The position numbers and the translations under genes are program-made. From a virus: DNA of 64,000 bases. Where the stretch lies: positions 1-64,000 of IMG/VR virus record IMGVR_UViG_3300031784_000013, one strand, 5' to 3'. Numbering within the stretch: the stretch's first letter is position 1; each line of letters begins with the position of its first letter. The notes under the pieces are model-generated. The model worked only from the letters and a program-made list of their open reading frames with translations, had not been told where the DNA came from and searched no databases. Positions 1 through 64,000 of the stretch are shown piece after piece.

Positions 1-3000
1 ATTTAATTTTTTAACATCTCCTAATCCATATTCTATATTGCAAATATTTGTTTTTAATCTACCATCAGAAAAAAATGGTATTATTTCACCACCTGCACCA
101 ATTTCTAATCCAAATCCAACAAATGAAGAAAGATTATCTGCAAAAAATCTATTTGCCATGAATGAACAGTCATGAACATTTGTTAAACCATAACCAAATG
201 CTCCACTATAATATCCACTTACTGTGTTACCATATCCACCTAACACAGCAGAATAGTTTCCACAAGCTGTATTAAAAGCTCCACCACCAACAAATGAATA
301 GTTTACACTAGCTGTATTATTTGTACCTCCACCAACAAATGAATATCCTCCACTAGCTGTGTTACGAAAACCACCACTAACTGTTGTAGCATAATAACTA
401 GCTGTGTTACAAAAACCACCACCAACAATAGAATGTAATCCACTAGCTGTGTTACAAAAACCACCACCAACAATAGAACGTAATCCACAAGCTGTATTAC
501 CATATCCACCTAACACAGCAGAATAACATCCACTAACACTGTTACTAGCACCTCCTCCTACAAATGAATAGTTTCCAATAGCTGTATTACCTTGTCCACC
601 TAAAGCAGCACTACAATTACCAGAAGCAGTGTTTGAGACACCGCATCTTATAGTTGAATTACATCCTGTACCTGCAATCATAATACCACCACCACCAGCT
701 GTATATTGTGTTAATATACCAGATGCTCCAACACAAACCGCACATCCTGAAGTTGCCAATCCTGTTATACATGCAGTTCCTGCTCTAAGAATTGGAGTAC
801 ACATTGAAGTTGTACCACAGATTAATGGACTATTTACAGATGCGGCACCACACACAACACCACCACCACCACTAACAAGGGAAGCCTGTAAATTATTTAC
901 ATAGAACGTGCATGAGTTAGGAGCATTTATGTTACATCCAATTGCTGCCGAAAAGTTACCAGATACTGTAATACCACATCCTCCTAATACTGTTGAGCAG
1001 TTACCACATACTATATTGTTAAATCCTCCTAATGCCGATGAAGTAACACCAAGTACTGTATTTCTAGATCCACCTACTATAGACGAACATGCACCTACTG
1101 CTATATTTTGGAATCCACTACCAACAAATGACATTGAGCCTGCGTTGCAAATTGTTGGAGCTACAGTGAATGCACAAGATGCTAATGCCCATGTACCACC
1201 TGTTGTATTGTTACCAACACCACCTGCAACTACAGCACCATAAGCTAAACAACCACTTGTTGAATTGCAAACATTGTTACAGTTACCTCCTCCAATAAAT
1301 GAGTTAACTCCTTGAGCTATATTTTTACAACCACCGCCTATGAAGGCATAATTTCCACTTACAATATTACCACAACCACCACCTATAAATGAATAATTAC
1401 CACTAGCTGTGTTACTTGAACCACCGCCAATAAACGAAACATTATAACGAATGTTGTTATTTATACCACCGCCTATAAATGAACCAAATCCATTACAATT
1501 AATTGTATTACTACTACCACCAACAATAGATGAAATACCAACATCACATATTCTATTACAATTACCACCCCCTATAAAAGATATGCAAGCACTTCCTGTT
1601 GTACCAAGAATGTTGTTATCTACACCACCAACAATAGATGAACCGTCAATTGAATCAGATGCGCTACTAATACTATTACCAAACCCTCCAACTATCACAG
1701 GGTATGAAGGTTGGAATGCCACATTACTACATATTGTATTGCAAAAGCCTGTACCAATAAATGAACCTCTAGTATTACATATTTTATTATTAAAACCACC
1801 ACCAATAAACTGCTCACAACTAATACCATCTATAGTATTTTGATCTCCATTAATAATTGTTGCAAAATTTCCATCAATAATGCAGTTTCCGTAACCACCA
1901 ATTATAGTTGAGCAATTTCCGCACATATAATTCAACTGACCACCAAGAATTGATGACGTGTTAGCAATTGAAATAATATTACAATTACCACCACCAATAA
2001 TTGACACCGCACCACCATTACTATTATTATTACCACCAACAATACTTGAACGAACACCACCACTAATTGTGTTGTTATACCCTGCACCAATAAAACCTTG
2101 TGAGCCATTAACTGTATTACAATATCCACCACTAATTGTTGAATTAGCAGCAAACGCACAAATTGTATTAAAAAGACCACCACTAATTAAGCTACCATAA
2201 TCTGAACTAATTGTATTACAGTTACCACCACCAATAAATGAGAAGTCTCCAACAGCAGTATTATTACAACCACCACCTGCAAATGAATAATCTCCTGAAG
2301 ACACGTTACTAACTCCATCTCTTACAGAAGAACATGCTCCTGCACCAAGAATAATTACAGCACTAGAGCCAACGTTTATACCAGAAGACCCAGAAGTTCC
2401 ATCAGAACCAGTGGAGCCTGAAGTACCAGAAGTTCCACTGCTTCCAGAATTTCCACTAGATCCACTAGTACCACTTGTTCCTCCAGTTCCATCTGTTCCA
2501 GATGACCCAGAAGATCCTGATGTTCCAGTGGTACCAGAAGAACCACTTGTACCTGTTGTTCCTGAAGTACCTGACGTTCCTGAAGGAGCATTGAATGTGG
2601 TTTGAGAATAGGAATAATATGTATTACCCTCTGTGTAGAATATGATATCATAAGGACTGCCAGTTATATTCTGAGCAATTATCTTACAATAAACTCTATC
2701 TGTATTGCTTAAGGATATAGAAGAAAGGAACGTATCTACATAGATCTGTTGAATCAGGCCTAGGTTATATGTTAAATTTATTATGTTTGTTGTACCTAAT
2801 AGAGTACCTGTTGTGCCATCCCATTTGTAAACTTCAACATACACTTCAAAATTAGCTGCTCCATTATTTAATTGAACGTGTAAAGTCCACGCCCACTGAC
2901 CAGCAGGAATAAATGTAACACCTGGTACACCACTGTCTGATGCATATGTTTGAAGAGTTTGCGTAGCACCACCAGCAATATTTGTTGTAAATGATTGCTG

Positions 3001-4185
3001 AGCACCTCCACTAGGAGCTGGACTCCATTGTTTATATGTAGGAGTACCAAAAGCAGAACTTGTATTAATTGATTCGTTCAAGTAATAAATTTGACCACCA
3101 GAAATACCATCTTGTCCAGAAGAACCAGATGTGCCTGATGAACCAGATGTACCAGTGGTACCACTACTTCCAGAGCTACCAGAACTACCACTAGTTCCTG
3201 CTGAACCATTAGTTCCTGATGTACCACCAGTAGATGACGTACCAGAACTTCCAGAAGAACCGCTTGAACCAGATGTAGTGATTGGGAGAGCAGCTAATGA
3301 ACCATCACCTTTTATATATTGAGAAGATGTACCAATAGCTGTAATGTTGATTGTTCCAGACGTTGTTACAGGACTGTTAGCAACACTGAATGCTGGAGGC
3401 ACTGTAAGTCCTACAGAAGAAACAGTTCCTGGTGTGTAACCAAGAATTGTAGCTATATCACCAGCTGTAATAGGGCTGGCTGCTGTAACAAGTCCTTTTG
3501 CATTAACAGCAAACTTAAGAGGAGTTACAGTACCATAAACATTTGAGTTTACGTTCTGTAGAAGAAGTGTAACAGGACTACCTGTAAATCCAGAACCAAC
3601 AACATCTCCAATAAAGTTTAGTGGTTGTGGAGGAACTACTAGAGCAGTGGTGCTTAGGCTTGTTACCAAACCTTTAGCATTCACTGTTACAACAGGAATT
3701 GTAGAACCTGATCCGTATGTACCAGGAGCAGAGTTTACTGTAGCTAGCGTAAGAGCTGCTGCACCAGGACCTGATGCTGTTCCATCACCAGTGAGTGATG
3801 TAATATAATTTCCTGCTGGTTGATATGATGTTGAATCTAGTGTACCATCACCCTTTACAAACTGAGAAGCTGTCCCACCAGTGGTGATATGTTTTGCAGC
3901 CTTGAGGTTTCCTGTAAACTCAAGAGTGAAGTTACCTCCAATAGTAGTGTTCTGGATGAGAGCACCACCTAGTTGTACAGGAGAACTTATTGTTGGTTGT
4001 ATAATACCATTTGTGAAGATATAGCCAATACCAGAGTTGGTGAAGGCTTGATTAATCTTCTGAATGACAACTTGAAGGTTGTCATTTGTATTAACACCAA
4101 TGTACAGCAAATCCTCTCCTGTGTAAAATACACAGGTGGAACTAAGTAAGACTGGACAAGGATTAGGTGAACAATATTGGGTCAT
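1..4185 (-). CDS. Tail fibre: collagen-like stretches, beta-roll repeats and S74 chaperone start (3' end outside window)
   Basis: The frame is open from ATG at 4185 (in-frame TAA just upstream) to the window edge, 1395 codons, so the C-terminus is missing. Seen in order: a Cys-containing N-terminus (MTQYCSPNPCPV); a region of fibre-type repeats; a Gly-Ser-Thr collagen-like segment (residues ~302-358, repeated GTSGSSG); a globular insert; a second such segment (~532-602); then about 40 repeats of 14-16 residues of the type YSFIGGGxxNTASGN, resembling the beta-roll heads of trimeric adhesins. The last residues hold SDGRLKTNI (S1373, K1378), the signature around the Ser/Lys autocleavage site of Peptidase_S74 intramolecular chaperones. 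Inference: a trimeric receptor-binding fibre whose C-terminal chaperone trims itself after folding. Many repeats carry Cys, which is unusual. The gene follows a terminator, so it probably has its own promoter. Confidence 0.85.
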   Translation of the reverse strand, partial: MTQYCSPNPCPVLLSSTCVFYTGEDLLYIGVNTNDNLQVVIQKINQAFTNSGIGYIFTNGIIQPTISSPVQLGGALIQNTTIGGNFTLEFTGNLKAAKHITTGGTASQFVKGDGTLDSTSYQPAGNYITSLTGDGTASGPGAAALTLATVNSAPGTYGSGSTIPVVTVNAKGLVTSLSTTALVVPPQPLNFIGDVVGSGFTGSPVTLLLQNVNSNVYGTVTPLKFAVNAKGLVTAASPITAGDIATILGYTPGTVSSVGLTVPPAFSVANSPVTTSGTINITAIGTSSQYIKGDGSLAALPITTSGSSGSSGSSGTSSTGGTSGTNGSAGTSGSSGSSGSSGTTGTSGSSGTSGSSGQDGISGGQIYYLNESINTSSAFGTPTYKQWSPAPSGGAQQSFTTNIAGGATQTLQTYASDSGVPGVTFIPAGQWAWTLHVQLNNGAANFEVYVEVYKWDGTTGTLLGTTNIINLTYNLGLIQQIYVDTFLSSISLSNTDRVYCKIIAQNITGSPYDIIFYTEGNTYYSYSQTTFNAPSGTSGTSGTTGTSGSSGTTGTSGSSGSSGTDGTGGTSGTSGSSGNSGSSGTSGTSGSTGSDGTSGSSGINVGSSAVIILGAGACSSVRDGVSNVSSGDYSFAGGGCNNTAVGDFSFIGGGNCNTISSDYGSLISGGLFNTICAFAANSTISGGYCNTVNGSQGFIGAGYNNTISGGVRSSIVGGNNNSNGGAVSIIGGGNCNIISIANTSSILGGQLNYMCGNCSTIIGGYGNCIIDGNFATIINGDQNTIDGISCEQFIGGGFNNKICNTRGSFIGTGFCNTICSNVAFQPSYPVIVGGFGNSISSASDSIDGSSIVGGVDNNILGTTGSACISFIGGGNCNRICDVGISSIVGGSSNTINCNGFGSFIGGGINNNIRYNVSFIGGGSSNTASGNYSFIGGGCGNIVSGNYAFIGGGCKNIAQGVNSFIGGGNCNNVCNSTSGCLAYGAVVAGGVGNNTTGGTWALASCAFTVAPTICNAGSMSFVGSGFQNIAVGACSSIVGGSRNTVLGVTSSALGGFNNIVCGNCSTVLGGCGITVSGNFSAAIGCNINAPNSCTFYVNNLQASLVSGGGGVVCGAASVNSPLICGTTSMCTPILRAGTACITGLATSGCAVCVGASGILTQYTAGGGGIMIAGTGCNSTIRCGVSNTASGNCSAALGGQGNTAIGNYSFVGGGASNSVSGCYSAVLGGYGNTACGLRSIVGGGFCNTASGLHSIVGGGFCNTASYYATTVSGGFRNTASGGYSFVGGGTNNTASVNYSFVGGGAFNTACGNYSAVLGGYGNTVSGYYSGAFGYGLTNVHDCSFMANRFFADNLSSFVGFGLEIGAGGEIIPFFSDGRLKTNICNIEYGLGDVKKLN
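185..2310 (-). repeat. Degenerate 42-48 bp tandem repeats coding beta-roll units
   Basis: Tandem repeats inside the tail-fibre gene, each coding about 15 residues (for example GNYSFIGGGCGNIVS). The GGG turn and the N-T/I pair are the most constant positions. A less regular Gly/Cys-rich stretch interrupts the array near 640-900. Two neighbouring units at about 410-480 are nearly identical in DNA, which suggests recent duplication or gene conversion; most others have diverged in sequence. Confidence 0.8.
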
Positions 4186-4230
4186 ATCACTGATGAGTTA
4201 ATTTTCTTATTTGTTTGTAGGGGGTAAAAG

Positions 4231-4263
4231 AAAAACCTAGGAATCGAAACTCCTAGGTTTTTT
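4231..4263 (-). terminator. Intrinsic terminator after the ejected-protein module
   Basis: A perfect 12-bp inverted repeat, aaaaacctagga / tcctaggttttt, with an 8-nt loop and T-rich flanks on both strands. It lies 70 bases beyond the stop of the nuclease-like gene (4336) and 45 bases before the fibre start (4185), so it should end leftward transcription of the giant-protein operon. The A/T arms could also make it work in the other direction. No exact TAnnTTTG box was found between it and the fibre gene. Confidence 0.85.
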
Positions 4264-4335
4264 GTTCTGGTTGTAGTTGCCTGACATGTAAAGCTAACAA
4301 TTACATTTTTATTTTTCAATAGGTTATGCGTATTT

Positions 4336-7300
4336 CTATTTAGGTGTGGTCTTTGGAATGGTGATGTCAAACTCTTTTGCGAACTCTTCATCAAACATTG
4401 CAAAGTAATTAATCAAGGACTTGGACACAGGGAACATCTTTGATAGGTTCTTTATTGGTTGTGCATCTTTCTGCACATCTTCAAAAGACTTGTTTGGATC
4501 TGTAATATCAAATCCTGTCACCTCCATTGTAAAGTGCGTTGCAAATCTCTTTACATCTGTAACTACACCAATTGCTGGAATTAGGTTTCCTTCAAGAATA
4601 TTTTGGAATTCTGTAGGATTGATAAAGAATGTTAATTCACTTACAAACTTATCAACTACACGTTGTCCATATCTGTAGAAGTTCTTTTCAGCTCTGCTAT
4701 CATCATCATCTGGTCCAATCATACCCATAGAGAATGACAACGCTAATAATCCAACAGTGATTGCAAGTTCATTCAATTGATTTCGAAGATTGGTTCTTAT
4801 CAAATCAATAAACTCTTCTCTAGTCATGTTTAATGTTTGACCAGTACGTTTGAAATAATCATCAGAGAACGTCTCAAACATTCTGTCAAGTTCTAGCATT
4901 CCTTTTTCATTAAGCTGAATGATATTTAGAATGTTGTTTGACAACTGAACAGTAGAAGTTCCTATTACATAAGCAAATAATCTCAATCTACCAATGTCAT
5001 ATCTTTCTCCTTCTGTTGTACCATCTTCATTAACAGTTACAGAGAAGTCATCTGAAACTTTCTTCAAATGATCAAAACGTGTAAATGCTAGTCCTGGAAT
5101 CCAGTTCTTGAATATCATTGCAGACTTGAACCAAATGTTCATCTGTGATCTACTAACGTTTTCTGCGTTAATACCACCTGTTGCATTTGTTGATATTCTT
5201 CTAGTAAGTTTAGTTAGTCTCTCAATTTCCTCACGATTACTCAAGTCAAATCCAGGAATAGAAAGTTTTCCATCTTCTATCTTCATGGTAGAACCAACTG
5301 ACTTTTCTTTCTTCAGTTGTTCCACTTCATTCTCAATCTCTTTTTCAATCTCTTTGAATCTTGTTGCAGAAGCTGTTCTTCTTTCGTTTGCATATTTTCT
5401 TTTTACAGCATCACGAATGTTTACAAACTTTCCATTCTCAACCATCACATTATCTAAAAGAGTCATGAATACAGCCTTCTCTGTAAACTGTTCTGGACTT
5501 CTCATAAAGAACATTAAGAAATCACCAAAGTTTCTCTTAGTAAGTTCTGACATACCTGCTTTCTTGAAAGACTCATAGTTAGGATCTTCTCTAAGAGGCA
5601 TGAATGTATTCATCAATTCTACAAATATATCTTGCTCATTCTTGTTTAATTTGTTTCCAAGAATTTTATATTGCTTGCCAAGCACCTCACCTCTAGTAAA
5701 GTAGTTACCAGATTGAGCAGCTAGCTGAACATTAGTGCCAAACCAGTTTACAGCTCCAGATACAAACTCTAGACCAAGAGCCTTTAGTTGGAAATATCTA
5801 TTCATTGTCTCCATTGACTTAACAAGAGACACTGAGCTTGGTTGATCACTAACTGTGAATATTTCTTTGCCACCAAAACGTTTAGCTGTTTTATTAACAG
5901 CTTTCTTCATGTAGTCAACTACACCAGTGGATATGGTAACATCTGTATCATCTAATGGATACTTCTGATCGTAGAGAACCGCTCTCATGAACTGATCATA
6001 AATCTTAGCGTTCTCTTCATTACCCTCTTCTTTTTGAGTGACACCATCTTTTACAACAACATCTCCATTCTTAGATGTTTGTAAGTGGTATTCCTTGAAG
6101 GTTTCAATATCTTTTATGATTTGTACTTGACCTTCCACCTCAGATAGATACTTGTAATTGTTCATGTGACCTATGTACAATACCATGTTTGCAAATAGAT
6201 CCTCACTCACTTCAGAAGTATCAAAGCTTCCATCAGGAAGTCTGGTAAAGTCTGTAGTGTAATACTTTGGTATCGCGTTTTCAACTTCGTTAGTGAGGGC
6301 ATCAATACTTCCATATCCAACATCATCAGCTCTAAGAGATAGTTTGTTACCAAAGTTCATAACGGTTGACAAACTAAAATCCCAAGCCAAACTTTCTGCC
6401 ATGCTCTTTCTTACCCACGGAAGGAATGTTGACACTCCTTGATTATTAAGATATCCTACATCACTAGCCTTATCATTAATGTTGGTGATGAAGTTATATA
6501 GTTCTAGTAAGTCTGGATCTTTCTGAAGCTCTTTGTATTCTTCAGATAGCCATTTGTCTAATGGATGTCGCATTATAATATAGTTGCTCCAACCATTAAA
6601 GTCTGGTCTTGAAATATCCCACTTTTGTCTTTCTTGAAGAATCAAAGAGTCTCTCAGTTCTTCATTGTTAGCATAATCTTTATTTATTTGATTCACTCGC
6701 TTTTGAAGAAGTTCATTAGCTTCTTTAGAATATGCTTCAACATCAATGTTTTCCTTCAACCACTTTTTACTTCTGTTTTCTTCTAGAGCATTGTTTCTTA
6801 CGCCTTCTCTAAACTCAGGACTGAATTTGTAAATCAACTTATTTACAAGACCGCCCTTCTCATCTTTTCTGTAAATCTTTCTAACAAGTGCTCTTAGATC
6901 TCCACCTCTTGCAGCTAGCTTTTCTCTAATCTTCATTAATCCTTCTACTTCAACCTTAGCATCAGCAGATGCTCTCAACTTAGCATTCTCAGTGAGTTTG
7001 TATAGGATTTGTACAGATGCTAAAGGAATCTCACTAACTGTTCTGAAGAACGAACCTAGTCCCTTTACAACAGTTTCTGGATTGAGTAGGCCAGTTACAA
7101 GGTTTCTTAGTCCCATGTATTTGTCTGCAAATTCTCCAGCTATTTTGAAAACTTCTTTTCTATCTGCTCTAATCTTTCTTGATTTTTCCTGGAGATCTTT
7201 CAACAAATCTTTTCTGTCCTCTACCTCTTCTTCAGACATAGCAGATGTATCCATAGTATCACTGTAGATCAAATCTCCAATGCTATCGTCAATTCTACCA

Positions 7301-9246
7301 AATACTTTAGCAATCGCTATAAAGTCTCGTAGTTCTGAAGAGAATTCAGAAAGCTGTTTGTTTGTAAACTCATTAGATCGAGGATCTCCATTTTTGTATG
7401 TTGCGTTGTATTCACTAATAAGGTTCTCACCTTCTTTAATCATTACAAGCACCACATCAATAACAGGTTTGATGTTCATTGTTCCTTGAGCAACACGTAT
7501 TGCTTCTCTGACAATGTTCAAACGTTCTCTCTTGAACTCACGCTCCTCATCAGATGTAGCTTTTCTGTTTGATATTCTATTGAGGATTGCATTCAATTCT
7601 CCAATAAACTTATCAAGACTTTCAAATCCTGTACTTTCTGTTTTTTCTGAAATAGGGATAAGTCTTAAATCTTCAATCTTTGTTGTATCAACAGATCCAA
7701 CATTTATACCTGTTAACGTAGGCTCAGAACCCTGCACTCTTTTATCTGCTGGTTTTATCTGGAACAAGATAGGAACAGCTCTGTTCATCCCCATCTTCTT
7801 AACTCCATAGTTAGCAAGAAGCATGTCACGATATCTTCTGAGCTGTATGTTATAAGCCTCTTGCTTATACCACTGAACATCTCTCTGTCCTTCACCAACA
7901 CTCATAAACTTCCAGTCAAAGATGTTTCCTGTACCATCCTCATCAACAATTAGTAAGTCGATTGTACCAGCTTCTTCTTCACGTGGATCATAAATCTTCA
8001 CTTCAGAGAATACAAGAATATTCTTACCTCCCTTAGAGCGAGATTCAATTAAGTTTGTGTAGTAGTTCTCAAGTTTAGAATAAACTTCAGAATCCACTTT
8101 GTCTAATATATCTGGGCGAGGATCAGGAGTTGCTTTTCTTGTTCCATCCTTGTTGAAGAATCTGTCATGAATCTCTTCAAAGTATCCATGATATTTTACA
8201 CCAAGTGTACGCTTGAATTCATTGAATGCTTTTTCTTCTTTAGAAAATACAGTGTCTCCAAATCTATCTTTGTAATATCTCTTTACACGATCAGTTACAC
8301 GTTTTATAACTCTCTTCCATGTACCATCAGGTTGTTTGTATTCATAGAAGTTACTAGAATCAGAATCACCAAGTGTAAGAACATCTGTCTCAGTATCGAC
8401 AGGTCCCTTTCTTAATGATTCAGTAGTCTCAAGGATTCTTCTTTGTATTTCTTTCTGTGCCTTTGTTGGTTCTGCTAGTTGAAAGAAAACATCGCCATCA
8501 ACAATATCAGATACCTGTCCTTCTACATCACCTTCAATGATTTGTTCAGCAACTTCTTGGAATATTTCTATGTTAGAAGACTTGTACATTCCTCTTAAGA
8601 AGTCTGTAATAGCATTCCACCAACGTCTGATGAGAGATCTATTCTCTTCATTAGCAAGTTCTGGGAAACTACCATCTCCTGTGTTACCATTTATAATAAG
8701 TTCTGCAATCAACTTATCAACAGCTTCCTTCTTAATCTTTCTGATGTCTGGTTTACCGTTAGGAAGTTGATATGCTTTATTATTCTTGTACTGCTCTAGT
8801 GTTTGATTGTAAATCTTGAACCTATCAATCTTTGATATCATCTCAGTGACAAGTGTGGGATTCTTTTGCTCTATAATAGCTGTAGCAACGTGAACCATCT
8901 CTTCTGTAAGAGCTACATCTTCCTTGCCTTCAGCAACAGCAATTACACCTCTTACAAGGTCAGCAACAGCATTTACCCCAGAAACATTTACAGAAGACTT
9001 CTTTGCATATTCAGCGAGTGACTCAATGTTCACTCCCATTTTTTTCAATAGTTCTTTAACCTTCTGTAGGATTTCTGGAGAAGCTGCTGTTGATGGAGCT
9101 TCTTCTATTTGAAACATTACATCTCCATAATCACTTAATGGAACATCTCCTTCATGCTTATCCCATAGATAGAAAGCAACATCCTCTCCTCTAGCTGCAA
9201 CTAGAGATTTCCACTCGTTAAGATTTTTATTAGGACATGTAGCCAT
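4336..9246 (-). CDS. Giant ejected-type virion protein with PD-(D/E)XK nuclease domain
   Basis: A protein of 1636 residues. Residues ~400-475 show a full RecB/Cas4-like PD-(D/E)XK pattern: D430 in GTIDLL, D444 and K446 in FDWKF, and Q468xxxY472 in QLRRY, at the usual spacings. The rest is mainly helical and charged; ~1495-1510 is hydrophobic (VGLLALSFSMGMIG) before an acidic DDDD run. The start ATG overlaps the stop of the RNA polymerase gene by one base (TAATG), implying translational coupling. Position and size match the crAss-like cargo proteins that fill the portal and tail and enter the cell with the DNA. Inference: it could cut host DNA, process phage ends or defend incoming DNA. The nuclease fold is well supported by motifs; the cargo role is by context. 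Confidence 0.75.
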   Translation of the reverse strand: MATCPNKNLNEWKSLVAARGEDVAFYLWDKHEGDVPLSDYGDVMFQIEEAPSTAASPEILQKVKELLKKMGVNIESLAEYAKKSSVNVSGVNAVADLVRGVIAVAEGKEDVALTEEMVHVATAIIEQKNPTLVTEMISKIDRFKIYNQTLEQYKNNKAYQLPNGKPDIRKIKKEAVDKLIAELIINGNTGDGSFPELANEENRSLIRRWWNAITDFLRGMYKSSNIEIFQEVAEQIIEGDVEGQVSDIVDGDVFFQLAEPTKAQKEIQRRILETTESLRKGPVDTETDVLTLGDSDSSNFYEYKQPDGTWKRVIKRVTDRVKRYYKDRFGDTVFSKEEKAFNEFKRTLGVKYHGYFEEIHDRFFNKDGTRKATPDPRPDILDKVDSEVYSKLENYYTNLIESRSKGGKNILVFSEVKIYDPREEEAGTIDLLIVDEDGTGNIFDWKFMSVGEGQRDVQWYKQEAYNIQLRRYRDMLLANYGVKKMGMNRAVPILFQIKPADKRVQGSEPTLTGINVGSVDTTKIEDLRLIPISEKTESTGFESLDKFIGELNAILNRISNRKATSDEEREFKRERLNIVREAIRVAQGTMNIKPVIDVVLVMIKEGENLISEYNATYKNGDPRSNEFTNKQLSEFSSELRDFIAIAKVFGRIDDSIGDLIYSDTMDTSAMSEEEVEDRKDLLKDLQEKSRKIRADRKEVFKIAGEFADKYMGLRNLVTGLLNPETVVKGLGSFFRTVSEIPLASVQILYKLTENAKLRASADAKVEVEGLMKIREKLAARGGDLRALVRKIYRKDEKGGLVNKLIYKFSPEFREGVRNNALEENRSKKWLKENIDVEAYSKEANELLQKRVNQINKDYANNEELRDSLILQERQKWDISRPDFNGWSNYIIMRHPLDKWLSEEYKELQKDPDLLELYNFITNINDKASDVGYLNNQGVSTFLPWVRKSMAESLAWDFSLSTVMNFGNKLSLRADDVGYGSIDALTNEVENAIPKYYTTDFTRLPDGSFDTSEVSEDLFANMVLYIGHMNNYKYLSEVEGQVQIIKDIETFKEYHLQTSKNGDVVVKDGVTQKEEGNEENAKIYDQFMRAVLYDQKYPLDDTDVTISTGVVDYMKKAVNKTAKRFGGKEIFTVSDQPSSVSLVKSMETMNRYFQLKALGLEFVSGAVNWFGTNVQLAAQSGNYFTRGEVLGKQYKILGNKLNKNEQDIFVELMNTFMPLREDPNYESFKKAGMSELTKRNFGDFLMFFMRSPEQFTEKAVFMTLLDNVMVENGKFVNIRDAVKRKYANERRTASATRFKEIEKEIENEVEQLKKEKSVGSTMKIEDGKLSIPGFDLSNREEIERLTKLTRRISTNATGGINAENVSRSQMNIWFKSAMIFKNWIPGLAFTRFDHLKKVSDDFSVTVNEDGTTEGERYDIGRLRLFAYVIGTSTVQLSNNILNIIQLNEKGMLELDRMFETFSDDYFKRTGQTLNMTREEFIDLIRTNLRNQLNELAITVGLLALSFSMGMIGPDDDDSRAEKNFYRYGQRVVDKFVSELTFFINPTEFQNILEGNLIPAIGVVTDVKRFATHFTMEVTGFDITDPNKSFEDVQKDAQPIKNLSKMFPVSKSLINYFAMFDEEFAKEFDITIPKTTPK

Positions 9247-12200
9247 TAGCAGATTGATTTCAAAATTTTACCTATTTCCTCTGGAGTGTATCCAATTACT
9301 TCCAGCATTCTTGAATTGATTTTTGAATATGGATAAGTTTTTCCATTTTTCAATTTCATTTCTCCTTCTTTAGAAGCTTGTGTTTTTGCCTTTGCAGCTG
9401 TCGCATCTTTACCAGTGAAGAGATTTACAATTACAGAATCTTCTCTTGGAGCTGATGTTTTAACTCTTTCACCATTCACTACACTGTTACTATTCACAAC
9501 CTTAATGAATCCATTATCAATCAATGAAGCCTTTTCAACATCATAGAATTCTTGAGCACGTTCTCTAGCACCCCATGCATTCACAGCCTGATAGATGTAG
9601 TACTCTTTGTTATTAGATAAATGAACAAATGCTTGACCATCAACATCCTTCACTCTTCTGAAAAATCCACGCTTGATGTAAGAGAAGTCACCCCTCTTTC
9701 TCATCTCAGCTTTCTTTTCTTTTGTAATATTGTCTTCCCACGAATATACAAAGAAATCACGATCAGAATTTCTTCCTAGAACGCTTCTTGACATTAATGG
9801 TGGGATATCACCATTTTTAATGGCATTCTTGATCTTTGGTTTAAAATATTCCATTGCTGGATTGTATTTTGGTTTCTTTGTTGGATGATTAAGATTAATC
9901 CATCTAGCTTTCTCATAAGGAACAATCTCGTCATTAGCCCAATTGTTTCTCTCAAATACATTCAAGGTAGCAAATGTTTCTAGATTAGGAAGTCCTTCAA
10001 GTTTTTGAATTGTATCGTTGTAGATGTTTTTAAAGTCTTCATGAGGAAGTAGGGATGTAAACGAAAGTCTATTTACAGAAAGTCCAGACTGGTACAATGC
10101 CAACATCTCAAACTTCTTGTACATGAACAATTGGTTAGTACCTTCCAGATATTCTTTTAACTCTCTGAAGCTGTATATAATACTGTTCTGATCATATATC
10201 TTATTAGTAGCTCCTTTTATCTTAATGTTGTTAGCACTATTAGGAGAAGCTTCTGGAGCAAGTTGTGGTACAATGGTATTGACGACATGGTTATTATACA
10301 TTGGATGCTTAGGATCTGCTTTGATTTCCCTAACCATTTTTACAATGTCATTAGCATATCCACCTTCAGATATCATTGTGTTAAACACTTGGTTTCTAAA
10401 CATTGTATTTGTTTGCACAGCATAGTCAAATAAGTCTGCTACAGCTCTCTGTGCCACCTTTACAAAGTCACGATCAGAAAGATTTACATAAGGCTTAATA
10501 ACTTTCTCAATTACATTTCTCACCTTGCTTCTATCAGATGCTAAGATTTCAGCAACAGCATCTCTTGTTTCATTTAATGTTTCAGCAGTTGTACCAATAA
10601 ATGAGTTGTCCAATATCTCATCAACAGAGCTAATGATAGTTTGTCTAGCCTTTACTAGCTGCTCATGTTTCTTATATAGAAGGTACGGATCGTTAAAATT
10701 AGATGTATCATAGTTAGTTCCCTGTGTAACAAGGAACATGTGCTCTGCCATCTTAGCATACTTCAAGAACTCACCAAGAATAAATTGTTGATCAGTTTTT
10801 TGATCTGCTGAAAGCTCAGATGCTTTTTTTCCAACCATGTCTTTTAGAGACTTAGTGTTTGGAATCTTATTTCTAGAAGATGCATCTTTTCCTGATTCGT
10901 AATCTTGACTTACAAGATCTACGAAGTCATCTATGAACAACCAAGAGTATCCTGCATTCTCAACAGTTCTTAGATAATCACGAACGATTGGTTGATTCAT
11001 GAAGTATGTAATGGTGTCAATAGGCACGCCTATCTTAGCTAGGAACAACCACGTAGATGCTACGTTTGGTGTAGCACCAAGCTGCATGATCCAAGGACCG
11101 TTAGAGATATCTACATACCCATCAATAAATTGACCAATGATATCTGAGATGAATTGTCCATTTGGATACTTCTCACTTCTCTCAGCGTTCTTAATCATTG
11201 ACATGGTAGCCTTACCATCAAACTGATTGAATTCTTGGAACTTCACCTTAGCATCTCCAAGCCATTTTCTATCTACAGGAGAGACATTATCCAACCTAGC
11301 AGGATCTACAAAAGATGCAAATCTCTGCATCAATGAGTGGTTTGTCTGGTTAACAGCTGCAATACCAATTGCATACTTACCAGTTACAAACGCATGACGT
11401 AGTGATGACATGAAGTTTCTATCCAACATGTTACCTACGTTTTTATAATCATATGACTGACCAACAGTTTTCTTAGCAATGATATCTGCAAGATCTTTCA
11501 ATTGCTGTGCTGAGTTAGGAGTCATCAACTTATCATAGTTCTCGTCACTCTTTATCAAGTTCTCAGAAGATTCAATGTAAGCGTTCTCAAGAGATGACTT
11601 GTACAATCTATTTGCATGTTCTTCGATAAACAAGTCATCCAAATCTTTTGTAGTGAGTTCATTTATATTCTTGTTGAGTTCTTCAATTCTATTAATGAAA
11701 ACTTGTTCAATTAATTGGACAGGGAGTTTACCATCAACAAGATCGTTAGCAAACCATTGTCTGAATATAGGAATCCATTTCTTTGCAAGTTTATCTGAAC
11801 TTAGACCTAAAGCAATATCTCCAAATATTCTTTGAGCCTGACCTTGCTTAAGAACCTTTTCTTCTTTTATTGCAATTTTTTCTTCAGTTATTTCTCTTGA
11901 TAGAGCCTTGAACTTGTCAATAGCTTGTTGACCATATCCTTCGAATGGAACAAGTTTGATATTACCTTTTGCATCTTTATAAACGTTCTTCAAATACATT
12001 GAAAGTTTATCGATGTCAAAGTCAGATCCAACTTTGGCTACAAGTGCAGAAGGAATAACTACAGAGTCACGGAATTCTTTTGGTAAGAACTTAGCAATTT
12101 TGATTGCATCAATTGAGTTTTGGTTCTGCGTAGGAATACGGAATGCAACACCAAATAGAGCAGCTATTTGTTTCTTACCTTCAGGATCATTGTTAAAATA

Positions 12201-15200
12201 GTCCATTAATTCCTCATCAGAAAGAGGGCTATCAAACCATCTACCAATCATCACCTCAGCAACACGTTCTCCATCCTTTTCATAGAAATTCAATGTGTCA
12301 GAAACAAATCCTTTCTTACCATTGATTTCTTGCACTCCAATCTTGTTTGATTCCAATAGTGTAGAAGGAATTTGAACCTTCATACCACCAGATATCTTTG
12401 GAGAAACAACTTCACTATCAACAATAGAATAAAGAATGTTTCTCACTTGCTGATATGCAGGAGTTGCTTCAAGAATAGTCTCACCCTTAAGGAATGAGTT
12501 AAGTGATTCAATGACATTATCATTCACCTCTCTCTTAAGCATTTCATCTCTTAGAGTGGTGGCTGCAACAGAGAAGTCAGTTATCTTATATCCGTCATCA
12601 ACTCTCTCAATACCCAATCTTCTTAGCAAGCTTTCATAACCAAACTTGGTCATCTCTTGCAATAATTCTTTGTTGTTCTTTATTTCTTTGTAGAGCTTAG
12701 ATTGTTCTTTTCCTGCTTCATCAAGAGCATTCCAAGCCTTATATCTGTCGTTGAAGTTTTTTTCATTAGGCATAAAGTCAACAGGAACGCCAGCAGCCAT
12801 AAAGTCCATAGTCAAAAGCTTTGTCATTTGAGAACCTCTAGTAACAAGAGCTTTATCCTTAGAAGGAACTTCTGCTTGGATAGCCATGATTTTGAAAGGA
12901 ATGTTTATAACATTTCTATCATCTCCTTCAACCAAGTAAGGAGCATCATTAAATGATCCATCAGCATTATATGTAGAGTGTGGATTTCTTGCTCCAACTT
13001 TTCTACCACTATTAAATACAATGTAGTCAATGTCCTCTCTCTGCATCTTATCATAAAGCTTCATTGCATTAGATGTTGGATTAATCTTATGCATTATTCT
13101 AAATGAAAGAGGATAGAGTGCAAATTTATCAAGAACCACTTCATTATATCCTTGATCATTATCTGTAGTTCCAGCAACAATTGGTTTTACAGGAGTGTAT
13201 GCACTCTGTACACCAGGATTGTTTTTCTCAAACTCGTTAATAGTTTCTTGGTCTGCTCCAGACTTAACAAGTTCCTCATATGCAACATCATGTCTATATT
13301 GAAGTTCATCATTATCTGTCCACTGACCTGCTCTAAATCTCAAGTTTCTATTAGCCTTCATAGAAATGATGCCTGAACCATCTGTTTCTTTAAATTCATC
13401 GTAGTCTTGTCCAGGAACATCTACAACACCTATTACATCAGCATGTGTAACTGTTCTGAAATAGTTTCTATTTAAGTCTGTATATCCAGCATCTCCTTTT
13501 TCAAATCCTGCATTTAATACATTATGCATTGCTGCATTTATGTTAAATCCAACAGTTAAACTGTCTGGGTCAGACATAATAGCTTGTCTTGGAGAACTAA
13601 AGCTTTTGATACGCTTAAGTTCATCCTTATATTGATATGGATCAGAATACATGAGTTTGTGCAACTCGATGTTAGCAATCATGTAGTTTACAGTGAGTGC
13701 TCTCAAGTTGTTATTCAACGTCTGCTCGTTCATTGATTTACTCAATGTGTACATCTCACCTTCCTCAGAAGTTTTTACATTTCTTAATGAATATGATGCA
13801 CCATCGTATTCAAGAATGTTGTAGGTAGATAGCGTAGATCTGAATGAATCTGTTCTAGACTCAACATACTTCTTAACAGCAGTTTCAATTCTTCCCGCAA
13901 ACTTTTTGTACACAGCTTCAGCATCAGTTTCTTTAAATGCTATGATTTCATCGTTCAATTCTTTTCCAAGAATATCATAGAAGAATCTAAGATTGTTTTT
14001 CTCAGATGCTCTAGATGGATCAACAAATCTGTCTGGAGACTTAGCAAGTTCGTATTCAGACTTGAAATATTCTTTAAATATCTCCATCACCTTTCCGTAA
14101 CCCATGCTCATGTTTTTAGATGATACATGGTTGCCCATCTTAACCATCCATTCAATAGAAGCATCTCCAGGAACAAGGTTCAAGTAGAATCCCTCTAGGT
14201 TTAGATTGATTTCTTGTACAATGCGTTGTACATAGTTTAGTTTAGCAGAAGGTTTTTGTTTTCCAGTGGTGTCATCCTTAGTTCCTCCAACATACCCTAC
14301 TGTAAGTAAATCAAAGTTTGGATTATCTTCTTTAACTTTTCTACCTCCTTTTGAAAACAGCTTGTTCAATATCACAGAACCTTTTGCAAATGGGTCCATA
14401 ACAAGATACTTGTAATGACTTTCTTTTACAGAGTTATCATTAAGATTTTCAGTCTTTGCTATAAAGTCTTGAAGATCACTCAATGGGTTTACACCAATGC
14501 GTGACTGGGTACGTTCATTAGAAATGTTGAAATACGTAATGTCAATCTCTGGATTAGAGGCTTTAACTTTTAACAAAGCAAGTTTTGTAAGTCTTCCTTG
14601 AACACTAATGGTCTTCTTGGAAAGAGTCATCAACACTTTTTTCTGAACAAAGCTATCTCTTATACCTTTTACAATCTCTCTAAATTTAATCTTATCATCA
14701 GGCTCAAGTTTTTTAAAATCTTCCTTAGTAAACTCAACACCAATATCACCTAAGAATTTCAACATTGCATTATCATTATCAGCAATGTTTGAAGAGTCAA
14801 ATTTTAATTTATTAATAGAATCTTTTGCAACATAGGCTAGTTGCTCTTTACTATATTCAAGATATCCTTTACCATCTCTAGCAGACATGATAATACCATT
14901 CTCAAAGTCATTAGCAATCTGTGAAGATGCTTTTGCCAAGTTTGCATCACCTACAACAACATCACCATTTTCAAGAATGAACACATTCTTAACTTCAGGA
15001 TTTTGTTTCTTGAATGTGCTAAAGAAAGAAGAAAGTAATTGCAGACTGTGTGGAGTGGTTAGTTTTTTAAATTCAAAATTACCTTCATCCCACTCTTTTT
15101 TAGCAATTCTTTTATAAAGTCTAGCATAGTTAGAATCTTCTTCAGCAAGTTTTTTGAGATTTTCCATCATCTCATTTACATCTCTAGATGCATATAACTT

Positions 15201-18200
15201 ATTCAACACTGTTACAAATGTCTGACCAAGTGGTAACAATTCGTTTCCACCAACAGATGTAACTACTGTTTCATAACTACCATCAGGATTTTTTCTTCCT
15301 GTTGTTCTAGGTAGGGTGGCAAGAAGAAGTTTGATAGCTGGATTCGCTTTTCTAAATGCATCAATCTTTGTAGCATCTTGATTAATCTCTCTAGTCTTAT
15401 CTTCATCATTAAGTATGATCTGATCATTCTCATCAAACTCAATTTGATACTGCTTCATGTACTCTTCGTACTTATTGAAGATATCATCCCACTCATTTAT
15501 AACCTTGTCACGTGTTTGTATTAAAGACTTATTGAGTGCTACAAACTCAGCATTTGATATTTTACCTTCTTTCCAATTATCTTTATTTGCAGAAATTAAT
15601 TCTGTAATAATTCCAGACTTTACAAAAACACCATCATCATCTATCTCTCCTATAATTTCTTCAAATAGAATATCACTCAACTCTGATCTATTGAGATTTG
15701 TAACATTGAACAAACTTTGATCAGTGGTGCCAAGAAGAGACAAAGTCTTATAAGCCATTTGTTGAATTATATCATGCTGCTCCTTGTATGGAACTGTGAT
15801 GGCTCTAAGCTCATCTTCCTCTGTAGCAAATGCATCTTCTATATCAACTATTTGGGAAGGAACATCTTGCAGAACTCCCATAGAAGGAATAGACTTAGCG
15901 TAATAACCATTACCTATTTTCTTGAATAGCTCTTCTGTATTGATGTTTGCATCCTTACCTGTAAAGAACTTCTTGATGATGTTTACAATATCAGAGAATA
16001 ATTTAACTATAAAAGGTCTTCCATCTTTTGGTTTTGCAGGAACCTTCTTGAATAATACATACTCTCTAAACTCTTCAGCAAGTTGTTCTTTGATTTGCTG
16101 AGGGGTGGCTTCTGAATACTTTACTGTCTCACCTGTAGGTCTATCAATAAAGCTTCCAGTTCTAGACTTGAATTCATTAATAACAGATTGTTGTTCTGCT
16201 GGATCAGCAAACATCTTCCATACAGCTTCGAACACCTCATGATAGAATGTTCCCACCTCTGCATTTTCATACACATAGATAGCACCATTCTTTAACATAC
16301 CCCAAGCCTGTACACCATTAGTGGCTTGGATAATATTCTTTAGTCTATACACTGGAACACCAGGAATAGCTTTCTTCCAGAAGGCTTCTATTTCATTCCA
16401 GTCTTCAGTCATGTTAGACTTAGCCTGGTTCTCAACTGCCTTTCTAAACTCTGCTCTATTACTTCTCTTAGTAGACTTAGTTGTTCTATCAATTTCTTCA
16501 GATAGTTTATTAGCCTCATCTTCAATATTATCTGCTGCTGGTTGTTTTTCAAACAAGCGAGATTTAGTTTTCTCAGCCTTAGATGGTTCTTTAGATTCTT
16601 CAGTAGCAGGTGCAGCAGGAGTGAGTGGTTTTTTTCCAAATAGTTTTGCTCTAGTCTCTGCTGCTCTTGAACTTTTTGGAGATTGTTCTGATTCAATTGC
16701 TCTTTTAACAATTTTCAAAACCATTTCCTTTATAGCAACCTTTGGATCTTCACCTCTAGATTCAAAATCTTTCATTACAGATTCCAAATCATTAGACTTG
16801 AATATTTTTATATTCTCTAATGTTGGATTTTCAGAAGGTGCTGCAAACACAATAACTTTTCCTGTCTTTTTAGATCTTAATTCATTTGGTGTTTCGCCAT
16901 CAAGAATAAAGTCAACTTCAGCCTCAGCTTCAGCAGGGGCAGCAGTTGGAGCAGGTGTAAGTTTAGTTTCCTTCTTGCTTTCAGGAATAATATAATCATC
17001 CACTGTATCAGTGGTGTAGAAGTAGATTCCAGATCTGTTTACATCATTTGGTCCCTCTAGTGGACGCATGTATGTAGAAAGAGGAAGTTGTTCTCCTGAT
17101 CTTTTCTTTCCATCAGGAGTGGTTGTAGAAAGTAAGTAGGACTGATAGGTAGGCCACATTACAGATTCAATAGTTCCATCTTCAGAGATGTTAGTAATCT
17201 GTTCGTATTCTTGTAGCTCTCTAGCAAACTTACCATTCACATTGTGATACATTCCTGATAACACAGCAATGATACTGTCCTTGTTTTGTAAAAGACCTGA
17301 TGGTGTAAATGGGAAAGACTCACCTCTTCCAGACATGAATAGTTTACCATCCTTGAAGAATACACTGCTATATCCTGGAGGTTTTAAACCAGCCTCATTG
17401 GATGGTATGCCCCAATACACAACAGACTTCAAGTAAGATATTAGTCTCTTACTTTGATCATCGTTGACACCTTTTGTTTTATCAAATGCATTCTTTGAGA
17501 ATTGTAGAATAGCATTGAAAATAGTTTCAGCTTCTTTCTGAGTGTGTTGTCTATTGTTCAATGGAACAAGTCCATTACCCATGTCAAGAAACACTCTACC
17601 TGGGGAAGACTTAGTTACACTTATGCCTCTAATGATAGATTCATCACTTGTTGCAACAGTGATTATTGGAGAGTTGTCAATATCATACTCTGTGACAAGT
17701 CCAGCTTCTTCAACACCTGTTCTGGTGTCATATAACTTCTTACCTTCTGTATCTTTATTAACTTCTGCTATACCAAATGATACATCAATAGAATGAACCT
17801 CAGAAAGGTCTTCTACTTTTAGAATTCTACTTCTCCATTCAGCATATTGTTTCGTAACTTCGCTTCTTACGTTCTCAGGAACATTGTTAGCAAACATTGA
17901 TTTATCACCATATTCTCCAGACCATTTAAGAGTCTCTAGTGGGAATACTTGGTAGATAGAGTTGTTAAGAGGATCTTGAAGTTGTTCTTCTGTAAGAGTT
18001 TCACCATTCTCACCAACCAATACAGGCTCACCAGTTGACATATCAACCATCACCATAGCAATGATTGTATTTGGATCAACTGTTTCATTAACACCGTTCT
18101 CGTCAGTTCTTAAGAAATCCATCAATCCAGGAATCAATTGATCCTGGTTCTTTGAAGTGATGTAGACACCTTTAATCTTTTTCTTTTTGTCATTATCAAA

Positions 18201-21200
18201 TGATTGGAAGTTCATTCCAAATCTTTGAGCACGTTTCTGATGAGGCTTTGCTCTATTAGTTGCAAGAGTGGCTCTAGGAAGAATGGCTACAGGCTTCTTA
18301 GCATCCACTTCAAACTCTCTGTCAAATACAGGAGCTGTTGGATTATCATTATCAGCTGTACCAAGAATTTGCTTTTTCAATGCATCACTCTTCGCTAACT
18401 TTTCTTGTTCACGAATATTAGCCTGCTGTTCTTTGTAGGCTTTCTTCATTTTTGCAATAAGCTCTTCTTTGAATCTTAGCTCATTCGCATCTGCTACAAG
18501 AGTTTCTTTTAGAGATTTTACTTCATCTAAAACTTTATTCAACTTCTCTTCATTCGCAGCAATTTCCATATCCTCAGTCTCAGCGATAAAGCTGTCAAGC
18601 TCACGCAAGTCTGAAACATAGTTTGGCTTCACCTTTAAGAAGTTAGGGTTTAACTTTAAAAATTCGTTAAACTCTGCTCCTAGGATTCTTGGAACCTTTG
18701 GATAGTTTATCTCAAACTGATCAATTAAGCTTCTTAAGAAGTCTATAGTTGAATCAATAGCAGCTTCAATCTGATCAGCAAGTCTTGTTAATGAATTGAT
18801 TTGTTTACCAGTTTCCTCTATTGATTCTTTTAGAAGTTCTGTTTCAAACTCCAACTGATCAATAATAGATTTCTCATTACCAGAAAGTTCTGTAATATTC
18901 TGAAGAGCATCTTGCAAATAAGCAAGCATCGCTTCACCCTCTTCTCTCTGAGCTTCTAGATCAGAAACTTCTTGTAACAAATCTTCTTTAGCTCTTGACA
19001 AACGCATAGCTGCATCAAGAGCCTTTCTTACAGAAGACTTTAGTCTTACAGTCTTTTTAACTCTAGCATCTACACCACCCTTCTCAATAACTTTATTAAG
19101 CTTCTCGAGTTCTTCTTCAATGGTTAAGATGTCAGCTTTCTTCTGCTTAATTGTTTTCTCTAGTTCAGCTTGCTTCTCAACAACTTCATTATTAAAGTCG
19201 TTGATGAGTTGTGAATACATTTCAGAAGGAGGTTGAGTTGCAGCAGCCTCTTTTGATTTTTGAATATCAGCTTGCTCTTCAGTAGTAAGTTTTCTACCAA
19301 GAGAGAACATTGCTTTGTCAAAACCTGGCTTAGCCTCAAAAGACTTTAGATCAATTGGCATTGATTTTGTAACTCTTTTACCCTTCTTACTCTTAGTAAC
19401 ATAAGTGAACATGAGTTTATTAGTGTCACTATCAAACTCAAGTCTACCTTTTTTAATACCACCTTTATCTTTACCCATGTTCCATTCTACAATGGTGTTA
19501 GCATTCTTCATGTAGAATGCTGCTTCAGGGTTGTTAGCAATGTTAGAAACTTTTCCAAGTCTATAATCTTGCAAAACTTCAGGGTTGATATCTCTTTCTC
19601 CTTTGTTATCTCTTATTCGAATTGTACCATCTGCATTTTGACCAACAATTGTCAGTTTTGGAAAACGATAAATTTCTTTTCCATCCGCATCGTATTCAAC
19701 AACTCTTCCAAGAAAGTATTCTTCTCCCACCTCATAAGTCTTCTCACCAGCTTTGGTTTTGATTCTAATTCTTTGACCAAGCTTCTCTTCAGGAATTACA
19801 GTGTCAGGCTTCTTCTCTGCTGGAGTGAAGTTAGATGGGTTTTCTTTTATTTCTTTATACTCATCGATAAACTTCTTTCTCTTCATACCCATCTCAACAA
19901 GTTCGAATAGGTCTTGAGTCAGTTCATCTTCATTCACTGATCCCTTTGATGTAATCTCCGTAAGTGCTTTTTCAACAGCCTCATTCGTAGGTGTGCCATT
20001 TAACAATACATCATTAAACAAATCAGCGGTGTTTACACCAGCAGTTATAAGCTTATTGTTTAGACTAGGTATTCTAATGTCGTAATCAAATATCTTAGAA
20101 GCAGCATAAGTAAGTTTATCAATAACAGGATCACTATATACACGTTCACCTTTCTCATCAACAATACCCTTATACTTTAAACTAATATCTTGATAAGCTT
20201 TATCAATATATTTTGATTGGTTTTCAATATTATTTAATCTATTTAAGAAGGATTCTTTTGTATCAGTTTCGTATGCATATCCTTCTTGTTGCAATTGCAA
20301 GAATCCCTCTGGTGTAGTAGTTAATGCTCTAAGTTCTTCGAGTTCTTGATTTATAAATTCTGTAGAAGTATATTTTGCACGATTCAACACTGTACCAAAA
20401 AGAAAATCAAACTCAAGATCTTTTGCTGCTGATACATCACCCTCTGCAATCTTTTGAGCTCTCTCTTGTTGGATTTTTTCAGAAGCGTTTATAACTTTTG
20501 CTGAATCTTTAAGCTTGTCTTTAATTAGAGAATTATTGAATATGCCAATAGCCTCATCTCTAATTGTTTTTTGTTGTCCCCCATCTCCAAACAACCCTCT
20601 TTCTTTGATAGCACCAGTCATACCAAATGTTGGTATACCAGATGTCATTATAGCACCAGATACACCACCAATAAAAAAGTTAAGAAGTCCCTCATCACTA
20701 GTGAATGCTTCTTTTGCACCATTGAAGAACAAGTCATCTAAAATAGAAGCTTCACCTGTCTCATCAAGTTTTGAGAAATAGTTTTCAGTTCCCACTTGAG
20801 CAGCATACTGAGATGCTTCTTCAAGAGCTTCAGTAGTATTAAACAGTAATCCTCCAAAGCTTCTTGCTTTGTATAAGCTTCTTGCAATTCCTTTTTGAGG
20901 AATAGATGAAACATACTTACCCTCTCTGAAAGCAATATTATTAACAATATTCTTTTCACCTTTGAAAGTAGAAGAAAATATCTTAGGAAGCTGTACAAAG
21001 TTAGAAGCTGAGAGCAAACCAATGTTTAATCCGTACACTGTCTTACCAGCACTCTCAGCAAGATTATTAATATTGGCTAGATCATCTCCTTGTGGAGTGT
21101 ATCCTTTTTCAGCAATATATTTATCAATCAAAGATTGTCTGAACTCCTGAGAAGCATTTAGGGCTTCTATACCAGCTTCACCAGCAGCACCAAATGTTGC

Positions 21201-21992
21201 TACGATTCCTCTCTCAGCACCCATCAAAGCTCTACCAGCAGCCATTCTACTGGATGCTCCTAGTTTAGTTAGTGCATTATTTATTGTAGAAAGTCTTTGT
21301 ATTTGTGGAAGAGCATTAGCAGAACCAACAGCAGTGTCAGCAGCAGCAGCCATGTTTCTTCCTTGGGCTACTAATCTACTTGTTAAACCAATAGCTCTGA
21401 AAGCACCAGACCAAGCAAAACCACTGGCAAGTGCACCTGCCGCAAAGCCAAGATTTTTGATGATGTTGTCAGCTAAGAAGTTAGCTGTTAAAAGATTTTC
21501 TGGTTCCCACCAATCACCATTTTGCTCTCTTTGTGTTTTGTAATTAGCAAAAGTTGTTTCTAAATATTCGTTATTGAAATCATTTAATTGTCTGGTAAGA
21601 TCGTTGTCAAACACTGAAGAAAACTTTCCAGTTTTTGCCCAATCATAAATACCATAAAGCAAACCAGCTGTACCATTTACAAATGTAGTTGCACCAATGC
21701 CAACAAACTTAGCAACACCATTGCCAAGTTTCTCAGCGGTTCCCTGGTATGTAGCATATAGATCTTCATTATCCATTCCTGGATAAACTTTATCATATCT
21801 ACCAGAAGAATCAAGTCCAGCAGCTGGGGTGTATGTAAATGTACTATTGCCCTGCCCTAGCTTTGGAGCACCTTGATTCATTAATGTATTGAATGTATCA
21901 ATAATCGATCTTTGATTCTCAGAAGGTGCTTGTGCTGAAGGGTTTTGATTTGGTGAACTATTTTGTCCCAATACTGCTAATTCTTCTTCCAT
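9246..21992 (-). CDS. Giant virion RNA polymerase polyprotein (crAss-like, DFDID)
   Basis: A protein of 4248 residues, the largest in the window. Residues 3324-3328 read DFDID within KVGSDFDIDKL, the metal-binding DxDxD signature of the double-psi-barrel catalytic subunit known from the crAss-like virion RNA polymerase (Cellulophaga phage phi14:2 gp66). That enzyme is packaged, ejected and transcribes early genes. Here the protein is about twice as long as gp66, so further domains are fused. Visible extras: hydrophobic Gly/Ala-rich segments at ~95-120, 170-200 and 430-455; long coiled coils ~880-1190; a degenerate zincin-like HEVFE at 1918-1922 followed by an acidic helix; a Pro/Glu-rich linker ~1690-1810. 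It is joined to genes on both sides by TAATG overlaps. The RNA polymerase call is strong; domain limits are approximate. Confidence 0.88.
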   Translation of the reverse strand: MEEELAVLGQNSSPNQNPSAQAPSENQRSIIDTFNTLMNQGAPKLGQGNSTFTYTPAAGLDSSGRYDKVYPGMDNEDLYATYQGTAEKLGNGVAKFVGIGATTFVNGTAGLLYGIYDWAKTGKFSSVFDNDLTRQLNDFNNEYLETTFANYKTQREQNGDWWEPENLLTANFLADNIIKNLGFAAGALASGFAWSGAFRAIGLTSRLVAQGRNMAAAADTAVGSANALPQIQRLSTINNALTKLGASSRMAAGRALMGAERGIVATFGAAGEAGIEALNASQEFRQSLIDKYIAEKGYTPQGDDLANINNLAESAGKTVYGLNIGLLSASNFVQLPKIFSSTFKGEKNIVNNIAFREGKYVSSIPQKGIARSLYKARSFGGLLFNTTEALEEASQYAAQVGTENYFSKLDETGEASILDDLFFNGAKEAFTSDEGLLNFFIGGVSGAIMTSGIPTFGMTGAIKERGLFGDGGQQKTIRDEAIGIFNNSLIKDKLKDSAKVINASEKIQQERAQKIAEGDVSAAKDLEFDFLFGTVLNRAKYTSTEFINQELEELRALTTTPEGFLQLQQEGYAYETDTKESFLNRLNNIENQSKYIDKAYQDISLKYKGIVDEKGERVYSDPVIDKLTYAASKIFDYDIRIPSLNNKLITAGVNTADLFNDVLLNGTPTNEAVEKALTEITSKGSVNEDELTQDLFELVEMGMKRKKFIDEYKEIKENPSNFTPAEKKPDTVIPEEKLGQRIRIKTKAGEKTYEVGEEYFLGRVVEYDADGKEIYRFPKLTIVGQNADGTIRIRDNKGERDINPEVLQDYRLGKVSNIANNPEAAFYMKNANTIVEWNMGKDKGGIKKGRLEFDSDTNKLMFTYVTKSKKGKRVTKSMPIDLKSFEAKPGFDKAMFSLGRKLTTEEQADIQKSKEAAATQPPSEMYSQLINDFNNEVVEKQAELEKTIKQKKADILTIEEELEKLNKVIEKGGVDARVKKTVRLKSSVRKALDAAMRLSRAKEDLLQEVSDLEAQREEGEAMLAYLQDALQNITELSGNEKSIIDQLEFETELLKESIEETGKQINSLTRLADQIEAAIDSTIDFLRSLIDQFEINYPKVPRILGAEFNEFLKLNPNFLKVKPNYVSDLRELDSFIAETEDMEIAANEEKLNKVLDEVKSLKETLVADANELRFKEELIAKMKKAYKEQQANIREQEKLAKSDALKKQILGTADNDNPTAPVFDREFEVDAKKPVAILPRATLATNRAKPHQKRAQRFGMNFQSFDNDKKKKIKGVYITSKNQDQLIPGLMDFLRTDENGVNETVDPNTIIAMVMVDMSTGEPVLVGENGETLTEEQLQDPLNNSIYQVFPLETLKWSGEYGDKSMFANNVPENVRSEVTKQYAEWRSRILKVEDLSEVHSIDVSFGIAEVNKDTEGKKLYDTRTGVEEAGLVTEYDIDNSPIITVATSDESIIRGISVTKSSPGRVFLDMGNGLVPLNNRQHTQKEAETIFNAILQFSKNAFDKTKGVNDDQSKRLISYLKSVVYWGIPSNEAGLKPPGYSSVFFKDGKLFMSGRGESFPFTPSGLLQNKDSIIAVLSGMYHNVNGKFARELQEYEQITNISEDGTIESVMWPTYQSYLLSTTTPDGKKRSGEQLPLSTYMRPLEGPNDVNRSGIYFYTTDTVDDYIIPESKKETKLTPAPTAAPAEAEAEVDFILDGETPNELRSKKTGKVIVFAAPSENPTLENIKIFKSNDLESVMKDFESRGEDPKVAIKEMVLKIVKRAIESEQSPKSSRAAETRAKLFGKKPLTPAAPATEESKEPSKAEKTKSRLFEKQPAADNIEDEANKLSEEIDRTTKSTKRSNRAEFRKAVENQAKSNMTEDWNEIEAFWKKAIPGVPVYRLKNIIQATNGVQAWGMLKNGAIYVYENAEVGTFYHEVFEAVWKMFADPAEQQSVINEFKSRTGSFIDRPTGETVKYSEATPQQIKEQLAEEFREYVLFKKVPAKPKDGRPFIVKLFSDIVNIIKKFFTGKDANINTEELFKKIGNGYYAKSIPSMGVLQDVPSQIVDIEDAFATEEDELRAITVPYKEQHDIIQQMAYKTLSLLGTTDQSLFNVTNLNRSELSDILFEEIIGEIDDDGVFVKSGIITELISANKDNWKEGKISNAEFVALNKSLIQTRDKVINEWDDIFNKYEEYMKQYQIEFDENDQIILNDEDKTREINQDATKIDAFRKANPAIKLLLATLPRTTGRKNPDGSYETVVTSVGGNELLPLGQTFVTVLNKLYASRDVNEMMENLKKLAEEDSNYARLYKRIAKKEWDEGNFEFKKLTTPHSLQLLSSFFSTFKKQNPEVKNVFILENGDVVVGDANLAKASSQIANDFENGIIMSARDGKGYLEYSKEQLAYVAKDSINKLKFDSSNIADNDNAMLKFLGDIGVEFTKEDFKKLEPDDKIKFREIVKGIRDSFVQKKVLMTLSKKTISVQGRLTKLALLKVKASNPEIDITYFNISNERTQSRIGVNPLSDLQDFIAKTENLNDNSVKESHYKYLVMDPFAKGSVILNKLFSKGGRKVKEDNPNFDLLTVGYVGGTKDDTTGKQKPSAKLNYVQRIVQEINLNLEGFYLNLVPGDASIEWMVKMGNHVSSKNMSMGYGKVMEIFKEYFKSEYELAKSPDRFVDPSRASEKNNLRFFYDILGKELNDEIIAFKETDAEAVYKKFAGRIETAVKKYVESRTDSFRSTLSTYNILEYDGASYSLRNVKTSEEGEMYTLSKSMNEQTLNNNLRALTVNYMIANIELHKLMYSDPYQYKDELKRIKSFSSPRQAIMSDPDSLTVGFNINAAMHNVLNAGFEKGDAGYTDLNRNYFRTVTHADVIGVVDVPGQDYDEFKETDGSGIISMKANRNLRFRAGQWTDNDELQYRHDVAYEELVKSGADQETINEFEKNNPGVQSAYTPVKPIVAGTTDNDQGYNEVVLDKFALYPLSFRIMHKINPTSNAMKLYDKMQREDIDYIVFNSGRKVGARNPHSTYNADGSFNDAPYLVEGDDRNVINIPFKIMAIQAEVPSKDKALVTRGSQMTKLLTMDFMAAGVPVDFMPNEKNFNDRYKAWNALDEAGKEQSKLYKEIKNNKELLQEMTKFGYESLLRRLGIERVDDGYKITDFSVAATTLRDEMLKREVNDNVIESLNSFLKGETILEATPAYQQVRNILYSIVDSEVVSPKISGGMKVQIPSTLLESNKIGVQEINGKKGFVSDTLNFYEKDGERVAEVMIGRWFDSPLSDEELMDYFNNDPEGKKQIAALFGVAFRIPTQNQNSIDAIKIAKFLPKEFRDSVVIPSALVAKVGSDFDIDKLSMYLKNVYKDAKGNIKLVPFEGYGQQAIDKFKALSREITEEKIAIKEEKVLKQGQAQRIFGDIALGLSSDKLAKKWIPIFRQWFANDLVDGKLPVQLIEQVFINRIEELNKNINELTTKDLDDLFIEEHANRLYKSSLENAYIESSENLIKSDENYDKLMTPNSAQQLKDLADIIAKKTVGQSYDYKNVGNMLDRNFMSSLRHAFVTGKYAIGIAAVNQTNHSLMQRFASFVDPARLDNVSPVDRKWLGDAKVKFQEFNQFDGKATMSMIKNAERSEKYPNGQFISDIIGQFIDGYVDISNGPWIMQLGATPNVASTWLFLAKIGVPIDTITYFMNQPIVRDYLRTVENAGYSWLFIDDFVDLVSQDYESGKDASSRNKIPNTKSLKDMVGKKASELSADQKTDQQFILGEFLKYAKMAEHMFLVTQGTNYDTSNFNDPYLLYKKHEQLVKARQTIISSVDEILDNSFIGTTAETLNETRDAVAEILASDRSKVRNVIEKVIKPYVNLSDRDFVKVAQRAVADLFDYAVQTNTMFRNQVFNTMISEGGYANDIVKMVREIKADPKHPMYNNHVVNTIVPQLAPEASPNSANNIKIKGATNKIYDQNSIIYSFRELKEYLEGTNQLFMYKKFEMLALYQSGLSVNRLSFTSLLPHEDFKNIYNDTIQKLEGLPNLETFATLNVFERNNWANDEIVPYEKARWINLNHPTKKPKYNPAMEYFKPKIKNAIKNGDIPPLMSRSVLGRNSDRDFFVYSWEDNITKEKKAEMRKRGDFSYIKRGFFRRVKDVDGQAFVHLSNNKEYYIYQAVNAWGARERAQEFYDVEKASLIDNGFIKVVNSNSVVNGERVKTSAPREDSVIVNLFTGKDATAAKAKTQASKEGEMKLKNGKTYPYSKINSRMLEVIGYTPEEIGKILKSIC

Positions 21993-24697
21993 TAATTTAC
22001 TTGTCTATTGAAAATCAATTGAACATTTTGACTATTGAATCCTTGCGCACTTCGCTCAAGTGTTGGATCTGGTGAACCATTACTCAATGTGATATTAAAT
22101 GGTATATCTCTAACCCATTGTTGATCTACTAAATTACCACTATTTTTATCAATAAGGTAGAGTTTCATGAAAGATAAGTTTGGATTAGCTAAATCTCTTT
22201 CTAAATCTCCACGAAGTGCATACGTTGAACTTTGGAAGTTGGAGAAATCATTTGGTGAAAAATACGTGGTCATATAATCTCCAGAAGAATTCAAATTTGT
22301 TGTTCCCTTGTTCATTAATAATGATGGAGCACCTGTGAATGAAGAAGCTTTTGGAGGATCAGTTAAAGTTAAATATCTAAACTCTTGTTCATTTATTAGA
22401 ATAGGAGTTGGTGCTTGTCCAGACTCAGGAGTAATATTCAAGTAATATCTATCTGGTACACCACCGCTTCCTGGTAAAGCAATTGCATTCCCTGCAAATT
22501 TTCCAGAAAGTACTGCACTAGAAAGTGCTTCTACTTCATCTGGAGCAACTGATCTGTAGTTTTCTAAAACTTTAGAAAACTTAGCATTATATTCACCTTC
22601 TTTCAAGTCTCCTTGTGGTATATCAAATGAAGAAGGTTGTGCAACCATTCCATTTTCTTGCATCACTTCAGCTAATATTTCAGCGTAGTCTGCAACCTCT
22701 GAGTCTCTTATACCATCTGATATATTTGTTAGTATTGGTGAAGCAGTAGCAATTGGTAAATCAAAACTTCGAGCAGGATAAAGTAATTGTTCTATCTGAT
22801 TCATTTTCTCAGCACCATACTTGGCATTAAGCTTCATTCTTGCTTGACTACTAAGTTTTGATTGCTGTGTATCTACAGACATAGGCCCAAAGAAGTTAAA
22901 TCTTTCTGGACGAAGGTTCACAAGATCCAATTGATCTTCTGGTGATAAAGTGACTGACTCTCCTGTCATTAATTTTATAGAAACAGGCTTAACACCCTTC
23001 AAAGCTTTCTCATAAGCTTTGGTATCAATCCCTCTTGAAATTGCAATCTGATCTGCTTTATCTCTTGCAGACTTCATTTCTGATTGGAGAACACTCAATG
23101 TTTTAAGTGAATTACTTTGTCCTTCGATCAATAGTTTTGCAGTTGGAGGAACACTAGTTGGATCTGTTCTCCATTTTTCAAGTTGACCCACTGCAAGTTT
23201 TTCAACTGCCAAATTAACATTTCCAGAATTTGGATCTACAACTTTAGCAATCTCTTGAAGTTTAACAGCTATTCTTCTTTCGTACTCAGCAGGAGTTTCT
23301 GAAGCAGATTTAGGATTTGAAGCCTTCAGTGATTGAATAGCAATTTCTTTATTGAATGAATTATAGTTAGAAAGCGTTTGTTCATATTCTGAGTTTTTGC
23401 TTGCAACTATTTCAGCAGGAGTTGCCAACTCTGTAATACCTTGTGGTAGTCCAGGCGTACCAGATCCAAAACCACCAAGTAATTCTCTTCTCTTTTTTTC
23501 TATATCAAGTTTCTTCTCTTGTTCAAAAAGCTCAAACTCTTTTCCTTTATAGTAAGCATTGAGTTGCGCTGTTCTTTCATTTAGTAAATAGTTTTTCTTA
23601 TCCATTGCAACTTCGAACAATGGGTGCACAGAATATTTTGTAGAAGGCTCTTCACTTGACAAAACCCTAGACATTGATGATAAATAGTCATTTGTATAAA
23701 GCATTGCTTTTACAGATTCTGGGTTAGTTGCAAGTTTTTGAAGTCCACTTTTTTGAGACTCTTCTAATTTCTTATTCTCTGTTTGAAAATATTCAATTTG
23801 TTTACTTAAAGATTCAATAAGCTCTGGATTCTTTTTTGCTTTATTATTCTCGTCCGTCAATGCAATTTTCAACAACTCAACCTTACCATTATTAAATTCT
23901 ATTTTTTCAGTTAGTGGAGCTGTAATCTTTTCTTGAAGTTCTTCAGGTGTAGAGTTCAAATACTTATATCTACCTTCAATAGAAAGTTGTTCGTAATCTT
24001 CTGGAGTGAGTGCATTTTGAAAAGCAGTAAGAAGTTTTGCTGGATCTTTTCCCTTCAAAGTCCTCTGAACCAACACTTCATCAAAAAGAGGTTGTCCATT
24101 TTTGTCACGAAGTATCTCTCCTGTAGCAGCATCTTTTTGAAAGAAATTATCTATTTCTTTAGTATCGATACCAACTTCTTTTCCTATATCCTTAATCTTA
24201 TCCCACACATTATGGGGAGTTTTATAATAGCCAGTGTACTTAGCTCCAGCTTCAGGATTATTAAACCATTCCTGCTCTGATACATTGAACATTGTTGTGT
24301 TTGCAGGATTGTATTTTCCAGCTTCTGTATCTTTCTGAATCCTTTCTTGGAGAGCCTTTCTCTGTGCTGTTGATTGAACAGATGCAATAACGGTTGGATC
24401 TTTGGCAATACTACTTGCCATACCTGCTACGGAGTTTACCAACTGATAGTTAGAGAAGTCACCAGCAGCAACAGTTTTTAACTTTGTACCAAGTTCATTA
24501 AGCTTTGACTGTAGATACTCTCTATCTTGAGGTCTGGATATAGCCAATCCTGCAACTTGATCTATCTGTGACTGAATTTTTTGTATTCCCTGGTCGTAGC
24601 GTTGTTGCTTCTCCATACCAACTTGAACCATAGCATCAACAGGAAGCTGTTGGATATATGGGTTAAATTGTGGTATTGCATCTGTGAATGAAGCCAT
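21992..24697 (-). CDS. Ejected-type virion protein, coiled-coil rich
   Basis: A protein of 901 residues with an N-terminus (MASFTDAIPQFNPYIQQLP) and overall make-up like proteins beside the RNA polymerase in crAss-like genomes. Residues ~25-110 and ~225-320 look like long amphipathic helices rich in Gln, Lys and Glu; the C-terminal third is richer in Ser, Gly and beta-type sequence. No catalytic motif or signal peptide was seen. Its stop overlaps the RNA polymerase ATG by one base (TAATG), and a TAAATTTG box lies about 15 bases upstream of its own start. Inference: a cargo or ejection-channel protein that travels with the polymerase. The exact role is unknown. Confidence 0.65.
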   Translation of the reverse strand: MASFTDAIPQFNPYIQQLPVDAMVQVGMEKQQRYDQGIQKIQSQIDQVAGLAISRPQDREYLQSKLNELGTKLKTVAAGDFSNYQLVNSVAGMASSIAKDPTVIASVQSTAQRKALQERIQKDTEAGKYNPANTTMFNVSEQEWFNNPEAGAKYTGYYKTPHNVWDKIKDIGKEVGIDTKEIDNFFQKDAATGEILRDKNGQPLFDEVLVQRTLKGKDPAKLLTAFQNALTPEDYEQLSIEGRYKYLNSTPEELQEKITAPLTEKIEFNNGKVELLKIALTDENNKAKKNPELIESLSKQIEYFQTENKKLEESQKSGLQKLATNPESVKAMLYTNDYLSSMSRVLSSEEPSTKYSVHPLFEVAMDKKNYLLNERTAQLNAYYKGKEFELFEQEKKLDIEKKRRELLGGFGSGTPGLPQGITELATPAEIVASKNSEYEQTLSNYNSFNKEIAIQSLKASNPKSASETPAEYERRIAVKLQEIAKVVDPNSGNVNLAVEKLAVGQLEKWRTDPTSVPPTAKLLIEGQSNSLKTLSVLQSEMKSARDKADQIAISRGIDTKAYEKALKGVKPVSIKLMTGESVTLSPEDQLDLVNLRPERFNFFGPMSVDTQQSKLSSQARMKLNAKYGAEKMNQIEQLLYPARSFDLPIATASPILTNISDGIRDSEVADYAEILAEVMQENGMVAQPSSFDIPQGDLKEGEYNAKFSKVLENYRSVAPDEVEALSSAVLSGKFAGNAIALPGSGGVPDRYYLNITPESGQAPTPILINEQEFRYLTLTDPPKASSFTGAPSLLMNKGTTNLNSSGDYMTTYFSPNDFSNFQSSTYALRGDLERDLANPNLSFMKLYLIDKNSGNLVDQQWVRDIPFNITLSNGSPDPTLERSAQGFNSQNVQLIFNRQVN

Positions 24698-24712
24698 TGT
24701 ATATTATTTTAT

Positions 24713-24745
24713 CAAATTTAACAAATTACTTGGTTGCCCTTACAA
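24713..24745 (-). promoter_or_regulatory. Candidate Bacteroidetes-type promoter before the coiled-coil/RNA polymerase/nuclease genes
   Basis: On the minus strand TAAATTTG (plus 24713-24720) matches the TAnnTTTG -7 consensus exactly. A weaker ATTG -33 half (its TTG at 24743-24745) sits 22 bases upstream, within the accepted spacing. The start codon at 24697 is only about 15 bases from the box, so the leader would be very short. The -33 half lies inside the end of the upstream gene. Support is from consensus match only. Confidence 0.4.
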
Positions 24746-27700
24746 TGCCACCGTTTCTAATTGTGGTTGTATTGGTTGTTGTAGAACTAGCTCCTGTTGC
24801 TTTAGCAGATGCTAAAGCTAGTTTTTCAGATAGAGCTTTCTGTTCCGCAGGAGTTAGATCATTCATCATGGTATCAAACATTGCAAGAGTATTCATGTTG
24901 TTCGCTCTGAAACGCGGATCAAATCTATAGTTATAAAGATTCTCGTATGTCTGAAGAGTTCTATTCTCTAACTGATTCTGCATGTATTTAGAAGCAATAG
25001 AGCTAAGAGCAGCTTGTGATGTAGCCTTTGTATTAGAAAGAGCTTCTTGTTGTCTGCTGTATTGCTGATCAAAAGCCTGTAGATTGTTAAGGTTAGCCTG
25101 ATTTAGAAGATCTCTATTCTCAGCATACACTTTATCTTTCATAACTTGATTCAACTTGAATTGCTCACCAAGCACTTTTTGATTAGCTGCATACTTCTCA
25201 GCATTCAAAGCTGCTAGAGCAGCTGGATTGTAGCCCACCATTCTTTGAGTAGCTCTGTAATCAGCTTCATTCTCATTAATAATCTCTTGTAGAGAAATAT
25301 CAAAAGGAACGTTTAGTTGTGGTTGGATAGTCTGCACTTGTACAGGCTCAACTTGATTTGTTGCAAGAGCAAGCATTTCACCAGCCAATTGACGTGGGTC
25401 AAGAGGTTGTGCATTACTAGGTCTTAGATAAGGAATAATCTGATTAGCAAGTGTCATCCAGTCAATCTTACCTTCTTCACTTTCTGTCTGTTGATCAGCA
25501 CCAGGTCTATAGAAAGGACTGTAGAATGGTCTAATTTCTGGAAGCTTACCTAACGTTGGTTGCCAGCTAGACATCTGTGCCAATGTTTGACGAGGCTTTT
25601 TAATACCAGCATCTATAACGCTTTGAGGAACTTTAACTGGACCAAATGGATCTCTTTTAGGAACTATAGGTAATGCGTTAACAGTTACTTGTGGAAGATT
25701 TGTTGTACCAGTTTGAGCTTTTTCAATATCTACAAATCCTCCATTTTTTAATTCATTTGTACCTCGCATTTCAACAGATCTTTTTAAACCAAGACGGTCT
25801 GAAACTTTTGCATTCTTTAAATAATCGTCTATAAGTGCGCTATGCCCACCTTTCGAAACACCAAATGTTGGAAAGACCACTGGCTGATATTGGTTAGAAG
25901 ATTTTGAAGGATAGATTGGTTTAGGTAAAGATTTACCACTAACTTTTTCAAGATCTTTCAAATATCCAGCAAGCTCAGATTGTAATAACTGAGGATTATT
26001 CATCTGATCAGCAAATCCCATTTTATTAGAATTTTCGTAACCAAGAAATCTTAATTTTGAGTTAGGATCATTCTTCAATAGACTAGACATTGTTCTAAGT
26101 GACAGTGGATAACTATCACCAGATAAGCTACTTGCTGGATAAAATAGTCCAGTATTTTTTTGGTCAACATGTTGTAAAGCTTGTTTAAGCATACCTGAAA
26201 CATTATTTCTATCTGCAAATAAACTAGGTAGTAGCTCTGTAGAATACATACCTGGCTCATATTGTGCAAGAACTGGAGAATTACGAAGTCTTGCACCAGC
26301 GTACATGTCTACTATCTTATCACCAACATTTTTATAGAATGGATACGAGTAAAATTGATCTTCCATTTGACCTCTCATATCCTTATATATCATACCATCT
26401 TTTTGATAAAGTGTAGAGTAAGCATCAGGTTTTCTCGTTACACTACCGTCTACAGGATCTATTGCAATAACGTCTCTATCTATTGGTCTTTCATAAGGTG
26501 AGAAATAAGATGATTTACTTGGAGGATTATATATATCATCTCGAACTTGATTAAGTGTACGTTCACTATTAAGTTCATAATTCCATGATGTGTCATCAAA
26601 GCCAGCGGTTCTATTAGCATACTGAGCTGCTAAGTCTGGATTACCTTCTAATACTTTTACAGTTTGTGCATCAATTCCTACGTCTTTAAGTTTTTGTATA
26701 AACTCATCATGCTTATAGCCTGATAGATCAGTTAGTTTTCTACCTATATCATTTAGTGTAGTCATGTAACTTTGTGATACACCTGCTGATTGAATCTCTT
26801 TAGCCTTTGCAAGTAGTTTATTGTATTCATCAGAATATTTAGCAAGTTCAGCACTTGTAGCACCTCGTATGTTTGATTCTAAGTCCTTAACACTTCTACC
26901 AAAGTTTCTAACATCTGTAACTTTATCAACTCCTTGCATTACAGGTACATCTGCCATTGCAGCTTTTTCTAACTTCTTAACTTCGTTAACTATTCGCATA
27001 GCATCCTTAGTTTGATCAGCTATATTTGACAAGCTTATCATGTGAGGAGCAACAGCTTTCAAACCACCCATCACTGCTTGCTTACCTGGTTGTATAAGAG
27101 GTGCAGCCATCATAGAACCTATTCCAACTGCATCTAATGTGTTGAATGCCCCTTGTAAGTTTTGCTGATCAAATAATTGTTCCCCTGTTATAGGATTCAT
27201 TCCGCCAAGTGCTCCATACATAGCTGGTCCTGTAATTGGGGCAAGTGGATTTGCATAACCTGGTGCCATTAAACCAAGATCCAATAAAGTTTTTCCTGTA
27301 CCTGTTAAGTTTTGAAGAGGATCTTCTGCAAATCTAATAGTGCCTGGAACACCAGTTGCTTCATATCCAAACTTCTCAACATCTTTAACTAAACTAGATA
27401 TGTCTTTAGCAGTTTGTCCTCTCTTACCAGTGGTGGCAAGTGCTCTAGTGGCTCTTCCTATTGGACCTTTATCATTGATGTATTTTTTCTGTTCGTTAGA
27501 AAGAGATTGATAGAATGGGAATTGTTCATCGTAAGGAGTTACAGTGACTTCAGGAAGTAATGAACCTTCATACATCTTACCTTCTTCTGTAACACCTGTT
27601 TGAGCCTTCTTAATAGAAGCACCTTTCTTGGCTTGTTTAATCTTACCCTTTGCCAAAGCATCAGCCTCAAAACCATACTCTTCAGCTGTGTCATTAATAG

Positions 27701-29450
27701 CAGCCTGTAGAGAAGCAAGGTCTTGCTTCTTCTTAGCAATGTCTTTAAGCTTCATGTTAGCTCCAAGAATGTTGGCTTTGTATGATTCGAAAGAAAGAAG
27801 ATCTTGTGGCGTAATAACTTCTAAGTTATCAAGTTTCTCAGTGGACTTTTCTACAATCTTATTTTGCTTCTGCTCAGTTTTAGAAAGATCAGCAACGTAA
27901 TGTTTAAACTTCTTACCCTTTGCTTTATCATCACCCATTAGAGATGCACCAAAGCTTGGTATTTGTAGGTTGCCATATACAGTTAAACTGCTATCACCAT
28001 CTGTACCATTCTTAAGTTGTACAGCTGGTTCTCCTCTTTCCACTTCTACAGGACTGTCACCATAAGTGATGCCAATACCAGTGTTGCCTTGTCCATCAGA
28101 CTCATCGTGTGACTTTCCTCTGAACATAACAGTTTCTCCACCATCAGGTAGATATGGATTATAAGACATAGGTTCAGCATATCCACCCCAGTGGGTTTCA
28201 AGATCACCGCCCATAGCAAATTGTTCTCTTCCTGTGTACATTGCACGTTCACTAGGAGGGGTATAGTTTTTCAAATGTCCACCTGCACGTAATGTATCCA
28301 TAGTTGGATCAGGCTGCAACAATTGACTTAATTTATAATTACCAAACTGATTAATCATTTGTGGATTTATCATACCACCATCTCTCACATGAGAGTAGTT
28401 TTGTTGTTGCAATCCTTGGACACCCTGATTGAAAGCCATTGATGTAATGTTTCTATCAGTAACATCTCTTGCTTGTTGTGTCTTCTCAGCCTTTTTGTCA
28501 AGAAGATCACCAATTTTTTCACCAGCAAACTTTCCAACCATTCCTCCTAATGGACCAAAAAATACATTACCCACTGTACTCCCAACACCACCTCCAAGTT
28601 TACTAGCACCACTAGGACCATATCCTTTTGGATTTCCAATACCAACAGTTAATTTTGAAGCAGCATCAAATCCACCTTCATTTCCAAACTTAGTTAGGAA
28701 GTCTTTTCCAAACTGAGCTTGTTCTAAGTCTGTGTAAATAGTGTTAGGAGCAAACGTGTTTGCTATCTCTGTACCATTCTTTGCTAGAACAGTTCCTGTG
28801 CCATAGATTGGAAAGAACTCTGATCCAGTGTTTACATTATCTTCTGGACGAACATATCTTCTCTGAACTTGTTCTGGACGTGTCATAGAAGCTTGAAGAG
28901 CAACATCACTAACACCAGCCATTTGCTGAGCTTCCTTCATGATGTTTTTCTCATCCTTCATTTGCTGGATTCCTCCAACTATGTTTCCAACATTCTGAGC
29001 AAAGACAGCTGGTCCACCAGCTTTATCAATACCTTTGCTAATGCCACCAAGAATTGCACCCCCCGCAGCCTTCTTTAACTTCTTACCATTCTTAGCACCA
29101 GCTCCTTTGGAAGCACTACCTATTGCATTTCCAAGTTGGGTGAGAGCATCAGTGAATCCTGATTGTTTACCACCAGTCTTCTCTTCATAAGAAGCAAGAT
29201 CCATTGCTTGCTTATTACGCATATCTTGAGTTGATCCAGTGACAAACATATCATTCTGGTCATACAACTGCTGAAAGTTCATTGGTTGAGGGTTAAACTG
29301 AGGAGCTGTACTACCTTGAATCATAGCTCCCACTTGAGCTTTCTTCAAAGCTTTCCCATGAATCTTCATAAAAGATTCTTCTGTAGGAAACTTCTTGTAA
29401 AATTCCTTCTCAGACTTAACACCTGCTATCTTTAAAATTTGAGCCTTCAT
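24726..29450 (-). CDS. Giant ejected-type virion protein with glycine-zipper segments
   Basis: A protein of 1574 residues. Glycine-zipper-like stretches occur at ~130-160 (GGAILGGISKG) and ~275-312 (LGGGVGSTVG, GPLGGMVGKFAG), a type of sequence that can insert in membranes. Residues ~420-480 hold the Gly/Pro-rich sequence FAMGGDLETHWGGYAE and further GG motifs. Two boundary motifs are present: AQTG then LPEVTVTP (~615-640) and AQTG then LPQVTVNA (~1240-1260). The C-terminal ~250 residues are Gln/Asn/Ala-rich helices. No catalytic site was recognised in the ~640-1240 part. It lies directly after the lysin gene (one base apart) in the giant-protein operon. Inference: an ejected protein that helps build a path through the cell envelope; it may be cut into several chains. 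Confidence 0.65.
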   Translation of the reverse strand: MKAQILKIAGVKSEKEFYKKFPTEESFMKIHGKALKKAQVGAMIQGSTAPQFNPQPMNFQQLYDQNDMFVTGSTQDMRNKQAMDLASYEEKTGGKQSGFTDALTQLGNAIGSASKGAGAKNGKKLKKAAGGAILGGISKGIDKAGGPAVFAQNVGNIVGGIQQMKDEKNIMKEAQQMAGVSDVALQASMTRPEQVQRRYVRPEDNVNTGSEFFPIYGTGTVLAKNGTEIANTFAPNTIYTDLEQAQFGKDFLTKFGNEGGFDAASKLTVGIGNPKGYGPSGASKLGGGVGSTVGNVFFGPLGGMVGKFAGEKIGDLLDKKAEKTQQARDVTDRNITSMAFNQGVQGLQQQNYSHVRDGGMINPQMINQFGNYKLSQLLQPDPTMDTLRAGGHLKNYTPPSERAMYTGREQFAMGGDLETHWGGYAEPMSYNPYLPDGGETVMFRGKSHDESDGQGNTGIGITYGDSPVEVERGEPAVQLKNGTDGDSSLTVYGNLQIPSFGASLMGDDKAKGKKFKHYVADLSKTEQKQNKIVEKSTEKLDNLEVITPQDLLSFESYKANILGANMKLKDIAKKKQDLASLQAAINDTAEEYGFEADALAKGKIKQAKKGASIKKAQTGVTEEGKMYEGSLLPEVTVTPYDEQFPFYQSLSNEQKKYINDKGPIGRATRALATTGKRGQTAKDISSLVKDVEKFGYEATGVPGTIRFAEDPLQNLTGTGKTLLDLGLMAPGYANPLAPITGPAMYGALGGMNPITGEQLFDQQNLQGAFNTLDAVGIGSMMAAPLIQPGKQAVMGGLKAVAPHMISLSNIADQTKDAMRIVNEVKKLEKAAMADVPVMQGVDKVTDVRNFGRSVKDLESNIRGATSAELAKYSDEYNKLLAKAKEIQSAGVSQSYMTTLNDIGRKLTDLSGYKHDEFIQKLKDVGIDAQTVKVLEGNPDLAAQYANRTAGFDDTSWNYELNSERTLNQVRDDIYNPPSKSSYFSPYERPIDRDVIAIDPVDGSVTRKPDAYSTLYQKDGMIYKDMRGQMEDQFYSYPFYKNVGDKIVDMYAGARLRNSPVLAQYEPGMYSTELLPSLFADRNNVSGMLKQALQHVDQKNTGLFYPASSLSGDSYPLSLRTMSSLLKNDPNSKLRFLGYENSNKMGFADQMNNPQLLQSELAGYLKDLEKVSGKSLPKPIYPSKSSNQYQPVVFPTFGVSKGGHSALIDDYLKNAKVSDRLGLKRSVEMRGTNELKNGGFVDIEKAQTGTTNLPQVTVNALPIVPKRDPFGPVKVPQSVIDAGIKKPRQTLAQMSSWQPTLGKLPEIRPFYSPFYRPGADQQTESEEGKIDWMTLANQIIPYLRPSNAQPLDPRQLAGEMLALATNQVEPVQVQTIQPQLNVPFDISLQEIINENEADYRATQRMVGYNPAALAALNAEKYAANQKVLGEQFKLNQVMKDKVYAENRDLLNQANLNNLQAFDQQYSRQQEALSNTKATSQAALSSIASKYMQNQLENRTLQTYENLYNYRFDPRFRANNMNTLAMFDTMMNDLTPAEQKALSEKLALASAKATGASSTTTNTTTIRNGGIVRATK

Positions 29451-29451
29451 A

Positions 29452-32400
29452 TCAGTTGTATTTATCCAGCCAGTTATCCTTGTCTGGGTTATTTGTAAAG
29501 TTAAGTAATTGATTTAGTTTTTTCATAGGTTGGGCATCTAATTGATTGATTCCCACGTCACCACCATTTCGTTTGGTCTTAGGTAAAGATCTAACATAGT
29601 CAGCTATTGACTTAGCCTCTTCTGGAGATATCTTCTCTGTTTTCCATTCAATCTTTTCATTTTTAGATTGATCTTTTCCAAATGATTTTGGTGCAAAGCC
29701 TTTCACTTTATCAATGTAATCAACATCATTTCTTTTCAAGTAGTAATTTACAAATCTTGGCTCAAGTGCTTTCCCTGGTGCATTGTGCATCAAAGTTGTC
29801 AAATCAATAATCTGGTCTTCAGAAAGATCTGGATACTTAGCCTTCAATTTATGATAGTTATCAACAGCTAATGCTAATGAAGATTTAACCTGACCTTCAA
29901 AAGAGTCTAAGTCGTATTTGTAGAAATTACCTCTTTCAGATAAATCTTTTTGTTGAAATTCACCAACGCTTCTAGGTGTTCTGTACGGACTATAATCAGA
30001 ATCTTCAGAGTCAAGGCTTTTTACAAAGTCTTGATATGAGCTAAATTCTTTTTGAACATTATGAGCGTTCTTATTCCAATAGTCCTTTTTCCAATTATCT
30101 TCTTCACCAAAATTGTAATCATAGATTTCTCTAGCTCTTCTTGCATAGGGTAGAAGACTGTCTGGAACAATATCTTTTGGATTAGATGCAAATTCACCAA
30201 ACTTAGTTTCTTGCCCAGCAATTCCTATTTGATTCATTATCAATTTATTGAACGAATCAATTGGCATGTTAGAACCTTTACCAAGATCACTGTAGACAGT
30301 CTTATAGACATCTGCATATCTTTGTAAATTTTTGTCTGGAGCCAATTCATTTTTAACATTCAATCCATCTACTTTATTATTAAAGAAAGTTAAGTTTGAG
30401 GTATCAAATTTTGAATATTGACCAGAGTAAGGATTTTTACCTTTTAATACATTGATCTTGTCTTGGTTCTCCTTTTTTATAGATGTTACTTTATCTGGAT
30501 CATATCGATATGTAATTCCTCCATCAAAAGTTTTATAACCCTTTTTATATCTGTTCATCAATTCAGATTCAGATACATCTTCAATTTCAACTTTGTCTCC
30601 TCCTGCGTTGTTTGCAACCTTAAAATACTTTTTCCCATCCTTCACAAATTCATTAACAATCAAAACTGCATGATTTGGATAGAGATCATTTTCATTTCTA
30701 AAATCAACTTCTCCAGGAAAGCGTGAAAATGTATTACCTTTCTTTCTAGCATATTGGAATATATCACCTACACCAAATCCTTCCTTCTCAGGATTAGATC
30801 TGTAATATCCTTCGTCCATTGCATTGTCTGCAAATGTTGCATTTCCAGTGTATGTATCTTTAGTCTGACCTTTGTCAAATTTCACACCTGCAATATTTGA
30901 AACCATATAACAAACTCCATTTATACAATTCATATCTCCCTCAGAGGTGTCGATATTATTGTCTTTGTAATATGGAGTGGTGTAGTTTTTTGATTTCAAA
31001 ACATCATCATACATATTGAACTTGGACAAGTAATCTTGTCTTGAAACTTCTTGTTGAGCAGGAGTATCTTTACCTGTTTGTGCAACAGGAAACTCTGTAA
31101 CCTTCTTACCATTGAACTTGTAATTCTTTCCTGGTTGCATAAGCTTTGTGTCACCAGTATCAGAAATACCAAGAAGTGGTTCGTACACTCCTTCCATTGT
31201 AATGTTGTTACTACCTATCTCAACAGGCTTTCCCCAGTTATCTGGATTCCAATAACCTAGATTATCTTTAGTTATACCACCATTCTTTTGCTTCTGTACT
31301 GGTTGTTGATTTTGCAATGCAGATATTGTAGCAGCTGCACCACCAGCAATTGGTAATGTTGCAGAAGGAAGATTATTTAAAGTTTCACTCAAGATTTTGA
31401 AATTCTTAGGAGTTTTCTCCATAATCTCATACAATCTCAAGATGCTTTTATTACCTCCTGTTTTATTATAAAGATCATAATGATCCTCTATCATTTGAGG
31501 AGTTATTTCATCATAGTAATCTTTTATTTTTCCTCTTCGTAATAAACTTTGTCTAACCTCAGCAGCAAAAGGTAGTTTCTCCATTCCTCCACTACCTGTT
31601 AGGAAATAATCAAGAGCTGGATAAAAACCATATCCCCACTGTTGATTTGATTTTGAAAAATCAACATCCTCTAACTGTCCTTCTGAGAGAGATGAGTCAG
31701 GAACTGAGCTTGGTTGTTTTTTTAATTCTAGCTCAGAAAGTTTATCATCAAGGTTTGTTCGCCTTCGATTTCTTTGAAAAATGTGGCCCATTTCATGATC
31801 AAATATACGTCTTATGTCTCCTGGAATTAGATTCTCACCCATGTACATTGCAGCAACTGAACCAGGACCATATCCTCCATCTCCACCTCTACGACCTGCA
31901 AATGCATTATCTGCATCGATGAAAGGATCATTATTTTTGATAAACTTTAAGTTTCTAATTTCCTCGATTATATCATCAGGTTTTAGTTTTTTGAAACCAC
32001 TAAGCTCACCTGATTTAAGACCATGCAAGAAAAACTCACCCCATGATTCTACAGGTTTTCCCCAAGATTTATGATCTCTCCCAAAATTTTTATTTATCAT
32101 GTATTGGAGTCTTCTTCTACCTTCTGGAGTATCAATTCTATCAATAGTTTTTTGCTTTAATTCTTGAAGCAAATCCATGTGAGGATGATCCAATTCTGTA
32201 TATGGAAGTTGTGGTTGATTAGGAACAGTTGATGCGTTAGGAGTGGAAGAGGCTAATACATTATCTGCCATCATTTGAGGAGATGGTGCTTGTGAAATAG
32301 CTATATTGTCAATGCCTTTAACAAGGTTTTGACCAATACCTTTTAAACTTAGTCTGCCAATATCATCAATCATACCTACACCAGGTATAGCATTGACTGG

Positions 32401-34269
32401 GTCTCCAAGAGCATCCAATCCAAAATTAAAAGCATTCTTTCCAAATGATGAATAGCTATCTAGCCAACCACCAGGTTTTTGAAATCCCCATGCTTGAGAA
32501 GGTGTTTGTTCTTTTCCTGTAATCAACTGCATCATCTCCTTTTGTGGAGCACCCATCAGCTCACCAACATGTCCATAGAGATTTGCCATTCCCTGAGACA
32601 TTGCATTTTTTATACGTTCATCCTTACCCTCTACAACAATCTCAGGAAGTTCCATACCTTCATAAATCTTCCCACCTTCTTGCATACTCTTTGGTTTCCA
32701 ATCAAGGCCATTCTGATAGAATCTCATTTCTTGACCATTCTGTGCAGAAGCCATTGTCTTCTTTGCATATTTACCTTTGCTAGGAGCAGCACCAGCTACA
32801 CGTGCGTATGTGAATCCTACAGAGCCAGGCATAGAAGCACCATTCATTGCAATAGGCGCAACTTCTTCATTACCTTTGGCAATAACATTCATCAACTTAA
32901 TTAAACCGCTTTCGCCAGCCGCTTGAATAGTTCTATCGAGTGATTGATTACCTTTTAGTTTTTCCTTGGCTCTTTCTAAATCTTCTTTTGTAAACTCTTT
33001 CCCTTTTCTAATATCATAAACCCCTTTATCAAACATTAGATATCGAAGAGCATTCAAGTCACTTTTGAATTCTTGAGGATCATTTCTTATATGTAAGGCT
33101 TGAGATCTTCTTATATCATCTTTTTGATTAATAGGTTGATAATTTCCTGTAACGGGATCTATAGTATAAAATGATTTATTAAACTCTGAAAACGGCAACA
33201 TTGTAGACGTTATTAACGAATCTTCAAAAGCAGTAGTATTATCTATTGCATGTCCAATTTCATGAGCTAGAACAGTTTCAAACATTTCAGGAGTCTTAGT
33301 ATGATCTGGATGTATTTCAATACCAAGTCCTGTATAGCGAGAAGCAGGTCGTCCTTTATAATAAGATGGTTCAATTTGAATAAATCCAGGCTCTTGAACT
33401 GATTCTAATGCACCCATTCTTGATTCTCTAGCACTAGATAGCCATTCTCCCATTTGAGGACGTATAGTTGATCCTTCTTTACGATAGATAGCGTTCCCTG
33501 GCACGTCTTCATAGTATCCAGTGTTCTTCATACGTCTTTCGTACTCTGGACTAGAAACCCACGACTTGTAGAATTCAGCCATGTCCCATCCTGGAATATC
33601 TGTATTATCTCCTGACTTTGGTATATACTGGGGATAACCAGTTAATTTATCAGGATCATTATACTTAGTCATTATTGGAGCTGATACAACAACTTCAGGA
33701 AGGTCATACTCCTTCGCAATGGTTGCATCCTTTTTTTCCTGAATCTTTTTATTCATGTATTCAGAAACACCATTCTGAGCAATTGGAATAATTCCACCTT
33801 GCTGGAAGTCTAATACACCTGTTCCTCGTTTGTAATTTTTTGCAAACTTTTTAGCTTTTCTATCTGTAGGAAATTCAATGTAGCTGTTTGTGCTATCAGC
33901 ATAATTGTAAGCATCATCTCCTAAGTACTTTAACTCTCCATCAATATTTCTAATAGTAGGATAAACCCTTCTATCAGCAGATTCCATAAAATGAGTGCTT
34001 CTTCCTTCTTGACCTGGGATTTGAATAGATCCGTAATTGGCATCATACAATCCCTTCACCCAATCAAGATTCTTATTTGCGTTTAGTATTTGATCAATCT
34101 TCTTACCACGCTGGGCAATTTCTCCTCCATACTCAAATTGTCCTCCCCACGCAGGGGAATAGTTTCTTCCTTCTGTATTATATCCTACACCAACAAATCC
34201 TTCAGGAAGGCTAACGTTTGATTCGTTAGCGTTGTCTGCTTTACCAAAGTTGTCTAACCATCCTTTCAT
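29452..34269 (-). CDS. Four-domain ejected lysin/protease polyprotein
   Basis: A protein of 1605 residues. Seen in order: a Gly-rich N-terminus; AQNG (164-167) and LPEVVVSAP (190-198); a zincin with HEIGH at 336-340 and a possible third ligand near E400; PGSVGFTYARVA (481-492), nearly identical to the capsid N-terminus; LPEIVVEG (541-548); a second zincin with HEMGH at 825-829 and E904; AQTG (1063-1066); an NlpC/P60 or CHAP-like papain-fold segment with C1115/C1120, H1200 (NHAVLIV) and N1220; and a lysozyme/transglycosylase-like C-terminus with a candidate catalytic E1354 (GIAGQETKFG). Inference: a cargo protein that opens peptidoglycan and cleaves proteins during entry. The zincin motifs are clear; the NlpC and lysozyme calls are by pattern. 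It abuts its neighbours within one base. Confidence 0.7.
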   Translation of the reverse strand: MKGWLDNFGKADNANESNVSLPEGFVGVGYNTEGRNYSPAWGGQFEYGGEIAQRGKKIDQILNANKNLDWVKGLYDANYGSIQIPGQEGRSTHFMESADRRVYPTIRNIDGELKYLGDDAYNYADSTNSYIEFPTDRKAKKFAKNYKRGTGVLDFQQGGIIPIAQNGVSEYMNKKIQEKKDATIAKEYDLPEVVVSAPIMTKYNDPDKLTGYPQYIPKSGDNTDIPGWDMAEFYKSWVSSPEYERRMKNTGYYEDVPGNAIYRKEGSTIRPQMGEWLSSARESRMGALESVQEPGFIQIEPSYYKGRPASRYTGLGIEIHPDHTKTPEMFETVLAHEIGHAIDNTTAFEDSLITSTMLPFSEFNKSFYTIDPVTGNYQPINQKDDIRRSQALHIRNDPQEFKSDLNALRYLMFDKGVYDIRKGKEFTKEDLERAKEKLKGNQSLDRTIQAAGESGLIKLMNVIAKGNEEVAPIAMNGASMPGSVGFTYARVAGAAPSKGKYAKKTMASAQNGQEMRFYQNGLDWKPKSMQEGGKIYEGMELPEIVVEGKDERIKNAMSQGMANLYGHVGELMGAPQKEMMQLITGKEQTPSQAWGFQKPGGWLDSYSSFGKNAFNFGLDALGDPVNAIPGVGMIDDIGRLSLKGIGQNLVKGIDNIAISQAPSPQMMADNVLASSTPNASTVPNQPQLPYTELDHPHMDLLQELKQKTIDRIDTPEGRRRLQYMINKNFGRDHKSWGKPVESWGEFFLHGLKSGELSGFKKLKPDDIIEEIRNLKFIKNNDPFIDADNAFAGRRGGDGGYGPGSVAAMYMGENLIPGDIRRIFDHEMGHIFQRNRRRTNLDDKLSELELKKQPSSVPDSSLSEGQLEDVDFSKSNQQWGYGFYPALDYFLTGSGGMEKLPFAAEVRQSLLRRGKIKDYYDEITPQMIEDHYDLYNKTGGNKSILRLYEIMEKTPKNFKILSETLNNLPSATLPIAGGAAATISALQNQQPVQKQKNGGITKDNLGYWNPDNWGKPVEIGSNNITMEGVYEPLLGISDTGDTKLMQPGKNYKFNGKKVTEFPVAQTGKDTPAQQEVSRQDYLSKFNMYDDVLKSKNYTTPYYKDNNIDTSEGDMNCINGVCYMVSNIAGVKFDKGQTKDTYTGNATFADNAMDEGYYRSNPEKEGFGVGDIFQYARKKGNTFSRFPGEVDFRNENDLYPNHAVLIVNEFVKDGKKYFKVANNAGGDKVEIEDVSESELMNRYKKGYKTFDGGITYRYDPDKVTSIKKENQDKINVLKGKNPYSGQYSKFDTSNLTFFNNKVDGLNVKNELAPDKNLQRYADVYKTVYSDLGKGSNMPIDSFNKLIMNQIGIAGQETKFGEFASNPKDIVPDSLLPYARRAREIYDYNFGEEDNWKKDYWNKNAHNVQKEFSSYQDFVKSLDSEDSDYSPYRTPRSVGEFQQKDLSERGNFYKYDLDSFEGQVKSSLALAVDNYHKLKAKYPDLSEDQIIDLTTLMHNAPGKALEPRFVNYYLKRNDVDYIDKVKGFAPKSFGKDQSKNEKIEWKTEKISPEEAKSIADYVRSLPKTKRNGGDVGINQLDAQPMKKLNQLLNFTNNPDKDNWLDKYN

Positions 34270-34270
34270 A

Positions 34271-35137
34271 TTACTTGTAAGAGATTTGTGCTGGTGCTAT
34301 AATGAATTGGCTTACTAAATGTGCATCTGATCGATTGTCAAGAATATGTCTTATTTTCAATTCTTTTGCTCTCAGAGGTTCTTTCTTAAATGATCTTGGT
34401 CCGTAGTCCATATTAATTTGATTCACTTCTTTATCAAGAGAAAGTGATTCGCATGTTCTTACAAACAGTGGTATGGATTTATCTTTTACTACAGACCAGA
34501 ATGTATTATACTGATAGAAGTTGTCACTCTTTGTGAAAGTGATTGTCTTACTATTAGTATTCAATATAGGATATTGTAGATAAGAATTCAAATTGTTGAT
34601 TGGTTTTGGAACAAGCTCAAGCACACCTGTTGATTGTTGTCCGTTGTATAAGACAGCTTTGTTAAACCAAACATTGTCAAGTTCTATTCTTGATACATCA
34701 TTACTTATACCATAAGGATCATTGAAATACTTATACACCTTAGTGTAGTCTTTTACATTCTGGAGAATCTCATCTTGATACTGATATGCAAAAGGATATT
34801 CAATGATGTAGGGTTCTATATGCCCATAGAAGATGTTGTAGATGGCATGATCGTTTATGTGTCTCCACATACATGCTGTTTCAATAGTTTCTACAGTAGT
34901 GTTTTGATATTGATCCTGTGTAATTGTTGTAACAGCAAATGATTTTTCATAAGCACATTTACCTTCAGAGGTGATAGTAACTAAGTTAACACTATTGTCT
35001 ACAATATAACTCACACCAATAGACACCTCCTCAAGTGTTACACCTGAGTCAATAACATTTCCATACTCATCTGTGATGGTGAAAGGCCCTGAGTTAGGGC
35101 CTGTCTTGGTTAGCTTTATTGTAATAGTCTTTGACAT
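34271..35137 (-). CDS. Tail protein; probable detached C-terminal part of the muzzle, with adaptor-like N-terminus
   Basis: A protein of 288 residues from ATG 35137, chosen because it follows the upstream stop as TAA-C-ATG; an upstream in-frame ATG would overlap that gene. Residues ~1-70 resemble, distantly, the GPFNL adaptor domain of the next gene (GPFTITDEYG, ITSEGKC). Residues ~95-288 are dense in aromatic and polar residues (IEYPFAYQYQDEI, VWFNKAVLYNGQQSTGVLEL, RAKELKIRHILDN) and look like the conserved end of the very large muzzle or tail-stabilisation proteins of crAss-like phages. Inference: the muzzle is split here, with this piece re-anchored by an adaptor domain. I recall this C-terminal sequence as strongly conserved but could not search. 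Confidence 0.6.
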   Translation of the reverse strand: MSKTITIKLTKTGPNSGPFTITDEYGNVIDSGVTLEEVSIGVSYIVDNSVNLVTITSEGKCAYEKSFAVTTITQDQYQNTTVETIETACMWRHINDHAIYNIFYGHIEPYIIEYPFAYQYQDEILQNVKDYTKVYKYFNDPYGISNDVSRIELDNVWFNKAVLYNGQQSTGVLELVPKPINNLNSYLQYPILNTNSKTITFTKSDNFYQYNTFWSVVKDKSIPLFVRTCESLSLDKEVNQINMDYGPRSFKKEPLRAKELKIRHILDNRSDAHLVSQFIIAPAQISYK

Positions 35138-35138
35138 G

Positions 35139-35594
35139 TTATGGGCATCCAATATTTAATGTTTGCAGAATAGAACCATTGTATGTACCTGGAGCAATGC
35201 AACTTGTTATACTAGCTCCTGTGTATGTGTAATACTTAACTGGTGAACCAGGAAGAACATACTGCTGACCTATACCAAGAGTTGGTACAGTCAATGTAAA
35301 TGCGTTGTCCTCTGGATCACATCCTGCAAGTTGATAATATGTAGGACATGTACTAGTGGTGGTTGTAGTTGTTGGTAAAACAAGTATTATATCTATATAA
35401 TTGCTACATAAACCAGTTGACTTTACACGAACAATTGTAGTTCCTACAGGGGCTAAGGTTGTTGTGTAGCCAGCTAGAAGAGCTGCTTTAGACACACCTG
35501 TTACAAAAGCTGATGTGTAACCATCTACATCAGAGAAGAGGTTAAATGGGCCAGTATCTGTCCCAGCTGTGGTTAATGTTATTGTTATAGTCAT
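35139..35594 (-). CDS. Small virion protein: adaptor domain, Thr linker, Cys-containing tip
   Basis: A protein of 151 residues. Residues 1-75 form a beta-type domain (ITLTTAGTDTGPFNLFSDVD ... GVSKAALLAGY) that is closely similar to the N-terminus of the DUF285 adhesin gene at 45,788 and weakly similar to the next gene. A short Thr linker (~76-84) joins it to a ~65-residue module with three Cys (YQLAGCDPEDN, SITSCIAPG, LNIGCP). No signal peptide. It lies between the muzzle gene and its presumed detached C-terminus. Inference: the first domain docks on the tail and the second is a small tip or decoration domain. Function not known. Confidence 0.6.
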   Translation of the reverse strand: MTITITLTTAGTDTGPFNLFSDVDGYTSAFVTGVSKAALLAGYTTTLAPVGTTIVRVKSTGLCSNYIDIILVLPTTTTTTSTCPTYYQLAGCDPEDNAFTLTVPTLGIGQQYVLPGSPVKYYTYTGASITSCIAPGTYNGSILQTLNIGCP

Positions 35595-35631
35595 ATTTTT
35601 AATTTTAACAATATTGCCAATTTATTTTATT

Positions 35632-38600
35632 TTAAGATGGCCCCACACAACATTCACTAATACTTCCTGTCACAGGTACTACATCAGCGTAGTCAAATGT
35701 TGGACTTGCAACTTCACCACAAGAAGGTAGCGGTGCACATTGTATATCACTTGAAGCAATCAATATACTACCAGTAGTTCCTGAAGTTATAAATGTAGTT
35801 TGTGTTGAAGCATCGCTATAATGTGCGGTTACATTTATATCAAATGGAGCTGGTATTTCATTTCCACCACAACTATCAAAGAAGATTATTATTGTATCAG
35901 TTGTACTTGCAAAAAAGCCAGGACAATCAAAACATTCACCAGGAGTAGTTTGGATACTTACTATCTCATAACAATATGGACTAGCTGTTGTAGTGGTAGT
36001 GGTAGTGGTAGGTGTTGCAGTTGTAGTTGTTGTGGTGGTAGTAGTAGGTTCTAAAGTAGTAGTTGTTGTTGTAGTTGGCTCTAATGTAGTAGTTGTAGTT
36101 GTGGTGGTTGAAGTTGTAGTTGGAGGTGGGCTGCAATCACACTGTGGATCAAGACAGCCAATACCTTGTGCAAGAAATCCACAATCATCGCTTATCACTT
36201 CAGTAACACATGCTGTAAAGCATAGCCCCTCATCTTGTGATGGGATGTTAAGAGTGATTGTTACACCATTCTCATCTTTATACACAAACGTACATCCACC
36301 AAACGGAGCAGAATCTAACTTATAACACTCATCTGTAAGAGGTGCAGGTGTAGTGGTAGTAGTTGTTGTTGGAGACGGTGTTGTAGTTGTGGTCGTTGTA
36401 GAACTTGTACTAGTGGTAGTAGTAGTTGGTTCTGCTGTCGTTGTTGTTGTAGTTGTAGAACTTGTTGTACTAGTAGTTGTACTTGTTGTACTAGTGGTAG
36501 TTGAAGTTGTACTAGTAGTGGTTGATGTAGAAGTGGAAGTTGTTGTAGATGTTGTAGATGTTGTAAAAGGTCCTACATAACCATCTCCTGCCAAATCACA
36601 ATCTAAAGATACAATTTGTCCAATTCCTGCCAAAGAACAATCTATTTCCTGAACTGTAGCTGTAAAGTTACATTGTAAAGGAGCAACTGTTGTTGTAGTG
36701 GTTGATGTAGAAGACGTTGATGTAGATGTTGTAGTGGTAGTTGGTGGATTTGGAACCAATACACCCACTAGAAAATCAAAGTCTTCACAGCAATTGTTTT
36801 GTCCTGAATAGAAGAAGTTGTTCTCAGCAACATACCAGTTTGGAATGTAACTGTGGAAACTTATCCAACTCTTTGTATTCATGTTGAAAGATAACGTCCA
36901 TGATACGTTACAGAAATAACGTTCATCACTTACACTAACGTTTTGTCTAATAGTTAGACCATTAACAACATTGTTAATGTAGAACTCTTGCTCCACTGGA
37001 TCATATAAAATGTTTTTTGACTTTGGTGCATAGTCCAACTTAGTAATAATCACTCTGTCATATACAGCATCATACACGCCATGAAGTCCTATTCCTTTGA
37101 AATGGTTATCAATATTCACTTCTGGGAAGTTATTATTAATCATGAATGGTAAATGCTCAACAAAGAACCTGTTCATTCCTGATCCAAATGCAGATAAGTC
37201 AACTGCTTCTGTTCCCTGGATCAAGAACACTTGTCCCCGTTTAGCATCAACAGTAACTTGACCTTGAGGAATTTTTAACAACATCTTGTGCTGACTTCCC
37301 ACATATCCAAGATCAGTTTCTGCAAAGTCAATAGGAGGTGCTCCTCTAAACAATAATGGATTACCTACATAAGCAGCTTGAGGGTTACTTGTGTCAATAG
37401 TCAAGAGATTATTGTACATCAATGTCTTATTCTCAAATCTTGCAAGAATAGCTCTGTTCTGAATACCATCAAGAGCCACTAGATTTCCATAGTTCTGTGG
37501 GAAATCAAAATAAGAAATAGCTCTGTAGATAAGCCAGTTGTTCACTCTGTTGTCAGCATCGATGTTTTGAGCATCAGAATAGATAGCTCTGAACGGATAG
37601 TTTGTAAAGCACAATCTACTTTCCCAATCAACAGGTAAGTGAGTAAATGTATTCTCTCTGTTTTGCTTTGAGAATGTTGTATTGTAGTAGTAGGTGTTGT
37701 CTTGTGCAATAGGTACAAAGCTCTGCTGCAACCAGTCATCTGGAATGTCTGTACTAACATGTGGCCAGAAGTCTCCCTCTCTATTGTTAAATGCTTGTCT
37801 TAAATCAGTATTGTAAGAACTTTCGCAATAGAAGTTTGGAATACCATAGGCAAACAAGTAAAAGTAACCATCATAGTATGTAATGGTTGAACTTGGTGTC
37901 ACTTCACCAGAACCACCTGGAGGGAATGTTGTACTAGTAGTAGTGGTGGTTGATGTAGATACAATCACATCTGTTCCCACTTCATTAGGACAATCAAAAT
38001 TATGTGCCTTGTAAGAAATGATGTTTGCCATCACTCCTTGTCCAGGAATGCTGTAGTTCTCGAGAATAGATCTCGCAGAGTGCCAATATCTAGGATAGGC
38101 AACGTTACCTATTTCATCATAGAAGATGTCACTATCATCAGGAGCATTCACTCTATTGTCAATAAAGAATGGAAGCTTGGTCTTGAATGCGAATCTGCTA
38201 ATGAATGTATCACCACCAAACACCGTGGTGGATGGATTAGGTGAGTTAATTATGTATTGATAACCTGTATCAATTGTTTCGTATGAATAGATTTGACCCC
38301 ACTGATTAACAACTGAGTTCTTCAGTGATGCATAATATGAAACAACCTGTATAGGCTCTTCTTTAGCTGGTGTTGAACAGTTTCCTATTTCTGAAATAGT
38401 GAATCTTGATCTATCCGTAACAATACTTGTAATTCCAGAAAGCATGTTAGGACTCTTATCAGGATAAGGAAGAGCTGTAGTGTCTATGTTTGTTTTCATA
38501 AACACAGAGCTTTCTCTGTTCCAGTTGTTGATAGGAAGATCATCTCCTACAGCCTGAACGCCAGGAATCAAATACCTAGCTATGTCAAGCTCTCTTTGCT

Positions 38601-41262
38601 TGATTCCTTGATTGTCAGGAACACCTACACCATAGTTGTAATCAGCAATAGAGTTGAATGAGTATGCATAGTTTCTTCTGGTAATACCATTAATGTAAAT
38701 AGTCAAATAAGACTGATACGCAGTGAACATAGCTGTTGCACTAAATGGTGTAGTAATACCACCAAGTCTTGCAGAACTATCAAGAGCAGCCTTCTGAGCA
38801 GCCTCAGAGAGCAACTTATATTTAGCATTGTCTGCCACCTGAACAAAGTGAGCTTTACCAGTACCAAACATTACACTTTCAAGCTTGAGAATGTCTGCTA
38901 AGAATGGTTGACCAAACGATGTCTCTGGAGAGTTGAAGATTTGTCTGTATCTATTCTCGTCAGTGAAGCCATCTAGTAGCGTTGTGCCACCACAATCTAC
39001 ATCAGATCTCACTTGTCTAATTCTTCTTATTTGAGCATCTGCACAACTCGCTGTACATATAACAGCTGTATCAGCAACAACCTCAACAGTATCTTCTGTA
39101 TCACCAACACTCAATGTTGTTGGTCCTAAGAATCTATCATCATAAGATGCTGTAAACGTTGCTCCTGCTGGAGAATCAAGTGTGTAAACATCATAGTTAG
39201 CATATCCCACTTCTCCTCCGCCAATAATAATTGTTGGTCTACCAACAGCACAAATCACATCTTCTTGTATAGAAGTGTAATCCTTGTAGACAATTTTGTT
39301 GTTCTCGCAAGAATAATACTGCACTCGAGCTAATGGATTACCAGTAATTGGATCTGTACCAAGGCTAGTGATGTAAACATCAAATGGTTCACACTCGCTC
39401 TGGTAAGCATTGTTTGTTGTTGTAAGGAATGGATCTTCGTTGAGATCGTTATATGGATAGTTAGGAAAATAGAATGATTGTTCTTCTCTTGTGTACTCAC
39501 CAACGTTTCTAAGTATTCCCTTAGCTACAATAGACTTATTAACACTTCTATCACCACGCACAATCTTAAATCCTACAACGTCAGATTTCTGATCATCTGT
39601 AAGATTTGATACTTGTATGAGATTTAAGATTTGAGAAGGATCAATCTTTACACCAATAGGAAAAACAGCATCGTTCCCCATCACCATCGCTTGTGGTGCA
39701 GAAAAGACTTTACTCTCGTATATTGGAGAGATGTTTACATCTGGGAACTTGTGATGTCTGATTTTTTGTCCTGCAAGATTTCCCCACACGTCTGTGTTGC
39801 ATGGATATTCTTCAACAGATTCCCAATAGGCAAATTCGCCAAATTGATATGGTCCTTTATAAGCATCATTTGTTGAATATTCTGGAGAGAATCCTGTGAT
39901 AGTAGCTGTGTTATAAATCTTCCAATACGGTGAATCATGTGTGATTGGGTCAGGGTTACCTATAAAGTCTGGATCTGTATCAGGAATTCTTGGAAGCAAT
40001 TGTTCATATCCTGTAATTGCTTTTCCTGGAATATGGAATCCATCTGTTTGTTTTCCGTTCTTCAATAGAAAAACAATCTCAAAAGCATACACTTCATCAC
40101 GAAGATATCCTCTAAGATTCGTTGCGTTTATTTCGTCTGCATAGTTCTCTGTTGCAGGAATTCTCCAAGATTCCCATAGCAACGTAATCTGGTTAGCAAC
40201 TTGTTGATAGTTGATTCTATCAATAGATGTCAACTGATCCCATACAAGAACATCCTGTACAGCAGTTAAGTCTTGAGCAATTTCATAGAATGGAAACTTC
40301 TCAAATATGTCCTGTATTACAAGATTGATTGTTGACTGCCCTGTGTAGGTGATTTGTATATTACCATTGTCAATGAAATATGTACCAACAAGATCAACAG
40401 ATGTTACACCGTTGATAGTTTTGATTACAGCAAGGTTAAAATACTCAAACTGTCCAGATACATCAAGGTTGTCAACATTGACAACAATTGATTTTCCTAC
40501 AGGATAATTGAAGTTGGGTGTTGTGATAAACTCATCAGCAATAGGTGTAGGATTAGTAACTGAGTAGTAGGAAGTAAATGGATTACCAGCTGGATCAGAA
40601 TACTGAATAGCAAACTGATATGTACCTGCAATAAGATTACCTCCACTGATAACATCAATGATTGTTAGTTCAGGAATGTTAAAATTGGGCTGTAGCTTGA
40701 GTTGATTACAATCAAGATCATCTGTATAGATAGGGCTACAAAGAGCACTACCAGATCTAAGGATCTTAGGAATGTCATCAATGTCTAGATATCTTCTAGG
40801 ATTATAGCCATCTGTCCAATAAATCTCTGTATTACAATTGGTAATTCTGTGGACAACTTTGTGAATAGGGTAATCAGTATTAAAGTTTAGGCAAGGAGCA
40901 TTGACAAGAACACGATACTCGCAATCATTATTGTCCATATACCCTATCTGACTGTCTCCTGTAGATGGATTAGTAATGAAGAATATATGTTTGTTTTTCT
41001 CTACAATAAAGTGTTCCCCTATAAGCACAAAACCTTCAGGGAAACGAATACATAATTCGTTACCAGGTTCGTTCTGATAGTTTACAGAATTTGAATCAAA
41101 GTTTTCAACAGCAGCGTTAAGAGCATAAGTTAGTCTACCTTTCTGAACTTGATTTAGAGATTGATCTAAATTCAGTCCCGTAGTGGCATTATTATACTCC
41201 TGTTTAACATTACCTTGATCACCATTGATGATCTGTTTTATTTTGTCTAACTCGTCTGCCAT
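35632..41262 (-). CDS. Tail muzzle / tail-stabilisation protein with Thr-rich linker extensions
   Basis: A protein of 1876 residues, far longer than T7 gp12 or P22 gp10 but in the range of crAss-like muzzle proteins. Residues 1 to ~1500 are beta-rich with many Asn, Tyr and Pro (LNLDQSLNQVQKGRLTYALN near the N-terminus; DLRQAFNNREGDFWPHVSTD near 1150). A short Thr/Ser run interrupts it at ~1100. From ~1500 there are at least three Thr/Ser linkers of 10-60 residues alternating with small Cys-rich modules. It lies directly after the tail hub gene (6 bases), as expected for a hub-muzzle pair at the tail tip. Known for the family: it closes the tail channel and contacts the cell. Odd: the C-terminus is a string of decoration-like modules, and the usual conserved end seems to sit in the gene at 34,271. 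Confidence 0.72.
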   Translation of the reverse strand: MADELDKIKQIINGDQGNVKQEYNNATTGLNLDQSLNQVQKGRLTYALNAAVENFDSNSVNYQNEPGNELCIRFPEGFVLIGEHFIVEKNKHIFFITNPSTGDSQIGYMDNNDCEYRVLVNAPCLNFNTDYPIHKVVHRITNCNTEIYWTDGYNPRRYLDIDDIPKILRSGSALCSPIYTDDLDCNQLKLQPNFNIPELTIIDVISGGNLIAGTYQFAIQYSDPAGNPFTSYYSVTNPTPIADEFITTPNFNYPVGKSIVVNVDNLDVSGQFEYFNLAVIKTINGVTSVDLVGTYFIDNGNIQITYTGQSTINLVIQDIFEKFPFYEIAQDLTAVQDVLVWDQLTSIDRINYQQVANQITLLWESWRIPATENYADEINATNLRGYLRDEVYAFEIVFLLKNGKQTDGFHIPGKAITGYEQLLPRIPDTDPDFIGNPDPITHDSPYWKIYNTATITGFSPEYSTNDAYKGPYQFGEFAYWESVEEYPCNTDVWGNLAGQKIRHHKFPDVNISPIYESKVFSAPQAMVMGNDAVFPIGVKIDPSQILNLIQVSNLTDDQKSDVVGFKIVRGDRSVNKSIVAKGILRNVGEYTREEQSFYFPNYPYNDLNEDPFLTTTNNAYQSECEPFDVYITSLGTDPITGNPLARVQYYSCENNKIVYKDYTSIQEDVICAVGRPTIIIGGGEVGYANYDVYTLDSPAGATFTASYDDRFLGPTTLSVGDTEDTVEVVADTAVICTASCADAQIRRIRQVRSDVDCGGTTLLDGFTDENRYRQIFNSPETSFGQPFLADILKLESVMFGTGKAHFVQVADNAKYKLLSEAAQKAALDSSARLGGITTPFSATAMFTAYQSYLTIYINGITRRNYAYSFNSIADYNYGVGVPDNQGIKQRELDIARYLIPGVQAVGDDLPINNWNRESSVFMKTNIDTTALPYPDKSPNMLSGITSIVTDRSRFTISEIGNCSTPAKEEPIQVVSYYASLKNSVVNQWGQIYSYETIDTGYQYIINSPNPSTTVFGGDTFISRFAFKTKLPFFIDNRVNAPDDSDIFYDEIGNVAYPRYWHSARSILENYSIPGQGVMANIISYKAHNFDCPNEVGTDVIVSTSTTTTTSTTFPPGGSGEVTPSSTITYYDGYFYLFAYGIPNFYCESSYNTDLRQAFNNREGDFWPHVSTDIPDDWLQQSFVPIAQDNTYYYNTTFSKQNRENTFTHLPVDWESRLCFTNYPFRAIYSDAQNIDADNRVNNWLIYRAISYFDFPQNYGNLVALDGIQNRAILARFENKTLMYNNLLTIDTSNPQAAYVGNPLLFRGAPPIDFAETDLGYVGSQHKMLLKIPQGQVTVDAKRGQVFLIQGTEAVDLSAFGSGMNRFFVEHLPFMINNNFPEVNIDNHFKGIGLHGVYDAVYDRVIITKLDYAPKSKNILYDPVEQEFYINNVVNGLTIRQNVSVSDERYFCNVSWTLSFNMNTKSWISFHSYIPNWYVAENNFFYSGQNNCCEDFDFLVGVLVPNPPTTTTTSTSTSSTSTTTTTVAPLQCNFTATVQEIDCSLAGIGQIVSLDCDLAGDGYVGPFTTSTTSTTTSTSTSTTTSTTSTTTSTTSTTTSTTSSTTTTTTTAEPTTTTTSTSSTTTTTTTPSPTTTTTTTPAPLTDECYKLDSAPFGGCTFVYKDENGVTITLNIPSQDEGLCFTACVTEVISDDCGFLAQGIGCLDPQCDCSPPPTTTSTTTTTTTTLEPTTTTTTTLEPTTTTTTTTTATPTTTTTTTTASPYCYEIVSIQTTPGECFDCPGFFASTTDTIIIFFDSCGGNEIPAPFDINVTAHYSDASTQTTFITSGTTGSILIASSDIQCAPLPSCGEVASPTFDYADVVPVTGSISECCVGPS
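35990..36560 (-). repeat. Low-complexity Thr/Ser linker DNA in the muzzle gene
   Basis: Two ACN/AGN-rich tracts (about 35990-36120 and 36345-36560) code for nearly pure Thr/Ser. Related shorter tracts occur at about 36685-36745 and 37927-37965 in the same gene, and in the genes at 35,594, 45,788, 46,317 and 49,703. Thr codons ACT, ACA and ACC are mixed, so the tract is repetitive in protein more than in DNA. Confidence 0.85.
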
Positions 41263-41268
41263 AACTTA

Positions 41269-42243
41269 TTAGTTGTTACGTCTCCTACCGTATCTATTAG
41301 TTCTGTTAGGAAGCTCGTACATATTGAACTTATTCAATTGTTGTCTTATTCTACGCTGCTTAGTCCAGGAATCTTGCTTCTTAATCTCAATATCTGCCAT
41401 GATGAACGCTTCGTCAGAAAGTTGTTTGTAATATACAAGCTTTTGTTGAAGTTGATTGAATGTTTCATCATTGGTTTGATTGACAAGCATCTCAAACACT
41501 TTGTACTTGATGAAGTGTTCTAGATATTCTCTAATACGATAATTGTCAGGAATAAGCTGGTTTCCAAGACTGTCGTAATCTTGAGCATAGAAAATGAGAT
41601 GGACAATACCATTTCTGAAATTCGTAACGAATTTGTTGTCTCTAATATCGAATGAGTCATAAGTAGATGATCCTGGTGTAAAGTTGTTCAATGGTGCAAC
41701 TCCTTGTCCGTACATCTCCCAGTTCTCTGTATAGTTAACATCACATTGCTTTCTTGCAGAGATGTTTCCTGGCTTCAAGAGATACATTTTTTGGTAGGAC
41801 ATTGCCACCTCATTATTTGTCTTATAGACAGTTTGCATAAACTCAGGCATACAAGATCCATCACATCCTACATTACCACAGCAAGGGCTTGGAATAGCGC
41901 AGTCTGTAGTAATTGGACTCACTTGTATAGTGGTTTGAGTTGCTGCTTGAGAATAGAATGAATTAGCTGTCTGATATGGAAAACCATTTACAGCAGTACA
42001 CATCCACGCCTCTCTAACAGCGTAAAAGTTATCTGGTAGTCTTGCTTCAAAGTTATCAACAACAAGAGCTGTCTCAGCTATTACGTATGTAGCTCTTCCC
42101 AGCTTTCTAAGACACTTGTCTAGATAGGTGGGGAATAACAAATCATCTATAGCACCTGTGTCAAAATAGCTCTTAAGCTCTTCCTTAACAGTGGAGTAGA
42201 TTGGATCTGGACTTACGAAGTTAAATTTATAGTAATAGCTCAT
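41269..42243 (-). CDS. Tail hub / adaptor protein
   Basis: A protein of 324 residues, mixed helix and strand. The N-terminal part (KEELKSYFDTGAIDDLLFPT, YLDKCLRKLGR) and the late helices (YRIREYLEHFIKYKVFEMLV) have the pattern of adaptor or hub proteins of short-tailed phages. A Cys-rich insert (PSPCCGNVGCDGSCM) sits near residue 120. The gene lies 6 bases before the muzzle gene and 2 bases after the HU-like gene, matching the conserved crAss-like order IHF-like, hub, muzzle. Inference: it forms the ring that joins the upper tail to the muzzle. Identification rests on context and general pattern. Confidence 0.6.
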   Translation of the reverse strand: MSYYYKFNFVSPDPIYSTVKEELKSYFDTGAIDDLLFPTYLDKCLRKLGRATYVIAETALVVDNFEARLPDNFYAVREAWMCTAVNGFPYQTANSFYSQAATQTTIQVSPITTDCAIPSPCCGNVGCDGSCMPEFMQTVYKTNNEVAMSYQKMYLLKPGNISARKQCDVNYTENWEMYGQGVAPLNNFTPGSSTYDSFDIRDNKFVTNFRNGIVHLIFYAQDYDSLGNQLIPDNYRIREYLEHFIKYKVFEMLVNQTNDETFNQLQQKLVYYKQLSDEAFIMADIEIKKQDSWTKQRRIRQQLNKFNMYELPNRTNRYGRRRNN

Positions 42244-42245
42244 CT

Positions 42246-42725
42246 TTAATTAAGATTCCATGTTGCGTAAATATGTTGATACTTCTCATCAGACTTAATG
42301 TACTTGGTAATCAATCTGGAGTTATCCCTTGTAGGTTTAAACTTCCAGAAAGCAGAAAACTTAAATCTGCATGATCTTCTAAACCACTTCCATCCAAAGA
42401 AATATCCTTCTGTATGGTAGTTAAAGTTGTAGATGTATTTTCCTTTCTCTCTAGTTTTTTTCCAGTCAATTGGTAGGTTGATATACTCTTTACCATCAAC
42501 CACTGTAACTCTCACTCTTTTCTTTTTATTCACTGCAAACTCTCCTAAGCCATTTGGAAGTTTTATCTTCTCTCCTGTCTCAAGCATGTGTTCAGTGAAC
42601 ATTTTATTAAACCCATAGACAATCTTCTTCCAGTCTTCGAAGGAGATGTCTATTTCAGGTTTCTCACTCTTGAAATTCTTGTAGTTTTCTTTTGAGGCAC
42701 TTCGCCAGTCTTTCGCTACTCTCAT
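42246..42725 (-). CDS. HU/IHF-like protein of the tail gene cluster
   Basis: A protein of 159 residues. Residues ~26-75 match the HU/IHF plan: a helical part (DISFEDWKKIVYGFNKMF), then GEKIKLPNGLGEFAVNKKKR corresponding to the Gly-Phe turn and basic start of the DNA-binding arm. The C-terminal ~80 residues are basic and aromatic (FFGWKWFRRSCRFKFSAFW). An IHF-subunit-like gene at this place is a known feature of crAss-like genomes. The start ATG overlaps the upstream gene's stop (ATGA). Whether it binds DNA, acts in head completion or is a structural ring component cannot be told here. Confidence 0.65.
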   Translation of the reverse strand: MRVAKDWRSASKENYKNFKSEKPEIDISFEDWKKIVYGFNKMFTEHMLETGEKIKLPNGLGEFAVNKKKRVRVTVVDGKEYINLPIDWKKTREKGKYIYNFNYHTEGYFFGWKWFRRSCRFKFSAFWKFKPTRDNSRLITKYIKSDEKYQHIYATWNLN

Positions 42726-43450
42726 CTAAACTGTGGTGAGTTTGGTGATTGACCATCTATTCCATCATCAGTCATATCAGTCTTTAGATTGAAATAGCTT
42801 TGAAGTAGTTTCTGTGATGTTAAATCAAGCACTTGTTTCTCTAGATATCCTGGAAGAGCAAACTCATTGTCAAGAGGATTCTTGCAAAGTTGATCAGTGG
42901 TGTAGCTTGGAGTTCCGCATCCGCACTCTGGGTACATGATGTCATTAGGGACATCTTCCTCAAACAGAGCTACAAACCTAACAGCCTGTAGTGCTGGATT
43001 GCTGACATAAAGATAACCATTTGAAATCCAGAAATACTCTTCTTTTCTGATAACAGGAAGTTTTAATAGATTGAGGTAACGATTGACAGTTATCTCCTTC
43101 ATCTTCTTACCCTGTCCAGACATTGCATTTATTGAATAAACACCTTGAATGACATATTGATAATTTCCTTCAGATATTCTAGGAAGTTGATACGTTGATC
43201 TAGCAACAGAACAAGGATCTGCATAATTGCAGCATTCTGAGATGGGAACCTCACACATTTCCAGACATGGAATAGTGGTAAAAAGTGTATCTGTCGCCCA
43301 GAGTTTTCTTAGATTGGTTTCTCTTTTTATCAACAATAGTGCATTATTCCGCACTTCAGAGGCAATTGCTCTATCTGTAATGAGACTATCTGTTGATATG
43401 ATCTTGTGCGTTGCACGCACGTCAGATACTAATTTTCTTAATGTTGACAT
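42722..43450 (-). CDS. Conserved crAss-like ring / tail-connector protein
   Basis: A protein of 242 residues from ATG 43450 (MSTLRKLVSDVRATHKIIST). A longer TTG start at 43486 is possible, but that codon lies in a TAAATTTG promoter box, so the ATG is preferred. The N-terminus is an amphipathic helix followed by LLLIKRETNLRKLW; the middle is beta-type; the C-terminus (LEKQVLDLTSQKLLQSYFN) is a helix that recalls the end of the ring-type gene at 50,460. It contains the Cys cluster YPECGCG. It is the first gene after a strong terminator and so begins a new transcription unit running into the hub and muzzle genes. Inference: a ring protein of the upper tail. Confidence 0.55.
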   Translation of the reverse strand: MSTLRKLVSDVRATHKIISTDSLITDRAIASEVRNNALLLIKRETNLRKLWATDTLFTTIPCLEMCEVPISECCNYADPCSVARSTYQLPRISEGNYQYVIQGVYSINAMSGQGKKMKEITVNRYLNLLKLPVIRKEEYFWISNGYLYVSNPALQAVRFVALFEEDVPNDIMYPECGCGTPSYTTDQLCKNPLDNEFALPGYLEKQVLDLTSQKLLQSYFNLKTDMTDDGIDGQSPNSPQFR

Positions 43451-43483
43451 TTTGTGTTCCTGATTTCCAGAGTTATATGTACT

Positions 43484-43491
43484 CAAATTTA
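43484..43491 (-). promoter_or_regulatory. Candidate Bacteroidetes -7 box for the ring/hub/muzzle unit
   Basis: On the minus strand TAAATTTG fits the TAnnTTTG consensus exactly. It lies between the terminator at 43512-43536 and the ATG at 43450, giving a leader of about 28 bases. No good -33 TTTG lies at the expected 17-23 base spacing (the nearest TTTG is only 10 bases upstream), so strength is uncertain. Its position argues that translation starts at ATG 43450. Confidence 0.45.
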
Positions 43492-43511
43492 ATCATTTTT
43501 CCAAATAAAAA

Positions 43512-43536
43512 CTCCCAGACAATAAATGCCTGGGAG
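43512..43536 (-). terminator. Intrinsic terminator after the adhesin gene
   Basis: The inverted repeat ctcccag / ctgggag with an 11-nt loop is followed on the minus strand by TTTTTATTT. It stands 75 bases after the stop of the DUF285 adhesin gene (43611) and just before a -7 box, so it separates the fibre genes from the hub/muzzle unit. Confidence 0.85.
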
Positions 43537-43610
43537 AAACCCTACAAAACCAATAAAGTAGAGTTTATTTGAATTTAGTTTATAGAAGTGTGATAAAAGC
43601 ATAATTTAAT

Positions 43611-45788
43611 CTATATGCCTCCATCTGTTACAGTCCAGTTGTTTGGAGCTCCAGTTAATACGTTTCTACCAGCTTGACCTGCCAACGTGTATTTAGCTGT
43701 TCCAAAACTTATATTCAAATTAGGTTGTAGTGTAAGTAAACTCCACCCATTGTAAATAGCATCTAAGTTAGTAGCTGAAAACGTTAAATTGGTCTTACTT
43801 CCCATGAAATTAGAGAAATTTCCAACGTTACTCACGTTCCAATTTCCTATGTTCTGGTTAAATGCTGTAGCATTAAAGAACATATATTGCATATCTGTAA
43901 CATTACCTACATCCCAAATTCCAATATTTTGGTTAAATGCAAATGCACTTTGGAACATAAAGAACATACTAATCACATTACTTACATCCCATCCGCTTAT
44001 GTCTTGATTAAAAGATAAAGCTGATTTGAACATATTCCCCATCTGTGTCACATTGCTTACATTCCAACCACTTATATCTTGGTTAAAAACTAAAGCACCG
44101 TTAAACATGCCCCCCATATTTGTTACACTAATTACATTCCAGCCACCAATATTTTGGTTAAACACTACGGCATCATGAAACATGTTTGCCATATTTGTAA
44201 CACTGCTTACGGTCCAACTTCCAATGTTTTGATTAAATACTGAAGCACCATAAAACATAAGTGACATATCAGTTACTCCTGAAACATCCCAAGAAGTTAT
44301 ATTTCCATTAAATGCTGTATTTTGGTAAAACATACTTGACATGTTCGTAACGCTTGATACGTCCCAACTATTCAAACTTTGATTGAAACTATTTGCTGCA
44401 TTAAACATACCAGCCATGTTTGTAACATTGGAAACATTCCAAGAATTAATATTCTGATTAAATGCGGATGCCGCTGCAAACATATTATTCATATTTGTAA
44501 CACTACCAACATTCCAACCAGTTATGTTTCCATCAAAAGAAACGGCAGAATTAAACATAGCTTGCATGTTTGTTACACCGCTTACGTTCCAACTATTTAA
44601 GTTTTGGTTAAATGAGTTAGCAGTATTAAACATAGAAATCATATTAGTAACATTACTCACGTCCCAACCACCAATATTTTGATTAAACGCAATTGCAGTA
44701 CTGAACATAGATTGCATAGTTGTTACACTACTTACATCCCAACCACTTATATTTTGATTAAAGACATAAGCAGCATTAAACATAAAAGACATATTAGTAA
44801 CACTACTTACATCCCAATTACTTATGTCTCCATTAAAGGAAGTTGCAGATGTAAACATTTGCTGCATAGTTGTTACACTACTTACATCCCAGGTGTTTAG
44901 ATTTTGATTGAATGCAAGTGCAGTAAGAAACATAAGTCTCATGTTTGTAACATTACTAACATCCCAATTTCCTATGGGTTGGTTAAAAGCTATTGCAAGC
45001 CCAAACATTTGCTCCATGTTAGTAATAGTACTAGTATTCCATGAATTAACATTATTAATGGTAGTTAAACTAGTACAATCTGCAAACATTCTGGTTAAAA
45101 TAGTCATTGCTGACAAATTTGGGGTGTCTGTAACAGCTGATAGATCTAAATTAGCACATCCACTAAATATACCATTAGAGTAGTTACCTAAGTTTACATT
45201 ACCAAAAGATGTAATGCTTAATAACTTTTTGCGATCTCCTCCATTCTCAAAAGCAAACCCAGAACATGTTCCAGTAATAGTAATTGTATAATCTCCAGAA
45301 GAGACGTATGTGTGAGTAGTTTCAGCTTGATTCCAAACAGTGATAACATTATTGTTTCCATCTCCCCAATTTACAGTAAAGTTATAAACACCACCATTTT
45401 TTAATGGAAGCTTTACTTGGTCTGAGTTAGTTGATCCAACATAAGTATTTGTAGTTCTCCAAGTTGAAATAAAAGCAGTTGGCGATGCTGTAGTACTAGT
45501 AGTGGTAGTGGTGCTGCTGGTAGTACTAGTTGTAGTGGTGCTAGTCGTGCTAGTGCTAGTAGTAGTAGTTGTAGCACCTACCACTACATCAATGTAGTTT
45601 GTACATACTCCTGTACTAATTATTCTCACTGTTGTTGTACCAGCTGGAGCAATTACAGAATATCCTGCTAACAGGGTTGCTTTACTTACTCCTGTATCAA
45701 ATGCAGATACAAATCCATCAACGTTTGAATAAAGGTTGAATGGTCCTGCGTCTACTCCAGCTGATGTTAGTGTTATGAATACGTACAT
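43611..45788 (-). CDS. Phage adhesin with adaptor, Thr linker, PKD-like domain and about 17 DUF285/BspA repeats
   Basis: A protein of 725 residues. Residues 1-72: adaptor domain (ITLTSAGVDAGPFNLYSNVD) shared with the gene at 35,594. Residues 73-101: Thr/Ser linker. Residues ~105-175: PKD-like beta domain (NWGDGNNN, THTYVSSGDYTITITG). Residues ~205-660: leucine-rich-like repeats of 25 residues, WDVSNVTNMxxMFxxAxxFNQ, the BspA/DUF285 surface-protein type of Bacteroidetes and other bacteria. A C-terminal cap follows. BspA-type repeats in bacteria mediate adhesion. Inference: a receptor-binding or mucin/surface-binding fibre fixed to the virion by the adaptor domain. It ends at a terminator and follows a small Thr-linker gene. 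Repeat identification is firm; binding target unknown. Confidence 0.82.
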   Translation of the reverse strand: MYVFITLTSAGVDAGPFNLYSNVDGFVSAFDTGVSKATLLAGYSVIAPAGTTTVRIISTGVCTNYIDVVVGATTTTTSTSTTSTTTTSTTSSTTTTTSTTASPTAFISTWRTTNTYVGSTNSDQVKLPLKNGGVYNFTVNWGDGNNNVITVWNQAETTHTYVSSGDYTITITGTCSGFAFENGGDRKKLLSITSFGNVNLGNYSNGIFSGCANLDLSAVTDTPNLSAMTILTRMFADCTSLTTINNVNSWNTSTITNMEQMFGLAIAFNQPIGNWDVSNVTNMRLMFLTALAFNQNLNTWDVSSVTTMQQMFTSATSFNGDISNWDVSSVTNMSFMFNAAYVFNQNISGWDVSSVTTMQSMFSTAIAFNQNIGGWDVSNVTNMISMFNTANSFNQNLNSWNVSGVTNMQAMFNSAVSFDGNITGWNVGSVTNMNNMFAAASAFNQNINSWNVSNVTNMAGMFNAANSFNQSLNSWDVSSVTNMSSMFYQNTAFNGNITSWDVSGVTDMSLMFYGASVFNQNIGSWTVSSVTNMANMFHDAVVFNQNIGGWNVISVTNMGGMFNGALVFNQDISGWNVSNVTQMGNMFKSALSFNQDISGWDVSNVISMFFMFQSAFAFNQNIGIWDVGNVTDMQYMFFNATAFNQNIGNWNVSNVGNFSNFMGSKTNLTFSATNLDAIYNGWSLLTLQPNLNISFGTAKYTLAGQAGRNVLTGAPNNWTVTDGGI
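43810..45105 (-). repeat. About 17 tandem 75-bp repeats (DUF285 units)
   Basis: Each 75-bp unit codes 25 residues with the W-D/N-V-S-x-V-T-N-M core and an F-N-Q pair. Units differ by many synonymous and some surface changes, so the array is old or under diversifying pressure, yet the period of 25 residues is kept in nearly all units. Confidence 0.85.
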
Positions 45789-45810
45789 GCACTTTTAATT
45801 TATTGGTTTA

Positions 45811-46317
45811 TTAACAAGAAGTTGCTGCACTTAGCACTCCACCACTTGATACTGTCCACTTAGTACTTAAGTTGGTTATGTAAATATATCCACTGTAAGT
45901 AGATGTTAGTCCACTATTAGTGTACAATACAACGCCATTAGCTAATACAGGAGCAGATGTATACAATGGAGATAACAATACAGCTGATGTACATGGGCTA
46001 GCAAGATTTACCAATCCACCTAAATACCAAGCATAGTAAGGAGCTCCTGTGGTAGTAGATGTACTGGTACTACTTGTTGATGTACTAGTTGTTGATGGAG
46101 GAGGTGGCGTAGGAGTGATAATCTCTTTGATTGCCAAAATCTGTGCATCAATTATTTGAAGAATTGTTGTCAAGTCTTCACAACTCTGTATTCCTGTTCC
46201 TGGAAGATTAGGACCAACGTATTTAACTTGCGATGTTGATAGCAAATCATTTCCAGGATCACTACATCCACAAGGATCAAGTGATCCGCATCCTGAGCAT
46301 TTATTATTTTGTACCAT
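45811..46317 (-). CDS. Small virion protein: Cys-rich head, Thr linker, C-terminal beta module
   Basis: A protein of 168 residues from ATG 46317 (MVQNNKCSGCGSLDPCGC); an upstream in-frame start at 46353 would overlap the preceding gene, so this ATG is chosen. Order: a Cys motif CxxC-x5-CxC; a short helical segment (CEDLTTILQIIDAQILAI); Pro then Thr/Ser linker (~77-96); a ~70-residue C-terminal module (VLYTNSGLTSTYSGYIYI) ending SAATSC. The head motif resembles the 43-residue gene at 47,865. It lies between the collar fibre and the DUF285 adhesin. Inference: a minor tail-fibre or attachment protein. Confidence 0.6.
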   Translation of the reverse strand: MVQNNKCSGCGSLDPCGCSDPGNDLLSTSQVKYVGPNLPGTGIQSCEDLTTILQIIDAQILAIKEIITPTPPPPSTTSTSTSSTSTSTTTGAPYYAWYLGGLVNLASPCTSAVLLSPLYTSAPVLANGVVLYTNSGLTSTYSGYIYITNLSTKWTVSSGGVLSAATSC

Positions 46318-46321
46318 GATA

Positions 46322-47464
46322 TTATGGGATGTACATGATGTAATAAGCACCAATTGTAGGCTGGATGTTGATATGGCTCAATCCACCACCTGTTGCATTA
46401 ACAACTACACTAGTTGTAACATTCACTGTAGCATTATTAGTTGGTCCCCTGTCAGCACTTCCTGATATACTTTTTAATCTATATGAAAATCTATCACCAG
46501 AAAGACCAGATACATCATAATCTGTAACAAGAGGAGATGTAGATGTTAGATCCCCAATATTTGTAGAACCATCTTTAGCAATAAAGTGTGAGTGTGGGTC
46601 AGCAGTGGATGTAGCTGTTGCTGTGTGAGTGTGAGAAGGGATTTGATTAGCTGTAAGAGTGACATTGTTCAAACCTTGTACACTATTCAATGAGTAACTT
46701 GGGTTACCTGCTGTTGAAGGATTCACAATAGAACTCATTGGAATACTTCCAGCCATGCTTCCATCTGTAGTTCCTACAGCAACACGTCCTCTTTTATCTG
46801 GTGTTCCATTACTTCCGTTACACAAAAATACGTCAATGAATTGACCAGATCCTGCTCCTGTAACATCAAAGCCTGTAAGAGGTCCATAATATTCATACGC
46901 AACGTATGGTACCATGTTATTCTTGTACAAGTTGGATGGTGCAATGCTGTTCAAATAGGCTTGAATAAGCGCATTCAAATCAGCAAGCTTAACATAATTG
47001 GTGTCAACTTCAATCTCAAATGCTGCTAAGTCAGCTGCTGTTGAGCAGAGCTTGTTGATAGCTGCTTGAAGAATAGCATGTGTATCAGACGATGCTGTTA
47101 CACCTGTTAAACATCCAATTGTGTAATCAGCGTTAAGGGTGGCGAGCGTTGCATCGATTGCTGTAACATTGGTTTTTAAAGCGCAAATTGATTGCAACAA
47201 TGCTGAGATAACATCATTAAGTGTAATGTCACCAGACACTGGGAGAAACCCACTCACCAATGGGCACAGATCAGCTGGATCAATGACAGGAATAATGCCA
47301 TTACCAGTAGACAGATCTAAGATGAAATTTGCAATTTGTAATTCAACAAAAGCAAGTGTGTCCCCATTGGAAATACCAAGGGCAGGAATGCCGTATCCTG
47401 TATATCTTACGCACTGATCAGATATGATTTCAGTGCATCCGTTAAAGCAATTAGAACAGCTCAT
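46322..47464 (-). CDS. Tail collar-type fibre protein
   Basis: A protein of 380 residues. The N-terminus is Cys-rich (MSCSNCFNGC) and followed by helical, fibre-like sequence to ~190. The C-terminal half has the phage tail-collar pattern of T4 gp12-type and related fibres: GRVAVGTTDGSM, then QIPSHTHTATATSTADPHSH, and at the end HINIQPTIGAYYIMYIP. The HxH pairs in such domains bind metal ions in known fibres. It stands one base after the small Cys gene at 47,731. Inference: a short tail fibre or receptor-binding protein. Confidence 0.78.
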   Translation of the reverse strand: MSCSNCFNGCTEIISDQCVRYTGYGIPALGISNGDTLAFVELQIANFILDLSTGNGIIPVIDPADLCPLVSGFLPVSGDITLNDVISALLQSICALKTNVTAIDATLATLNADYTIGCLTGVTASSDTHAILQAAINKLCSTAADLAAFEIEVDTNYVKLADLNALIQAYLNSIAPSNLYKNNMVPYVAYEYYGPLTGFDVTGAGSGQFIDVFLCNGSNGTPDKRGRVAVGTTDGSMAGSIPMSSIVNPSTAGNPSYSLNSVQGLNNVTLTANQIPSHTHTATATSTADPHSHFIAKDGSTNIGDLTSTSPLVTDYDVSGLSGDRFSYRLKSISGSADRGPTNNATVNVTTSVVVNATGGGLSHINIQPTIGAYYIMYIP

Positions 47465-47731
47465 TTATTTATATTTTAGAAGTTTTACTTTACTAGCTAT
47501 TTGACATACGCTATATGGTTTAGCGTAATCTGGGTTACAATACTTATATGTCAAGATTCTTCTGTAATTAAGAAGATCTATCATAGTTGTATATGGGACA
47601 GGCATATTCAATGCAAACACAGTGTTGTTGTAAAGATTCTTTGCAACTTCTGTAATCTTACATTCGATATCCTGTAACAATGTTGGGATATCAACACACT
47701 CAGGGCAAGAAGTTAATCTAGGTTGTAACAT
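47465..47731 (-). CDS. Small Cys-containing virion-cluster protein
   Basis: A protein of 88 residues starting MLQPRLTSCPEC at ATG 47731, directly after the stop of the 43-residue gene (TAG-AC-ATG); the longer frame starting at 47803 would overlap that gene. Visible: CPEC, then a helical part (DIPTLLQDIECKITEVAK), TTMIDLLNYRRILTYKYC and a basic end. No known domain recognised. It is followed within one base by the collar fibre gene. Likely a small structural or chaperone protein of the tail-fibre set. Confidence 0.55.
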   Translation of the reverse strand: MLQPRLTSCPECVDIPTLLQDIECKITEVAKNLYNNTVFALNMPVPYTTMIDLLNYRRILTYKYCNPDYAKPYSVCQIASKVKLLKYK

Positions 47732-47733
47732 GT

Positions 47734-47865
47734 CTATTGATTTTGAGTGGTGGGTGGTTGTACTGTGAGTTCTTCTTTCTTCTTGTTTGCACAGAATGCG
47801 CACATCCCATTTTTGAGATTACATCCACATCCTACACTTGCCCCACAGCTTGAACACTTTGCCAT
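47734..47865 (-). CDS. 43-residue Cys-rich mini-protein
   Basis: The frame reads from ATG 47865 to TAG 47734-47736 and is tightly packed between neighbours (one and two bases). It contains CSSC, CGC and CAFC, six of its first 25 residues being Cys, followed by a Lys/Glu patch and a polar tail. The Cys pattern could bind zinc or another metal. The same CxxC...CxC style recurs at the N-termini of the genes at 46,317 and 47,464. Coding is supported by the exact fit between two genes and the motif; function unknown. Confidence 0.65.
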   Translation of the reverse strand: MAKCSSCGASVGCGCNLKNGMCAFCANKKKEELTVQPPTTQNQ

Positions 47866-47866
47866 A

Positions 47867-48436
47867 TTAATAATAAGTTGTTACGGTTGCGTAATTATTT
47901 CCTGAACATCCACAGTTGTTTCGTAAGAAGTTGTTCAGCATTTTGTCAGCTTGAAGATACAATCTATTTGCTTCAACCGCAGCACAATTATTTGCTGCTG
48001 CTATAGCACCATTAATAAAGAATGATATAGTTGTTAGCTCCACCTTAGATTGCGTCTTAATTGCTCTATCACACTCCATCATGTCAAGTTTCATGAATGC
48101 CTCATCGAACTTCTCTTGAAGTCTTTCAGTACGCATTATAGTTCTCTCAACATAGTTTACGTTTGCTGGTGCTACTGAATACTTCAGATAGTAAATACCA
48201 TCAGGGAGAGGGTCATTTATTCCAACTGGCGTAATTCCTAAATTAGAAGATGAAAACACATTCACCTGATTAACAGTAAATGGAACGTTTACTATCCCAA
48301 AGTTTGGAACATTAACCTCCAAGTTTGGTGCAGAGACAGCTGGTGGAGTAGTTGGGTATGTAGATGCGTCAGCAACAGCCATTGTTAGCGTGTTGTATGT
48401 TGGAACTACAATAATGTCTAGTTGCAGAGTTGGCAT
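47867..48436 (-). CDS. Conserved structural protein of unknown role
   Basis: A protein of 189 residues. The first half is beta- and Pro-rich (VPTYNTLTMAVADASTYPTT; DGIYYLKYSVAPANVNY); the second half is helical (ERLQEKFDEAFMKLDMMECD ... ANRLYLQADKMLNNFLRNN) and ends in a Cys pair (CGCSG). It starts just beyond a hairpin terminator that follows the upstream abundant protein gene. Position suggests a virion protein, perhaps an anchor for the following fibre genes. No specific family recognised. Confidence 0.5.
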   Translation of the reverse strand: MPTLQLDIIVVPTYNTLTMAVADASTYPTTPPAVSAPNLEVNVPNFGIVNVPFTVNQVNVFSSSNLGITPVGINDPLPDGIYYLKYSVAPANVNYVERTIMRTERLQEKFDEAFMKLDMMECDRAIKTQSKVELTTISFFINGAIAAANNCAAVEANRLYLQADKMLNNFLRNNCGCSGNNYATVTTYY

Positions 48437-48452
48437 GGGAGTTATAAAGAAA

Positions 48453-48495
48453 ATGCCAGAGGATTTTGAGAACTAATCCTCTCACCCTCTGGCAT
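48453..48495 (-). terminator. Hairpin terminator after the Thr/Cys-rich virion gene
   Basis: The arms atgccagagg and cctctggcat pair over 10 bases, with a second short pairing possible inside, and the minus-strand copy is followed by TTTTCTTTAT. It lies 30 bases after the stop at 48525. No consensus promoter was seen before the next gene (48436), so some read-through is likely; it may set the level of downstream expression. Confidence 0.75.
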
Positions 48496-48524
48496 AGGTT
48501 GTAGAAATTTTAACTTACCTACTA

Positions 48525-49703
48525 TTAAGGAATCAAAGTGCTAGTAGTGGTAGTAGTTGTTGGAGGTGTAGAAGTTGTAGTGGTAGTAGTAGTGATACAA
48601 ACATTGTTGTCAACTACAGTACCAAGAGCAGCTTCAAGAACAGCTTCAACAGCAGTAGAAATACCAGCGTTACCTGGAGTGGCAGCGTTAGGAACAGCAA
48701 CAATCACCATGCTATCCTCATAGATATAATCACCCCACTGATAAGCAGAACGGTCGTACTGATTGAACTTGATGTAATAGGTATCATAGATGGTACCAGT
48801 GGTTACATAAGTTTCAAAGTTCTCGTTGTAACCATTCATTCTGTACAAGTGCTTCAAGTAACCTGCCTGATAGCTGTAGAAGTTTTTCTCAAGTTGAGCA
48901 ATTTCTTCAGCAGTACCAGTTGGGTAAGAAGCTCTCTGTACAACAACAGGATCAGCAACAATATCACAATTGTCAGCAACAATGAAGTCAGCAGTGGTAG
49001 CAGGACCTTGGTATACGAAAGTACGGAAGTACATTCTGTCATATTCCCAAGGGAATGCAGCAATATCGCAAGGCTGACCATACTTGGTAAGAGGCTTACC
49101 AGAGATTCGAAGGATAGTTCCACCTACGTTCTCGAAAGTATAGAAATCAGACAATGTGATGTTGTCAGGGTTGTTACCAGGAGCAGCAAGGTTCAACTGA
49201 TAGATGAACTGGTTGATCAACGCATTAGTGTTGACATCAGCGCAAGGATCAGCACCGCAATCGCAGCAAGGAGCTTGTACAGTTACAGAACGGGTGAAAC
49301 CGTTGAAGTACAAGGTGTCAAGATAACTAGAATGACCTCTTAGAGTAAGGGTCACAATTTCTCCACACTGTACGTTCCAATCAGTTACATCAGTGATTTG
49401 GACAGCAGGAGTACCGCAACCTGATACTTTGTACCATTCAGTTACGTTAGATGAGCAACCAGAGCCAGAAGGGCAACCCTTGATTTTATCAGAACGCTTA
49501 GAGCCTTGTAGGTAGGTGTTTTGTCTACCTTGAGCTACATAGAAGTATGGAGCAGCAGCAATGTTAGCAGCTGTAGCCACACTGTAATCGTTTCTGAAGA
49601 AACCAACTTGACCAGCGGTTAGATCCTGTGTAGAACCAGTGCTAGGGAGCGAAGTTTGCCCTACTGGAACTACAAAAAGGGTGGTTAACGAGAAATCAGC
49701 CAT
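48525..49703 (-). CDS. Abundant-type virion protein with Thr-rich tail
   Basis: A protein of 392 residues. Start MADFSLTTLFVVPVGQTSLP; beta-rich body with two Cys groups (GCPSGSGCSSN near 77; PCCDCGADPCADVN near 148); C-terminal Thr run (~372-390). The gene lies between two ring-type genes upstream and a terminator downstream, and its codons look more regular than those of neighbours. Inference: a capsid-decoration or major tail component made in quantity. Which crAss-like virion protein it equals cannot be decided by eye. Confidence 0.55.
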   Translation of the reverse strand: MADFSLTTLFVVPVGQTSLPSTGSTQDLTAGQVGFFRNDYSVATAANIAAAPYFYVAQGRQNTYLQGSKRSDKIKGCPSGSGCSSNVTEWYKVSGCGTPAVQITDVTDWNVQCGEIVTLTLRGHSSYLDTLYFNGFTRSVTVQAPCCDCGADPCADVNTNALINQFIYQLNLAAPGNNPDNITLSDFYTFENVGGTILRISGKPLTKYGQPCDIAAFPWEYDRMYFRTFVYQGPATTADFIVADNCDIVADPVVVQRASYPTGTAEEIAQLEKNFYSYQAGYLKHLYRMNGYNENFETYVTTGTIYDTYYIKFNQYDRSAYQWGDYIYEDSMVIVAVPNAATPGNAGISTAVEAVLEAALGTVVDNNVCITTTTTTTSTPPTTTTTTSTLIP

Positions 49704-49728
49704 TTTTTTGTTTGTTTGTTAAGTTTAT

Positions 49729-50460
49729 TTATTCATTTGTCTGTATTCTGAACTGGGCACTTTGTACCGCAGAAGCATTCTCTGTATACATTGCAAGGTT
49801 CTGGACGGTTAAATCAACTAACTCATCTTCCAGATAAGCTTCAAGTTCACAGTTAACATCCGTAGATGGTTGGCCGTCAAACCTGATATAGCCTGTCTTA
49901 TCAATGTAGATTGGATATCTCATATAAGAGATGTATATATCATTAGGAGTGAACGTTCCGTCTGTGAATATACTAATTTCATCTGAGGAGAGGAAATTAA
50001 ATGTCTCTTGATATTCGAAAGATGGCTTATAGTGAACGTTGTTCAATAAGAACTGCAAATCACCATGTTTTGCCAAGTCTTTGTTTATCCAAATTTGTCG
50101 ATCCTTGCACACTCCCTTGTCAGCTAGAATATAACTGTCAATGTAGAACATGTACTTTGGATCAAGCGTATCAATATCAGCTGTCCACTGATTTAATGTT
50201 TGGTTCTTTAGATGTAATGGTAACTTACCACGATTGTAATTAATTACAAGTCTTTGCAAGTCTTCATAACGCTTTTTGAAAGCGTCCATTCCCATTCCAT
50301 TGACAACACTAAATCCATCAACCTTCTGTTTGATAAGCTTTATCTGAGCCTCATTCAAGGCTAAGATTTTATCTTCGAGTTGAATCTGCTGATGCTCATT
50401 AGTCGATAGTTTATTTAGTTTTTGATCAATTTTATATAATAAACTATCTACAGGTATCAT
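49729..50460 (-). CDS. Ring / head-tail connector-type protein
   Basis: A protein of 243 residues. A helical N-terminus (SLLYKIDQKLNKLSTNEHQQ) is followed by mixed sequence and a C-terminal YLEDELVDLTVQNLAMYTEN helix. It shares style with the ring-type gene at 43,450 (helix ending near the C-terminus; NDIYISYMRYPIYI versus NDIMYPE). It overlaps the upstream gene by four bases (ATGA). Position between capsid and tail genes suggests a connector ring under the portal. Family assigned by context. Confidence 0.5.
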   Translation of the reverse strand: MIPVDSLLYKIDQKLNKLSTNEHQQIQLEDKILALNEAQIKLIKQKVDGFSVVNGMGMDAFKKRYEDLQRLVINYNRGKLPLHLKNQTLNQWTADIDTLDPKYMFYIDSYILADKGVCKDRQIWINKDLAKHGDLQFLLNNVHYKPSFEYQETFNFLSSDEISIFTDGTFTPNDIYISYMRYPIYIDKTGYIRFDGQPSTDVNCELEAYLEDELVDLTVQNLAMYTENASAVQSAQFRIQTNE

Positions 50461-51425
50461 ACAGAAGCGAGTTTCTTAGATTTCAACTTTTGTTCTAGAG
50501 TGATTAGTTCGTCCTGATTATCATCATTAGCTAAGAACTTCACCAACTCTTCTTCATCTTTTGCCACTTCATATTCACCTTCAAAGACACGTCCACTGGA
50601 CTTAACTCTGTAAACTGAATGTGCAATAGCTTGCTTAACCAAATCTTTGATATGGAGTAAATTTTCCTTCATGTCTGCAAATCTGTTAAACACTTCGATT
50701 GTTGACAATCCTTGGTATTTACCAGACTTGAATTCAGTCTGCTTGAGAATGTTATCCACTTGATTGTATACAAAATCTTCTTTAGAATCTTCTGTAACTG
50801 GAAGTCCTAAAAGTCTTGCAACTTTTCTTTTCTTCTCAGGAGACATTGTATCAAACTTGGAGATTGCCTTGTTGATCAATTGCTTCTTCTTGAAGATTAC
50901 AGCATTTTCGATATCATCATCTACAACGTAGAATTGTGTATCTGCTGGATAGTCACCTCTTTCCCATGCTTGGTAAGAACTAGCAACAGTTGGATGAACT
51001 CTCAACCAAGAGAACGCAAGTTCTTGAAAAGGTACTGTCAAATCGAAGTAGTTATCACCATCAAGAAGTTTTACAGTTTGGACGTGAGTAGTGTCATCCG
51101 CAGATTTTGATAAGCCGTAGTTCCAGAAAATAGCTCTTGGTCCAAGATCTATTCCTCCTAAAGCATTTTCAAGTTTCTCTCTTAGTTCTTTTACACGTTC
51201 AACTTCTAGCTCACGCTCAGTAGGATCTGCAATTCTTTTGATGTAAGCAGCGTCAGGATCTAAACCTGTTCTGTATCGTCCATCAAGTTCCTTGTAAGGA
51301 TATTTAAAAACTCCAGTTCCTGGAATTCTTGATAGTCCTCTTTGTGATAATCCTCCTTGCATGGTTTGCATGCCAGCACTGTTGTACTCCTTCTTAATCG
51401 TGGAGATTTTCCCTAATTTACCCAT
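50457..51425 (-). CDS. Conserved structural protein next to the capsid gene
   Basis: A protein of 322 residues. N-terminus MGKLGKISTIKKEYNSAGMQ, then Arg/Gly-rich sequence, an internal PADTQFYVVDDDIENAVIF strand-type segment and Lys/Glu-rich helices toward the end. It is the first gene after the capsid terminator and a separate 45-base hairpin. A similar gene directly after the capsid gene is usual in crAss-like genomes. No enzyme motif. Probably a head-completion or connector protein. Confidence 0.5.
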   Translation of the reverse strand: MGKLGKISTIKKEYNSAGMQTMQGGLSQRGLSRIPGTGVFKYPYKELDGRYRTGLDPDAAYIKRIADPTERELEVERVKELREKLENALGGIDLGPRAIFWNYGLSKSADDTTHVQTVKLLDGDNYFDLTVPFQELAFSWLRVHPTVASSYQAWERGDYPADTQFYVVDDDIENAVIFKKKQLINKAISKFDTMSPEKKRKVARLLGLPVTEDSKEDFVYNQVDNILKQTEFKSGKYQGLSTIEVFNRFADMKENLLHIKDLVKQAIAHSVYRVKSSGRVFEGEYEVAKDEEELVKFLANDDNQDELITLEQKLKSKKLASV

Positions 51426-51458
51426 TACGTAGTTATTTGATTATTATTGGTTTGTTTG

Positions 51459-51503
51459 CAGAGTGCGCCAATCAAATGGCTAGGCTCACTGACCCGCACT
51501 CTG
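51459..51503 (-). ncRNA. Two-stem RNA hairpin between the capsid terminator and the next gene
   Basis: A 9-bp perfect outer stem (cagagtgcg / cgcactctg) encloses a smaller stem (gcca / tggc). Unlike the neighbouring terminator it has no T-run on the minus strand (it is followed there by CAAACAAACC). Inference: a leader structure that protects, processes or regulates the mRNA of the downstream structural genes. It could also be a half-site for RNase III-type processing. Confidence 0.55.
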
Positions 51504-51521
51504 TTTTAAAGAGCAATAAAA

Positions 51522-51548
51522 CTCCCCTCATGGTTGACACGAGGGGAG
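51522..51548 (-). terminator. Terminator of the major capsid gene
   Basis: A perfect 8-bp stem ctcccctc / gaggggag with an 11-nt loop; minus-strand T-rich tail TTTTATT. It begins 9 bases after the capsid stop (51557), which suggests the capsid transcript is made in excess over downstream genes. Confidence 0.82.
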
Positions 51549-51556
51549 ATTTTATA

Positions 51557-53110
51557 TTAGAACTGTGGAATTTCTTCGATTAGAACAGTTCGTGACAAGT
51601 CTTCGATGAATACATCGCAACGATCTTGCATCCAGATTTCATAGCCTGGGAATTTGTTGGCAGAAGACATACCCTGAGACTTAGCAAAGCCAAGGTGGTG
51701 TCTACGTCCATCGATATAACCCCAAGTCATAGAAGGAGCACCTTTCATTCTCACTTCACGAATGTTGTTCACCATAGAGCCATCAGACATTGGAGACACA
51801 TCAAATACCATGAACACTGGAGTTGACTTCTTGTTCTGTCCAAATTCCAAGTTGGATTGAGGAAGATCAAGTTCTTTCAAGTGGATAAGTTCCACACGAC
51901 CAGTTTCACGAGTAACCATTGCATCGAATGCAAAGTTATAAGTGATGTGTTGTCCTTCTCCTTGCATGTATCTGTTTCCAGAATCTGCCATGAAGGTAAG
52001 GCCAGAGTTCAATGCATCAGTTTTCAAAGCCTGCTGGAACACGTCAAAGCCAGCTTCGTTAGTGTACATTTTCACTCGTCTGTCCTTAACATCCACACGT
52101 CTGTAGAACAAGTCTCCAAACACGGAACGGATAAGGTTTGCAGAGAATTCTCCACGGTTGTATTGTACCAAGTTACCATTGTTACGCATTCTGTGATAAA
52201 CACCAGCAGATACACGCTTCAATTCTTGCTTAGATCCATTAGTTTTTACAGTGCCTGGCTTAGACCAGATCATTCGCTTCACCTTAAGTTCAAGCATTGC
52301 TTTTCTCAACATGAATTCTACGAATGGCTCCCACTTAACATCGTTACGAGTTAGAGGAAGTTGGTTTCTACGCTGAGGAGCATACACCAAGATATCAAGA
52401 GGCTTACCAGAAGCATCACGCATAGTCTTGTCATCAGCCCATGCAGTAACTTGGTGCTCAAAACCATATCCAGAACCAAGAGATTCGAACATAGTGATTT
52501 TCTCACCAAGTCTTGGTAAACCAAGAAGGTCCTGATCAAATTCACCAATTGCAGCATCAACTAGTTCTAGTTCAATACCAATTTGCAAGAAGGTAGGGCT
52601 TACAAAGTCTAGGATTGGGTTGTCAGACACCAATGTAAAGGTGTAAAGGAAACCTGCATTCCAAGGAACTGGATCTTTTACAGCATACCATCTTGGACCA
52701 TACTGACGAGAACCTACAGAAACGATAGCGTTCTTAGAGAATTCGTTAGTGTCCAATACCACCTGAAACTCCTGACCATCGATACCTGGCTTGCTCAACT
52801 CAGCAGTGGAGCTAGGGATGTCAATGATTTTAGGGAATTTGTAAGGAACTTGAACGTCCCACTTCCAAGAATCGCTGTTGTTGTCGATGTAGTAAGGAGT
52901 GGACTTGTTGATCATATCAAGGAAGTCGTTGCTGTACAATGAGCTCTGAGTGTACAAGGAGATGATCTTCTTGTCATAGTCAGCTGGCTCAGTGGAGTGA
53001 AACGACTCCAAGTGATTTGAATCAGTTAGCTTTCCTACGGCACGTTTGTCCATTGACGCAACGCGAGCATAGGTAAAGCCTGTTAAACCTGGGATTGTTT
53101 GAATTGCCAT
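51557..53110 (-). CDS. Major capsid protein
   Basis: A protein of 517 residues, about the usual length for crAss-like capsid proteins of HK97 fold. It follows portal and scaffold and precedes a strong terminator. N-terminus MAIQTIPGLTGFTYARVASM; a likely N-arm then FLDMINKSTPYYIDNNSDSW; beta-rich body; C-terminal YEIWMQDRCDVFIEDLSRTV. Residues 7-18 (PGLTGFTYARVA) match, 10 of 12, the middle of the ejected protein at 34,269. Identification is by position, length and general sequence style; the HK97 fold was not tested. Confidence 0.82.
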   Translation of the reverse strand: MAIQTIPGLTGFTYARVASMDKRAVGKLTDSNHLESFHSTEPADYDKKIISLYTQSSLYSNDFLDMINKSTPYYIDNNSDSWKWDVQVPYKFPKIIDIPSSTAELSKPGIDGQEFQVVLDTNEFSKNAIVSVGSRQYGPRWYAVKDPVPWNAGFLYTFTLVSDNPILDFVSPTFLQIGIELELVDAAIGEFDQDLLGLPRLGEKITMFESLGSGYGFEHQVTAWADDKTMRDASGKPLDILVYAPQRRNQLPLTRNDVKWEPFVEFMLRKAMLELKVKRMIWSKPGTVKTNGSKQELKRVSAGVYHRMRNNGNLVQYNRGEFSANLIRSVFGDLFYRRVDVKDRRVKMYTNEAGFDVFQQALKTDALNSGLTFMADSGNRYMQGEGQHITYNFAFDAMVTRETGRVELIHLKELDLPQSNLEFGQNKKSTPVFMVFDVSPMSDGSMVNNIREVRMKGAPSMTWGYIDGRRHHLGFAKSQGMSSANKFPGYEIWMQDRCDVFIEDLSRTVLIEEIPQF

Positions 53111-53134
53111 TGTTTTAAGCTTTGTTTATTTAAT

Positions 53135-54370
53135 TTATAAGAACCATGAGTTCGCTTTTCCAGAATTGCCACCAGAACCAGGTTTTTTACTAGTCTGTCT
53201 CGCAACTTCCTCAAACAACTGAGTTGACTTCTTAGTCACCCCTGTTCTTTGAATGGTAGATAGTGTAGGATCTTTTTCCAAGATTTTCAGAAGAAGTCCC
53301 ACCTTAACTTTTAAAGCGTGATTCTCAGGTCTCTTGAGCTCCAGGATAGTCTTGTCAAAATCTGTCAGGGTTTCTCCTGACGTAGTTTTGTACTTATCTA
53401 CCAAAAGGAAGTCTTGTAGTTCTGATGCCAATTTGGTGTTTAATGGAATTCCATCAAACTCCTTTGTTTTCAATTTGTCTTGAAGGACAGACTGAACGTT
53501 TTGTATATACTGATTTCGAATCATTGCTTTCTGATGAAGATGTTGTTCAGCTTGTTGCTCCATTTGTTGCAACTTTACTGCCTCTTTCTTAACAAGCACT
53601 TTGTGATGCTTGCTAGCAACTGTTTCTAAATCACCGTAGCTTCTAAGCCTTTCAACTTCTGTTGTGATGTCCTCACTATCAAATCCCTGGTCTGCCAGAG
53701 CTTGTTTGATCACCTTCACTTGGTTGTCTTCATTGGACAAGTCCAATTCAGCAAAACTCACTACACTGTTATATACGCCAAAATAATCTTTAGGGTCTAC
53801 ACCCTTTACAAATATGGCATCAAACGCTTTCTGGTAATCCTCTCCAAACTGACCAATGAAATTATCAACAATCTCGATTGCACCTTTTTTCTTCTCTGCA
53901 TTGAACTTCTCCAGGAATTGTTCTGGTGTCTCAATAACTGTATCCTCTTCATCATCATCTTGTGTAAAAACACCAAGTTTGAAAAGGTCCTTCGATAGAG
54001 AAACAAATGGGGATTCTGATGCATCATCTTCTTCTTCATCAGCTTTCACTTCTGGTTTAGCTGGTGCTGCAACATTATCGTCTTCTTCCTCATCATCATC
54101 GTCTCCAAGAAAGTTTTTCAAAACATCTTGTGGAGTGGTTTCCTCACCATCTAGCTTTTGGACAACTTCCTTACCTTTAGAAACTTCTGGTTTTTTAGGA
54201 GCTTGGGGTTCATCAGCTGTCTTTACGATTGCTTCTAGTTTATCAGGATCTTCTGTAGAAGTTTCTGGAGAAAACAAGTCGCTTAACAATTCTGTGTTAC
54301 CCACTCCCATTCCCAACGTTTCTTCAATACCAAAGTTACCAAATGACGGAGTGTCTAGGTTGTCTGCCAT
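53135..54370 (-). CDS. Capsid scaffold protein
   Basis: A protein of 411 residues. It is acidic and low in complexity to ~150 (runs such as DDDDEEEDD), then helical with a long coiled-coil (VKLQQMEQQAEQHLHQKAMI) and a Gly/Ser-Asn basic end (KKPGSGGNSGKANSWFL). The order portal-scaffold-capsid and the composition fit a scaffold that guides head assembly and leaves or is digested. No protease motif was recognised in it. Confidence 0.75.
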   Translation of the reverse strand: MADNLDTPSFGNFGIEETLGMGVGNTELLSDLFSPETSTEDPDKLEAIVKTADEPQAPKKPEVSKGKEVVQKLDGEETTPQDVLKNFLGDDDDEEEDDNVAAPAKPEVKADEEEDDASESPFVSLSKDLFKLGVFTQDDDEEDTVIETPEQFLEKFNAEKKKGAIEIVDNFIGQFGEDYQKAFDAIFVKGVDPKDYFGVYNSVVSFAELDLSNEDNQVKVIKQALADQGFDSEDITTEVERLRSYGDLETVASKHHKVLVKKEAVKLQQMEQQAEQHLHQKAMIRNQYIQNVQSVLQDKLKTKEFDGIPLNTKLASELQDFLLVDKYKTTSGETLTDFDKTILELKRPENHALKVKVGLLLKILEKDPTLSTIQRTGVTKKSTQLFEEVARQTSKKPGSGGNSGKANSWFL

Positions 54371-54404
54371 ATATGTAGTTAATTATTTGATTGGTTTATT
54401 GATA

Positions 54405-54435
54405 TAAATGTACTTTCGTTTATAAAATAATCAAA
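54405..54435 (-). promoter_or_regulatory. Candidate promoter for scaffold and capsid genes
   Basis: On the minus strand a TTTG at plus 54432-54435 is followed after 19 bases by TACATTTA at 54405-54412, one mismatch from TAnnTTTG. The start codon at 54370 gives a leader of about 30 bases. The spacer is A/T-rich. The mismatch lowers confidence. Confidence 0.35.
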
Positions 54436-54469
54436 TAAGGAATAATCAAAATTGTTGTTTTTTTGACAC

Positions 54470-54487
54470 GTATAGCATTAACTATAC
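54470..54487. repeat. Short inverted repeat between portal and scaffold genes
   Basis: The arms gtatag / ctatac with a 6-nt loop lie 16 bases after the portal stop. On the plus strand the repeat is followed by TTTTTCC, but on the transcribed minus strand there is no T-run directly after it. It could be a weak terminator for antisense transcripts or a protein site. It is the only structure between these genes. Confidence 0.4.
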
Positions 54488-54502
54488 TTTTTCCTATATT
54501 TT

Positions 54503-57097
54503 TTATTTTTTATTGTTTTTTGACGCTCTATTGCTAGCATTTATTTTAGCCACTTCAACATCATTCTTCATGTTCTCTCTAGCAACATTTAGCTTTTCTT
54601 TTTCAAGTTGCATCTTCTGCATAGCCTGATTGTTTTTAGATTGAATATCTTGCATCTTTATTTGATATTCTTGAGCTGCTTTAGACTGCTGCATAGATAG
54701 ATTTGATATCTCTAATATGTCAGGAGTGCCTGATTGATCAGCATCTTGTGTTGCTGCCTCACCTCTAGCAGAAGCATTAATAAGAGCAATCTCTTTCTTA
54801 TTAATTCTATCAAGTTCTTGCTGATAGTTTTGATTAGCAAGTTCTTCTTGTTTCTGCTGTTGTTGTGCTTGTAGTTGAGCAGCTGCAATTTGTTGCTGTT
54901 GTTCAAGCTGTTGCTGTTGCATTTGCATCTGCTGATCCTGCATTTGCTGCTGACGATCTTTGAGAGTTTTGAATGTTTTCTTCATCTCTCTCATAGACTT
55001 AGTGGAATACAATTCTATTACATCATATAGTGTGCCACCATTCTGAATGACAGCCTGAGACAACTGACGCAATTCGTTGAACATTTGTGTATCTTCTGGT
55101 CTGTTTGTTACAAACACTTTCAAATCACGTAGTTTCAAATCATTACCATTCACTTGTATAAATGCAGATTCTCCTTCTGATGTAATGTATGATAGTGTAG
55201 ACATAGGCTTAGCACTCTCTACATATTGTGCAGCATCTACAATAGCCTGATATAACTGACCTAATACATACTCGTGTGCGATGAATAGAGGCTCTGTCTG
55301 GGCATATGACTGACTGACAGCTGTGTTGACACCTGTCGCAGATTCGCTCGCTTGTACGCTTCCTAAACGCTGTCTAGACATGCCTATAAGTTCCCAGCAT
55401 TCATTCTTAAGTTGTAATGCAAGGTTATATCTAGATTGGATTTCACTAGTTCTTGTAAGGTCTATGTTTCTTGCAATGGTGGTGTTAGACACAGCAGCTT
55501 TTGTGTTCTCTGGGCTGTCATCATCAAATATAATACCACGCTCTCTTGCTTCCATTTCCCATACATCTAGAGCATCCTGGTCATCACCATCTTTTAATCT
55601 AGGAACACGTCTAATGTTTACAGAAGCAACGTTACCAATTTCCTTTTCCAACAATTTGTACAATTGATTCATACAAATGTTATATAAAACTTGGAATGGC
55701 TTCATCAAATCCACTAATGACTTAGCTTCTGTGTTCTTCACCTCAAATGTTGTACCTATGATAGGACAATAGTTAAGGATTTTTAGAGGTTTGATGTGGT
55801 AGATGTCTGGACCAATTTTAGTTCCTTGATACCACTGGTTAATCCATCCCCATTCTAGAGAGATTTGTGTAGGTATGGTGCCTGATTTATAGTTTTCGTC
55901 TACAAGAACAGTTTGATCATTACCCATTTCGTCTACGTAGGATAATTTACCAATCTTTCTCTTAGAAATCCAATATGCTCTAACAACAACGTATTTGTAT
56001 CCAAATGAAGACACGTTAGATGTCAAGCCCAAGAAGTCTTTCAAGCCATCATTGTTCTCTTTCATTTCACTTTCAATCATCATTCTTGTCTGTAGGACAA
56101 GAGGATCGAATGTGTCGTATTGAATGGAATCAATGCCTGGTGTAGCATCAGGATTACCAAGATTGGATTCACGAACGTTAATAAGTCCGTAGTCTTGCAA
56201 TGAGCTTCGTAGGTGATCAATCTCTTCTTTAGTAAGATCAGGAATGCTCTCAATAATCTCTGACAATTCCATAACTTGCACAGTACCAGCAGCATACGCT
56301 CCTTGGTTTCTTCCTGTAGGATCAGAAATCCACTTTCTATCTGGTGTTGTTAAGAACCATGTGTTCTTTGGGTTGGCCACTTCTATGTTAAATCCAAGCT
56401 TGGAGTTGTCTTCATAGATGTGATAGAACTCTCTAGCAGAAATAAGCATGTCTCTGAATGCATCTTCACTCTTTTCTTTAAGATTGAATTCTGCTTTCTG
56501 ACATGTCAAAATGTGGTTGGCCCATTTCTCTGCTACAGATGTGTAAGAATCGAGTTGATCCTTCACCTGCTCCATTGTAATTTGTTCTAGCTGCTCTTCA
56601 TCAACTTCTTGACCCTGCATAGCTAGTTTCTCTAATATGCCCTGTCTTGCTTGAGAAATAATAAACTCTTGCAGAACATTTGTTTTGAATTGTAATTCTT
56701 CAGACTGGCTATCATCATCAAATGCCTTTACACGAAATGTATCTGGACGCTTAGATATTTCGCCTACAAGCTCATTGATTGGTGTCGTTACAATAGAATA
56801 ATGTTTTACATAAGCAGGAAGTCCTAGATCGCCTTGTAGTATTTCTGTAAATGATTTTACATCTGGCTCCTGATAAAAGTCCTCCATTCTCAGGATGCCT
56901 TTTACAAGGTCATAATTTTTAACAAACGTGTCACGATTCTTCATGTATTCCGCATATGATTTGTTTGCGAAATAATCCATCGTGTTTTTTACCCAACTCT
57001 CATCCTGCTTTTCTTTCTCCGTCTTAAATTGATCAGGAAAAATGTTAAGATAGGCATATCGTATGGTTGCGTCCTTTGTATATCTAATGATTGCCAT
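54503..57097 (-). CDS. Portal protein
   Basis: A protein of 864 residues. It lies after the large terminase (TAATG overlap) and before the scaffold, at the size usual for crAss-like portals. Seen: an N-terminal DQFKTEKEKQDESWVKNTMD helix; a central wing/stem region with VQASESATGVNTAVSQSYAQ near 590; a Gln-rich coiled coil at ~715-770; and a final helix of Lys/Met/Asn-rich sequence. It forms the 12-subunit ring through which DNA enters and leaves. The Gln-rich C-terminus probably forms the barrel in the head. Confidence 0.85.
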   Translation of the reverse strand: MAIIRYTKDATIRYAYLNIFPDQFKTEKEKQDESWVKNTMDYFANKSYAEYMKNRDTFVKNYDLVKGILRMEDFYQEPDVKSFTEILQGDLGLPAYVKHYSIVTTPINELVGEISKRPDTFRVKAFDDDSQSEELQFKTNVLQEFIISQARQGILEKLAMQGQEVDEEQLEQITMEQVKDQLDSYTSVAEKWANHILTCQKAEFNLKEKSEDAFRDMLISAREFYHIYEDNSKLGFNIEVANPKNTWFLTTPDRKWISDPTGRNQGAYAAGTVQVMELSEIIESIPDLTKEEIDHLRSSLQDYGLINVRESNLGNPDATPGIDSIQYDTFDPLVLQTRMMIESEMKENNDGLKDFLGLTSNVSSFGYKYVVVRAYWISKRKIGKLSYVDEMGNDQTVLVDENYKSGTIPTQISLEWGWINQWYQGTKIGPDIYHIKPLKILNYCPIIGTTFEVKNTEAKSLVDLMKPFQVLYNICMNQLYKLLEKEIGNVASVNIRRVPRLKDGDDQDALDVWEMEARERGIIFDDDSPENTKAAVSNTTIARNIDLTRTSEIQSRYNLALQLKNECWELIGMSRQRLGSVQASESATGVNTAVSQSYAQTEPLFIAHEYVLGQLYQAIVDAAQYVESAKPMSTLSYITSEGESAFIQVNGNDLKLRDLKVFVTNRPEDTQMFNELRQLSQAVIQNGGTLYDVIELYSTKSMREMKKTFKTLKDRQQQMQDQQMQMQQQQLEQQQQIAAAQLQAQQQQKQEELANQNYQQELDRINKKEIALINASARGEAATQDADQSGTPDILEISNLSMQQSKAAQEYQIKMQDIQSKNNQAMQKMQLEKEKLNVARENMKNDVEVAKINASNRASKNNKK

Positions 57098-59121
57098 TAT
57101 GAAAATAATTTATTTTTTCTCGTATTGAACATATTTCTAGAGCTGCTGAATAGCGTATTGCTCTTTAATTTCTTACTGTACAGCGACTTCACTCTATCAT
57201 CATTTGTTCCACCAATCTTTCCAAATATGGGGTCCATCTTAAGTGCCTGAGCTATAGCTAGTTCTGCTGCAATAATCCTATCGAAGTTGCCTTCATCATT
57301 ATACTGAATGATTTCTTCAAGCAACATGGGATCAAACATCTTGCTCACACCTGTAACTTCTTTAGTTACATTTCCTTGATCATCCTTCTCAGAATAAATA
57401 ACATCCTCCATGTATCTCTTTAGACATGTATGTAGGTAGTCAATTATTTTCTGGGCTGATCTGTGAATACCATACTCTCGTTTTACGGTAGTATTTGGAA
57501 CCACTTCTAACAACCATTGTGGTTGCTTCTCTAGATAATGAGCATCACCCTTACTCTTCATGTATTCGATGAAAGAAATATCATCATTTTCACAGAGAGC
57601 CCTAGCGTTGTAATATTTAATTAGTAATCTAGCCTGTTCTTCCCACGTTTCCTTCTTATCAGGTCTTGCACAATACGAAGCTACGAACATATCCTGATAT
57701 TTCTCACCAGTGAGATCATGCATTCTCTTGTAAATATACACAGAACCTAGTGAAGTTGAATACTTTGCCTGTCCTTGTCTGTAGGGGTCAACTCCTGCAA
57801 CATACAATCCATACGGAGGATTCTCTATAGGAAATTCATATATCACTACAGGAGCGTCTTTTGCATCTGTACTCTTGAGAGGAAAGTTTGAAATTGGCAT
57901 CTTGTCTGTGAACTCGTGCCCAATCTTTCCCTCGTCACTAAATAATATAACAGGTGTGCCAGTTCTTTCGTTCTGTAGCAGCCTGATTTTCTGCCTTTTA
58001 GCAGCTTCAATATCAAAGATGTTAGTGTCTTCGTTAAGAAATATGTCATCCACCTTCTGTGGATAATACATTTTTTCTTTCAAATAAGCAACTCTATCGC
58101 CAGCTTTCTTTAGTCTTTCTAGGTTTTCATTGGTGATTTTGTCAGCTTTCTCCTCATCAGACACTAGCATTTGCACATTGTGTAGATCACTAGTTTTTGG
58201 TGCATTGAGATAGCTTCCTAATGTACCAGGTTCTTTGGCTTCCATTCTGTATTTATTAGAAATGAATAAGCCATGCACACGCCTAGTGTCCTCCTCATTG
58301 TTGTATGTCAAGAAGTTGTAATTGTCAACATCAAACATCAATGACTTAGCATCCATGAATCTCTTCATGTCACCTCCTGTACCTGTAAGAATAGGAGAAC
58401 ATCCCCATCCAAACGGTGTTGTAAAGCCAGGAACAGCAGCCTGTAAGCCTCGTAAGAAAGAGCCCTTACCAATCTCGTCAATGATGAGCTTTCGTGGCTT
58501 TGTACCAGCAATAGCTTCTTCGTTATTGCCCTCATCAAGGTTACGTATTAAGATTTGTGAGAAGGGAATACGCTCTCCTCCCTTTGTCTTAATACCTAAC
58601 GTCACTTGATTCTTCCAGTTATCCTCTACACGTTGCCATCTAAAATACTCAGGAAGGAAGTTCAAGCCTTTGTCAAGCTTGTCTGTAATAAGCTTAATAT
58701 CTGGAGCATTCAAGCCAGCAATAACATTCTGAGAGTTCTCATCAAACGTAGCTCCCCACGCAATGTAACTAGCCTCAAGCACAGACTTAGCAAAACGTCT
58801 AATCCCCAAAATGACCAACCCACGCTTCTCAGCATGGGCTCTGTCTATTTCGTTTGTTACTAACCACTCATTGTCTCTTAGAGACGGATTGGCATATTGC
58901 TGGTAGATGCGTCCTCTATCATCCATAACATCCACTTCTGTATGCCATAGATTAAGGTGCCAATACAGGAACGGATTGATAAACACACCATCCATCATAA
59001 ACCCATCAAGACACAGCTTCTTATGAAACTCATAAAAAGGCTTGTATTCCTGTGAACTCTTGTCAGGAAGACGTGTCTGATTAATCAACCATTCACTATA
59101 TGCAACATTTTCTAAATTCAT
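57097..59121 (-). CDS. terL: Terminase large subunit
   Basis: A protein of 674 residues. ATPase part: Walker A-like GIRRFAKS at 106-113 (K112), Walker B KLIIDE at 211-216 and a TGTGGD coupling motif at 247-252. Nuclease part: D445 in VAGVDPYRQG and CENDD at 510-514, as in RNase H-like terminase nucleases; the third acidic group is probably the DEGNFDR region near the end. It moves DNA into the head and cuts it. The start overlaps the upstream gene by four bases (ATGA), its stop overlaps the portal start (TAATG). Confidence 0.9.
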   Translation of the reverse strand: MNLENVAYSEWLINQTRLPDKSSQEYKPFYEFHKKLCLDGFMMDGVFINPFLYWHLNLWHTEVDVMDDRGRIYQQYANPSLRDNEWLVTNEIDRAHAEKRGLVILGIRRFAKSVLEASYIAWGATFDENSQNVIAGLNAPDIKLITDKLDKGLNFLPEYFRWQRVEDNWKNQVTLGIKTKGGERIPFSQILIRNLDEGNNEEAIAGTKPRKLIIDEIGKGSFLRGLQAAVPGFTTPFGWGCSPILTGTGGDMKRFMDAKSLMFDVDNYNFLTYNNEEDTRRVHGLFISNKYRMEAKEPGTLGSYLNAPKTSDLHNVQMLVSDEEKADKITNENLERLKKAGDRVAYLKEKMYYPQKVDDIFLNEDTNIFDIEAAKRQKIRLLQNERTGTPVILFSDEGKIGHEFTDKMPISNFPLKSTDAKDAPVVIYEFPIENPPYGLYVAGVDPYRQGQAKYSTSLGSVYIYKRMHDLTGEKYQDMFVASYCARPDKKETWEEQARLLIKYYNARALCENDDISFIEYMKSKGDAHYLEKQPQWLLEVVPNTTVKREYGIHRSAQKIIDYLHTCLKRYMEDVIYSEKDDQGNVTKEVTGVSKMFDPMLLEEIIQYNDEGNFDRIIAAELAIAQALKMDPIFGKIGGTNDDRVKSLYSKKLKSNTLFSSSRNMFNTRKNKLFS

Positions 59122-59450
59122 TTTCTACCCTTAAGAAAATCCTCAGCCATAGAGCCTAGATCTCCGTTACCACGTATTTCAATCTTTGATTCTTCCTTCT
59201 CTCTCAGCTTATCCACCACCTCAAGAAGAGCTAAATAGTTCTTCATGGTCTCTTGAATAAACTTACCCTGGCTCTCAATACTAGCAATCACCATAGGCAG
59301 CATTCCACCCTTAGCTGTAGGCTTCCATTCAATCCTATCCTTCAGCTCATGCATAGGATTAGCATCGACATATTGCTTCCAGCTAGAAAGCTGTTGCTCT
59401 GCCCAATCGAGCTCTGTATTAATGTATGTAGTTTTCTTTGGGGCTGCCAT
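59118..59450 (-). CDS. Small helical protein next to the large terminase (terminase small subunit candidate)
   Basis: A protein of 110 residues, largely helical and charged, with a basic start (MAAPKKTTYINTELDWAEQQ) and a Lys/Arg end. It overlaps the large terminase start (ATGA). Genes in this position and of this size are often small terminases, but no helix-turn-helix motif is evident, so this is only a suggestion. Confidence 0.45.
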   Translation of the reverse strand: MAAPKKTTYINTELDWAEQQLSSWKQYVDANPMHELKDRIEWKPTAKGGMLPMVIASIESQGKFIQETMKNYLALLEVVDKLREKEESKIEIRGNGDLGSMAEDFLKGRK

Positions 59451-59644
59451 TAGGATAGAGTTACAATTCCCTGCGCAGCTGTTTTCAGCTCTAGCACACT
59501 CACTTGTATAGGGCCACTAAGTAGCTCCTGTATCTGCTTGTTAGCAATCTCCTTGGTCTTGTCATCAATACCAGGAGTGGCGCACAAGGCTGCCAATCTT
59601 TCAATCACGGACATTGATTCCTGTCCAATCATAGCTCTATTCAT
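59450..59644 (-). CDS. Small protein of unknown function
   Basis: A protein of 64 residues, linked by a TAATG overlap to the next gene and overlapping the previous by 8 bases. It has a helical centre (DDKTKEIANKQIQELLSG) and a beta-type end (VSVLELKTAAQGIVTLS). No motif recognised. The tight coupling supports translation. Confidence 0.45.
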   Translation of the reverse strand: MNRAMIGQESMSVIERLAALCATPGIDDKTKEIANKQIQELLSGPIQVSVLELKTAAQGIVTLS

Positions 59645-59903
59645 CTATCAAATTGTTTATATCTTCATCAGAAAGTGGTGTTTGAGGCTCATCAGGAATG
59701 TCTTCTTCTTCTTCCTCAATGGGTTCCTCTGTCATGTATTCCTCTTGCACAATAATATTAATTGTGTCCTGGACATCATCTTGCATTCCCACTATATCTA
59801 CATAATCAGCACCAGCATCATATATATGTGTCAAGGTCTCGATGAGCAGTTGTAAGTTAATCTTACGAAACCTAATCTCTTTATTGTTCTGTCGCTTCGT
59901 CAT
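59637..59903 (-). CDS. Small acidic protein
   Basis: A protein of 88 residues with a basic N-terminus (MTKRQNNKEIRFRKINLQLL), a hydrophobic/acidic middle (YDAGADYVDIVGMQDD) and a very acidic tail (EEEEEDIPDEPQTPLSDED). It overlaps both neighbours. Function unknown; acidic tails of this kind occur in DNA mimics and chaperone-like proteins. Confidence 0.45.
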   Translation of the reverse strand: MTKRQNNKEIRFRKINLQLLIETLTHIYDAGADYVDIVGMQDDVQDTINIIVQEEYMTEEPIEEEEEDIPDEPQTPLSDEDINNLIDE

Positions 59904-60168
59904 ATTCGTCTTCTTGTTCTCTTGTCATTACAGATGACCACTTGTTAATAGGACACGCACACGATAAGCATTTAGTTTTAGCAGAAAGCGTACATCCACA
60001 ATTTGTACAATGTGCATCAGGACGTATTGTTTTATGACGCTTAGAATGAAACTGACAATCGTCACAAATTGCTATTCTCTGTGCTGCCACCTGTTCTATC
60101 TGTGCCTTTAGTTTTTCTTCTGGAAACAGATTGTTTTTCCAACCTTCGTAAATCTGCGTTAAGCTCAT
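59881..60168 (-). CDS. Zinc-ribbon-like protein of the packaging region
   Basis: A protein of 95 residues. N-terminus MSLTQIYEGWKNNLFPEEKL, then CDDCQFH, HCTNCGC, and CLSC with a further Cys two residues on, giving two or more CxxC knuckles over residues ~36-75. This is a zinc-binding pattern. Its start lies inside the end of the HU-like gene (107-base overlap), and it overlaps the next gene by 23 bases. A small Cys-knuckle protein near terminase is often seen in crAss-like genomes. Role unknown, possibly nucleic-acid binding. Confidence 0.6.
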   Translation of the reverse strand: MSLTQIYEGWKNNLFPEEKLKAQIEQVAAQRIAICDDCQFHSKRHKTIRPDAHCTNCGCTLSAKTKCLSCACPINKWSSVMTREQEDEYDEATEQ

Positions 60169-60508
60169 TTATTCTATTGATTAATATTTTACGTTTCAAA
60201 AGCATCTCATCTATCACGTCATTCCATTTCTGAACCTTTGTCTCACTATCAGAGGACGCAATCTTATTTCTAATAGCACGTATCTGAGCATCCATTGTGT
60301 CAAGCTTTTTCTGAGCTGCCTCATCACTCCACCTCAACGTGCCCCATCCAGAAATCTCCACTATCTTATGCTTCTGTGTAGCATTAATGACACTATCAAA
60401 CTGATGCTTAATCACCTCATCAACTATGGAGATGTCTATGTTGAGCTGCTTTGCCAATCGCTTGACAAACCAATCTCTATGAGACATCGAACTAAGCTTT
60501 TCCTCCAT
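60062..60508 (-). CDS. HU/IHF-like protein with coiled-coil tail
   Basis: A protein of 148 residues. Residues ~9-60 read as an HU-type fold (DWFVKRLAKQLNIDISIVDE, then IVEISGWGTLRWSDEAA with the Gly-Trp/Phe turn). Residues ~65-125 form a charged coiled coil and the end is basic. Known HU proteins bend DNA. Its last ~35 codons overlap the zinc-ribbon gene in another frame. It may start at MSHRDWF a few codons downstream. It lies at the head of the packaging module, so it could help initiation of packaging or regulate late genes. Confidence 0.65.
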   Translation of the reverse strand: MEEKLSSMSHRDWFVKRLAKQLNIDISIVDEVIKHQFDSVINATQKHKIVEISGWGTLRWSDEAAQKKLDTMDAQIRAIRNKIASSDSETKVQKWNDVIDEMLLKRKILINRINELNADLRRLEKQSVSRRKTKGTDRTGGSTENSNL

Positions 60509-60839
60509 GTAAAATCTTTATCTCTAACGAAATGTCATTTGAGAAATCCAACGATATCAACGGATTGACAACAATCTTCCCATCTTTCTTAAGCAAGAGG
60601 TTACGCTTCTTTAGTTTGCTTACCATGTTGTTCACTGTAGCTCCTGTTGTTTGGTAGGTGCTGCAAAACTTCTCTCTATTACTAGGAACAGAAATACTTC
60701 CAGAAACAGCAATGAACGACATCAACTGCACCTCTCTATCTGTAAGCTCCAAATCATTCAATGCAGAAAGAACAGAATAATATCTGTATGACACAGAGGT
60801 GTCATTGTCAAGCTCCTTCTTTAGTCGTTGTACAATCAT
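60492..60839 (-). CDS. Winged-helix-like regulator
   Basis: A protein of 115 residues. The order of elements (SALNDLELTDREVQLMSFIA, NREKFCSTYQTTGATVNNMV, LKKRNLLLKKDGKIVVNP) fits a winged helix: helix-turn-helix then a basic wing. It is the first gene of the leftward block, 18 bases from a good promoter, so it may control this operon. Identification is from pattern only. Confidence 0.55.
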   Translation of the reverse strand: MIVQRLKKELDNDTSVSYRYYSVLSALNDLELTDREVQLMSFIAVSGSISVPSNREKFCSTYQTTGATVNNMVSKLKKRNLLLKKDGKIVVNPLISLDFSNDISLEIKILHGGKA

Positions 60840-60856
60840 TTCCTTATTGGTTTAAA

Positions 60857-60889
60857 CAAATATAAAACATCCTCCGTGAAAATAACAAA
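60857..60889 (-). promoter_or_regulatory. Promoter of the leftward structural block
   Basis: On the minus strand, -7 TATATTTG (plus 60857-60864) matches TAnnTTTG exactly, and a -33 TTTG (60886-60889) lies 21 bases upstream, within the 17-23 range. The first gene starts at 60839, leaving a leader of about 10 bases. This is the best promoter match in the window. Confidence 0.65.
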
Positions 60890-61084
60890 TTTTATTATTT
60901 CTGTTTTTCAATGAGCACCCCGCACTATGTGGTGATTGGGAAGAAGCCCCCCACCAAAATTTTCAAAATTTGGAAAACTATTGTGTCAATGGGGGAGGAG
61001 GTTACTTCCAATAGCAACCCCACGCAAAAATTGAGGGAGTCGAGTGGCTCCCCGTCATGCCAATACACCTAAATCAAAACACAC
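60890..61084. other. Divergent intergenic region between leftward and rightward genes
   Basis: About 195 bases without a credible gene. It contains a G/C-rich centre (ccccccacc, gggggaggagg), an A/T palindrome-like stretch near 60955-60975 and a short hairpin gggag / ctccc at 61035-61052, about 33 bases before the GTG at 61085. Minus-strand reading of that hairpin ends in a T-run, so it may stop stray leftward transcription. No exact rightward TAnnTTTG box was found. Confidence 0.55.
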
Positions 61085-61495
61085 GTGGCACTACAATTTA
61101 AAGTTTATGAACCATCCACTAAGTTGGAATCTCAAGGAACGGTTAATGAAATTATCCCTGGCGGGAAATTGAAATTTGTTCCTGGAACGATTGACCGTTA
61201 TAACAACGGTGAGATCAAATCAATGAACATGATCCTCATTGACGAGGACGGTGCTAGCGCAACCTGTCCTCTTTCAAAGAGAGTTAGTAAAACCATCAAG
61301 AAGGCTCTTGACTCTGGTTCTACTAAAGAGGAAGTTGCCTCTGTTATCTTTAACTTAGAAATTGTTGAAGATGAAGATGGCAGATTGTTCATTGTAGCAC
61401 CTCGTGGATCTTCTGGCGAAGAGCAAGAATTCTCTTTCTCTCAACTAAAGAAGAGCAACGTTAAGAAAACGTACGAAGATCTAGTGGCTTTTTAA
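61085..61495 (+). CDS. Conserved small protein of unknown function, rightward
   Basis: A protein of 136 residues starting at GTG 61085 (MALQFKVYEPSTKLESQGTV); an ATG at 61057 is in another frame and no better start is seen. The fold looks beta-rich (IIPGGKLKFVPGTIDRY, MNMILIDEDGASATCPLS, IFNLEIVEDEDGRLFIVAP) with a Lys-helix between (RVSKTIKKALDSG). It has its own terminator. OB-fold-type single-strand-binding proteins have a similar look, but no signature was found. It opens the rightward block. Confidence 0.7.
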   Translation: MALQFKVYEPSTKLESQGTVNEIIPGGKLKFVPGTIDRYNNGEIKSMNMILIDEDGASATCPLSKRVSKTIKKALDSGSTKEEVASVIFNLEIVEDEDGRLFIVAPRGSSGEEQEFSFSQLKKSNVKKTYEDLVAF

Positions 61496-61501
61496 GCCAC
61501 T
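61483..61501 (+). terminator. Hairpin terminator overlapping the 61,495 stop
   Basis: A perfect 8-bp stem agtggctt / aagccact with a 3-nt loop includes the stop codon TAA; downstream is the moderately T-rich ATTTCTTCTTAT. It separates the 136-residue gene from the non-coding tract. Confidence 0.7.
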
Positions 61502-61546
61502 ATTTCTTCTTATGTACAGGGTGGGAGTGTAAACCTTTGGGTGGGC

Positions 61547-61666
61547 TAGTTACACAGAGATGTATCTGTGCAAATCAGACATATATAGACAAATACAATG
61601 ATGGGTACTACGAGGCCAAGCATGTGGTAATGCGTTGTATTATATATGGTGTGATCTGTGTAACTA
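61547..61666 (+). ncRNA. Predicted 120-nt structured RNA
   Basis: Outer arms tagttacacaga (61547-61558) and tctgtgtaacta (61655-61666) pair perfectly over 12 bp. Inside, catatata pairs with tatatatg, atacaa with ttgtat, and tactac with gtggta (one G-U), giving a long near-continuous hairpin. The 5' arm can instead form a local 6-bp hairpin (cacaga / tctgtg, 61553-61570), so two states are possible. No ORF is evident. Strand is assumed from the rightward flanking genes; the structure is largely symmetrical in either. Confidence 0.55.
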
Positions 61667-61715
61667 ATCCATTCTTAGTAAAATACAATGGTTTTGCAGT
61701 AATGTACAAATAAAT

Positions 61716-61744
61716 AAAGTTTTCCTCGAGGAAATAGAAACTTT
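61716..61744 (+). terminator. Hairpin after the structured RNA (possible terminator or processing site)
   Basis: Outer arms aaagttt / aaacttt enclose tcc / gga in tcctcgagga. It lies 50 bases beyond the 120-nt hairpin. There is no strong T-run after it, so termination is uncertain. Confidence 0.35.
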
Positions 61745-62335
61745 GTGTTGCACTTTGTCAAGAAATAGTTGTGAGTATTAGAGTAGGAGTGTCAGTGTAC
61801 ACGTGTATAAGGGTGTAATTCATGGTGATGGATTTCATTCTTTAGACATGTCGTATAGCATTAATTAACAAAAAGCACACAAAAAAGCCACACTACTGGT
61901 TCAAATGTGAGAGTAGTATAGATTGAGTTCTTTGTAACGTATGTCTGGCTCACATTTATCTTAAATGTAATTAGATTGTAAGCGAGGGAAATATGCAGTC
62001 TCAGTGATGAGAGTTAGTCCATGCCATGTGGAGTGCAAAAATATCAGGTTGGAACTTACAAATAATTACATAGGGTAATTGTAACAAGAACAAGCAGGGA
62101 ATATTACAGAACGTATGCTGTAATCGAAACCATTGGAGAACACCTACCTGCAAATGGGTGCCACTTGTTACAATTTATTTTATTCATTCATTTTAAACGC
62201 ACACGAACATGATTACATTATGTGTAATGCCCAATTTCAAGGGCACAAGAAAAGAGACATTGCAAGCATTGGTTGTATGTGTCCTAATTGACAGTATGTA
62301 TTGTTTTCCATTCATTTACCATTATCTCTAAGGCT
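61745..62335. other. Non-coding tract rich in short hairpins
   Basis: About 590 bases without a credible gene. Perfect stems seen by eye: acattt / aaatgt (~61952-61967), aattac / gtaatt (~62066-62081), attacag / ctgtaat (~62103-62124), attaca / tgtaat (~62212-62228) and gccc / gggc (~62229-62245), besides the candidate pseudoknot at 61893-61957. There is no tRNA-like cloverleaf, no long ORF and no exact TAnnTTTG box. It could hold small RNAs, leaders or a replication-related region. Confidence 0.5.
61893..61957 (+). ncRNA. Candidate H-type RNA pseudoknot
   Basis: Stem 1 is actact (61893-61898) with agtagt (61913-61918). The loop holds aaatgtgag (61904-61912), which pairs perfectly over 9 bp with ctcacattt (61949-61957). 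Stem 2's first strand directly abuts stem 1's second strand, the classic H-type order with loops of 5 and 30 nt. No coding frame spans it, so a frameshift role is unlikely; it may be a ligand-binding or nuclease-resistant element. Confidence 0.35.
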
Positions 62336-62815
62336 ATGTTGAAATCAATTTTAACTTTCTTATTTCCTAAGACTATTGCTTCCATTAAGCAGGATACTAT
62401 GAATGAGTATTGGGCTGATGAAGATAGACGTTACTTCGAATCAAATGAAGAACGATGGAAAGAAATAGATGACTACGAAGAAATGATGCGTATTGAATCT
62501 GAACAAGAATTAGAATCATATGTGAAAACATTTGATGACTTGTCCTTTGAGACGATGAATGAAGACATTAAATGGATTCGTGCATATATGAAGTTTTACA
62601 ATGGATATGGTGTATCTGTTGTTCAAGGACCGCATAGTTATGGTGGACAGAGAGGTTTATATGAACTTGCTGTCTTAGATAGTGATGGTGAGATAACTTA
62701 TGGTACACATATAACAGATGATGTATTAGGCTTTCTCACACCTGACGATGTAACACGTCACATGATTGAAATTCAAGAATTACCAATTATAAAAACAAAC
62801 ACACAAACAAAATGA
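62336..62815 (+). CDS. Small acidic protein of unknown function
   Basis: A protein of 159 residues from ATG 62336 (MLKSILTFLFPKTIASIKQD); a TTG at 62288 in the same frame is less likely. A short hydrophobic N-terminus is followed by an acidic, aromatic helical part (NEYWADEDRRYFESNEERWK) and a C-terminal domain with VSVVQGPHSYGGQRGLYELA and a VLDSDGEITYG strand. It is joined to the next gene by ATGA. Function unknown; a phage-typical accessory protein. Confidence 0.65.
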   Translation: MLKSILTFLFPKTIASIKQDTMNEYWADEDRRYFESNEERWKEIDDYEEMMRIESEQELESYVKTFDDLSFETMNEDIKWIRAYMKFYNGYGVSVVQGPHSYGGQRGLYELAVLDSDGEITYGTHITDDVLGFLTPDDVTRHMIEIQELPIIKTNTQTK

Positions 62816-63117
62816 ATACACTAAAATTAGCTAGAGTGATCGCAGGTGGAACCGCTATCCTCGCAGGATTAGGAGTGATAGGTATGTTGATATTTGCTGG
62901 TGAAGCAATGGAGATGGGTCTTAATGATTACAATCTCCTTGGTTCTCTGTTTATATTCTTCATGGCAACATTGTATACACTCGCTGTTGATGCAGAGATC
63001 AGTAAAAGAAGCACTGATTCAGAAGCAATGCAGAAAGTTCATCAAACAACTCTCAATCAGTGTATCTGGATGATGGTTGCATTGTTGTTATTGTCAATTC
63101 CTTGTCTGTTTCTATGA
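62812..63117 (+). CDS. Small membrane protein, three predicted TM segments
   Basis: A protein of 101 residues. Hydrophobic segments at about 8-28 (VIAGGTAILAGLGVIGMLIF), 43-61 (LLGSLFIFFMATLYTLAV) and 82-100 (CIWMMVALLLLSIPCLFL) suggest three membrane passes, with a polar Lys/Glu loop between the last two. It overlaps both neighbours by ATGA. Role unknown; small membrane proteins in this position may affect lysis or superinfection. Confidence 0.65.
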   Translation: MNTLKLARVIAGGTAILAGLGVIGMLIFAGEAMEMGLNDYNLLGSLFIFFMATLYTLAVDAEISKRSTDSEAMQKVHQTTLNQCIWMMVALLLLSIPCLFL

Positions 63118-63323
63118 AATGGGCAAGGACTTGTTCCGTAACAGGTGAAGGAATGAATGAGGGGTGGGTTGGTAATGACGGATGTGTGTATTTCAAATAT
63201 GGACATGACGCTTTACAATGGTGCATAGATCGTGGATATAGAGATATTGACGATGCGTATGCTGATGATGTTATTTATTGGACAGATTGGACAGAATGGG
63301 AGGATGACGAAGATGATAGTTGA
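63114..63323 (+). CDS. Small Trp/Asp-rich protein
   Basis: A protein of 69 residues from ATG 63114, which overlaps the previous stop as ATGA. An upstream in-frame start at 63060 would lie deep in the previous gene, so it is rejected. Sequence: GWVGNDGCVYFKYGHDALQW, then a highly acidic and Trp-rich tail (YWTDWTEWEDDEDDS). No family recognised. Confidence 0.55.
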   Translation: MKWARTCSVTGEGMNEGWVGNDGCVYFKYGHDALQWCIDRGYRDIDDAYADDVIYWTDWTEWEDDEDDS

Positions 63324-63357
63324 AAGAAAGAGTATTGTCAGTGGTAAGGTGAACAAG

Positions 63358-63534
63358 ATGGACATCAACATCACGCCAGAACAACTATTCAACTTCATAA
63401 GTGGTAGATCAGGACTTGCTCAAGAAGCATTTCCTGATTTATCTCTTGATGAGCGTGAGTTCATTATATCTGGTATTCATCCAACAGAATGGGAACAATT
63501 ATTTGGTAACGAAGATGAAAAAGAAAATAAGTAA
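63358..63534 (+). CDS. Small conserved phage-type protein
   Basis: A protein of 58 residues from ATG 63358 (MDINITPEQLFNFISGRSGL). The motif EAFPDLSLDEREFIISGIHP followed by EWEQLFG recalls a short family found in other phages and bacterial prophages. An upstream ATG would overlap the preceding gene. Function unknown. Confidence 0.55.
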   Translation: MDINITPEQLFNFISGRSGLAQEAFPDLSLDEREFIISGIHPTEWEQLFGNEDEKENK

Positions 63535-63646
63535 AAAAGAATTTAGCGAGAGAATAGTATTCTTTAGCCTATTAGCAATAATAGTCATCACACTTGTTGT
63601 GTGGTGGATGGAATTCGTTAAGTACAATCCACAAATTATATTTTAA
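63515..63646 (+). CDS. Single-pass membrane mini-protein
   Basis: A protein of 43 residues from ATG 63515 (MKKKISKKEFSERIVFFSLL): a Lys-rich start, then one hydrophobic helix (~14-33) and a short polar end. It overlaps the previous gene by 20 bases and ends four bases before the next. Resembles small lysis or anti-superinfection proteins, but without specific motif. Confidence 0.5.
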   Translation: MKKKISKKEFSERIVFFSLLAIIVITLVVWWMEFVKYNPQIIF

Positions 63647-63649
63647 AAA

Positions 63650-64000
63650 ATGCAAACGCACAGATTTTACAAAGAAAACGGTATATGGTATATAGATCTT
63701 CCAGAGTTTCTCACGTTAGGGCTTGGAACAAAGGCTAACTTGATGATGGTTGGAGGATCTGACACATACCTTGATAGATTATCAAACAATACAAATGAGG
63801 TGACAGTGTCATTCTCACACGAGCATTTTGAAGGTGCTACAGATACATTGCATAGAACAAAACTAGGTCATGATGACACATATCTAGACTCAGTTGGTCA
63901 CGCAAGAGTTGATGGTGGTGCATACTACGAATCAATTGTTGATGGTCATCAATTATGGCTTTGTCCTGTTACAAAGTATGTATTTCAAGCAGACTATCCT
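63650..64000 (+). CDS. DUF6717-like protein, cut by the right edge
   Basis: Open from ATG 63650 for 117 codons to the edge. It begins MQTHRFYKENGIWYIDLPEF, then LGLGTKANLMMVGGSDTYLD, and shows VTVSFSHEHFEGATD and a Gly/Asp/His-rich part. The FYKE...WYIDLPEF...DxxLD arrangement recalls the DUF6717 family, which is common in phages and bacterial genomes and has no known role. The family name is from memory and uncertain. Confidence 0.55.
   Translation, partial: MQTHRFYKENGIWYIDLPEFLTLGLGTKANLMMVGGSDTYLDRLSNNTNEVTVSFSHEHFEGATDTLHRTKLGHDDTYLDSVGHARVDGGAYYESIVDGHQLWLCPVTKYVFQADYP

Follow-up and report, generated by a model that had tools for sequence, protein, structure and literature searches.

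The locus analyzed here raises the question of what two short motifs, AQxG and LPExxV, do in P0001 and P0002, two large proteins in which they recur. The window, that is, the whole 64-kb (64,000-nucleotide) stretch of DNA that was analyzed, comes from a virus record of 111,142 bases. Genes in the window gave matches to the crAss muzzle, to ring proteins 1 and 2, to the capsid protein of crassviruses, to a P22-like portal, and to a crass-type terminase (family matches in the virion cluster: PF25731, 1.1e-31; PF16510, 1.5e-13; PF24228, PF25702, and PF23898; TerL, phrog_6681). The window is from a crAss-like phage with a Crassvirales-type virion gene cluster, in which the muzzle, ring, capsid, portal, and TerL families occur together. 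A 725-aa protein encoded among the virion genes (43611–45788, − strand) contains five DUF285 stretches (PF03382, E = 4.5e-165). The genes for P0001 (29452–34269, − strand; 1605 aa) and P0002 (24726–29450, − strand; 1574 aa) are placed between the muzzle gene and the giant ORFs at 4336–21992, and crAss001 has gp45, gp46, and the virion RNA polymerase subunits at the corresponding place (PMC10172136). At full length, neither protein matched any family above the cut-off in PHROGs, Pfam, or NCBIfam, and sequence searches of the PDB with the capsid protein, P0002, and the backbone described below gave nothing significant. Relatives were collected as 80 loci around the muzzle gene, which makes the sample uneven; motifs were counted in 91 cargo ORFs (90,778 aa) from the window and these relatives. 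Our analysis suggests that P0001 is probably a virion carrier, in which a five-piece backbone offers four sockets for exchangeable enzyme domains and QxG joints serve as flexible hinges.

Backbone pieces and sockets of P0001

Backbone HMMs were built from the linker pieces of near-bare versions of the protein. They identified P0001 as a carrier-type cargo protein with the layout M1(427)M2(-6)FYQ(469)M3(509)Ct, where the gaps between pieces are given in aa; sockets A, C, and D are filled, and socket B is empty. All features of P0001 and P0002 given below are on the − strand. Piece M1 (aa 1–49, 34123–34269), delimited by the HMM and by alignment, ends in NYSPAWGGQFEYGG and is followed by the socket A cassette (aa 50–476, 32842–34122), which contains a zincin-like domain, D1, with the sequence HEIGH. 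This cassette is absent from the related locus L001, where the counterparts of aa 1–51 and 477–1605 are contiguous and form a natural empty site; D1 and its LPEVVVSAP are therefore a removable insert. Piece M2 (aa 477–512, 32734–32841; PGSVGFTYAR...YAKKTMASAQNG), recognized by its HMM and its likeness to the N-terminus of the capsid protein, is joined to piece FYQ (aa 513–534, 32668–32733), the region of QEMRFYQNGLDWKPKSMQEGG. The gaps between HMM matches then delimit the socket C cassette (aa 535–993, 31291–32667), whose domain D2 contains HEMGH (31783–31797), and the socket D cassette (aa 1067–1571, 29557–31071), to which no function was assigned. Between the two lies piece M3 (aa 994–1066, 31072–31290; GYWNPDNWGKPVEIGSNNITMEGV...VTEFPVAQTG), which proteins of phages Lbo-JY46 and phi4:1 also have close to their N-terminus, and the protein ends with piece Ct (aa 1572–1605, 29455–29556; LNQLLNFTNNPDKDNWLDKYN), defined by comparison with relatives and by its HMM.

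The order M1-M2-FYQ-M3-Ct was kept in 47 of the 50 proteins with three or more HMM-detected pieces, and the three exceptions had only an extra match of the WLDKY type (the end motif) before M1. Among 157 gaps between adjacent pieces, 91 were shorter than 40 aa, none measured 40 to 89 aa, and 66 measured 93 to 880 aa. This strictly bimodal distribution indicates four sockets, each either empty or filled; socket A was filled in 29 of 42 cases, B in 13 of 41, C in 13 of 37, and D in 11 of 37. The backbone stands almost bare in L012 (321 aa), L017 (204 aa, perhaps truncated by the end of the contig), and L035 (179 aa), where nearly the whole protein is linker, and the consensus of a 50-sequence alignment from which insert columns had been dropped is the backbone itself. 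Judged from these alignments, the variable gene behind the muzzle gene is one family with a conserved backbone and four fixed sockets.

In some carrier proteins, as in L035 (16807–17343) and the consensus of A5, M1 is preceded by a Cys-rich N-terminal extension (CTCGWSW...CHECGKDN). Another crass-like carrier, encoded by L088 (14,539 bases, − strand), has LDEVVVTAPRRR after an M2 of the GMMYAR type, with several AQxG joints and two HExxH-type domains.

Joints at the cassette borders

AQxG occurred 255 times in the 91 cargo ORFs, compared with 39.8 times in shuffled sequences. In the window, AQ[NT]G is found at aa 164, 509, and 1063 of P0001, and AQTG at aa 616 and 1245 of P0002; the AQTG at aa 1063 of P0001 and an AQRG at aa 52 stand without an LPE partner. 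Within the listed ORFs of the virion gene cluster, repeated AQxG is confined to P0001 and P0002, and the giant ORF and a 1636-aa ORF have a single stray match each. Taken more widely, the site reads roughly G-x-x-[ILFV]-P-K-A-Q-[DNT]-G in 140 nonredundant contexts, and at the position before QxG, clear enrichment is limited to A, F, M, and Y. The backbone pieces end in WGGQFxxGG, SAQNG, Q-x-G after FKPK, and VAQxG, or more generally in [AFMYS]QxG. We found [AFMYSK]QxG at 60 of 72 left cassette borders (a count partly built in by the module models) and at 23 of 72 right borders, compared with 3% of random 20-mers inside inserts. Homology between cargo proteins likewise ends within 15 aa of A[QK]xG at 44% of the right ends, compared with 12% at random. 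The earlier note on this DNA had placed the motifs always between domains and offered a domain-joining site as one reading; the relatives bear this out, because insertion borders fall on the motifs and cassettes come and go exactly at the AQxG that ends a backbone piece. AQxG is thus, as far as sequence comparison can tell, a C-terminal signature of backbone pieces at which cassettes are gained, lost, and moved.

The same kind of joint is found in P0002, by gene order a C1/gp45-like cargo protein, which is of a conserved family (A3) and has one filled socket. Its N-terminal module (aa 1–41, 29328–29450; MK.QILKIAGVKSEKEFYKKFPTEE.FMK.HGKA.KKAQxG) is nearly invariant in about 40 divergent phages, ends in KKAQxG, and resembles a leader or targeting peptide. 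The variable region of the family starts after AKxGxxIxKAQxG, which in P0002 is the joint AKKGASIKKAQTG (aa 607–619, 27594–27632), and the sequence downstream differs between phages. Here the D5 cassette (aa 620–1244, 25719–27593), a domain of 600 aa starting with LPEVTVTPYDEQ, follows, and a copy of the joint, AQTG (aa 1245–1248, 25707–25718), lies in frame at its right border, as seen with the relatives. The P0002 homologues of L006, L009, and L036 lack D5, and in L006 the counterparts of aa 1–634 and 1289–1574 are directly joined. D5 is, however, present in the P0001-type gene of L002, L006, and L009 (47–61% identity), which shows that the domain has passed between these genes, its borders marked by the motifs. 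P0002 is probably a C1/gp45-type cargo protein, as suggested by a gene order like that of crAss001 and a weak, low-complexity match to gp45 (hhalign, 65% over 60 glycine-rich columns). A profile comparison of P0002 with phi4:1 gp40 gave a meaningless result, and orthology is therefore claimed from gene order only.

It is possible, but rather doubtful, that the joints are maturation sites at which a phage or cassette-borne peptidase cuts [I/L/V]-x-[K/S]-A-Q-x-G and frees each cassette with a short tag at its N-terminus. The preferences in the 140 contexts resemble those of a recognition site (hydrophobic at −3, K/S/R at −1, then A, Q, and G at +3), as does the narrow choice of residue before QxG, and unrelated leader-like modules (the N-terminus of P0002, M2, and M3) all end in the site. 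Zincins of polyvalent proteins have been proposed to process their own polypeptides, and DdrB of phage P1 is cut before packaging (PMC5512222). However, cleavage of bare backbones would yield fragments free of cargo, and the fixed order persists with nearly no cargo at all. In addition, the virion-cluster ORFs tested gave no match to a protease family, the structure and proteomics paper on crAss001 mentions neither a protease nor cleavage (PMC10172136), and the N4 virion RNA polymerase, which carries a zincin domain of this sort, is packaged uncut (PMC5512222). A zincin acting in cis was dropped as the sole cause of the joints because they persist without any HExxH, namely in 24 of the 43 proteins with M2.

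The motifs might also be scars or homology patches that promote recombination and have no role in the protein. The DNA of the joints is 85 to 96% identical between genomes although the neighboring cassettes are unrelated, and in L029 the synonymous divergence of M2 and FYQ is 12 to 17%, compared with 42% in the muzzle gene, which points to some recent exchange. Homing-endonuclease-type genes adjoin the carrier gene in L039 (16702–17238, HNH_3/NUMOD4) and L083 (17590–18570, NUMOD3/NUMOD1); unassigned ORFs of similar appearance are present in L035, L077, and L081. By contrast, the synonymous changes of most joints in the nearest relatives are about as frequent as those of the muzzle gene and leave the residues unchanged, and Q-x-G joints are still present in phi4:1 and in Leptolyngbya phage Lbo-JY46, for which no similarity was seen at the DNA level. 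The joint peptides are 80 to 96% identical in most comparisons; this identity, together with synonymous divergence that is mostly muzzle-like in the nearest relatives and lower for M2 and FYQ in L029, indicates that selection on the protein and some DNA exchange both act. An origin of the motifs as scars with no protein role is unlikely.

The M2 piece and the LPExxV tag

The N-terminal arm of the major capsid protein (MAIQTIPGLTGFTYARVASMDKRA; 53039–53110, − strand) shares the core of M2 by sequence comparison. The N-terminus of the capsid protein (IPGLTGFTYARVAS) and M2 have PG..GFTYAR in common, and in 1170 ORFs the pattern G[FY].[YF]A[RK] was found only in the capsid protein and the cargo M2 protein types. 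The capsid arm shows hardly any variation. One could imagine from this likeness that the backbone is a loading rail: M2, as a copy of the capsid arm, would dock it inside the capsid at the binding place of the arm, one partner (a docking surface or a protease) would recognize the QxG joints, any enzyme in a socket would thereby be packaged and delivered, and the LPExxV tags would pass the released enzyme to a partner in the host periplasm. We consider this chain of steps quite improbable.

Four motifs of the LPExxV type were quoted in the earlier note, and all are present in frame. LPEVVVSAP (P0001 aa 190–198, 33676–33702) stands 22 residues after the AQNG of aa 164–167, LPEIVVEG (P0001 aa 541–548, 32626–32649) lies near the start of the socket C cassette and 28 residues after AQ[NT]G, LPEVTVTP (P0002 aa 632–639, 27534–27557) lies at the left edge of D5 and 12 residues after AQTG, and LPQVTVNA (P0002 aa 1252–1259, 25674–25697) lies at the right border of D5 and 3 residues after AQTG. 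The proximity of the two motifs thus holds, but the spacing is 3 to 28 rather than the 5 to 25 residues given earlier. Equivalents of LPQVTVNA are LDEAVVTGTR in L036 and LDEVAVSAS in L006. The pattern L[PD]E.[VTA]V[TSE] occurred 12 times in the 91 cargo ORFs, compared with 0.06 times in shuffled sequences, and was absent from 406,738 aa of other same-strand ORFs. Six LPExxV copies were located in the first 45 aa of inserts (3,285 aa) and four in the remainder (23,320 aa), a 10-fold enrichment (p = 5e-4). The motif stands before unrelated cassettes (D1, D2, D5, and the SYTMDSL domain of L029 and L095) and also occurs in the more distant crass-like cargo of L049, L083, and L088; LPEVEVVA is present in a tail-lysozyme protein of csAssE-Sib, a phage of the human gut. 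Conservation of the V-x-V core, which the earlier note had named as a check, was not observed: the Pro-Glu and Val residues are not generally kept across relatives, and only the QxG joint is. By its position, LPExxV is a cassette tag, mostly near the start of the plug-in, and lies outside the backbone.

The tag has the sequence pattern of bacterial TonB boxes. When bacterial sequences were searched for in-frame L.EV.VTAP[RS], 37 of 66 matches were in long ORFs behind a segment like a signal peptide, where the form L[PD]EV.VTA occupies the TonB-box position. A scan of viral contigs for L[PD]EV.VTAPR gave 12 stretches, compared with 3 in a codon-permuted control, a modest excess, and several of these matches are unrelated tail proteins. 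L[PDE]EV.VTAPR was also seen in unrelated phage proteins of L085, L086, and L089–L094, among them an alanine-rich 802-aa protein, proteins of 324 to 397 aa with the pattern near the N-terminus, and a 246-aa protein. The earlier note had proposed a TonB-box mimic, by which host TonB would hold or pull the ejected domains in the periplasm. The sequence likeness stands, the tag recurs before unrelated cassettes, and cleavage, if any, would leave it 3 to 28 residues from a new N-terminus; such a role is nevertheless very unlikely, because the tags are internal (aa 190 and 541 of 1605 in P0001, aa 632 and 1252 of 1574 in P0002) and far from the mature N-terminus, are borne by cassettes of a few lineages and absent from most relatives and their cassettes, and belong to cargo thought to exit through the phage tail, whereas the TonB boxes of colicins and receptors serve import from outside. 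In the open literature searched, one paper alone brought crAss-like phages, cargo proteins, and TonB together, and its subject is tail spikes; the link of crassviruses to TonB-dependent receptors in that study comes from computational docking and involves the tail spike, not the cargo (PMC10569736).

Cassette contents and comparison with known systems

The cassettes of the 50 proteins include SLT transglycosylase (3), Amidase_2, LysM, ART-PolyVal, and DUF6782 metallopeptidase domains, among others, and their PHROGs matches are endolysin, transglycosylase, lytic tail protein, and "internal virion protein with endolysin domain"; most cassettes, including all those of the window, have no confident family match. 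Several unlike activities per polypeptide (SLT, Amidase_2, LysM, ART-PolyVal, DUF6782, HExxH) are thus a property of the family, and P0001 itself contains the two HExxH sites, HEIGH and HEMGH, and weak Pfam matches (M48/Zn_peptidase_2, below the cut-off). D1 matches the C-terminal domain of Cellulophaga phi4:1 gp41 (hhalign, 98.2%, E = 2.8e-14), which is annotated from MS/MS as a virion protein and has YAQAGG in front of the D1-like domain. This homology suggests that P0001 is also located in the virion. AlphaFold models were weak (mean pLDDT 50 for D1 and 44 for D5, with shallow alignments); the flanks of D1 are low-confidence coil in its weak model, a Foldseek search of the PDB with this model found no fold for D1, and no fold was obtained from the model of D5 either.

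The backbone, its fixed order, the empty and filled sockets, the movement of cassettes, and the positions of the motifs can be read from the sequences. For the carrier, most likely, the backbone would pack in the virion, its pieces serving packaging, and [AFMYS]QxG would be a flexible joint maintained by protein-level selection. Acting as hinges, the joints would let the folded domains unfold and pass through the tail one by one, and the sockets would accept whatever enzyme helps at entry, so that the cassettes, exchangeable domains of peptidoglycan transglycosylase, amidase, LysM, zincin-like, and ADP-ribosyltransferase type, would act in the host envelope. P0002 would be a C1-type cargo protein with a socket of the kind found in P0001, and LPExxV a short tag toward the start of certain cassettes. 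Phages of the crAss-like group are among the commonest known viruses, and a carrier with four defined sockets makes the loading and delivery of their protein cargo a testable question. Because the carrier is seen both empty and filled, it becomes possible to ask which piece is required for packaging, to look for cuts at the joints, and to see if a harmless reporter placed in a socket enters the particle. The backbone also provides an annotation rule by which the highly variable gene behind the muzzle gene can be recognized as one family.

Capsid-targeting leaders of the T4 type are short modules with a fixed end motif (LxE) at the N-terminus of internal head proteins. The module of aa 1–41 of P0002 is similar to these leaders and to prohead protease sites in ending in a fixed motif, but the motif is AQxG, not LxE, the modules also stand between domains, and the virion-cluster ORFs tested include no recognized prohead protease. 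The TonB boxes of TonB-dependent transporters and colicins share the pattern L[PD]EVxVT, a likeness by sequence alone; unlike them, the phage tag is internal, cassette-borne, restricted to certain lineages, and part of a cargo protein. In crAss001, the neighborhood is the same, from the muzzle through gp45 (C1) and gp46 (C2) to the giant virion RNA polymerase subunits, and gp45 carries AxxG motifs; however, gp45 has neither LPExxV nor the M1-M2-M3 backbone, and no gene stands between the muzzle gp44 and gp45, which is the place of P0001 in the window (PMC10172136). The closest known kind appears to be the polyvalent proteins, which are likewise large, are thought to be injected with the DNA, show strong domain mosaicism, and mix zincin-like, peptidoglycan-cutting, and ADP-ribosyltransferase domains (PMC5512222). 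The main text of Iyer et al. (2017) mentions neither linkers nor crAss phages (PMC5512222). In contrast to the polyvalent proteins, one five-piece backbone, four fixed sockets, and the QxG joint recur in the present family, and the backbone can stand nearly bare.
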